A stretch of DNA of 30,754 nucleotides from a virus. Of this stretch, positions 1-30,754 are shown piece after piece; position 1 is the stretch's first letter, and each line of letters opens with the position of its first letter. The stretch lies in the IMG/VR virus record IMGVR_UViG_3300009158_000140, positions 1 to 30,754 of that record, one strand, 5' to 3'. The position numbers and the translations under genes were made by a program. The notes below the pieces were generated by a model, which did not search any database, had not been told where the DNA came from, and worked only from the letters and a program-made list of their open reading frames with translations.

Positions 1-1053
1 ACATTAGGTCAATCAGCATACACTAAGGCCAACAATGCACTTGCAAATACAACAGGTACATTTGCAGGTTCATTAACAATTACTAATTCAATTAATGCCA
101 ATACAGCCAACATTGGCACTTTATCAATAAGTAATAATGCAATTTATTCAGGATTGACTAGTACCGATATGGTGATTGGCCAATCAATTGCAACGGCCAA
201 TTTGGTTATTAATCGTACAACAAATATGACTAAAGACCTTGTTATAACAGGAAATATAACTGTACAAGGAACATATGTTGACTTTAACAATTCAACTTTT
301 AATCCTAATACAGCATTCATCCAAATAACAGGAAGTGATAACGGCGCATTTGTTGCACCGTCAAATACAAGTTATATGTTACATATAACAGGCAAGGCTA
401 ATACTCCAACCAGAATTTCTGTTGATAGTTTTGGTACAGGTACATATCCAGTTCTTTTTGGTCGTATGGGCCGTGGATCGGCCGCAACACCTTTAGCTGT
501 TGCTAATAATGATATACTATTTCGTATTGCTGGTAACGGTTACACAGGAACACAATTCAGTGGTATAGGACCATCTAGAATTGATTTTGTAGCCGGAGAA
601 AATTTCTCCGATACGACCAAAGGAACACGTATTGAACTTTGGAATACACAAACGGGTTCAAATACGATACAAAGAATTGCAACATTTAATGCGGATACTG
701 TAACTTTTATCGGAACAGTTAACCCATCAAAAGGATTTATTTGGTCAGCAACTCCATATCCTGGTGCTCAGACAGCCATTACGATTGACTTTGCAAACAA
801 TGCTGTCATTCGTGCCAATACTTCTGCTGGTTTAACAGTATCATTTACAAATTATACTGCTGGTAAAGTAGTTGATATGTGGATTACAAATATTGCCGGC
901 ACAAATCAAACATTTACACACGGTTGTTCTGCATTAAACTCAACCGTTAATGCAACGTCATATAATATTCCTGGTACATCAACCATATATGTAAAATATA
1001 TGAGTTTCAATAATGACCTTGCAAATACTTTCTGTGCTATCACACATGCTTAA
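1..1053 (+). CDS. Tail-fibre protein, C-terminal part (5' end outside window)
   Basis: The reading frame is open from the first base, so this is the 3' part (350 codons) of a longer gene. The first in-frame start-like codon, TTG at 154, is not a credible start because the upstream residues are clearly fibre sequence. The visible protein opens with a LGQSAYTKANNALAN unit, the same 14-residue fibre repeat that fills the 1476-residue protein at 15586. Beta-rich 'ITGNITVQGTYVDF' shaft sequence follows. Around codons 155-215 there is a module with RGSAATPLAVANNDILFRI and GTRIELWNTQTGS, a pattern I know from C-terminal parts of phage tail fibres. A final beta domain from about codon 245 ends in CAITHA. 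No signal peptide or enzyme motif is visible. It probably forms part of a host-recognition fibre. It lies 13 bases upstream of gp8. Fibre assignment is firm; which fibre is unknown. Confidence 0.8.
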   Translation, partial: TLGQSAYTKANNALANTTGTFAGSLTITNSINANTANIGTLSISNNAIYSGLTSTDMVIGQSIATANLVINRTTNMTKDLVITGNITVQGTYVDFNNSTFNPNTAFIQITGSDNGAFVAPSNTSYMLHITGKANTPTRISVDSFGTGTYPVLFGRMGRGSAATPLAVANNDILFRIAGNGYTGTQFSGIGPSRIDFVAGENFSDTTKGTRIELWNTQTGSNTIQRIATFNADTVTFIGTVNPSKGFIWSATPYPGAQTAITIDFANNAVIRANTSAGLTVSFTNYTAGKVVDMWITNIAGTNQTFTHGCSALNSTVNATSYNIPGTSTIYVKYMSFNNDLANTFCAITHA

Positions 1054-1066
1054 TAAATAAAACACT

Positions 1067-2428
1067 ATGGCAAATAAAAATATTCTTACCTACGGAGCTA
1101 AAGTCTCTCAAATCAAACAGGATTACTATTCTCCTGCTGCTGTTGTTCTTCCAAGTACAGTTCCTTTGGCAACAACATATTGTTTTCTAGCCAAAGTTGA
1201 TCCTTGGGCCGATGAAAATAATCCTCCTTTACCAGAACAAGACCAATTAAGTCTGAAACGGACATTTAAAAATATATTTGCGGTCAAATTAATTAACTCA
1301 AGTGCTATTTCTCCTGTGATTCCAAGGGTTGATTGGACAACCGGCACCATTTATGATTACTACCGTGATGATATTGATATTTTGGAACAAGATGCAAACT
1401 TTAATAATGTATACAATTTCTATGTGAAAAATAGATACGACCAAGTTTTTAAGTGTTTGTGGAATAATAATGGTGATGCATCCACATCTGAACCATTTTT
1501 TCAACCAGGTTCTTATGGAACAAATAACATATTTACTGGTACAGATGGTTACAAATGGAAGTATATCTATACAGTAGACATTGGTGCTAAAGTAAAATTT
1601 ATGGACAATACATGGATGCCTATTCCACTTGGTGATGTACCAAATCCATTGTTGGCTGATGCTGGTTATGGTAGTATAGATGTAGTCAATGTATTAAGTG
1701 GTGGTTCAGGATATGACCCAGCAAATTCTGTAATTTCAATTACAATTGATGGTGACGGTTCTGGTTTTGTGGGAACAGCTAGCGTATCTAACGGTGCAAT
1801 TACAGATATTGCTGTTACAACTGCTGGTTCAAATTATACATTTGCAAATGTTGTGATAACATCTTCATCTGGTGCCGGTGCGGTTGCAATATCACCAACA
1901 TCTCCAGTGGGTGGCCACGGTTTTGATCCTATTTCTGAATTGGGTTGCAGTCATGTAATGTATACTGCCGAATTTAATAGTTCAGAAGGTGATGAAATAC
2001 CTACAGACATTGACTATCACCAAGTCGGTTTGCTTATTGATCCAACAACACAGAGTCTTAGCCCCGCATATGCAAACGGTTCGGTTTATAGAACTACTAC
2101 AGATTTTATTGTAGCACCTGGATTTGGTGTATACACCAACGATGAATATGTTTACCAAGGTACCAGTCTGGCAGAAGCCACATTTGTTGGTTCTGTTTTG
2201 AATTTTAATACTTCAACCAATGTGGTAAGAGTTCTAAATACAAAAGGAACAATAACAACAAATGCACCACTATTTGGTTATTCATCAGGAACTACAAGAA
2301 CATTATTGTCATCTAGTAGTCCAAATTTTGTAGTACTTTCAGGATACTTAGCGTTCATTGAAAATAGAACCGGTGTACAAAGAAGCTCAGACGGAATAGA
2401 ACAATTTAAATTTGTATTAGGTTACTAA
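1067..2428 (+). CDS. 8: Baseplate wedge subunit, T4 gp8-like
   Basis: The protein has 453 residues, against 334 for T4 gp8. gp8 is a structural subunit of the six baseplate wedges. Anchors shared with T4 gp8 are an N-terminal FLAKVDPWADENNPP segment (T4: FGRSEPWSS), VIPRVDW (T4: VIPRRDW), a GTDGYKWKYIYTV segment (T4: GDGYVWEYLFEI) and a C-terminal GYLAFIENR strand (T4: GEMIYMENR). The extra length comes from two insertions. Residues about 203-278 hold a GGSGY-type beta repeat, and residues about 360-421 hold a 'VYQG' module placed just before the last conserved strand. Both also occur in other virion proteins of this window. The start is the only sensible ATG, but no clear Shine-Dalgarno precedes it (TAATAAATAAAACACT), so it may be translated by coupling from the fibre gene upstream. 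The DUF4815-type gene follows after 10 bases. Confidence 0.9.
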   Translation: MANKNILTYGAKVSQIKQDYYSPAAVVLPSTVPLATTYCFLAKVDPWADENNPPLPEQDQLSLKRTFKNIFAVKLINSSAISPVIPRVDWTTGTIYDYYRDDIDILEQDANFNNVYNFYVKNRYDQVFKCLWNNNGDASTSEPFFQPGSYGTNNIFTGTDGYKWKYIYTVDIGAKVKFMDNTWMPIPLGDVPNPLLADAGYGSIDVVNVLSGGSGYDPANSVISITIDGDGSGFVGTASVSNGAITDIAVTTAGSNYTFANVVITSSSGAGAVAISPTSPVGGHGFDPISELGCSHVMYTAEFNSSEGDEIPTDIDYHQVGLLIDPTTQSLSPAYANGSVYRTTTDFIVAPGFGVYTNDEYVYQGTSLAEATFVGSVLNFNTSTNVVRVLNTKGTITTNAPLFGYSSGTTRTLLSSSSPNFVVLSGYLAFIENRTGVQRSSDGIEQFKFVLGY

Positions 2429-2438
2429 AAGGATAAAA

Positions 2439-5400
2439 ATGGCTATTAATTTTAATGTTGACCCATACTACGATGACTTTGATTCTACAAAGAATTTTCA
2501 TCGTGTACTCTTTAAGCCTGGATATGCCGTTCAAGCTAGAGAATTAACACAGTCACAAACAATATTACAAGACCAAGTTACTAAATTTGCTGATAATATT
2601 TTTAAACAAAATTCACCAGTGACTGGCGGTCAATTAACCACAAATTTAAATTGTTATTATATTAAATTACAAACAACTTACAACAATAGCAGCATTGATG
2701 TAACACAATTTGATGGTCTATTAGTACAAAATTCAACAGGTACAGTTATTGCCAGAGTTATTGCTGTAGTGGCTGCAACTGGTACAGAAGGTGCTGGCGA
2801 TCCACCAACATTGGTTGTTGTATATAAAACAGGTACAAGATTTACAGATAGTGATGTTATCTATTCTGTAAACTCCAACTTGGCAGCACAAGCAATTACA
2901 TCTAGTTCAACCGGACTTTCATCAGCAGTCTCAATTGCAGATGGTGTTTTCTATGTACTTGGTAACTTTGTACAGATAAGTTCAACTACAATTGTTATTG
3001 ACAAATATTCTAATACACCAAGTAAAAGAATAGGTTTAACAATCACAGAAACAATCTATGACTACATCAACGATTCTTCTTTATTGGATCCAGCAGTAGG
3101 TGCTTCAAACTATCAAGCACCAGGGGCTGACCGTTACGTTATTTCTTTGGCATTAAGTACACGAACAATACAACTTGGTGATGACCAAGACTTTATTGAA
3201 TTAGTTCGTATTGAAAATGGTGTTATCTCCAAACTTGTAGACAGTTCTGTTTACAATGTTATTGATGATTATTTTGCTAAACGTGATTATGAAACTAACG
3301 GCGATTACATTGTTAATGATTTCAAGTTAACACCAAAAGCAAACACTGCCAATTCTAGTGTATATGATATGTCTATTGGTAAAGGTATTGCATACGTACA
3401 TGGTTATCGTTTAGAAAATTCTTTAGATGTTACACTTACATCTAACAGAGCACGAACAACTGATTCACAGACTAACACACCAGTTTACATAGACTATGGT
3501 TCATATTTCTATGTGGATACAGTACGTGGTGGTACATCTGGTACATTCTTTGATGTAACAACAGCTCAAACAATTGATTTACATTGTGTATCGGTTGCAA
3601 ACGTTAATACGACAAACACTTCCACTTATAATGCCACTGTGGTTGGTTCTGGTTACATTCGTAATTTTGTTTATGATTACAATACTTCAGATGCTGATTC
3701 AAACACTTATGTTTACAGAGCTTTTGTTAATGATATTCAAAATGCTACACAATCAGCAAATGCAATTTCAGCCACAACAAATACTATAACACTACCAGGA
3801 ACATTCTCATCAGCCACTGATGCATACACTGGAGTAATTATCTCCATTAAAAGTGGTAAAGATGCTGGTGACTTTAGAACGATTGCAGCATACAATGGTA
3901 CAACAAGAGTAGCAACAGTTAATCAAAATTGGACAGTTATACCAGATACCACATCTGTATTCGAATTGAACTTTGATACCAAAGACACTGAGACCCTTGT
4001 TTATGCAGATAAATCTTCTTATCCAGCCACAATCAAAGGTCGTGCCAACATCAATACTACTGGTCGTACATCTGTTGTATTGACATACAGTGGCGGTGAT
4101 GTTATATTGAATAATGCTGTATTGGAAAACCCAAGTACACCAGAATTATTGTTTAATGTTGGTTCACCATATGTTGCTTCATTACAAGATTCATCTTATA
4201 GTACGCAACAATTAAACAGAGGTGTTGTATTTGGTGTATCAGGTAGTTCTGCTACTGCAACTATAAACTATTCTGGTGATTATGCTGGCGTCATGAAACA
4301 CTTAGGTACAGCTGGTTCATCATTATCTGCCGATACAATCAAACAAAACTTTATGATTGTTGTTACATCAAAAGGTTCTTCATCACTAAATGTTGGTGAA
4401 ATTATTCCATGGTCCACAAAAGGTGGAACAGTTACACTAAATGGCGATTCTTCAACAGCAACATTAAGTATACCAACTTCTGCTGTTACAGCCGGTTTTA
4501 CTGCAACTGTTTTGGAAAAAGTTTATGCCTCAATTGCTGATAACACCAGTCATTTGTTAAAATATAAAAACTTAATCACAGCAAATACAAGTGTGGTTGT
4601 TACAAGTGGTACATCTGTAAACACATATACGTATGTTGATAATACCACATTGACTTCTTCTGGTCAAGTATACATTCAAAATGCTGGCTTGGTTTCTCCT
4701 GGAAATAAACAAAGTTTGTATCTAGTGGATGTTAAATCTATTGTTAAAATTATTGATACAAAATCTTCTAATACATCTCCAATCGTTTCGATGTTGACTA
4801 ATTCTTCATATGATGTAACAAACAATTATTCTTTTGATAATGGCCAAAGAGATAGTTATTATGACCACGCATCTATTACATTAAAACCAGGTGCACCACA
4901 ACCAAAAGGTAATTTACTTGTGTTGGTTAATTATTACCAACATACTGGCGGTGATGGCTATTTCTCATTGAGTTCTTATTTGAATTCAACTAAACCAGAA
5001 ACATACCAACAAATATCATACTATAAGAGTGCTTATGGTACTGTTTATTATTTGCGTGATACATTAGACTTTAGACCGGCAAGAACAAATGCTACATCAG
5101 CATTTACATACAAATACAATGATGCTGGTGACAATAGATATGGTGTGTTTATTCCAACTGATTTATCAACTTATACAACAGACTATACCTATTATCTTGG
5201 CAGAAAAGATAAATTAGTTCTAACTAAAGATAGGTCTTTCAATATTATTGAAGGCACGCCATCAACAACACCATTGTTCCCAGCTGAACCAGATGGTTCT
5301 TTGGTTGTTGCTAAACTCTCACACAATCCATACACCGGATATATTCCAACAGAAGTGCCAACAGGTACTAGTGCTGACCTTTCAATTGAAAAAGTCAAAC

Positions 5401-8400
5401 ACAAAAGATATACAATGCATGATATCTCTGGTTTAGAAAACAGAATCAACAACATTGAATACTATACTTCATTGAGTTTATTAGAACAAAATGCTCATTC
5501 ATTACAGATACCTGACGCCTATGGTGTAAACAGATTTAAAAATGGTATTCTTGTTGATGATTTCTCTGGATATGGAACAACAGATACATCAAGTGCTGAT
5601 TATAATACAACAATTAATCGCCGTGAGAAGATTATGACCGCTTCACAAACGGTTAATAATTATCCATTACAATCAATAGATAAGGTTTCCAATGGTGGTG
5701 CGTTATCATCATCAGCACTATCTTCTTTGGGTTACTCAATTAATTCAGATGGTAATGTTAATTACTTTACACTATCATATACAACAGCAAACGTTGCAAT
5801 ACAAAAATTTGCTTCAAGAACTGTTAACATAAATCCATTCTCTGTTTCAGATATTGAAGGTGTTTTAGCATTGACTCCTAATATGGACAATTGGGTAGAT
5901 AAGAATTATGAGCCTTCTTTGTTAATAACTGATCCTAATTTAAAAATTTATAAAGAAAGTACAACAAATAATGTTCTACAATATGGTGATTGGAAAACAA
6001 CTGTTGGAACTTCTACTGTAACCAGTTCCACAACTGCCGCAGGAACAACCACAACCACAAGTACACCAATAACCAACACACAACAAAATATTATTGGTAA
6101 ATATGACAACATAAGCAACACTTATGCAATCAATAATAGTTATATTACTGACGTAAGTATTTTGCCGTATATAAGACCACAAGAAATATTATTACGTGCA
6201 AAAAATATGCAATTGAAAACATCCATCAATGCATTTTTTGATGGGGTCGATGTTAAAAATTATATCAGAAAATCTAATGTGGTTGAATTGACTAACGTTA
6301 GTGGTACATTTAAAGAAGATGATATAGTTGGATATTATTCCGGCGGTTCTTATTATCCTACTGGCCGTGTTGCCGGTGTTTATGTTTATGCAGGAACAAC
6401 AAACGTAAGATTATATATTGTTGGTGACAATCAAAGTACATATACATCAACAGGAACATTGTTGAACATTTATTACAATACTACTGGTACATCAGCATCA
6501 TCTACAGCATCAGGTACTTTAAGTACAACCGCACATTATGCTGGTCGTATTGTTAATGCAAATACCACCACAAGTTTAGTATTAAGTTCACTTGCAAATT
6601 CTTCTGACAATTATTACAATGGAAACACAGTTTATATAAGTGCTGGAACTGGTGCAGGTTCATCTTCTACCATTAGTGCTTACAACGGAACAACAAAAAC
6701 AATTACATTGTCAAGTGCAGTGACATGTGCCAATGGTTCTGTTTATTCTATTGGTTCATTTGCAACAAATGAAGCTGGTGCTTTCTATGGTTTGTTTAAT
6801 TTACCTGCAAATACTTTCCATAATGGTCAAAGAACATTTAGATTTGATAATTCAACAAATGGTAATCAATCAAGCACAACAACATTCTCACAAGGTTCGT
6901 TCTACTCTGAAGGCCTACAAACAAGAGCACAGAATATAGATTTTGGTGCTTCTCCATCTGGTGCTAAAACTGTATTCACAAAAACAGAAATACAAAATAG
7001 TACACAGATTACTTCAACTTTCCAAGCTACTCAACAACAGCAAAATCGCAGGGATCCATTAGCACAATCATTTACAATCAATAAAGATGTATATCCAAAT
7101 GGTATATTCTTAAAAACTATCAAGGTTTTCTTTGCTACTAAACCAACAAGTGATAGTTCTACTGTAAAATTAAGTATTGTTGGAACATTAAATGGTTATC
7201 CTAATGGTGAAACATTGGACCATTCTATCGTAGTATTGACACCAGATGAAGTTAATGTAAGTTCTTTACCACAATATTTGGATCAAACAGCATCAACGTC
7301 ATTTAACTTTAGTGTTCCTGTTTATTTACAACCTGGCGTTCTGTATGCTTTCATTTTGAAAACAGATTCTAGTGAATATACAGTATGGTCAGCATACAAT
7401 GGTGATATTGCTTTGGCCTCTTCTGTTAAAAATCTACCATCAGATGACACACCATCAACTATTACAAAAATATCAACAGCACCATTCATTGGTGGTATAT
7501 TCAAGTCACAGAACGCACAAACATGGCAAGCAGACCAAAATCAAAGTGTAATGTTTGTTATGGAACGTTGTGTTTTTGATAAAAATACAACACCAACACT
7601 TCAATTTGTTGTGCCTAAACGACTACCACAAAGAGTCATTATTGACCAAAGCGTTGATTATTATTTAAATGCAAACAATATATCAACTGGTACAAATCAA
7701 ATTACATCAGCTGATGAATATGTGGATGCGTTTAATATAACAACAACAGATTTTATTCCTTCTGGAACAAAAGCAAGTTACTCTTACAATGCAACACTTG
7801 TTGGTGGTTCAGCAGCAGGAACAAAAACAATTACTCCTGGAAAATTTGGTACACCAACACAAGATGATATATATTTGAGTGATGGACTAGGTAAGAGAAT
7901 ACTTTCTGTGAATACTAGTACTTCATTCTCTGTGTATTCACAGTTACAATCTTTGGACGATTCAGTAAGTCCAATGATTTCAGATGCTGGACTTTCTGTT
8001 TATTCAGTTAAATGGGGTATCAACAATTGTGAATTGTCTAACACATTAATTACACTTGTATCTGGTGGATCTAGTTACAATGCTAACGCCACATCAGTTA
8101 CAGTATCTGCACCAACAGGCACTGGTTCTTCACAGGCATATGCTTCAGCAAATATTGTTGGTGGTGTTGTACAGTCTGTTTACTTAACAAATGTTGGCTC
8201 TGGTTATATTACAACACCAACAATCACAATTACCGATGCAAATACAACACCAGGAACTGGTGCTTCAGCATTGTTTACTGGTGAAACATCTAAGAGTGGT
8301 GGTCCTGCAACGGCAAAATATGTAACTAAGAAAGTTATTTTGGATCCAGGTTATGATGCAGGTGATATGAATGTTTACTTAACTGCCTACAGACCAGTCA

Positions 8401-8720
8401 ATACAGATATTAATGTGTACTACAAAATTTTGAATAGAAATGATACACAGAACTTTGATGATGGTACATGGCAATTAATGACTAAGATTAATAGTTCTGG
8501 TTCCACATATTCCGCAACAAGATCCGATTTATATGAATTCTCTTTTGCACCCGGAACAAGTGGAACATCACAAGGTTATGTTTCATACACAAGTACAAAT
8601 AACCAAACATATACATCGTTCAGTCAATTTGCTATCAAAGTGGTATTAACATCTACTGATAGTACATATACACCATTCTTAACAGACATAAGAGCAATTG
8701 CTTTACCATCAAATGTTTAA
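2439..8720 (+). CDS. Giant DUF4815-type virion protein (baseplate/fibre connector)
   Basis: The protein has 2093 residues. The N-terminus (NFNVDPYYDDFDSTKNFHRV, then RVLFKPGYAVQARELTQSQT) is the signature of the DUF4815 family found in T4-like cyanophages and relatives. Other family-typical stretches are IGKGIAYVHGYRLE near residue 315, ISGLENRINNIEYYTSLSLL near 1000, and DPLAQSFTINKDVYPNGIFL near 1535 followed by a jelly-roll-like segment (VYLQPGVLYAFIL). Beta-rich decorations include a GTTxxxT module present twice (about 445-510 and 1368-1443) and a GSGY repeat segment at about 1868-1951 that resembles the insert in gp8. The position directly after gp8 is that of T4 genes 9-10, so it probably sits on the outer baseplate and holds fibres; that role is inferred. 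The start is supported by AAGGA six bases upstream. No signal peptide, membrane segment or enzymatic motif was seen. Confidence 0.85.
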   Translation: MAINFNVDPYYDDFDSTKNFHRVLFKPGYAVQARELTQSQTILQDQVTKFADNIFKQNSPVTGGQLTTNLNCYYIKLQTTYNNSSIDVTQFDGLLVQNSTGTVIARVIAVVAATGTEGAGDPPTLVVVYKTGTRFTDSDVIYSVNSNLAAQAITSSSTGLSSAVSIADGVFYVLGNFVQISSTTIVIDKYSNTPSKRIGLTITETIYDYINDSSLLDPAVGASNYQAPGADRYVISLALSTRTIQLGDDQDFIELVRIENGVISKLVDSSVYNVIDDYFAKRDYETNGDYIVNDFKLTPKANTANSSVYDMSIGKGIAYVHGYRLENSLDVTLTSNRARTTDSQTNTPVYIDYGSYFYVDTVRGGTSGTFFDVTTAQTIDLHCVSVANVNTTNTSTYNATVVGSGYIRNFVYDYNTSDADSNTYVYRAFVNDIQNATQSANAISATTNTITLPGTFSSATDAYTGVIISIKSGKDAGDFRTIAAYNGTTRVATVNQNWTVIPDTTSVFELNFDTKDTETLVYADKSSYPATIKGRANINTTGRTSVVLTYSGGDVILNNAVLENPSTPELLFNVGSPYVASLQDSSYSTQQLNRGVVFGVSGSSATATINYSGDYAGVMKHLGTAGSSLSADTIKQNFMIVVTSKGSSSLNVGEIIPWSTKGGTVTLNGDSSTATLSIPTSAVTAGFTATVLEKVYASIADNTSHLLKYKNLITANTSVVVTSGTSVNTYTYVDNTTLTSSGQVYIQNAGLVSPGNKQSLYLVDVKSIVKIIDTKSSNTSPIVSMLTNSSYDVTNNYSFDNGQRDSYYDHASITLKPGAPQPKGNLLVLVNYYQHTGGDGYFSLSSYLNSTKPETYQQISYYKSAYGTVYYLRDTLDFRPARTNATSAFTYKYNDAGDNRYGVFIPTDLSTYTTDYTYYLGRKDKLVLTKDRSFNIIEGTPSTTPLFPAEPDGSLVVAKLSHNPYTGYIPTEVPTGTSADLSIEKVKHKRYTMHDISGLENRINNIEYYTSLSLLEQNAHSLQIPDAYGVNRFKNGILVDDFSGYGTTDTSSADYNTTINRREKIMTASQTVNNYPLQSIDKVSNGGALSSSALSSLGYSINSDGNVNYFTLSYTTANVAIQKFASRTVNINPFSVSDIEGVLALTPNMDNWVDKNYEPSLLITDPNLKIYKESTTNNVLQYGDWKTTVGTSTVTSSTTAAGTTTTTSTPITNTQQNIIGKYDNISNTYAINNSYITDVSILPYIRPQEILLRAKNMQLKTSINAFFDGVDVKNYIRKSNVVELTNVSGTFKEDDIVGYYSGGSYYPTGRVAGVYVYAGTTNVRLYIVGDNQSTYTSTGTLLNIYYNTTGTSASSTASGTLSTTAHYAGRIVNANTTTSLVLSSLANSSDNYYNGNTVYISAGTGAGSSSTISAYNGTTKTITLSSAVTCANGSVYSIGSFATNEAGAFYGLFNLPANTFHNGQRTFRFDNSTNGNQSSTTTFSQGSFYSEGLQTRAQNIDFGASPSGAKTVFTKTEIQNSTQITSTFQATQQQQNRRDPLAQSFTINKDVYPNGIFLKTIKVFFATKPTSDSSTVKLSIVGTLNGYPNGETLDHSIVVLTPDEVNVSSLPQYLDQTASTSFNFSVPVYLQPGVLYAFILKTDSSEYTVWSAYNGDIALASSVKNLPSDDTPSTITKISTAPFIGGIFKSQNAQTWQADQNQSVMFVMERCVFDKNTTPTLQFVVPKRLPQRVIIDQSVDYYLNANNISTGTNQITSADEYVDAFNITTTDFIPSGTKASYSYNATLVGGSAAGTKTITPGKFGTPTQDDIYLSDGLGKRILSVNTSTSFSVYSQLQSLDDSVSPMISDAGLSVYSVKWGINNCELSNTLITLVSGGSSYNANATSVTVSAPTGTGSSQAYASANIVGGVVQSVYLTNVGSGYITTPTITITDANTTPGTGASALFTGETSKSGGPATAKYVTKKVILDPGYDAGDMNVYLTAYRPVNTDINVYYKILNRNDTQNFDDGTWQLMTKINSSGSTYSATRSDLYEFSFAPGTSGTSQGYVSYTSTNNQTYTSFSQFAIKVVLTSTDSTYTPFLTDIRAIALPSNV

Positions 8721-8732
8721 TGGAGAATTGAT

Positions 8733-8954
8733 ATGAGTTTGGTACAAGTGACTGGGACAAAATTCTATCGTGATACTGAAACGATGGCCTTAATTAATAA
8801 GGATTCTTCCGCTTTGGAGGAATATAAATTAAAAAGAAATCTAATGGAACAACAAAAAAGAGAAATAAATAACATTAAGTCTGAACTAAATGATATGAAA
8901 TCTGATATATCTGAAATCAAACATTTGATGTTAAAACTACTGGAAAAAGGTTAA
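8733..8954 (+). CDS. Small coiled-coil virion-associated protein
   Basis: The protein has 73 residues. Residues 1-24 (MSLVQVTGTKFYRDTETMAL) are a non-helical head of a type I recall downstream of DUF4815 genes in marine T4-like phages. Residues 38-72 form a clean coiled coil: a positions are M38, I45, L52, I59 and M66, and d positions are I48, M55, I62 and L69. It is translated from GGAG seven bases before the ATG, follows the 2093-residue gene by 12 bases and ends three bases before the first S74 fibre. A short oligomeric coiled coil between baseplate and fibre genes suggests a structural clamp or fibre-attachment factor. That is inference from structure and context; no function is established from sequence alone. 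Confidence 0.75.
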   Translation: MSLVQVTGTKFYRDTETMALINKDSSALEEYKLKRNLMEQQKREINNIKSELNDMKSDISEIKHLMLKLLEKG

Positions 8955-8957
8955 TTA

Positions 8958-11900
8958 ATGGCTAATACAGTTACAAATATAAGTTATGCCAATACTTTTG
9001 GTGAATGGGTTGCAGCCACCGATGTTTTGATTGGAGAAAACAATACATTAGGTAAAGGTAATTATACAAAAGATTCAGGTACATTGACTCTTAGTGAATC
9101 GACATTAGTGGCTTTAACATCTTTGGGTGATATTGTTGCTAACAAACAATTAAGAAGTGAAGGTACTGGTTCATCCGCAACTGTTCAAAATAATTTAACT
9201 GTTGGTGGTCAATTATACTTTACAAATTCAGTACTTGGTATAACACATACTGGCCAAGCAAACATGAATGGTCTTGTTGTTGTACAAGGACCAAATATAG
9301 GTATTACTGTTGCAAATAGTGCTTATATTGGTGGCAATACAACAATCAGATACAATACAGTAACTGATAAATTACAAGCCAATACAAGTGTAACAACATC
9401 AAATGTTTCATCTGATACTATTACCAATTCTGGTACTGTTTACACCAATCAAGTAAGAGCAAATTCTTTAATAACATCCACAACTATTAATAACTCCGGT
9501 TTTGTATATTCGGATACTGTAGTTGCAAATACAAGTGTAACAACAGTAACTGTAGTTGCAAATACAAGTGTAACAACACCAACTTTATCATCTACAACTA
9601 TTAATAACTCCGGTACATTATCTTCTGCGACTATTAATAATTCCGGTACGGTTCGTACAAATATATTGACGGCAAATATAAGTGCAAGCGTGCCAACATT
9701 ATCCGTTGCAACATTAATTGATGGTAATACAGCGTCAGGATTTTTGAACAATTTATATGCTCAAAATATGACGGTGAGTGGTAATCTTGTACAAACTGGT
9801 GCCACAATATATGCAGCAAATACATTTGTTTTAAGTCAAAATGTTGCATCAGCCATTAATAGTTATTATAATGTAGACCGTGGTCCTGGTGAAACACAGG
9901 CAAGTTTCCGTTGGACAGAAATATCAAAAAATTGGCAAACAAGAAACGTAACATCAGGTACATACTACCGTGTATTAACTGATGAGTATCTAAGTGATTC
10001 AGTAAATTCAACAAGTTCAACATCTGTTGCAACATCCAATGTTGCAAATTATCTATACAATCAAATTCTTGCCACAAAAACAATATTTACAGGCACCTCA
10101 GGTGCACCATTTACTTCAAACACATTAACATTCTCAAGTAATAATGGTGTGACAATTGTTCCTGTTGGTTCAAATACTGTTGCAATCAGTACATCACAAG
10201 ATTTGAGAACAACTGCAACTCCAACATTCTCTACATTAACATTATCAACCACACCATTAGGAACAGGTTCAGGTGGTTCTGGTCAAACATCAGCATCAGG
10301 TGCATTTAATACGTTCATTACTGGTGCAGCAGGAACAGGTTCATCAGGACAGGTACTGACAACTGGTGGCGCCGGTAGTTATTATTGGGCGGCCGGTGGT
10401 GGTGGCGGTGGTTCTGTACAACCAGGAACTACAATCAGCTCTTCTAGATTGACTTATTCGGGTGACAATGCAAACACAGTATTTGCCACACCAGTATTCA
10501 ATCAAACAAATCAACTTAGAGCTTACATCAATGGTGTAAGACAGTTTGATTCTGAATATTCTTCAAATTCTGCAGCGAATACAATTACATTTTCAACACC
10601 ACCATCAGTTGGTGATTCAGTATTAATTGAAGTTGATGGATATATTTTAAATCCATACTATGCAAACAATATTCCTGTAACACCAACTGGTACAATTACA
10701 GGTAATACAATTCAAGATGCAATTGGTACACTAGAATCAGCAAAAGCACCATTGACTGGTGCAACATTTACTGGTGTTGTATCTGGTTTAACATATGATG
10801 CCAATACAAGTAATACATCATTTGCAACTACTCAATTTGTTAAGAACGTTTTAAATCAACCAGCGGCAACAAGTGGTTCGACATATGCAATTGATACATC
10901 AGGTAATGCTGCAACAGTAACAAACGGTGTATATACAACTGGTACTCAAACAATTGGTGGTACAAAAACATTCAGTTCAACGATTGTTGGTAGTATTAAT
11001 GGTAATGCTGCAACAGTAACAACAATTCCTAGTTTATCTGGTGATGTAACTTCTTCTGGGAATGCTCTTACACTTGTAAATTCAGGCACCAATACGGGTA
11101 ACTTTGGTTCTGGTACAACTGTTCCTATTATTACTGTAGATTCTAAAGGTAGAATTACTAGCGTTTCATCTACATTGATTACTGGTGGTTCTGCTGGTAC
11201 AGGTTCAACTACTTTTGACAGAGTTACTACAACAGCGACAGCTGGTCAAACATTAATATCAAGTATCCCACACACTACTGGATTCTTACAAGTTCATTTG
11301 AATGGTATGTTATTACCATCAAATGATTATACTTCAAATTCAAGTAACAGTTCAATTGTCATAACATCACCTTTACGTGCTGGTGACATTGTTGATACAT
11401 TCGCTTATACAACCACAATAGCAAACAATCTATCTCCTGGTACTACTGGTGGTTCTGCTGGTGTGGTGTTGTACCAATCAGCAGCTAACACTACTTCAAA
11501 CACAAGTGTTGGTACATCAGGTTATTTGTTAACAAGTGCTGGTACAGGTCAACCAACATGGACAAATCCTGCTACATTGTCAGTTAATATTGCCAATACA
11601 GCAACATCAATTACAGGTACAACAGCTAACTCCCAATTCTTCTCAATTGGTGTTGGTACTGCTGCTGATTCTGCCAACACTGGTAGTGTACGTGCAACTG
11701 GTACAATCACCGCAGGTTATTCTGATGACCAATTGAAAACAAAGCTTGGTAACATTGATAATGCTTTGAATAAATTAATGACATTGAATGGTTTCTATTA
11801 TGAACCAAGTCAAATAGCATTAGATTTAGGTTACACACCATCAAAACAAGTTGGTGTTTCTGCACAAGAGGTACAAAAAGTATTGCCTGAAGTTGTGGTA

Positions 11901-12020
11901 CCTGCACCTATTGACGATAAATATTTAACAGTACAATACGACAGAATGATTCCTTTATTAATTGAAGCGATTAAAGAATTAAAAGAAGAAGTTGAAGTAT
12001 TAAAAGGACAAATTAAATGA
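8958..12020 (+). CDS. Long tail fibre with C-terminal S74 intramolecular chaperone (cassette copy 1)
   Basis: The protein has 1020 residues. The N-terminus (MANTVTNISYANTFGEWVAATDVLI) matches the attachment domain I know from cyanophage-type fibres. Residues about 140-245 are short beta repeats (VANTSVTT, STTINNSG). Residues about 495-568 and 750-818 are two copies of a fibre domain with a (L/V)NG...Y...GD.V..Y core. One ITVDSKGRITSVS motif lies near residue 727. Residues about 918-1020 are a Peptidase_S74 (endosialidase chaperone) domain: SDDQLK with Ser922 and Lys927 in the spacing of the self-cleavage dyad, GVSAQEVQKVLPEVV, then a C-terminal helix ending EVEVLKGQIK. In this family the domain trimerises the fibre and is cleaved off. 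The stop overlaps the next start (ATGA), so the glycine-rich protein is translationally coupled. The start has AAGG nearby. Confidence 0.92.
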   Translation: MANTVTNISYANTFGEWVAATDVLIGENNTLGKGNYTKDSGTLTLSESTLVALTSLGDIVANKQLRSEGTGSSATVQNNLTVGGQLYFTNSVLGITHTGQANMNGLVVVQGPNIGITVANSAYIGGNTTIRYNTVTDKLQANTSVTTSNVSSDTITNSGTVYTNQVRANSLITSTTINNSGFVYSDTVVANTSVTTVTVVANTSVTTPTLSSTTINNSGTLSSATINNSGTVRTNILTANISASVPTLSVATLIDGNTASGFLNNLYAQNMTVSGNLVQTGATIYAANTFVLSQNVASAINSYYNVDRGPGETQASFRWTEISKNWQTRNVTSGTYYRVLTDEYLSDSVNSTSSTSVATSNVANYLYNQILATKTIFTGTSGAPFTSNTLTFSSNNGVTIVPVGSNTVAISTSQDLRTTATPTFSTLTLSTTPLGTGSGGSGQTSASGAFNTFITGAAGTGSSGQVLTTGGAGSYYWAAGGGGGGSVQPGTTISSSRLTYSGDNANTVFATPVFNQTNQLRAYINGVRQFDSEYSSNSAANTITFSTPPSVGDSVLIEVDGYILNPYYANNIPVTPTGTITGNTIQDAIGTLESAKAPLTGATFTGVVSGLTYDANTSNTSFATTQFVKNVLNQPAATSGSTYAIDTSGNAATVTNGVYTTGTQTIGGTKTFSSTIVGSINGNAATVTTIPSLSGDVTSSGNALTLVNSGTNTGNFGSGTTVPIITVDSKGRITSVSSTLITGGSAGTGSTTFDRVTTTATAGQTLISSIPHTTGFLQVHLNGMLLPSNDYTSNSSNSSIVITSPLRAGDIVDTFAYTTTIANNLSPGTTGGSAGVVLYQSAANTTSNTSVGTSGYLLTSAGTGQPTWTNPATLSVNIANTATSITGTTANSQFFSIGVGTAADSANTGSVRATGTITAGYSDDQLKTKLGNIDNALNKLMTLNGFYYEPSQIALDLGYTPSKQVGVSAQEVQKVLPEVVVPAPIDDKYLTVQYDRMIPLLIEAIKELKEEVEVLKGQIK
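9516..9578 (+). repeat. 33-bp tandem repeat in the long S74 fibre
   Basis: Two 30-base identical blocks (9516-9545 and 9549-9578) encode TVVANTSVTT twice at an 11-residue period. Related copies lie nearby (ANTSVTT at about 9379), as do three TINNSG units. The shaft here seems to grow by slippage or unequal crossover. Confidence 0.8.
11532..11569 (+). repeat. 38-bp direct repeat in fibre shaft, copy 1
   Basis: This block encodes TSAGTGQPTWTN just before the S74 domain of the 1020-residue fibre. The identical 38 bases occur at 13724-13761 in the 417-residue fibre, within a longer region of high similarity (about 11090-11700 against 13290-13860). Confidence 0.8.
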
Positions 12021-12021
12021 C
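11988..12021 (+). repeat. 34-bp direct repeat at cassette junction, copy 1
   Basis: A 34-base block covers the last codons of the fibre (EVEVLKGQIK), the stop and the overlapping start of the tip gene. An identical block lies at 14159-14192. It marks the boundary at which the two S74 domains become the same again. Confidence 0.85.
12002..12008 (+). promoter_or_regulatory. Ribosome-binding site inside fibre C-terminus, cassette 1
   Basis: AAAAGGA lies eight bases before the ATG at 12017 and is encoded by the LKG codons of the conserved EVEVLKGQIK end of the S74 fibre. With the ATGA overlap this implies tight translational coupling of fibre and tip protein. Confidence 0.7.
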
Positions 12022-12736
12022 TATAATTAGGAATTTTGCAAATACAGCGGCATATATATCTGCAAATGGACAGTACCCAGCAGCTAATGTTACTGGTCTA
12101 GCAACAGTAGCAACAACTGGTTCAGCTAGTGATATTACTACTGGTACATTACCTAGTTCTGTTTACTCCGGACCATCAGCACCAGTAAGAACGATTTATA
12201 CAAGTCCAGCAACATGGACTAAACCAGGAACAGTTAAAGCAGTTCAAGTGACCTTATGTGCAGGAGGTGGAGGCGCAGGATATACTGGCCATCCAACGTG
12301 GGCAGCAACTGGCGGTGCCGGTGGTGCCGGAGGTATTGGTCAATTTACTGCACCTTCAATTCCGGGTCCAATTGCGGTTACTGTTGGTGCTGGAGGTGCG
12401 GCCGTATCGACTGGCGGTTTTGGTGTATCAGGTAATGCAGGAGGAACTTCTAGTTTTGGATCATTAATTTCTGCTTCCGGTGGAGGTGCCGGTACAGCAA
12501 CTCCGGGTCCTAGTAGTCCAGGAGCTTCCGGTGGAACAATAACTACTAGTTCTACAGTATGGGGCGGTTCTGGCCAGTGCAGCAACGGCGGCAATGGCAC
12601 CAACGGCGGAAATAGTTTCAGTCAATGGGGTATAGGTGGCACTCCTTCGATAGGTGCGTCAGGTTATGGAGCAGGCGCCGGTCCCAACGGCGCAGCAGGA
12701 AGAGACGGTTTTGTAATCGTAGAGGAGTTTTATTAA
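12017..12736 (+). CDS. Glycine-rich fibre-tip/adhesin protein (cassette copy 1)
   Basis: The protein has 239 residues. Residues 1-50 (FANTAAYISANGQYPAANV, then GLATVATTGSASDITTGTLP) are shared with the copy-2 protein at 14188. A WTKPGTVKAVQVTLCAGGGG strand follows and opens a low-complexity glycine-rich region to the end (GGAGGAGGIG, GGNGTNGGNSF), closing with DGFVIVEEFY. This layout resembles the glycine-rich domains of phage tip proteins; in T-even-type gp38 adhesins such stretches form polyglycine-II helices carrying variable loops. Adhesin function is therefore plausible but inferred. It starts inside the stop of the S74 fibre gene, with AAAAGGA at 12002-12008 as ribosome-binding site. 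Its C-terminal codons supply the site for the next gene. Confidence 0.8.
   Translation: MTIIRNFANTAAYISANGQYPAANVTGLATVATTGSASDITTGTLPSSVYSGPSAPVRTIYTSPATWTKPGTVKAVQVTLCAGGGGAGYTGHPTWAATGGAGGAGGIGQFTAPSIPGPIAVTVGAGGAAVSTGGFGVSGNAGGTSSFGSLISASGGGAGTATPGPSSPGASGGTITTSSTVWGGSGQCSNGGNGTNGGNSFSQWGIGGTPSIGASGYGAGAGPNGAAGRDGFVIVEEFY
12723..12727 (+). promoter_or_regulatory. Ribosome-binding site within VEEFY codons, cassette 1
   Basis: AGGAG lies in the GTAGAGGAG codons for VEE at the end of the glycine-rich protein, 10 bases before the ATG of the 61-residue gene. Confidence 0.7.
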
Positions 12737-12737
12737 A

Positions 12738-12923
12738 ATGAAGGCATTAATTTCACCAATAGAACCTAGACAAATTGGATATAGAGTTGCTCAAGTTGAA
12801 GAACAAGAATTTGAAGTTGCACAACCATTGTTTTGGGTAGACTGCGATGACAATATTAAAGCAGACCAATTCTGGTATGATCCAGCAGACCAAACAATTA
12901 AACCAATACCAGTGACAGAATAA
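12738..12923 (+). CDS. Small cassette-linked accessory protein, copy 1
   Basis: The protein has 61 residues and is acidic: MKALISPIEPRQIGYRVAQV, then a FWVDCDDN segment and FWYDPADQTIKP. It is clearly paralogous to the 61-residue protein at 15009, and in both cases the gene sits directly after the glycine-rich gene. I recall similar short 'FxVxxPLFWVDCxDDVxxDxFxYD' proteins near fibre genes of other phages, mostly without assigned function. A fibre assembly factor or dedicated adhesin chaperone is a reasonable inference from its cassette linkage, but no family with known activity is recognised. There is no signal peptide or membrane segment. The ribosome-binding site AGGAG (12723-12727) lies inside the last codons of the preceding gene. 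Confidence 0.8.
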   Translation: MKALISPIEPRQIGYRVAQVEEQEFEVAQPLFWVDCDDNIKADQFWYDPADQTIKPIPVTE

Positions 12924-12937
12924 TAAAAGGAATTTAA

Positions 12938-14191
12938 ATGACAACAAAAGTCACAGGATCAATATTAGCAAACACAGCAGTAACGGCGGGTTCGTATGGT
13001 GGGTCTGATGTATTCCCAGTTATTACAGTTGATGCACAAGGTAGATTGATATCAGCATCCAACACATCATTGCCATCTACTGGTGTTTCTGCTACTACTT
13101 ATGGTGGTGGTGTTAGTTCTGCAAACTTTCAACTTCCAATTATTACAGTAGACACTAAAGGTAGAATTACAGCCGCATCTAATGTAACAGTAACAAGTAC
13201 AGCCATCTATGCGAACACAGGCCAATTAGTGGCCAACACTGCTACTGGTGTTGTGCAAATTGGTCTTGCTACATCTGGTGCCAATCCAGGTAACTATGGG
13301 TCTGGTACCACAACACCTGTTATTACAGTAGATTCTCTTGGTAGAATTACCAGTGTGTCATCAGTATTGATTACTGGTGGTTCTGCTGGTACAGGTTCAA
13401 CCACATTTAATAGAACCACTGCTACTGCTACTGCTGGTCAGACATTGTTCTCAAGTATTCCACATACTGTTGGTTACTTACAAGTTCACGTTAACGGTGT
13501 TCTAATGACACCAAATGACTATACTGCCAATGCAAGTAATTCTTCCGTTGTGTTAACACAAGCGTGTTCTGTTGGTGACCAAGTTGATGTATTTGCCTAC
13601 ACAACTACAATAGCAAACAATTTATCTCCTGGTACTACTGGTGGTTCTGCTGGTACTGTATTGTACCAATCAGCAGCCAATACAACCAGTAATACAATCG
13701 TTGGCACAGCAGGTTATCTATTGACAAGTGCTGGTACAGGTCAACCAACATGGACAAATCCAGTTAGTTTAAATTTCTCAGCAGCAAATTCACAATTCTA
13801 TTCTATCGGTGTGGGTACTGCTGCAACTGGTGTGTCAGGTGAAATTCGTGCCGCAAATAACATTACTGCTTATTATTCTTCTGATATTAAATTCAAAGAA
13901 AATGTACAAGATATACCTAATGCATTACAAAAAGTTGATGCAATCGGTGGCAAATTGTTTGATTGGACTGACGAATATATACAACAACATGGCGGTGAAG
14001 ATGGTTACTTTGTTCAGAAGGCCGACTTTGGTGTGATTGCTCAAGATGTTCAATCAGTATTCCCAATTGCAACGAGAACAAGACCAGATGGTTCATTAGC
14101 AGTTGACTATGAAAAACTTTGTGCTTTAGCTTTTGCAGCTATCAAAGAATTAAAATCTGAAGTTGAAGTATTAAAAGGACAAATTAAATGA
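12938..14191 (+). CDS. Short tail fibre with a divergent S74 chaperone (cassette copy 2)
   Basis: The protein has 417 residues. Three repeats with the core P(V/I)ITVDxxGR(I/L)xxAS lie at residues 20-41, 55-81 and about 119-142. From about residue 122 to 305 it closely parallels residues about 720-915 of the 1020-residue fibre (LQVHVNGVL, TTTIANNLSPGTTGGSAG, YLLTSAGTGQPTWTNP). Residues 312-417 are a second Peptidase_S74 domain: Ser315-Asp316 with Lys320 at +5, GVIAQDVQSVFP, DYEKL, ending EVEVLKGQIK. This S74 domain is a different subtype from that of copy 1, except for the last ten residues. It lacks the MANTVTN-type attachment head, so how it joins the virion is unclear. AAGGA precedes the start, and its ATGA overlaps the next gene. 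Confidence 0.9.
   Translation: MTTKVTGSILANTAVTAGSYGGSDVFPVITVDAQGRLISASNTSLPSTGVSATTYGGGVSSANFQLPIITVDTKGRITAASNVTVTSTAIYANTGQLVANTATGVVQIGLATSGANPGNYGSGTTTPVITVDSLGRITSVSSVLITGGSAGTGSTTFNRTTATATAGQTLFSSIPHTVGYLQVHVNGVLMTPNDYTANASNSSVVLTQACSVGDQVDVFAYTTTIANNLSPGTTGGSAGTVLYQSAANTTSNTIVGTAGYLLTSAGTGQPTWTNPVSLNFSAANSQFYSIGVGTAATGVSGEIRAANNITAYYSSDIKFKENVQDIPNALQKVDAIGGKLFDWTDEYIQQHGGEDGYFVQKADFGVIAQDVQSVFPIATRTRPDGSLAVDYEKLCALAFAAIKELKSEVEVLKGQIK
13724..13761 (+). repeat. 38-bp direct repeat in fibre shaft, copy 2
   Basis: Identical to 11532-11569; it lies upstream of the divergent S74 domain of the copy-2 fibre. Confidence 0.8.
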
Positions 14192-14192
14192 C
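14159..14192 (+). repeat. 34-bp direct repeat at cassette junction, copy 2
   Basis: Identical to 11988-12021; it joins the copy-2 S74 fibre to its glycine-rich partner. Confidence 0.85.
14173..14179 (+). promoter_or_regulatory. Ribosome-binding site inside fibre C-terminus, cassette 2
   Basis: The same AAAAGGA site in the same codons occurs before the ATG at 14188, in a block that is identical in DNA to that of cassette 1. Confidence 0.7.
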
Positions 14193-15009
14193 GTTATCAA
14201 GAAATCTTTCAACACTAGGACAAGCAGTAAATGCTTCTGGTAATATACCATCAGCAAACGTAAGTGGTCTAGCAACAGTAGCAACAAGTGGTTCAGCTAC
14301 TGATATCACTACTGGTACTTTACCTAGTTCAGTTTATACTGCTGGTGCTACTGGTGTTCCTACATTAAACGCATATACAAGTTCAGGAACATGGACCAAA
14401 AGTGCTGGATTGAAAGCAATTAAAGTAACTGTTGTTGGTGGTGGTGGAAATGGACAAAATCCTGGTCCAGCAACTGCGGGTACTTCAGGTGCTGGCGGAG
14501 GTGGCGGTGCTGGTGGCACTTCAATTAAAATTTATCCAGCACCATCATTACCAGGACCTCAACCATATACAGTTGGTGGTGCAGGCGGCACATCTTCTTT
14601 TGGTGTTGCACCAATAACAGTAATTACAGCAACTGGTGGTAGCAGCGGTAGTGGTGGTACTATCGGTGGTGCTGGTGGTTCAGGAGGATCTGGATCTTCT
14701 GGTGACTTAAATGTTTCTGGAGGTATGGGTACAAATGGACAAATTATAACTGGAACAGCACCAGGCACAACGGGTGCAAACTACGGCGGCGGTGGTTCGG
14801 GAGGAAATTCTTTTTTGGGTGGTGGTGGTGCTGGTGCCATTCAAAATCCCGGCGCAAGTTCTTTTGGTGTTTCTGGAAACCCAGGAAAAGGTTATGGTGG
14901 CGGCGGTGGTGGCGCAGCATCTTCTACTTTTCCAGGATACGCGCCACCTGGAGGAATTAGTGCCGGAACAGGAGCATCTGGTATAGTAATTGTAGAGGAG
15001 TTTTATTGA
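14188..15009 (+). CDS. Glycine-rich fibre-tip/adhesin protein (cassette copy 2)
   Basis: The protein has 273 residues and is a paralogue of the protein at 12017. It shares the SGNIPSANVSGLATVAT, DITTGTLPSSVY and WTKSAGLKAIKVTVVGGGG segments and the C-terminal VIVEEFY. The middle is glycine-rich (AGGGGGAGGTS, GGAGGSGGSG, YGGGGGGAASS) and differs from copy 1 in length and loop sequence, as expected for a recognition surface. The N-terminal 60 residues probably form the docking part, since they are the conserved portion. Receptor binding is inferred from glycine-rich architecture and from its place after an S74 fibre. The start overlaps the fibre stop, and AAAAGGA at 14173-14179 is the likely ribosome-binding site. 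Confidence 0.8.
   Translation: MTLSRNLSTLGQAVNASGNIPSANVSGLATVATSGSATDITTGTLPSSVYTAGATGVPTLNAYTSSGTWTKSAGLKAIKVTVVGGGGNGQNPGPATAGTSGAGGGGGAGGTSIKIYPAPSLPGPQPYTVGGAGGTSSFGVAPITVITATGGSSGSGGTIGGAGGSGGSGSSGDLNVSGGMGTNGQIITGTAPGTTGANYGGGGSGGNSFLGGGGAGAIQNPGASSFGVSGNPGKGYGGGGGGAASSTFPGYAPPGGISAGTGASGIVIVEEFY
14996..15000 (+). promoter_or_regulatory. Ribosome-binding site within VEEFY codons, cassette 2
   Basis: AGGAG occurs in the same VEE codons, eight bases before the ATG at 15009. It supports that ATG rather than the TTG at 15006 as the start. Confidence 0.7.
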
Positions 15010-15194
15010 TGAAAGCATTAATTTCAACTATTGAACCAAGATTAACTGGTTACAGAGTAGCACAAGTTGAACCAGACGAACAAACATTTCCAGTTGCATC
15101 AGATTTTTTTTGGATACCATGTGCTGATGATGTAGTACAAGATAAATTCTGGTATGATCCAGTAGACCAAACTATTAAACCAATGCCTGAATAA
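15009..15194 (+). CDS. Small cassette-linked accessory protein, copy 2
   Basis: The protein has 61 residues, MKALISTIEPRLTGYRVAQV continuing to FFWIPCADD and FWYDPVDQTIKPMPE, and aligns along its whole length with the protein at 12738. The ATG at 15009 is preferred over an in-frame TTG at 15006: it matches the paralogue's start exactly, forms a one-base TGATG overlap with the preceding stop, and lies eight bases after AGGAG. The function is unknown. Retention of this tiny gene in both cassettes argues that it is needed with the glycine-rich tip protein, for example as an assembly factor (inference). Confidence 0.8.
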   Translation: MKALISTIEPRLTGYRVAQVEPDEQTFPVASDFFWIPCADDVVQDKFWYDPVDQTIKPMPE

Positions 15195-15200
15195 TTGCCT

Positions 15201-15208
15201 ACTAAATA
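15201..15208 (+). promoter_or_regulatory. Weak late-promoter-like box, ACTAAATA
   Basis: ACTAAATA lies in the 40-base gap before the 113-residue gene. It has the AAATA core but differs from TATAAATA at two positions. The gap is one of the longest in the window and the next gene lacks a strong ribosome-binding site, so a transcription start here is possible but weakly supported. Confidence 0.3.
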
Positions 15209-15234
15209 CCAAATAACTCATAAGAAAAACTACC

Positions 15235-15576
15235 ATGGCAGCTGGGTACCAAGAATTATTTTTAGAACAAGGCACAGACTTCACCACATCAATCACTTTA
15301 GATGATGTGAATGGTGACCCATATAACCTTACTGGCTTCACTGCAAAAAGCCAGATGAGAAAGTCTTATTATTCTACCAATCCTACTGCTCAATTTACAA
15401 TTACAATTAATACACCTACATCTGGTGTACTGAATATATCTCTGCCATCAGCAAACACAGCCAATATTGCTGCAGGTCGTTATGTCTATGATGTTGCTAT
15501 CAAAGATTCCGCAAACACAATTACAAGAGTTTTAGAAGGAATAGTGAACGTATTACCCCGTGTAACAGTTTTTTAA
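15235..15576 (+). CDS. Small Ig-like/BppU-N-like structural protein
   Basis: The protein has 113 residues. The order QGTDFTTSITLDDVNGDPYN, LTGFTAKSQMRKSYYS, FTITINTPTSGVLNISLP, then AGRYVYDVAIKD and ITRVLEGIVNVLPRVT is a compact all-beta pattern. It is common in phage structural regions and resembles the N-terminal domain of BppU-type upper baseplate proteins. I read it as a beta-sandwich that may cap or attach the very long fibre encoded nine bases downstream; this is inference. Upstream is a 40-base gap, one of the few true gaps in the window. It holds a CTAAATA box but no strong Shine-Dalgarno. Confidence 0.65.
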   Translation: MAAGYQELFLEQGTDFTTSITLDDVNGDPYNLTGFTAKSQMRKSYYSTNPTAQFTITINTPTSGVLNISLPSANTANIAAGRYVYDVAIKDSANTITRVLEGIVNVLPRVTVF

Positions 15577-15585
15577 AGGGCCAAC

Positions 15586-18500
15586 ATGGCAACAACAGTT
15601 ACACCACCATCAGTCATCAAAGTACAAGTTGGTAGTCAGCAAAGCGGAGCTGTCTCCACAATAAATCAAGCACGTTCAGCAATCAAAGACTCCTCAGATT
15701 TCTTTCTGGGTACACCACAAGAAGGTGATGTATTAGTCTATCATACTTCCAATGGCAATTTTACATTAGTAACACTTGATGCAACTGCAGCAATTGTATT
15801 AGCACAAGCAGCTTTTAATCAAGCCAATGTGGCCACAACAATTGGTACATCTTCTTACGTACAAGCCAATACCGCCAATCTAGTTGCCATTTCTTCTTAT
15901 GCTCAGGCTAATACAGCAACCTTAATTGCTCAAGCGGCTTATGCACAAGCAAACAGTGGTGCAGGAAGTGCTTTCACGCAAGCGGCTTTTAATCAGGCCA
16001 ATACTGCTAATCTGGTAGCCATATCATCTTACGTACAAGCCAATACGGCCAATCTATTAGCAATATCTGCCTATGCACAGGCTAATATAACAACATTAAA
16101 TGCTCAAGCAGCTTATGGTCAGGCTAATACTGCTATATTAAATGCTCAAGCAGCTTATGTACAAGCCAACACCGCCAATCTAGTAGCAATATCAGCATAT
16201 GCTCAAGCCAATACAGCCAATTTAACAGCAATAGCCGCTTATGTACAAGCCAATACAGCCAATCTGTTAGCAATATCTGCCTATGCACAGGCTAATATAA
16301 CAACATTAAATGCACAGGCTGCTTATACACAAGCTAACACAGCAACTTTAAATGCTCAGGCAGCCTATACACAAGCCAATACGACAACATTAAATGCACA
16401 AGCTGCCTATACACAAGCCAATACTGCCAATCTAACAGCAATATCGGCATATGCTCAAGCCAATGCCGCTACATTAATTGGCCAAGCAGCTTTTGCTAGA
16501 GCTAACTCAGAACCTATTGGTACTGCTGCATATGCTCAGGTAAACGTAACTCAAATTTTTGCACAGTCAGCCTACGATACTGCTAACAATAAATTCAATT
16601 CTACTGGTGGTACAATATCTGGCAATGTAGTAATACAAAATAATTTAACCGTCAACGGCAATTTAAATATTCTTGGTACTGCCACAACAATCAATACGGC
16701 TTCATTAACATTAACTGATACTTTGATATATTTGGGTGCCAATAATTACACCTCAGACGTAGTTGATATTGGTATTATTGGTCATTATAATGATGGTACA
16801 AGTGCTCATACTGGTATCTTTAGAGATCCAGTTCGTAAAGAATGGATTTTCTTTAAAGGTTATGTACCTGAAGTTCAATCCAATAACGTAATTAATATTG
16901 CTGATCCTAGTTTTGCTTATGCTAACGTATATGCAAGTAGTTTCAAAGGGAATTTGGTTGGTTTTGTAACATTCTCTGATGGTACAACACAAACAACTGC
17001 TGCATCAGGCACCGGTATAGACCAGACAGCAAGAACACAAGCCAATACCGCCAATCTGGTAGCAATATCAGCATATGCACAGGCCAATACAGCAACATTA
17101 AATGCTCAAGCTGCTTACACACAGGCAAACACAACAACATTAAATGCACAAGCGGCATATAGTCAAGCTAACTCTGCAATTACATTAGGTCAATCAGCAT
17201 ACGGTCAAGCAAATTTGGCAACCAGCATTGGTACATCAGCATACTTACAGGCTAATGCCACAACATTAAATGCTCAGGCGGCATATACACAGGCTAATAA
17301 TGCAATTACATTAGGCCAATCCGCTTATGCTAGAGCCAACTCCGAAATTATTGGTACGGCAGCTTACACCCAAGCAAACACAGCCAATTTAACCGCAATA
17401 TCGGCATATGCTCAAGCAAACACCGCAACAAATATTGGTCAATCAGCTTATGCAACAACCAACTCTGCAATTACATTAGGTCAGTCTGCATATGCTCAGG
17501 CAAATACCGCAACTAATATTGGTACATCAGCATATGCAGCCACAAATTCATCAATTACTCTTGGTCAATCTGCCTATAGTAAAGCTAATGCTGCATTTGA
17601 TACAGCCAATTTAAAATTCAATATATCTGGTGGTACAATCACAGGAAACACAACAATCAATGCTAACTTGATTGTATCTGGCGCAAATGTTTCATTAGGT
17701 AATGTTGGTAATGTACACATCTATGGTGGTAATACTGGCCAAGTATTGTCAACAGACAATTTTGGTAACTTAACTTTCATTGATTTACCAACAACAAATA
17801 CAGTTACATATGTTGCACAAACCTTAACATTAACAAATGGTGTATATGTTTCTGGTTCAGTAACTGATGTACAAGTATTAAATGATGGTAACTATTATGC
17901 AATCACAGACGGCAGCAACACAGGTCCTGCATGGATTATTACTTGTACATTCACCGGTGTAACATCATTCAATAGAGTTGTTTCTAATATTGATTATACA
18001 TTAGCCTCTGGTCACACTGTATATTTCCAAGTTTATAATTACCTAACAACTGCATGGGATAATATTGGTTCATATTCTGGTGCATCTGGTTATACACAAT
18101 ACGCACTTGAAGTATTAGATTATGCATCTTATATTTCTGGTGGTACAGTTCAGGCTCGTTTGTACCATAGCAATACTGGTAATGTATCTCATGTAACACA
18201 CTTAGATTACTTTGCATTAGAAAAATCTTCACAAGGCGCACAAGGTCCAAGAGGTGCAACTGGCGCAACAGGCGCTACTGGTGCAACAGGCAATGGTGTT
18301 GCATCTGGTGGTACCACAGGCCAAGTATTGATTAAGAATAGTGCCACAAATTATGATACTGTTTGGTCTGATAATTTAACTTATGCTTATAATACTGCTA
18401 ATTTGGCATTCAATCAAGCCAATACTACACAAATATTTGCACAAGCTGCTTTTGATAAAGCGAATACTGGTGGTTCTGGTTCATCATCTGGTTATCTACC

Positions 18501-20016
18501 AAATGCAGTTATCTTTGCTAATACTACCGGTTATTTAAGTAATGTAAGTTCGTTTCAATTCTATTCATCAAATAATACAATACAAACAACCAGTTTAACA
18601 TTAACCAGTGGTGCTGGTGGCCAGATTACTTTTGCAGATGGTACAACACAAACAACTGCGGCATCTGGTGCGGCAACCGACCAAACAGCAAGAAACTTGG
18701 CCAATACGGCAAACAATAATGCACAATCGGCATTCGACCAAGCCAATTCTGCAATTACATTAGGACAATCAGCTTACGCACAAGCAAATACCGCAACTAA
18801 TATTGGTACATCAGCATATGCAACCACAAATTCTGCAATTACATTAGGTCAGTCAGCGTATGCTCAAGCAAATTTGGCAACTAACATTGGTACATCTGCG
18901 TACTTACAGGCTAATACAGCAACAAATATTGGCACATCCGCTTACGCAACCACAAATTCTGCGATTACATTAGGTCAATCAGCTTATGCTAGAGCCAACT
19001 CCGAAATTATTGGTACAGCAGCTTATGCACAGGCAAATACTGCTAACTTAACTGCAATATCAGCATATGCACAGGCTAATACTGCAACAAATATAGGTAC
19101 ATCAGCATATGCAACCACCAATTCAGCAATTACATTAGGACAATCAGCTTACTCTCAAGCAAATAGTGCAGTTAGTGTTGGTCAATCAGGATATACTCAG
19201 GCTAATAATGCAATCAGTCTTGGCCAATCTGCCTATGGCCAAGCAAATAGTGCGATTACATTAGGTCAATCAGCTTATGCTAGAGCCAATTCCGAAATTA
19301 TTGGTACAGCAGCTTACACTCAAGCTAATACAGCCAACTTAACTGCGATATCGGCATATGCTCAAGCCAATACTGCAAATCTAACAGCAATATCAGCTTA
19401 TGTTCAAGCCAATACAGCTAACTTAACTGCAATATCAGCTTATGCACAGGCTAATACAGCAACATTAAATGCTCAAGCAGCTTATGGTCAAGCAAATACT
19501 GCAAATCTAACAGCAATATCAGCTTACATACAAGCCAACACAGCCAATTTGACTGCGATATCAGCTTATGCTCAGGCAAATACTACTCAAATATTTGCTC
19601 AAGCGGCATTCAATCAGGCGAATACAGGTGGCGGCGGTGGTACATCAAATAGTTTCTCTACTATTCTTGTTTCTGGACAATCAAACGTAATAGCAAATAC
19701 ACCTACAGGAAGATTAACGTTTGTTGCTGGTTCTGGTATGACAATTACCACAGCACAAACAAGTAATACAATAACATTTGAGTCAACTGGTGGTTTTTCT
19801 GGTGGTACAATTGCAAACCAGTTAATAATTGCGAATTCAACACCATCAATATCAAATGGTACTGGTGCATTGATTGTTACTGGTGGTGTTGGTGTAACAG
19901 GCAATATATATATTGGCGCCAGCAGTGTTTTAGGTTTTGCCAACAATGCTAGCAACAGTGTGGTCTATCAAGTATATAATGCGGCCACAAATAGTTTAGA
20001 CACAATTTTTGGTTAA
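15586..20016 (+). CDS. Very long repeat-built tail fibre
   Basis: The protein has 1476 residues. An N-terminal head (about 1-68, with GTPQEGDVLVYHTSNGNFTL) is followed by three blocks of degenerate 14-residue repeats such as AISAYAQANTANLT and NAQAAYTQANTATL: about residues 71-337 (19 units), 481-678 (14 units) and 1034-1348 (23 units). Between them lie globular modules. The first (about 338-475) contains LTVNGNLNILGTATT and HTGIFRDPVRKEW, a known phage fibre motif. The second (about 680-882) is beta-rich. A run of seven G-X-Y triplets sits at about 884-904. The C-terminus (1349-1476) has SGLIV-like 'GALIVTGGVGVTGNIYIG'. Fourteen residues equal two heptads, so the blocks may be coiled-coil stalks (inference). 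No S74 domain is present. AAAGGG precedes the start. Confidence 0.85.
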   Translation: MATTVTPPSVIKVQVGSQQSGAVSTINQARSAIKDSSDFFLGTPQEGDVLVYHTSNGNFTLVTLDATAAIVLAQAAFNQANVATTIGTSSYVQANTANLVAISSYAQANTATLIAQAAYAQANSGAGSAFTQAAFNQANTANLVAISSYVQANTANLLAISAYAQANITTLNAQAAYGQANTAILNAQAAYVQANTANLVAISAYAQANTANLTAIAAYVQANTANLLAISAYAQANITTLNAQAAYTQANTATLNAQAAYTQANTTTLNAQAAYTQANTANLTAISAYAQANAATLIGQAAFARANSEPIGTAAYAQVNVTQIFAQSAYDTANNKFNSTGGTISGNVVIQNNLTVNGNLNILGTATTINTASLTLTDTLIYLGANNYTSDVVDIGIIGHYNDGTSAHTGIFRDPVRKEWIFFKGYVPEVQSNNVINIADPSFAYANVYASSFKGNLVGFVTFSDGTTQTTAASGTGIDQTARTQANTANLVAISAYAQANTATLNAQAAYTQANTTTLNAQAAYSQANSAITLGQSAYGQANLATSIGTSAYLQANATTLNAQAAYTQANNAITLGQSAYARANSEIIGTAAYTQANTANLTAISAYAQANTATNIGQSAYATTNSAITLGQSAYAQANTATNIGTSAYAATNSSITLGQSAYSKANAAFDTANLKFNISGGTITGNTTINANLIVSGANVSLGNVGNVHIYGGNTGQVLSTDNFGNLTFIDLPTTNTVTYVAQTLTLTNGVYVSGSVTDVQVLNDGNYYAITDGSNTGPAWIITCTFTGVTSFNRVVSNIDYTLASGHTVYFQVYNYLTTAWDNIGSYSGASGYTQYALEVLDYASYISGGTVQARLYHSNTGNVSHVTHLDYFALEKSSQGAQGPRGATGATGATGATGNGVASGGTTGQVLIKNSATNYDTVWSDNLTYAYNTANLAFNQANTTQIFAQAAFDKANTGGSGSSSGYLPNAVIFANTTGYLSNVSSFQFYSSNNTIQTTSLTLTSGAGGQITFADGTTQTTAASGAATDQTARNLANTANNNAQSAFDQANSAITLGQSAYAQANTATNIGTSAYATTNSAITLGQSAYAQANLATNIGTSAYLQANTATNIGTSAYATTNSAITLGQSAYARANSEIIGTAAYAQANTANLTAISAYAQANTATNIGTSAYATTNSAITLGQSAYSQANSAVSVGQSGYTQANNAISLGQSAYGQANSAITLGQSAYARANSEIIGTAAYTQANTANLTAISAYAQANTANLTAISAYVQANTANLTAISAYAQANTATLNAQAAYGQANTANLTAISAYIQANTANLTAISAYAQANTTQIFAQAAFNQANTGGGGGTSNSFSTILVSGQSNVIANTPTGRLTFVAGSGMTITTAQTSNTITFESTGGFSGGTIANQLIIANSTPSISNGTGALIVTGGVGVTGNIYIGASSVLGFANNASNSVVYQVYNAATNSLDTIFG
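15796..16596 (+). repeat. 42-bp in-frame tandem repeats, block A of the long fibre
   Basis: About 19 degenerate 42-base units encode 14-residue repeats such as VAISAYAQANTANL and NAQAAYTQANTATL. The tyrosine or phenylalanine and the QAN triplet are nearly invariant. One unit is expanded (NSGAGSA) and one shortened near the block end (ARANSEPIGTAAY). Confidence 0.9.
17026..17619 (+). repeat. 42-bp in-frame tandem repeats, block B of the long fibre
   Basis: About 14 units occur, mixing NAQAAYTQANTTTL with a second type, LGQSAYGQANLATS and IGTSAYLQANATTL. It includes one LGQSAYARANSEI unit of 13 residues, the same short landmark unit seen in the other blocks. Confidence 0.9.
18235..18297 (+). 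repeat. Short collagen-like G-X-Y segment
   Basis: Seven consecutive glycine-first triplets occur (GAQ, GPR, GAT four times, GNG). They lie within the long fibre between a beta-rich module and the next linker. This is typical of short collagen-like joints in phage fibres, which are trimeric. Confidence 0.8.
18685..19629 (+). repeat. 42-bp in-frame tandem repeats, block C of the long fibre
   Basis: About 23 units occur. The first half alternates LGQSAYAQANTATN and IGTSAYATTNSAIT, and the second half is mostly TAISAYAQANTANL. The 13-residue landmark LGQSAYARANSEI occurs twice, followed each time by IGTAAY. The block ends at a glycine-rich linker. Confidence 0.9.
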
Positions 20017-20029
20017 TTAGGGAGTTTAT

Positions 20030-20218
20030 ATGATTAAGATTGATTTTAGTAAAACACACGAAACATATGGCACATTTGCAGATGCTCTTCATTTGGAAGA
20101 TAATCATGGTCTAACAGATGATGAGATTGAAGCAATGAAACAACAACGTTTTGATAATTGGGTTGCACATGTTTTTGAGATGAGTAACCGTCCACCAGAA
20201 GAAATTCCACAGGAATAA
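20030..20218 (+). CDS. Small acidic protein of unknown function
   Basis: The protein has 62 residues and is rich in Glu/Asp: MIKIDFSKTHETYGTFADAL, then HGLTDDEIEAMKQQRFDNWV and a proline-containing tail (RPPEEIPQE). It is probably mostly helical and soluble. A strong ribosome-binding site (AGGGAG) lies nine bases before the start, inside the 13-base gap after the long fibre. I do not recognise the family. Like the two 61-residue proteins, it is a very small gene immediately downstream of a fibre gene, a position often used for fibre assembly factors, so that role is possible but unproven. Confidence 0.7.
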   Translation: MIKIDFSKTHETYGTFADALHLEDNHGLTDDEIEAMKQQRFDNWVAHVFEMSNRPPEEIPQE

Positions 20219-20226
20219 AAATATAA

Positions 20227-23200
20227 ATGGCAGCTAGATATTGGGTTGGTGGTTCAGGTACATGGGACTCTACAACTACTACAAACTGGAGTATTTCTTC
20301 GGGTGGTGCTGGTGGAGCTTCTGCGCCTACCACTTCCGATAATGCTGTTTTTGATGCAAACTCAGGTACTTCTGCAACAGTAACTGTTACTGCTACGGCT
20401 ACTTCTTCTTATACTTCTGTTAACAAATCTGACCTAACTCTTTCTCTGAGTGGATCACCTACACTTACAACTCAATCTTATTTAACATTAACTTCAGGTA
20501 CTATCACATTAAACAATAATACTTTAACAATATATTCACTTTTTTCTCCAGATGGTGCCGCTAGAACCATAAATTTTGGTACAGGTAATATTACTTGTAT
20601 TGGTAATAATAGTACTATGGTTGATGCTGGATCAGGAGCCAGTCTCACTATTACAGGAACACCAACATTCAATGCAACTTATTCAGGGTCAGTTGGAACA
20701 AGGACTTTCTTTTCACCGATTGGATTTAAATATAGTCTAAACGTTTCCGCTGGTTCTGATATAATTAATATTTCACCTAGTGGCACAAACTATAAGAATG
20801 ATGTAAACCTTACCGGATTCACAGGCTCGTTAGCTACAACAACAAACCCTTTAACATTGTACGGAAATCTAACCTTAGGTTCTGGTATGACTGCGAGTGG
20901 TTATACTGGTACCGTGACTTTTGCGGCTGCCTCAGGCACACAAACAATAACTTCCAATGGTGTTACAGTTAATTTTCCCATAGTTGCAAGTGGATCAGGA
21001 ACATTTACAATATCTGGTGCTCTCACATCAAGTTCTACATATACATCCAGTGGAACTAAGTCAAGTGATTTTGGATACACTACTGCCACATTCAGTTCAG
21101 TTACACTTGGAGCTACCAGCGCCACTGTGGGTTTTGGCAGTGTTGGATTGGTGTTAACAGGAAGTGGTACTTGTTTTTCTGAAACTGTTTCCAGAACTTC
21201 ATCTTCTTACTATACAACATCAGTGATATCTGCTACTTCATCTAGTCCAAAAACCATGTCTTTTTATCCAACAAATAGTTATGTTGGCCTCAATCAAGGT
21301 GGTACTGGAGCATTGACATTGACAACCAGCACAGGCGCCGGAGATATTAATTTGTCCGGCACCACACTTAAAAATTCTGTACAACCTGCAACTATATCAA
21401 TTACTGGTGGATTGACGATCCGGGGCATTGGTACATTGCAACTCAATGGCACCGCAGGAAACTTAGTAACATTGGGCAGCACAAATACAACACCAGTGAC
21501 ACTTGAATCATATGATGTGGGTGTTCAGACCGGTATATATTGTTCAGTGAGTTACATTACAGGATCAAATGCCGCAGCACTGGGTGGCACAGGTGTGTTG
21601 TGGCGTTTTTTAAATAGCACCAATGGCGGCAACAACACCAATTTGACGTTTGGTAATACGTATTATTGGATTGGTGGTTCTGGTACATGGGATGCTACAG
21701 CTAATACAAACTGGAGTTTAACCTCAGGTGGTTCTGGTGGTGCTGGTGTACCTACACAAAATGATGATGTGGTGTTTGATTCAAGTAGTAATACTGCAAC
21801 TTATACAGTTTCTGGACTTTTTGGTTATTGTTTTAATTTGACTGCGAATGGACCAGCTTCTGGTACAGTAACACTTTCAACAACTTCATTTGTGTATGGA
21901 AACATAACATTACCTGCAACGGGTGTAACAAGTTTTAGCAATCCGGTTCTTAATGGTGTAAGTGGAACAACTCAAACCTTAATAACAAATGATGTTGGTA
22001 TTATTCAGCTTCAAACCGGTGAATCTAATGTTTTATTGAGTGGTTCTTTGACCGCAAGTACCATACTTCTCAGTGGTAGTGGAACTTTTGATACAGCGGG
22101 TTATTCTGTTACAACATCACAACGTATTGATACACAAACATTTACACCAACATTAAATTTAGGTGCATCAACTATTACTGTATCTGGTTATAATAGCACA
22201 TCAACATATACTTTTAGAATTTCTACAGGTTCCACAGTAAACGCCGGTACATCCACAATAAATGTTACAGGTGCAAATACTGGAACTTATTTGCTTCAAT
22301 TTGGCGGCAAAACATTCTATAATGTCACACTTAATAATGGTAATTATAATGGTGTAACTTATAACATAACTGATACTGTTACCAATACATTCAACACATT
22401 TACATATAACGGATCATCAGCGGCACCAAGTTTGAATACGTTGACCTTGAGTGGAAATATCACCACGACAACTTTGAATTTAAATACCACTGGAACATAT
22501 AACAATAGACTATTTGTAAAATCAGATACAATAGGAACACAGAGAAGTATATCCATGAGTACTGGCTTAAATGGTGGTAATTGTGATTTTAGAGATATAA
22601 ATTTTACTGGTGCATTAGTGGGAGTTGGAGGATATAATAATGGCGATTGTGGTGGCAACACAGGACTCACAGTTGCTACCAAAACAGTTTACTGGAATCT
22701 AGCAGGCACACAAAACTGGTCAACAACTGGTTGGGCTACAAGTTCTGGTGGAACTCCAGCAGCGGCCAATTTCCCATTGGCACAAGACACAGTGTATTTT
22801 GATAACACAGGTAGTGCTGGCACAGTTACCATTGATAAAAACTGGAACATTGGTACTATTGACATGAGTAATCGTTCATCAGCCATGACCTTGGCTACTG
22901 GTACTACTACACCTACAGTTTATGGTGATAGATGGTATTATGGAACAGGAATTACAACAACTGGCACAGGAACAATAACATTTAGTCGTAGAGATGCATC
23001 GACAGCCATTTATGGCCAAGGCGTAACAATGACGCAAGCTATTATAATAGATTCAATAGGTGGTGGCTTGGGAATAGTATATGGCACTTTAATAACAACA
23101 AATACCATAACATTGACAAGAGGTACATTAGATTTAAATGGCGACTTGGTCGGTGGAAGAAGCTTAACTTGTCAAAGTTTTAGTTCAAGTGGCACTATCA

Positions 23201-25233
23201 CAAGAACTCTTGCATTTGGTACTACTGGACAAATCAATGTGACTGGCAGCAATTCATTAATTTGGGATACCAGTCAATATTACAATTTAACAGTAACAGG
23301 AACACCAACAGTCAACTTTACTTATTCAGGATCCTTCGGCACTAGGGATATTCGTGGACCAAACGATTCTAATGGATCAGGAACCACACCTTTGGTCAAT
23401 GTTAATATTACAGCTGGGTCAGATAGTATTCTCTTAGACAACGGTACATTTGGCAACTATTTAAATGTGAATTTTACAGGATATACCGGATATGCCAATT
23501 TGTTTTATTTGGTTAATGGTATCAATGTATATGGTAATTTCACATTGGGTAGTGGAATGACCACATATAATTCCTTTGGTGAAAAAAGCCTGACGTTCCT
23601 TGGTACATCAGGCACACAAACTTTAACAACCAATGGTGTTACAGTTAATTTTCCAGTTGTACAAAATAATCCAGGAGCTACAGTACAATTAGGAAGTTCA
23701 TTTACTAGCGGCAACACATATACATTAACGGCAGGAACATTAAGTGCAAACAACTATAATGTTACTATTCCATCATTGTCATCATCAGGTTCTACTACTC
23801 GTTCAATTATAATGGGTAGTGAAACATGGACAATTTCTGGTTCTGGTACTGTATGGAATTGTTCCACTCCAACAAACTTATCGGTGACACCAGGTACCAG
23901 CAAAATTTCTATGACTTCGGCTAGTACTAAAACATTTGCTGGTGGTAATAAAACTTGGGGAATATTGAATCAAGGTGGTGCGGGTGCATTAACCATAACA
24001 GGCACTAATACATTTGCTGACATTCAAGCATCTTCTTTGCCATCTACTATTATATTTCCTGCTTCTGTAACAACAACAGTATCTGCATTTACAGCCAAAG
24101 GTACCGCAGGTAACTTATTGACACTACAAAGTTCATCAGCTGGTACACAATTTAATATATCAAAATCTTCTGGTGTTGTGGTGGCTGATTATCTATCTTT
24201 GAAAGATTCTAGTGCAACAGGTGGTGCCCAATGGAGAGCAGGTTTAAACTCAACAATTGTATCTAACGTTTCTGGTTGGTTGTTGTTAGGTCCACCAACA
24301 CAAATTCGTGCTAGTATAAATTCATCTGGTGTTTTGTATGTGCCTAACTTTAACCAATTGGATGAAGTAAGTAAGTCAATTAACTCAGTGGGAAGCAATG
24401 CACTGTATTCAAATCTATTTGATGAAACACAGACATTAACATTTACACCACCAAACCAATCTGTACCGGGAAGTTTGGCTCTTGCTAATACAAAACCGAC
24501 AAGCACAACAAGTAATAATTATATAGAAACAGCAAACTCAACATCTTTTGCAATAAACTCAACACAAGATTTTACAATAGAAGCTTGGGTTAAATTTAAT
24601 TCATATCCTGTAGGATCTGAGACACAAACAATATTTCAAATATGGCCAAGAAGTGGTTCTGGAACATATTTTAATTATACAGGTTGGGCTTTAAATTTGT
24701 ATGGACCAAATTATACAAATCCCCCTCAAATATATTTCATCAATTTTGGCGGTGGTGGTTCTTCAACAGGATTTTCACCAACGTTGAACACTTGGCATCA
24801 TCTTGCATATACTAGACAAAATGGTAATTTATATTATTTTATAAATGGAAGCTTTCAAAATCCAACAATTGTAGATACCAATGCAATAACATCTGCAATA
24901 ATCAAGGTTGGTAAAGATTTAAATTTTGATGGTAACATAACAAATTTACGTTTAACAATAGGTAATGCTCTTTATACATCAAGTTTTACACCATCAACCG
25001 TACCATTAACTAAACAGGCCAACACCGCTTTGTTGTTAACGATGAATAGCAACAACCCATTTGGTGATTCAAGTAATAATATTATATCAGTATCAGCACC
25101 TAATGCCAATGTGGCATTTAGCACAAATTCACCTTTTACATTCATACCAGCAACTGTACCAGTAGCACAAAGAAAAACTGCTGATGGTAAACTTTTAGTA
25201 TCTGGTTATTTTGATGAAACCACACTACAATAA
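20227..25233 (+). CDS. Giant beta-rich surface protein with C-terminal LamG-like domain
   Basis: The protein has 1668 residues. Three 'YW-GG-GTWD..TNWS' units start near residues 5 (YWVGGSGTWD), 480 (YYWIGGSGTWDATANTNWS) and 821 (VYWNLAGTQNWS). Each is followed by an SGG..P..(D)..VxFD stretch and Thr/Ser/Gly-rich beta repeats of the kind seen in beta-helical adhesins. Residues about 140-430 and 1020-1340 are an internal duplication (TYSGSxGTR, NGVTVNFP, NQGGxGALT, GTAGNLxTL). Residues about 1415-1605 look like a LamG/concanavalin-type jelly roll: FTIEAWVKF, WHHLAYTRQNGNLYYFING, KVGKDLNFDGNITNLRLTIG. Such domains commonly bind glycans, so this is a good candidate for a receptor-binding or host-surface-adhering virion protein (inference). 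The ATG is preceded by AGGA at 11 bases. Confidence 0.8.
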   Translation: MAARYWVGGSGTWDSTTTTNWSISSGGAGGASAPTTSDNAVFDANSGTSATVTVTATATSSYTSVNKSDLTLSLSGSPTLTTQSYLTLTSGTITLNNNTLTIYSLFSPDGAARTINFGTGNITCIGNNSTMVDAGSGASLTITGTPTFNATYSGSVGTRTFFSPIGFKYSLNVSAGSDIINISPSGTNYKNDVNLTGFTGSLATTTNPLTLYGNLTLGSGMTASGYTGTVTFAAASGTQTITSNGVTVNFPIVASGSGTFTISGALTSSSTYTSSGTKSSDFGYTTATFSSVTLGATSATVGFGSVGLVLTGSGTCFSETVSRTSSSYYTTSVISATSSSPKTMSFYPTNSYVGLNQGGTGALTLTTSTGAGDINLSGTTLKNSVQPATISITGGLTIRGIGTLQLNGTAGNLVTLGSTNTTPVTLESYDVGVQTGIYCSVSYITGSNAAALGGTGVLWRFLNSTNGGNNTNLTFGNTYYWIGGSGTWDATANTNWSLTSGGSGGAGVPTQNDDVVFDSSSNTATYTVSGLFGYCFNLTANGPASGTVTLSTTSFVYGNITLPATGVTSFSNPVLNGVSGTTQTLITNDVGIIQLQTGESNVLLSGSLTASTILLSGSGTFDTAGYSVTTSQRIDTQTFTPTLNLGASTITVSGYNSTSTYTFRISTGSTVNAGTSTINVTGANTGTYLLQFGGKTFYNVTLNNGNYNGVTYNITDTVTNTFNTFTYNGSSAAPSLNTLTLSGNITTTTLNLNTTGTYNNRLFVKSDTIGTQRSISMSTGLNGGNCDFRDINFTGALVGVGGYNNGDCGGNTGLTVATKTVYWNLAGTQNWSTTGWATSSGGTPAAANFPLAQDTVYFDNTGSAGTVTIDKNWNIGTIDMSNRSSAMTLATGTTTPTVYGDRWYYGTGITTTGTGTITFSRRDASTAIYGQGVTMTQAIIIDSIGGGLGIVYGTLITTNTITLTRGTLDLNGDLVGGRSLTCQSFSSSGTITRTLAFGTTGQINVTGSNSLIWDTSQYYNLTVTGTPTVNFTYSGSFGTRDIRGPNDSNGSGTTPLVNVNITAGSDSILLDNGTFGNYLNVNFTGYTGYANLFYLVNGINVYGNFTLGSGMTTYNSFGEKSLTFLGTSGTQTLTTNGVTVNFPVVQNNPGATVQLGSSFTSGNTYTLTAGTLSANNYNVTIPSLSSSGSTTRSIIMGSETWTISGSGTVWNCSTPTNLSVTPGTSKISMTSASTKTFAGGNKTWGILNQGGAGALTITGTNTFADIQASSLPSTIIFPASVTTTVSAFTAKGTAGNLLTLQSSSAGTQFNISKSSGVVVADYLSLKDSSATGGAQWRAGLNSTIVSNVSGWLLLGPPTQIRASINSSGVLYVPNFNQLDEVSKSINSVGSNALYSNLFDETQTLTFTPPNQSVPGSLALANTKPTSTTSNNYIETANSTSFAINSTQDFTIEAWVKFNSYPVGSETQTIFQIWPRSGSGTYFNYTGWALNLYGPNYTNPPQIYFINFGGGGSSTGFSPTLNTWHHLAYTRQNGNLYYFINGSFQNPTIVDTNAITSAIIKVGKDLNFDGNITNLRLTIGNALYTSSFTPSTVPLTKQANTALLLTMNSNNPFGDSSNNIISVSAPNANVAFSTNSPFTFIPATVPVAQRKTADGKLLVSGYFDETTLQ

Positions 25234-25236
25234 ATA
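25229..25236 (+). promoter_or_regulatory. Possible late promoter, AATAAATA
   Basis: AATAAATA differs from the T4 late box only in its first base and fits the NATAAATA form reported for T4-like cyanophages. It spans the stop of the 1668-residue gene and the 27-base gap before the 96-residue gene, in a usable position for 25261-28257. In such AT-rich DNA chance matches are expected, so confidence is moderate. Confidence 0.45.
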
Positions 25237-25260
25237 GATGGTACAAACCAAAAGAAAAAA

Positions 25261-25551
25261 ATGGCATTATTAAAAAGTAACACAATCATTTACGGAACAG
25301 CAAACGTACTGGGACAATTAGTTGTCGGCTCTGTATCGTCTAATGCATCTGTAAATATATCCACTGGTTCTTTGATTGTTGTTGGTGGTGCCGGTATTTC
25401 TGGTAACTTATACACAGGTAATATTATATTATCATCAACAGTAAGTGGTATAACTTTTGGTGATGGTACAAAACAAACAACTGCTGGTGGTGGCGGTAGT
25501 GCTTCAATAGGTACAGTAGTTACGACCACTCAAGGTTGGAATTTACCTTAA
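25261..25551 (+). CDS. Short fibre-like protein, possible fibre remnant
   Basis: The protein has 96 residues. It contains NISTGSLIVVGGAGISGNLY, very like GALIVTGGVGVTGNIYIG at the end of the 1476-residue fibre, and ITFGDGTKQTTA, like the FADGTTQTTAA hinge that occurs twice in that fibre. The end (TTTQGWNLP) is unique. It has no attachment head, coiled coil or S74 domain. It may be a working small beta module or the leftover 3' part of a larger fibre that acquired its own start. The upstream 27-base gap has an ATAAATA box and only an A-rich tract (AAAAGAAAAAA) before the ATG. Confidence 0.65.
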   Translation: MALLKSNTIIYGTANVLGQLVVGSVSSNASVNISTGSLIVVGGAGISGNLYTGNIILSSTVSGITFGDGTKQTTAGGGGSASIGTVVTTTQGWNLP

Positions 25552-25578
25552 ATTATTTTAAAATTAGGAGACTAAAAC

Positions 25579-26337
25579 ATGGCTGGAAATCAAAGTCCAA
25601 TCTTTTCAAGAGTAGGTGACATACAGGGTTCTATTATATTAACAACACAAGCACAAGACTACACAGGTAACGGTGTTAACAACACAATCGTATATCAAGC
25701 TGATCCAACCAACGGTGGTTTCTTACAAAGACTTAGATTTAAAGCACTAGGTACTAACGTTGCAACAGTGGCTCGTATATACATTAATGAAGGATATCCA
25801 GCGTTAGCTAACACTGCTGGTGTTCCTGGTACACCAACTGCATCAGTTAGTACGACAGGTGGTACTCTAATGCCAGGAAATTTTTATGTTGTAGTACAAT
25901 CAATTGACCAGTATGGTATTCCCACACAATTTTCTCCAGAAAGTACTGTAGCAACCACAACAACAAATACGTCATCTATTGTATATTCTTGGACACCTGG
26001 ACCTAGTGCCGAATATTATCGTTTATTTGTTGGACCTACTGCTGGTGGTGAAGTAATTTATTTTACTACTGCTAATACGTCATATACTATTACGGATGTG
26101 ACACCAAACTTAACAACTAACTTACCTGCACAAGGTCAACCAAAAGACTTTATTTCAAACAATATGTTCTATGGTGAAGTTTCTTTACCTGCAACAACAG
26201 CAGTAAACACGGCTGCAACAGTTGACGTTGATTATCCATTGAATATTGCTTTGCCTCCAAGCTATCATGTATTAGTTGGACTAGGAACTACTGTAGCTGC
26301 GGGTTGGACTGTTACTGCTATTGGTGGTAAATATTAA
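25579..26337 (+). CDS. Virion protein with an inserted Fn3-like domain
   Basis: The protein has 252 residues. Residues 1-80 (MAGNQSPIFSRVGDIQGSII, then VYQADPTNGGFLQRLRFKAL, ARIYINEG) and about 190-252 (NNMFYGEVSLPATTA, LNIALPPSYHVLVGLGTTVA) read as two halves of one beta-sandwich domain. Between them, about residues 84-185, is an Fn3/Ig-like segment (GNFYVVVQSIDQYGIPTQFS, YSWTPGPSAEYYRLFVGPT) flanked by low-complexity linkers. It has no enzymatic motif. A strong TAGGAG lies about 10 bases upstream of the ATG, one of the best ribosome-binding sites here, suggesting abundant expression. A decoration or fibre-associated structural role is inferred. Confidence 0.7.
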   Translation: MAGNQSPIFSRVGDIQGSIILTTQAQDYTGNGVNNTIVYQADPTNGGFLQRLRFKALGTNVATVARIYINEGYPALANTAGVPGTPTASVSTTGGTLMPGNFYVVVQSIDQYGIPTQFSPESTVATTTTNTSSIVYSWTPGPSAEYYRLFVGPTAGGEVIYFTTANTSYTITDVTPNLTTNLPAQGQPKDFISNNMFYGEVSLPATTAVNTAATVDVDYPLNIALPPSYHVLVGLGTTVAAGWTVTAIGGKY

Positions 26338-26340
26338 ACT

Positions 26341-27294
26341 ATGTTAGATTTTAACCATGTATTGAACACTCCGGGTGCGGATATCCAAGTATTTTATGGT
26401 GATGTAACCACTACATTATTGCAATGGCAAGTGTGGAGAAAACCACGGGGCGTCAAAATGGTGTATCTATTGGGTGTCGGCGGCGGAGGTTCAGGCGGTA
26501 CAGGCCTTAATACAAGTACCACATCTGGTGGTGGTGCAGGCGGCGTTTCTGGGGCTCAATCATCTGTATTAATTCCCGCAATGTTGATACCTGATACATT
26601 GTATATTCAAGCAGGCGCAGGCGGCCAAGGACCAACTACATCAGGCGCACAGGGTGTTGCTGGACAACCAACATATGTTTCTATAGAACCTAGTACTACA
26701 CTAACACCCAACATGAATTTATTATATTCACTTGGCGGTACTGTTACTTCCGCTACTGTAGCAACTATAACTGCTGGTGGTTTAGCCGGTACTGCACCAA
26801 TTGCTGCAGTGATTGCTAATATGCCTTTAGCTGGCCGAGGATTTTACAGCTTATTGGGAGGTAATGCAGGATCAGCTGGCGGCGCTAGCACAGGTTCACC
26901 AACAGCAGCAACTCCACCGCAAACTGGATTAATGTTAACTGGTGGAACTGGCGGAGGAGGTTGTAACGGCGCTACTGGCTTCAGTGGTGGTGTTATAAGT
27001 GCAGTTACCAATTCATTGGGTCAAGATTTCTATCCAGCATTAGCTGGAGGCGTAGCGGCAGTTACAAGTACACCAGCAGGTTCAGGAACAAGTTTTATTG
27101 CAAAAAACTTTATAATGAATTATGGTGGTACAGGTGGCGGCGGTGCCACGACAACATCTGGTGGTGTTGCTGGTGCCGGTGCACCTGGTGCTCCTGGTTG
27201 TGGCGGCGGTGGTTCTGGTGGCGGAAATACAACTAATACTGCTCTAAAAGCCGGTGACGGTGGTCCAGGTTTTGTTGTTATCATTTCTTTCTGA
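26341..27294 (+). CDS. Glycine-rich surface protein, tandem copy 1
   Basis: The protein has 317 residues. A short conserved head (MLDFNHVLNTPGADIQVFYG, then TTTLLQWQVWRKPRGVKMVY) leads into LLGVGGGGSGGTG and a glycine/alanine-rich body containing IPDTLYIQAGAGG, YVSIEPSTT, NMPLAGRG and SLGQDFYPAL, ending GGPGFVVIISF. The W.KP.G...V..GGGG pattern also occurs in the cassette tip proteins at 12017 and 14188, so all four may share a glycine-rich fold. It starts three bases after the previous stop, with no clear Shine-Dalgarno, suggesting coupled translation. An adhesin or fibre-tip role is inferred from composition and context. Confidence 0.75.
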   Translation: MLDFNHVLNTPGADIQVFYGDVTTTLLQWQVWRKPRGVKMVYLLGVGGGGSGGTGLNTSTTSGGGAGGVSGAQSSVLIPAMLIPDTLYIQAGAGGQGPTTSGAQGVAGQPTYVSIEPSTTLTPNMNLLYSLGGTVTSATVATITAGGLAGTAPIAAVIANMPLAGRGFYSLLGGNAGSAGGASTGSPTAATPPQTGLMLTGGTGGGGCNGATGFSGGVISAVTNSLGQDFYPALAGGVAAVTSTPAGSGTSFIAKNFIMNYGGTGGGGATTTSGGVAGAGAPGAPGCGGGGSGGGNTTNTALKAGDGGPGFVVIISF

Positions 27295-27297
27295 ATA

Positions 27298-28257
27298 ATG
27301 TTAGACTTCAATCACATTCTATCCACTCCAGGATATAATTTTCAACAATTCTATGGTGATGCTACTACTACATTATTGCAATGCAAGACATGGAGTAAAC
27401 CAAGAGGTGTAAACTGGGTTTACATTATTGCTGTTGGTGGTGGAGGTAGTGGTTCTACTGGTGGACGAACAGCACAAACTACCGGCGCTGGTGGAGGAGG
27501 TGGTGGTTCGGGTGGTCAAACAACATTATTGATACCTGCAACATTTTTACCCGATACACTTTATATTCAAACTGGTGCCGGTGGTGCTGCTTCAACAACT
27601 GGTGCAGCAGCAGGTAATGCCGGCATTGCAACTTATGTAACGATAGAACCAAGCACAACAATTACTCCAAGTATGACTTTGTTATTAGCTAACGGTGGTT
27701 CCGCTGGTGGTGCAGAAGCGACTGGTGGTTCACCTGGCGGCGCTGGTGGTACACTTGCTACTATTGCTGGTATGCCATTAGCAGGTAGAGGTACATATAA
27801 CTTTTTTGGTGGACAAACAGGCACTACCGGAGGTTCAAGAGCTGGTGGATCTGCAGGCACCTTTACAATATCAACTTCAGGTTTATTAGTACAATCTGGT
27901 GCTGGTGGAGGTGGTGGCGGCACAACACCGGGATACGGCGCAATTGTAAATACAATCACTGGCGCACTTGGCCAAGATTTTTATCCAACAGTAACAAGCA
28001 ATTCTGGATTAGTCGCGTCTTTTTCATCACCTGCAACCGCCGGTTACGATGGTTTTATGGTAACAAGAAATTTGTTTTTTTTCGGCGGCCAAGGAGGCGG
28101 TGGTTCAAGTTCTACTGCTGGTGGTATTGCTGGTCGAGGTGGTAACGGATCATATGGTTGCGGAGGTGGTGGCGCCGGCGGCAACAATTCAGTGAATACA
28201 ACAGTAGCACCATCTGGTGCTGGCGGTCCTGGTTTTGTATACATAATATCTTGGTAA
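27298..28257 (+). CDS. Glycine-rich surface protein, tandem copy 2
   Basis: The protein has 319 residues and is collinear with the protein at 26341: MLDFNHILSTPGYNFQQFYG, then TTTLLQ, KPRGVNWVYIIAVGGGGSG, PDTLYIQTGAGG, YVTIEPSTT, MPLAGRGTYNF, LGQDFYPTV and GGPGFVYIISW. Framework segments are conserved while the glycine-rich stretches differ in length and content, so the pair arose by tandem duplication and then diverged in the likely exposed loops. It begins three bases after the preceding TGA and has no evident Shine-Dalgarno. Adhesin function is inferred. It is the last gene of the fibre island, before a late promoter. Confidence 0.75.
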   Translation: MLDFNHILSTPGYNFQQFYGDATTTLLQCKTWSKPRGVNWVYIIAVGGGGSGSTGGRTAQTTGAGGGGGGSGGQTTLLIPATFLPDTLYIQTGAGGAASTTGAAAGNAGIATYVTIEPSTTITPSMTLLLANGGSAGGAEATGGSPGGAGGTLATIAGMPLAGRGTYNFFGGQTGTTGGSRAGGSAGTFTISTSGLLVQSGAGGGGGGTTPGYGAIVNTITGALGQDFYPTVTSNSGLVASFSSPATAGYDGFMVTRNLFFFGGQGGGGSSSTAGGIAGRGGNGSYGCGGGGAGGNNSVNTTVAPSGAGGPGFVYIISW

Positions 28258-28264
28258 TACAACA

Positions 28265-28272
28265 TATAAATA
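28265..28272 (+). promoter_or_regulatory. T4-type late promoter (TATAAATA) for gp13-gp14-gp15
   Basis: TATAAATA, the exact T4 late -10 element, lies in the 36-base gap between the last glycine-rich gene and gp13. In T4 such boxes are read by host RNA polymerase carrying the sigma factor gp55 and co-activator gp33, with the sliding clamp gp45. Transcription would begin about six bases after the box, giving a leader of roughly 15 bases that just includes the AGAGGGG ribosome-binding site. This is the only perfect match I found in an intergenic position. Confidence 0.8.
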
Positions 28273-28293
28273 CCTCAATAGAGGGGAAAATAA

Positions 28294-29067
28294 ATGGCCA
28301 CAATAACATCAAGAACTGCTTTTAAAGATTACTGTCTACGTAGATTAGGATTTCCTGTAATTGAAATCAACGTTGATGACGACCAGGTGGAAGACCGTAT
28401 TGATGATGCACTACAATACTGGCAAGACTATCACTTTGATGGTCTACAAAAAGTTTACTATGTTAAAGCATTATTACAATCTGATGTGAACCAAAGATAT
28501 TTGGATTTATCAGCAGCAACAGATTCTTCAAATAATGTAACACAAATTGCTGGTGTCACCAGAATATTTCCATTATATGATTCACAAGCATCTATCAATA
28601 TGTTTGACTTGAGATACCAATTACGTTTAAATGAATTGTATGACTTCACATCAGCATCATACATTAACTACACAATGACTCAACAACATTTGAGAATGTT
28701 AGAACAACAATTTACAGGTGAAGTACCTATCAGATTTCAAAGACATATGCAAAGACTGTATATTGATTGGGCTTGGGGTTCATCACAAGCACCAGCAGGC
28801 ACAGTGGTTGTTGCTGAATGTTATGCAACGATTGACCCAGCCATTTATACACAGGCATGGAATGACCGTTGGTTAAAAGAATATGCCACTGCATTAATCA
28901 AACGTTCTTGGGGTAACAACCTTAAAAAGTTTAATGGCATTCAATTACCAGGTGGTGTTACATTAAATGGTGACAAGATTTACCAAGAAGCCACTGATGA
29001 AATTAATGCCTTACATGCTGAGATTGGTGACAAGTATGGAGCACCACTAGAATTTATGATGAACTAA
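28294..29067 (+). CDS. 13: Neck protein, T4 gp13-like
   Basis: The protein has 257 residues (T4 gp13 is about 309). The N-terminus (FKDYCLRRLGFPVIEINVDD, then DQVEDRIDDALQYWQDYHFD) and the segments YNYTMTQQHL-like (YINYTMTQQHLRMLEQQF), WGSSQAPAGTVVVAECYATI and WLKEYATALIKRSWGNNLKK, GVTLNGDKIYQEA are the pattern of T4-type gp13. gp13 works with gp14 to form the neck that closes the filled head and receives the tail. It is the first gene after a canonical TATAAATA box and has a strong AGAGGGG ribosome-binding site. gp14 follows after one base. Confidence 0.93.
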   Translation: MATITSRTAFKDYCLRRLGFPVIEINVDDDQVEDRIDDALQYWQDYHFDGLQKVYYVKALLQSDVNQRYLDLSAATDSSNNVTQIAGVTRIFPLYDSQASINMFDLRYQLRLNELYDFTSASYINYTMTQQHLRMLEQQFTGEVPIRFQRHMQRLYIDWAWGSSQAPAGTVVVAECYATIDPAIYTQAWNDRWLKEYATALIKRSWGNNLKKFNGIQLPGGVTLNGDKIYQEATDEINALHAEIGDKYGAPLEFMMN

Positions 29068-29068
29068 T

Positions 29069-29953
29069 ATGGCGACCTCCGTCTATTTTAACAACTATAA
29101 CTCACTAGCCGAACAACGGGTAGTAGAGGACCTCATCACAGAATCCATAAAGATTATGGGATTTGACGGAATGTATTGCCCAATATTTAATGAGGAAGAC
29201 CGAGACATTCTTTATGGTGAAGATCCGGTTAAAAAATTCAACTCAGCATTTCCAGTAGAATTTTATCTATCAAGTTCTATGGAGTACGGTGGTGAAAGAG
29301 AATTCTTTTCTAAGTTTGGTCTTGAGATTAAAAACAATATCAATGTTATTATCTCTAAGCGTTCTTTTTCACAACGAGTACCACAAGCATCATTCACCAG
29401 ACCCCGTGAAGGTGATTTGATTTATGTACCTTTTCTAAATGGTACTGGTGAATTGTTTGAAATTAAATTTGTAAATCAAACAAAAGATTTCTTCATGTTA
29501 GGTCGTAAGATTCCATATTACTACGAACTTGAAATGGAGAAATTCAAATACTCACAAGAACGCATCACTACTGGTGTGTTTGATATTGATGATGTGGCAA
29601 CACAGTCAGCATATACAATTGATTTGACTGTAACTAAGGCAGCTGCCAATAATTATATACAAAAAGAAATTGTGTATCAATCAGCCGACAATACTTATGC
29701 TAACGCAACAGTTGTGGCAACTGTTCAAGGATGGAGTAATACTTCCAATACATTGAGTGTTACCAATATTGCTGGTGAATTTGTTGATGGTCGGTTGGTG
29801 ATTGGTGTTTCAAGTAATGCAAGACATACATTAATAACATTTGATCCTATGTTGGATAGTACTAGAAATGAAGTCTATGATAACGAACACATTTACGGCG
29901 AAGCCAATACAATTATAGACTTTTCTGAAATCAACCCATTTGGACCAATCTAA
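29069..29953 (+). CDS. 14: Neck protein, T4 gp14-like
   Basis: The protein has 294 residues (T4 gp14 has 256). The N-terminal VYFNNYNSLAEQRVVEDLIT, then GFDGMYCPI, FPVEFYLSSSMEYGGEREFF, SKFGLEI and RPREGDLIYVPFLNGTGELF, FMLGRKIPYYYELEMEKFKY are typical of gp14, the partner of gp13 in the head-to-tail neck. Residues about 200-262 (EIVYQSADNTYANATV, then GWSNTSNTLSVTNIAGEFVD) are a 'VYQG'-type module placed before the conserved C-terminal end (EANTIIDFSEINPFGPI), which explains the extra length. There is no clear Shine-Dalgarno, so translation is probably coupled to gp13. The stop overlaps the gp15 start by one base (TAATG). Confidence 0.92.
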   Translation: MATSVYFNNYNSLAEQRVVEDLITESIKIMGFDGMYCPIFNEEDRDILYGEDPVKKFNSAFPVEFYLSSSMEYGGEREFFSKFGLEIKNNINVIISKRSFSQRVPQASFTRPREGDLIYVPFLNGTGELFEIKFVNQTKDFFMLGRKIPYYYELEMEKFKYSQERITTGVFDIDDVATQSAYTIDLTVTKAAANNYIQKEIVYQSADNTYANATVVATVQGWSNTSNTLSVTNIAGEFVDGRLVIGVSSNARHTLITFDPMLDSTRNEVYDNEHIYGEANTIIDFSEINPFGPI

Positions 29954-30754
29954 TGTCAACACCATATTACAATAGAACCATCAGAAAACTTGTAGTGGGT
30001 TTTGGCAACCTATTCAATGATATTACTTTGGTAAGATATAATCCAGATTTGACTGAATCGGAAAGGTTTATTGTTCCTATTGCTTATGCGTCAAAAGAAT
30101 CTTATGTCATGAGACTTGAAGAAGATTTGTCTTTGGACAAAAAAGTTCAAATGACTTTACCTAGATTGTCTTTTGAAATGACAGGTCTTACTTATGATAC
30201 TTCCAGAAAACAAAATACAAATATTAAAAATTTTGCATCAACAACATCTGGAGTAAAATCACAATACAATCCAGTTCCATATAATTTTGATTTTAATTTA
30301 TATCTATATGTTCGTAACATAGAAGATGGAACACAACTACTAGAACATATTATACCATATTTTACACCAGATTATACCATCAAATTGAATATGGTTCCTG
30401 AAATGGGAGTAATTAAAGAAGTCCCTGTAGTTTTAAATACATGTACATCAGATATAACTTATGAAGGTAACCGAGAAAAAGATCCAAGGATGATTATTTG
30501 GACTTTGAATTTTACGGTTAAAGGTTATATATTTGGTAAATCTTCAGCTGCTGGACTTATCACAAATTCCATTACATCAATATATAATCAAATATCTGAT
30601 GGTGATGTGGTTGAGTTTTCTATAAATGCTGCATCAGGTACCGGAACATATCAATTAGGTGAAATGGTATATCAAGGTTATACACCACAAACATCCACTG
30701 CAACAGCCAGAGTTGTTCTCTGGTCAAATAACAAATTACACTTAGATAATATTA
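29953..30754 (+). CDS. 15: Tail-sheath stabiliser/terminator, T4 gp15-like (3' end outside window)
   Basis: Translation from the ATG at 29953 gives 267 residues without a stop, so the gene is cut by the window edge. The start (MSTPYYNRTIRKLVVGFGNL, then FNDITLVRY, IVPIAYASKESYVMRL, VQMTLPRLSFEMTGLTYDTS, SQYNPVPYNFDFNLYLYVRN, QLLEHIIPYFTPDYTIKLNM) aligns by eye with T4 gp15 (PITYASKEHF, LPRINLHLVDFSYN, VSQYNPSPI, EQILPYFQPHFN). gp15 caps the tail tube and sheath and joins the tail to the neck. T4 gp15 has 272 residues. Here the conserved body ends near residue 205 and a 'VYQG' module has just begun (GEMVYQGYTPQTSTATARVV), so the full protein should be longer than in T4. Its position after gp13-gp14 is the T4 order. 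Confidence 0.93.
   Translation, partial: MSTPYYNRTIRKLVVGFGNLFNDITLVRYNPDLTESERFIVPIAYASKESYVMRLEEDLSLDKKVQMTLPRLSFEMTGLTYDTSRKQNTNIKNFASTTSGVKSQYNPVPYNFDFNLYLYVRNIEDGTQLLEHIIPYFTPDYTIKLNMVPEMGVIKEVPVVLNTCTSDITYEGNREKDPRMIIWTLNFTVKGYIFGKSSAAGLITNSITSIYNQISDGDVVEFSINAASGTGTYQLGEMVYQGYTPQTSTATARVVLWSNNKLHLDNI

Follow-up and report, generated by a model that had tools for sequence, protein, structure and literature searches.

A glycine-rich fibre-tip gene and the gene of a 61-residue protein behind it were found to form a conserved pair in phages of different types, and the conserved unit is this pair, without the S74 fibre that precedes it in the DNA studied here. Genome comparisons showed that other tip types replace the two genes jointly, and tip and partner are matched in subtype. 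Fibre tips determine the host range of tailed phages, and the question addressed was what must be exchanged jointly for a new tip to work. The loci provided a natural test, in which the tip and one 61-residue gene change together and the neighbouring genes stay constant; this was seen in uncultured phages of the T4-like, T7-like and other kinds. The pair resembles a plug-in unit for host choice, and its tip probably grips the host cell. It provides small tip/partner pairs that lend themselves to testing, as well as a minimal model of the assisted folding of glycine-rich fibre tips, with a partner family that is almost unmatched among sequenced phage records.

Gene layout and conservation of the tip/partner pair

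The window, that is, the whole stretch of DNA analysed, was a virus record of 30,754 bases from the part of a T4-like phage genome that encodes the tail, with a baseplate wedge gene at 1067–2428 (phrog_438, 1.7e-74) and head-tail adaptor and head closure genes at 28294–29953. Two head-to-tail sets of three genes lay on the plus strand. In set A, fibre A (8958–12020, 1020 residues) was followed by the glycine-rich tip A (12017–12736, 239 residues, subtype 2; PF21722, Gly_rich_2, 2.7e-5) and by the 61-residue partner A (12738–12923, FEV subtype), a predicted one-domain tip chaperone. In set B, fibre B (12938–14191, 417 residues) was followed by the glycine-rich tip B (14188–15009, 273 residues, subtype 1 or PYTVG; phrog_863, 1.4e-19) and by the 61-residue partner B (15009–15194, FPV subtype, ATG at 15009). 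Both fibres carried at the C-terminus an S74 intramolecular chaperone domain (Peptidase_S74, PF13884) that scored above the curated cut-off, at residues 922–980 of fibre A (6.5e-8) and residues 315–376 of fibre B (5.5e-12). Both tips ended in IVEEFY.

All six genes and their sizes, as given in the earlier note, were confirmed, and the repetition of one gene order in both sets was real and far beyond chance. The same note had described identical overlaps. This was correct for the two S74/tip joints, which shared an identical 4-base overlap preceded by the common AAAAGGACAAATTAAATGA, whereas the tip/partner joints differed, with a 1-base gap in set A and a 1-base overlap in set B. The partners were 66–69% identical to each other and the tips 49%. 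At the DNA level, parts of the distal half of the fibres, the start of the tip gene and the 61-residue genes were repeated between the sets at about 75–89% (shaft and S74 sequence 75–79%, an 89-base connector stretch 89%, plus the 61-residue gene), and no DNA alignment was obtained between the two sets for the fibre N-termini or the tip bodies. An assembly artefact was ruled out for the window, as the sets diverge too far to have arisen from double assembly of a single sequence.

The distribution of the 61-residue family was investigated in IMG/VR, where an initial scan gave 24 loci and an alignment-based scan gave 490 confirmed matches, from which 80 loci were retained. With a glycine-rich gene defined by at least 20% glycine within its last 150 residues, 92 of 99 family members had a glycine-rich tip directly upstream, usually with the C-terminal motif IVEEFY, VIFEW or VIVEY. 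Two of the seven exceptions (L018 and L019) had a 2OG-Fe(II) oxygenase gene between tip and partner, with the partner kept; one lay at a contig edge, and for the rest simple gene picking had taken a different frame or a shortened tip. A reverse search was seeded with tip peptides only. It recovered 63 distinct tips that end in EEFY and have enough sequence behind them for a further gene; the partner was the next gene in 56 of them, lay within 2.5 kb in 3 and was absent in 4. The pair was found in a T7-like phage (L005, with the internal virion protein phrog_511, 5e-144), in T4-like phages (L021, with a tail sheath gene, and the window) and in phages with a long tail-tip protein preceding the glycine-rich tip (L006 and L012). 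Among the T4-like relatives searched, the partner was limited to glycine-rich tips of the EEFY type. Annotated phage records gave one match to the 61-residue family, from a spring sample. In bacterial genome contigs the family occurred at two loci, and the host assignment was dropped because both were on MAG contigs.

An S74 gene stood directly before the tip in just 3 of 98 cases, namely twice in the window and once in L088. Thus, the 61-residue family accompanies glycine-rich genes and lies mostly away from S74 genes. The proposal that fibre, tip and small protein together form a swappable adhesin unit is supported for the tip and its partner, by the counts in both search directions and by the slots of the close relatives described below, but not for the S74 fibre.

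The junction between the two genes was examined across 71 tip/partner pairs. Where the partner started at most 2 bases from the tip stop, the two glutamates of EEFY were encoded by GAGGAG in 61 of 65 pairs and by GAAGAA in none; where it started at least 12 bases away, they were encoded by GAAGAA in 6 of 6. From each locus's own codon usage, GAGGAG was expected in 6.7 of 61 cases and was seen in 52. In the longer open reading frames of the window, GAG made up 18 of 161 glutamate codons, and GAGGAG was nonetheless present in both tips (12726–12731 in tip A and 14997–15002 in tip B, plus strand). This codon choice indicates that the last codons of the tip very probably double as the Shine-Dalgarno site of the partner gene, which would serve in its translation.

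Joint exchange and subtype matching

Comparison of the window with its close relative L101 by blastn gave an overall DNA identity of about 80–95% outside the exchanged segments, with about 81–91% before segment A, 82–86% between the two segments and 95% after segment B, and no match at 12040–12917 (segment A) or 14217–15199 (segment B). In both slots, the unmatched stretch began a few codons inside the tip gene and ended with the 61-residue gene. In L101 and also in L100, slot A held a tail-collar tip (PF07484, about 1e-22), and slot B held other tips accompanied by other small genes. Similar replacements were seen in other pairs of loci. Between L057 and L083, the fibre and the oxygenase were 92–93% identical, the tip 52% and the partner 53%; between L005 and L070, the adjacent genes were 88–97% identical, the tip 49% and the partner 70%. 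These alignments show a joint exchange of the tip and the 61-residue gene against other tip types. In L017 and L216, an apparent older tip end (GGAGTTTTACTGATG) was observed behind the stop of the present tip, and this remnant is possibly a scar of tip replacement.

The distance between partners correlated with that between tip bodies (rho 0.42, with 0 of 999 permutations as high), and the corresponding value for the first 30 residues of the tip, the connector, was rho 0.07 (94 of 999 permutations). FPV partners occurred with 30 of 34 PYTVG tips and with 4 of 29 other EEFY tips (Fisher 1.5e-9), and partner subtype changed 5 times on the tip tree, against 21.9 times in shuffles; these P values overstate the support, as the classes were seen before testing and the sequences share descent. 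Tip and partner are therefore subtype-matched, in classes chosen after the data had been viewed. The matching suggests the reason for joint exchange, namely that a new tip would need its own partner.

The 61-residue gene might also be a passenger, kept beside the tip by gene overlap and without a role in tip folding or function, as an overlapping stop and start and a common ribosome site hinder separation by recombination. This is hard to reconcile with the pairs spaced by at least 12 bases, which also remain together, and with L018 and L019, where the partner is kept despite the intervening oxygenase. The restriction of the partner to EEFY-type glycine-rich tips in the T4-like relatives searched and the matching of subtypes likewise speak against a passenger, which we consider highly improbable.

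Tip structure and the predicted role of the 61-residue protein

A profile of 33 tips was searched against all PDB chains, and the fibre of the cyanophage Pam3 was the sole family below an E value of 0.01 (2.3e-13, a score that is partly uncertain owing to the glycine-rich composition). Tip A, modelled by AlphaFold2 with a mean pLDDT of 84, was superposed on the Pam3 fibre with a Z score of 22.7 and an rmsd of 2.1 over 181 residues (model residues 54–239). The next fold matches were the Bxb1 tail-tip protein (Z 17.2) and the glycine-rich domains of ALK/LTK (about 9); a match to the aldolase YagE was taken as chance. For tip B, a BLAST search of phage records gave no match, probably since the low-complexity filter masks glycine-rich sequence. 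By sequence and modelled fold, the tips are homologs of Pam3 gp24, with a probable receptor-binding role. Three parts make up Pam3 gp24: a helical one for docking, a TNF-like domain, and a glycine-rich domain that binds the host (PMC9608196). The N-terminal beta-sandwich (residues 1–55) of gp25, the product of the next gene, grips the junction of the TNF-like and glycine-rich domains of gp24, and its helical C-terminus trimerises (PMC9608196).

The AlphaFold2 model of partner A was all-beta, with five strands and a pLDDT of 95. Foldseek and VIA-align searches with this model gave no structural match, Pam3 gp25 included, and the hhalign comparison of the 61-residue family with gp25 was not significant. 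A PDB sequence search with the 61-residue protein, A4 and A5 gave chance matches only, and no relatives of Pam3 gp25 were found in viral contigs. Weak matches of the family to YccJ/PRK10174, under the Pfam cut-off, were taken as chance. Long forms of 130–137 residues made up 6 of 76 distinct relatives of the 61-residue family, and all 6 matched the tail fiber assembly family phrog_4912 (best 1.7e-5) through their C-terminus. Both 61-residue proteins of the window lacked the helical C-terminal domain through which known chaperones trimerise.

By analogy with these systems, the 61-residue protein is likely a one-domain, tip-specific assembly chaperone, because it occupies the place of gp25 downstream of the tip, because it is sized like the N-domain of gp25 alone and is predicted to be all-beta, and because its longer relatives have a tail-fiber-assembly C-terminus. 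Since the trimerisation domain is absent, the claim is that it works like a Tfa, not that it is a Tfa. The same absence suits the main rival, in which the protein is a permanent part of the virion, as a tip clamp or cap or as a component of the receptor-binding surface, and some Tfa proteins (Mu, Ur-lambda) do remain on the particle (PMC9608196). Subtype matching fits a permanent and a transient complex equally. However, Pam3 gp25, the nearest relative of the pair with a solved structure, was not detected in virions (PMC9608196) and covers loops thought to bind the host, so that a permanent part seems rather unlikely compared with an assembly chaperone. A broader reading, offered tentatively, is that a widespread one-domain family of 61–70 residues might do the fibre gripping of Tfa without a trimerisation domain, either residing in the virion or with the trimer supplied by S74 or another partner, as a subtype-matched exchange unit with an embedded Shine-Dalgarno site.

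In the course proposed for the preferred reading, each of the two S74 fibres would be backed by an exchangeable two-gene tip, made of a gp24-like protein and a 61-residue chaperone. The fibre would trimerise via its S74 domain, which would then cleave itself off. As the tip gene is translated, GAGGAG in its last codons may recruit ribosomes to the 61-residue gene. The small protein would bind the junction of the TNF-like and glycine-rich parts of the tip and shield plastic loops during the folding of the three subunits, and it might afterwards be released or retained as a cap. The N-terminal connector of the tip would dock onto the distal end of the fibre.

Several parts of this arrangement are already known: the sharing of a fibre and its chaperone (A5/V22/P24), a separate glycine-rich tip (S16 gp38) and a tip/chaperone pair (Pam3). 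The likeness to Pam3 gp24/gp25 (PDB 7ypx, 7yfw) comprises a tip homologous in sequence and fold, a chaperone or partner gene directly downstream of the fibre or tip gene, and an all-beta domain of about 55–60 residues, predicted for the partner in the window. The differences are that gp24 docks on the baseplate itself, whereas the tip in the window follows an S74 fibre, and that gp25 has a C-terminal trimerisation domain, whereas the partner has one domain only. In the Alteromonas phages A5, V22 and P24, a fibre and its cognate chaperone are common to different tail types (PMC10579305), but the chaperones have 176–239 residues, two of them with DUF4376, and showed no sequence relationship in the comparisons made. 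The S16 proteins gp37/gp38 resemble the window in a separate glycine-rich tip that follows the distal fibre in a T4-like phage (PMC6851490; PDB 6F45), with the placement in the window judged by gene order. However, the core of gp38 is a beta-helix with a polyglycine sandwich and that of the window tip is predicted to be TNF-like, and gp38 docks by N-terminal helices with a conserved, exposed Trp (PMC6851490), a feature of S16/T2 gp38 that the connectors do not share, as residues 1–50 contain no Trp in either tip. Moreover, S16 gp38 (6F45) was not among the fold matches listed for tip A. The tail fibre assembly family of phage Mu Tfa is resembled by the long relatives, whose C-terminus matches tail fiber assembly profiles, but the 61-residue proteins of the window have no such C-terminus. 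Among phage records, the match that covered fibre B best came from the Pelagibacter phage HTVC008M (48% identity over the S74 end). This phage has an S74 fibre followed by a 297-residue glycine-rich protein (Gly_rich_2, 6.7e-18), with an assembly-type gene of 112 residues close by, but it has no 61-residue gene, and a 193-residue protein of unknown family follows instead. In the literature searched, which included few subscription papers, neither the 61-residue family nor a chaperone that consists of the gripping domain alone was described, and the same holds for tip-subtype matching and the embedded ribosome site.

Origin of the two sets

The earlier note had explained the two sets by the tandem duplication of one adhesin cassette with three genes, in agreement with the identical gene order and with the repetition of shaft, S74 end, connector and 61-residue gene at 75–89% DNA identity. 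The S74 portion at the end of fibre B, used as a query, recovered close relatives of the window. Their platform followed one order: a gene of 72–76 residues, fibre A, a tip slot, fibre B, a second tip slot and an LtfC-like gene of 113 residues. The N-terminus of fibre A (MANTV..YANTFG) was kept in the relatives L099–L109, and that of fibre B (MTTKVT..LANTA) was also kept in relatives. Two different N-termini, each retained in relatives, mark the two fibres as old paralogs.

The tips and partners gave a similar picture. Each tip was closer to a tip from elsewhere than to the other tip of the window, with L008 the best match of tip A (59%) and L215 that of tip B (61%), against 49% mutually. A tree built from 69 tip bodies, with many weak branches, placed tip A nearest to L008 and tip B nearest to L070/L057. 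The two partners belong to different subtypes, and tandem pairs with one of each subtype also occurred in L009–L011 without an S74 gene alongside. In addition, unrelated tips occupied one or both slots of relatives. A recent duplication of the cassette was thus largely refuted and has very little probability left, since the fibres are distinct paralogs kept in relatives and the pairs are of different subtypes.

Further variation was seen among the relatives. Slot A was empty in L099, and a truncated partner in L099, near the contig end, may be an artefact. In L109, a connector gene carried an S74 domain at its end. The S74 types FGVIAQDV and KQVGVSAQ were exchanged between fibres A and B, and no consistent pairing of S74 type with tip type was found in the relatives of the window. 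The repeats of shaft and S74 sequence, connector and 61-residue gene suggest local recombination around the plug-in site.

Oxygenase and cupin-like genes beside the tips

Many pairs of a glycine-rich tip gene and its 61-residue partner were followed by a 2OG-Fe(II) oxygenase gene (370 aa; PF13640, 1.5e-15). In loci L018 and L019, the oxygenase gene lay between tip and partner, and oxygenase genes also adjoined the tip in slot B of L101, a close relative of the window, and in the Pelagibacter phage HTVC008M. The oxygenase regions were L005:8201-9316, L018:2075-3187, L101:10119-12254, and HTVC008M L094:12029-14268. The window's own tip/partner locus contained no oxygenase gene. The tip might be a hydroxylation substrate of the neighbouring oxygenase.

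Moreover, a cupin-like gene of 92-100 aa followed the partner in pairs with W- or Y-ended tips (L013:1758-2039, L025:5270-5548, and L124:4082-4384). It carried the motif ..WHEIEALEDGTVFVNVFAE.KY, matched Cupin_2/FdtA weakly, and may be a further small tip-linked gene. In L258:2803-4424 and L262:1142-2660, two consecutive glycine-rich tip genes had one partner gene in common.

Possible traces of tip replacement

In L099:9500-9645, the partner gene was truncated to roughly its first 19 codons, and another tip gene (MTIIRNFANTA..) began at the break; this arrangement is either the footprint of recombination or an artefact of the contig end. Furthermore, GGAGTTTTACTGATG was present 3' of the tip stop in L017:7347-8000 and L216:2935-3660, where it resembles the final codons of an earlier tip, retained as the partner's ribosome site.

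Other genes of the window

The fibre platform ended in every close relative with a 113-aa LtfC-like gene (window:15235-15576; PF23926, 5.8e-6; phrog_3304, L-shaped tail fiber assembly, 1.5e-25). For the 1476-aa fibre-like protein (window:15586-20016), the Pfam search gave nothing significant; degenerate AYAQANTATLNAQ-type repeats occupied most of its length, with a short collagen-like GATGATGATG run. In addition, two tandem glycine-rich proteins of 317 and 319 aa (window:26341-28257), without the 61-residue partner, were 46% identical, ended in VVIISF and VYIISW, respectively, and look like a true tandem duplication.

Follow-up and report, generated by a model that had tools for sequence, protein, structure and literature searches.

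The question raised by this locus is what kind of protein is encoded by a 1476-residue open reading frame that is built largely from short repeats, and how such repeats are folded and multiplied. The frame lies in a 30.75-kb virus record, the whole of which is referred to here as the window, with genes for baseplate, fibre, neck and tail-sheath-stabiliser proteins of the T4-like phage type. We favour, with a probability of roughly 0.6, the reading that it specifies a long tail fibre from a phage of the T4-like type, with an alpha-helical and probably trimeric stalk that is broken at fixed phases. As such, the fibre is striking, yet it can be understood as a version of a fibre type already known from phages. 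Most stalk regions in the fibres of uncultured phages have no annotation, and a repeat grammar made up of heptads, 14-residue units and fixed-phase breaks would serve the annotation and length prediction of such fibres. It would also provide a natural test of how the most strained of insertions is accommodated in coiled coils of three chains.

The fibre gene and its surroundings

The fibre ORF adjoins an LtfC-like gene, from which it is separated by nine bases, and both sit in the baseplate and fibre region of the phage genome with baseplate and neck genes on the flanks. The genes that define this setting are as follows.

1067-2428, gp8-like gene
8958 and 12938, S74 fibres
15235..15576, plus strand, LtfC-like tail-fibre attachment/assembly protein of 113 aa (PF23926, phrog_3304)
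15586..20016, plus strand, tail-fibre ORF of 1476 aa in one uninterrupted frame
29069-30753, neck protein and gp15

The LtfC-like protein matches the LtfC family PF23926 with an E-value of 5.8e-6 and 27.2 bits (cut-off 27), and phrog_3304, 'L-shaped tail fiber protein assembly', with an E-value of 1.5e-25; homologues were found in 138 phage records. The fibre ORF itself has a weak PHROG tail-fibre match (E 0.0025). A similar gene order, namely gp8, a large structural gene, an LtfC-like gene, neck genes and gp15, is found in cyanophage ACG-2014f.

Some further genes of the window deserve mention. Two tandem cassettes (8958-12736 and 12938-15009) each contain an S74-chaperone fibre gene and a Gly-rich gene (12017-12736 and 14188-15009 respectively) with a 4-base overlap, an arrangement reminiscent of a distal fibre paired with a tip adhesin rich in Gly. 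A repetitive, beta-rich protein of 1668 aa (20227-25233) carries a lectin domain of the laminin-G/ConA-like kind (PF13385) close to its end and is a candidate adhesin. Directly before the neck genes, at 26341-27294 and 27298-28257, two Gly-rich paralogues (PF21722) are encoded side by side; they are 317 and 319 aa long.

Within the fibre ORF, three stalk blocks split by globular modules were found between two terminal domains.

15586..15780, plus strand, N-terminal cap domain (residues 1-65), 89% identical to that of relative L011
15811..16590, plus strand, stalk block A (residues 76-335), defined by anchors; helical in the model, pLDDT 33-56
16591..17052, plus strand, globular module 1 (residues 336-489), PHROG structural-protein match (E 8e-8); strands in the model
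17071..17610, plus strand, stalk block B (residues 496-675), defined by anchors; helical in the model
17611..18687, plus strand, globular module 2 (residues 676-1034), with one short anchor run at 18385-18468
18235..18297, plus strand, collagen-like stretch GAQGPRGATGATGATGATGNG of 7 Gly-X-Y triplets in globular module 2, a tandem repeat in the sequence
18730..19635, plus strand, stalk block C (residues 1049-1350), defined by anchors; three modelled helices, pLDDT 36-80
19651..20013, plus strand, C-terminal domain (residues 1356-1476), common to fibres with other stalk types

Family searches gave no confident family for globular module 2 or the C-terminal domain, and the N-terminal 68 aa have no match in Pfam, PHROG or the phage collection. 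In relatives the N-terminal domain does exist, at the equivalent position, as a protein of its own with about 76 aa (L106, L107, L108, L109, L110, L114 and L170). These stand-alone proteins end in DAGFF or DAGYF, whereas the window copy is fused to the stalk.

An LtfC-family gene beside a fibre gene is shared with the LtfA/LtfC system of T5 and DT57C (PMC10713586). In DT57C, N-terminal strands of LtfA insert into a ring of LtfC, beyond which LtfA forms a three-helix coiled coil (PMC10713586). The window fibre likewise has a short N-terminal part directly before a long helical stretch, which in this case is predicted. It differs from the T5/DT57C fibre in its myovirus baseplate and neck context and in its approximately 55 short repeats in three blocks. 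No sequence match to LtfA was found for the fibre, its N-terminus included. The N-terminal domain and the LtfC-like protein may nonetheless anchor the fibre to the virion together.

Repeat units and the predicted fold of the stalk

A total of 59 anchors were found in the ORF with the motif [AGS][YF]xx[AVT]N, where the invariance of Asn at unit position 6 is by construction as this residue belongs to the search motif. Forty seven of the steps between anchors are of 14 residues, four of 13, one of 16 and two of 7, the last occurring at residues 663 and 934. An earlier note on this DNA had described about 55 fourteen-residue repeats in three blocks and in two unit families; the count proved right, and the families are recognisable as AIS/NAQA types and LGQS/IGTS types. 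None of the Pfam and PHROG models describes this repeat well, and our literature search found no paper on it.

A search of viral contigs yielded 79 loci, most of them with the same anchor motif and different unit endings. Among the distinct anchor steps in the relatives, a step of 14 is the most common (1063), followed by 7 (502), 21 (388) and 28 (124). Multiples of 7 account for 2123 of the 2462 distinct steps of up to 35 residues; these counts cover the viral-contig loci and other fetched loci and are descriptive, as the loci are related. Judged from these sequences, the heptad is the basic unit of the repeat family and 14 is one favoured doubling, in agreement with the earlier proposal of two heptads per unit. 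Fibres of the uncultured phages L004, L007 and L009 have AFxKAN-type heptad repeats, some of them with an Mtd-type N-terminal domain, and share with the window fibre the A-[YF]-x-x-A-N anchor, the spacing in multiples of 7 and the Gly/Ser-rich breaks. The window fibre differs from them in its N-terminal domain and in its almost uncharged units, which end in AIS, NAQA, LGQS or IGTS.

A helical fold, as the earlier note had suggested, was obtained throughout the blocks in single-chain AlphaFold models of low to moderate confidence. In the model of residues 1-700, made with a 20-sequence alignment, blocks A and B are helical (mean pLDDT 43.9, pTM 0.25). The model of residues 1035-1476 (mean pLDDT 57.0, pTM 0.29) has three helices in block C, at 1036-1134, 1142-1234 and 1241-1347, which are 99, 93 and 107 residues long. 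The pLDDT reaches 72-80 in the AIS-type part of block C past the last landmark unit, is about 36-67 in most of its LGQS-type part, and lies mostly at 35-65 in the models outside the best part of this block. A Foldseek search returned no match reaching an E-value of 0.001.

The repeats could alternatively form a left-handed parallel beta-roll of 14-residue layers as in YadA heads, perhaps in the LGQS/IGTS-type stretches only. The heads of YadA, BpaC and CbpF share with the window fibre a 14-residue period, a composition rich in Asn, Thr and Ala and duplicated layers, and the roll of BpaC is rich in Thr/Asn (PMC9543794). The best phmmer matches in the PDB were the beta-roll adhesin 9gh4 (E 6.1e-6) and CbpF 9u93 (E 5e-5), in which the 14-residue steps are aligned unit to unit, but the bias (29.0) exceeds the score (26.9) and the match can therefore be explained by composition. 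The hydrophobic pattern of the window units is weak, with a moment that is larger at beta-type than at alpha-type angles, and in the LGQS/IGTS units hydrophobic residues alternate and Gly occupies position 12; it is also in the LGQS-type stretches that the helix pLDDT is lower. On the other hand, position 8 of the roll is reportedly always Gly (PMC9543794), whereas no column of the window units is all Gly, the best having 20 out of 47. Layers of such a roll should be 14 (or mostly 15) residues long, yet the window itself has steps of 7 and 13, and a roll with 14 residues per layer has no place for the steps of 7 and 21 that occur besides 14 in the relatives, where steps of 28 are found as well. 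The models also give helix and not strand. Membership in the YadA-like beta-roll family was not accepted on account of the missing invariant Gly and the off-14 steps, and we regard this fold as unlikely for the stalk. Of all the observations, the heptad spacing in the relatives speaks most strongly in favour of a helix rather than the 14-residue roll.

For the helical stalk, the core register was approached through relatives in which a beta-layer-like lead-in (for example GGFPLAR) precedes the repeats. Position d is taken by the anchor Ala in 14 of the 14 cases accepted as genuine by eye, which form roughly eight groups of related sequences; the rows left out were unrelated sequences, anchors mistaken for lead-ins, and one uncertain case (L195). 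The GGFPLAR lead-in comes from the N-terminal domain of Mtd (structures 1YU0-1YU4), to which the repeats of L004-type relatives are joined (E 7.5e-16). Read from sequence, the core of the relatives would consist of Ala at a and d with Phe/Tyr at e, and not of the Asn/Tyr layers that the earlier note had considered. The AIS units of the window have Leu and Ile at other positions, and no single register accommodates both unit families well. Both this register and the trimeric state of the stalk are what we infer; the Gly-X-Y stretch and the Mtd-type N-terminal domain of the relatives are indirect pointers to a trimeric assembly. Three chains would then wind into coiled-coil rods of about 36-39, 27 and 45 nm at 0.15 nm per residue, with block C rods of about 97 residues between landmarks, while the globular modules and the C-terminal domain may provide receptor contact and trimer closure.

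Landmark units that break the repeat phase

The stalk blocks are punctuated by one 16-residue and four 13-residue units. The recurrence of the 13-residue unit pointed out earlier holds with four copies, including the related copy in block A.

15937..15984, plus strand, 16-residue unit AYAQANSGAGSAFTQA at residue 118, +2 phase shift; also present in L011
16489..16527, plus strand, landmark 1 in block A, 13-residue unit AFARANSEPIGTA at residue 302, -1 phase shift
17323..17361, plus strand, landmark 2 in block B, 13-residue unit AYARANSEIIGTA at residue 580
18982..19020, plus strand, landmark 3 in block C, 13-residue unit AYARANSEIIGTA at residue 1133
19273..19311, plus strand, landmark 4 in block C, 13-residue unit AYARANSEIIGTA at residue 1230

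These units coincide with helix breaks in the models: residues 125-127 at the 16-residue unit, after 306 at landmark 1, 587-591 at landmark 2, 1135-1141 at landmark 3 and 1235-1240 at landmark 4. A further break at 264-271 is without explanation. Only 12 charged residues occur in the 763 residues of the three blocks; eight are the Arg and Glu of the landmarks, and the other four lie near block ends.

The 13-residue units have the motif N-x-E-x-x-G-[TS]. In the relatives, the N.E..G motif was found in 15 of the 63 distinct steps of the -1 class, in none of the 2123 in-register steps, and in none of the classes +1, +2 and +3 (Fisher P ~1e-24 for its enrichment in the -1 class, with loci treated as unrelated). 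Apart from the window, it occurs in L002, L003, L006, L011, L014, L028 and L102, as 13- or 20-residue versions, the latter in L002. Searches with degenerate DNA patterns for the landmark gave 0 and 1 further stretches. The -1 shift is not preferred overall, as all off-register classes occur in the relatives (class 5, 75 steps; class 1, 65; class 6, 63; class 3, 59; class 2, 45; class 4, 32), and Gly or Pro is frequent in those classes that were examined.

A stutter is an insertion of 4 residues (+4) into the heptad pattern. The earlier interpretation of the 13-residue units as stutters does not stand, since their shift is -1, which equals +6. In work by Hartmann and colleagues, trimeric coiled coils with 2 or 6 inserted residues were shown to break into beta-layers (PMC4786415). 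The window has both of these insertions, with +6 in the four 13-residue units and +2 in the 16-residue unit, although the occurrence of all six off-register classes in the relatives makes this pairing suggestive only. Since a six-residue insertion forces a beta-layer in trimeric coiled coils, we predict by analogy that the 13-residue units are beta-layers or hinges that break the helices. In the assembled fibre they might re-set the register from one rod to the next.

Known alpha/beta coiled coils with beta-layers are Actinobacillus OMP100, Thermosinus Tcar0761 and the prophage hyaluronidase 2C3F (PMC4786415). They share with the window fibre heptads, the +6 (-1) step and a sequence of a hydrophobic residue or Lys, a small residue and Thr/Ser. 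In the known layers the first position (beta1) is preferably hydrophobic or Lys and the middle position (beta2) preferably Ala or Val (PMC4786415), often with Lys/Arg next, whereas the window landmarks, known here from sequence and models, have I or K, then Gly in the middle, then Thr/Ser, followed by Ala/Ser.

The 13-residue units may instead be flexible Gly/Pro hinges within a helical stalk, lacking an ordered beta-layer. This is a sub-case of the favoured reading, so that the confidences of the two overlap, and we hold it to be somewhat short of an even chance. Gly or Pro is present inside the unit, the breaks are unstructured in the models, and the other off-register steps of the relatives are likewise Gly/Ser-rich. 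A fixed length is not needed by a plain hinge, however, while the specific motif and the constant -1 step recur in seven other loci, and the I or K ahead of G-[TS] resembles the beta1 preference of known beta-layers. Plain hinges remain at least as likely as beta-layers at the landmarks. More speculatively, and in our view doubtfully, N-x-E-[PIT]-[IK]-G-[TS] could be a joint of phage fibres that is widespread but has gone unrecognised, a conserved hexad beta-layer at which one uncharged trimeric rod stops and, in fixed phase, the following rod begins. If so, stalks could be cut and recombined at such joints with no loss of register.

Segment duplication and stalk exchange

The earlier note had supposed nearly identical 42-base units, which is contradicted by the DNA. 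Unit-to-unit DNA identity has a mean of 0.62 (0.65 for adjacent units, 0.93 at most) and is 0.46 at the third codon position, and the longest exact direct repeat is of 47 bp, with its copies 210 bp apart. Higher-order copies were found as approximately two copies of 97 aa in block C, approximately two copies of 70 aa in block A, and about 112 aa common to blocks B and C. Codon identity was compared with that in 300 synonymous shuffles that keep the protein. It exceeds the shuffles at offsets of 97 (0.66 versus 0.46), 70 (0.67 versus 0.48), 553 (0.61 versus 0.46) and 42 residues (0.59 versus 0.46), at or above the maximum of the 300 shuffles in each case. At an offset of 14 it equals the null in all three blocks (0.46-0.51), and adjacent units are without codon memory. 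The higher-order duplication proposed earlier thus has codon-level support at the offsets of 70, 97 and 553, and the contrast with offset 14 implies that copying involved multi-unit segments and that the 14-residue unit as such has an old origin.

Landmarks 2, 3 and 4 lie within the duplicated segments (offsets 553 and 97), which is what would be seen if the 13-residue units were copies of a single accidental codon deletion, spread by duplication and with no structural role. The same motif and phase, however, occur in distantly related fibres with other unit types, including the 20-residue version in L002, and we consider such an origin quite improbable.

Comparison of the relatives points to a second process. 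L011 is 95% identical in DNA over 15200-15769, which comprises the LtfC-like gene and the N-terminus, but beyond this shared part its module and units are different, although its 16- and 13-residue landmarks are the same. In L101 the LtfC-like protein is 95% identical while the fibre is different. At the other end, L180 and L181 have a similar C-terminal domain (78% aa, 83% DNA identity) and similar downstream genes, preceded by a stalk of another type. The C-terminal ending is also present in L005, L182, L183, L189 and L196, and it is found on fibres where these repeats are few or absent. Conserved ends combined with differing stalks suggest that the stalk is exchanged between the conserved ends, which bears on how phages adjust the reach of their fibres. 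We infer that the stalk evolves through duplication of multi-unit segments and whole-stalk exchange rather than through slippage of identical 42-bp units, from which the earlier note had expected rapid changes of fibre length.

No close relative with the complete gene was found, as the contigs of L011, L101 and L180/L181 stop inside it, and the genome-contig search gave no relative. Among cultured phages, Aeromonas phage AVP3 was the only match to the window protein, covering 12% of it. Two further loci, L182 (3-1610) and L183 (4260-8396), were observed to have fibres that resemble this one in their globular modules and end in the same way at the C-terminus, but with a different heptad stalk, of the GVDxSQNxRLxxSNTxxxIxQ type.
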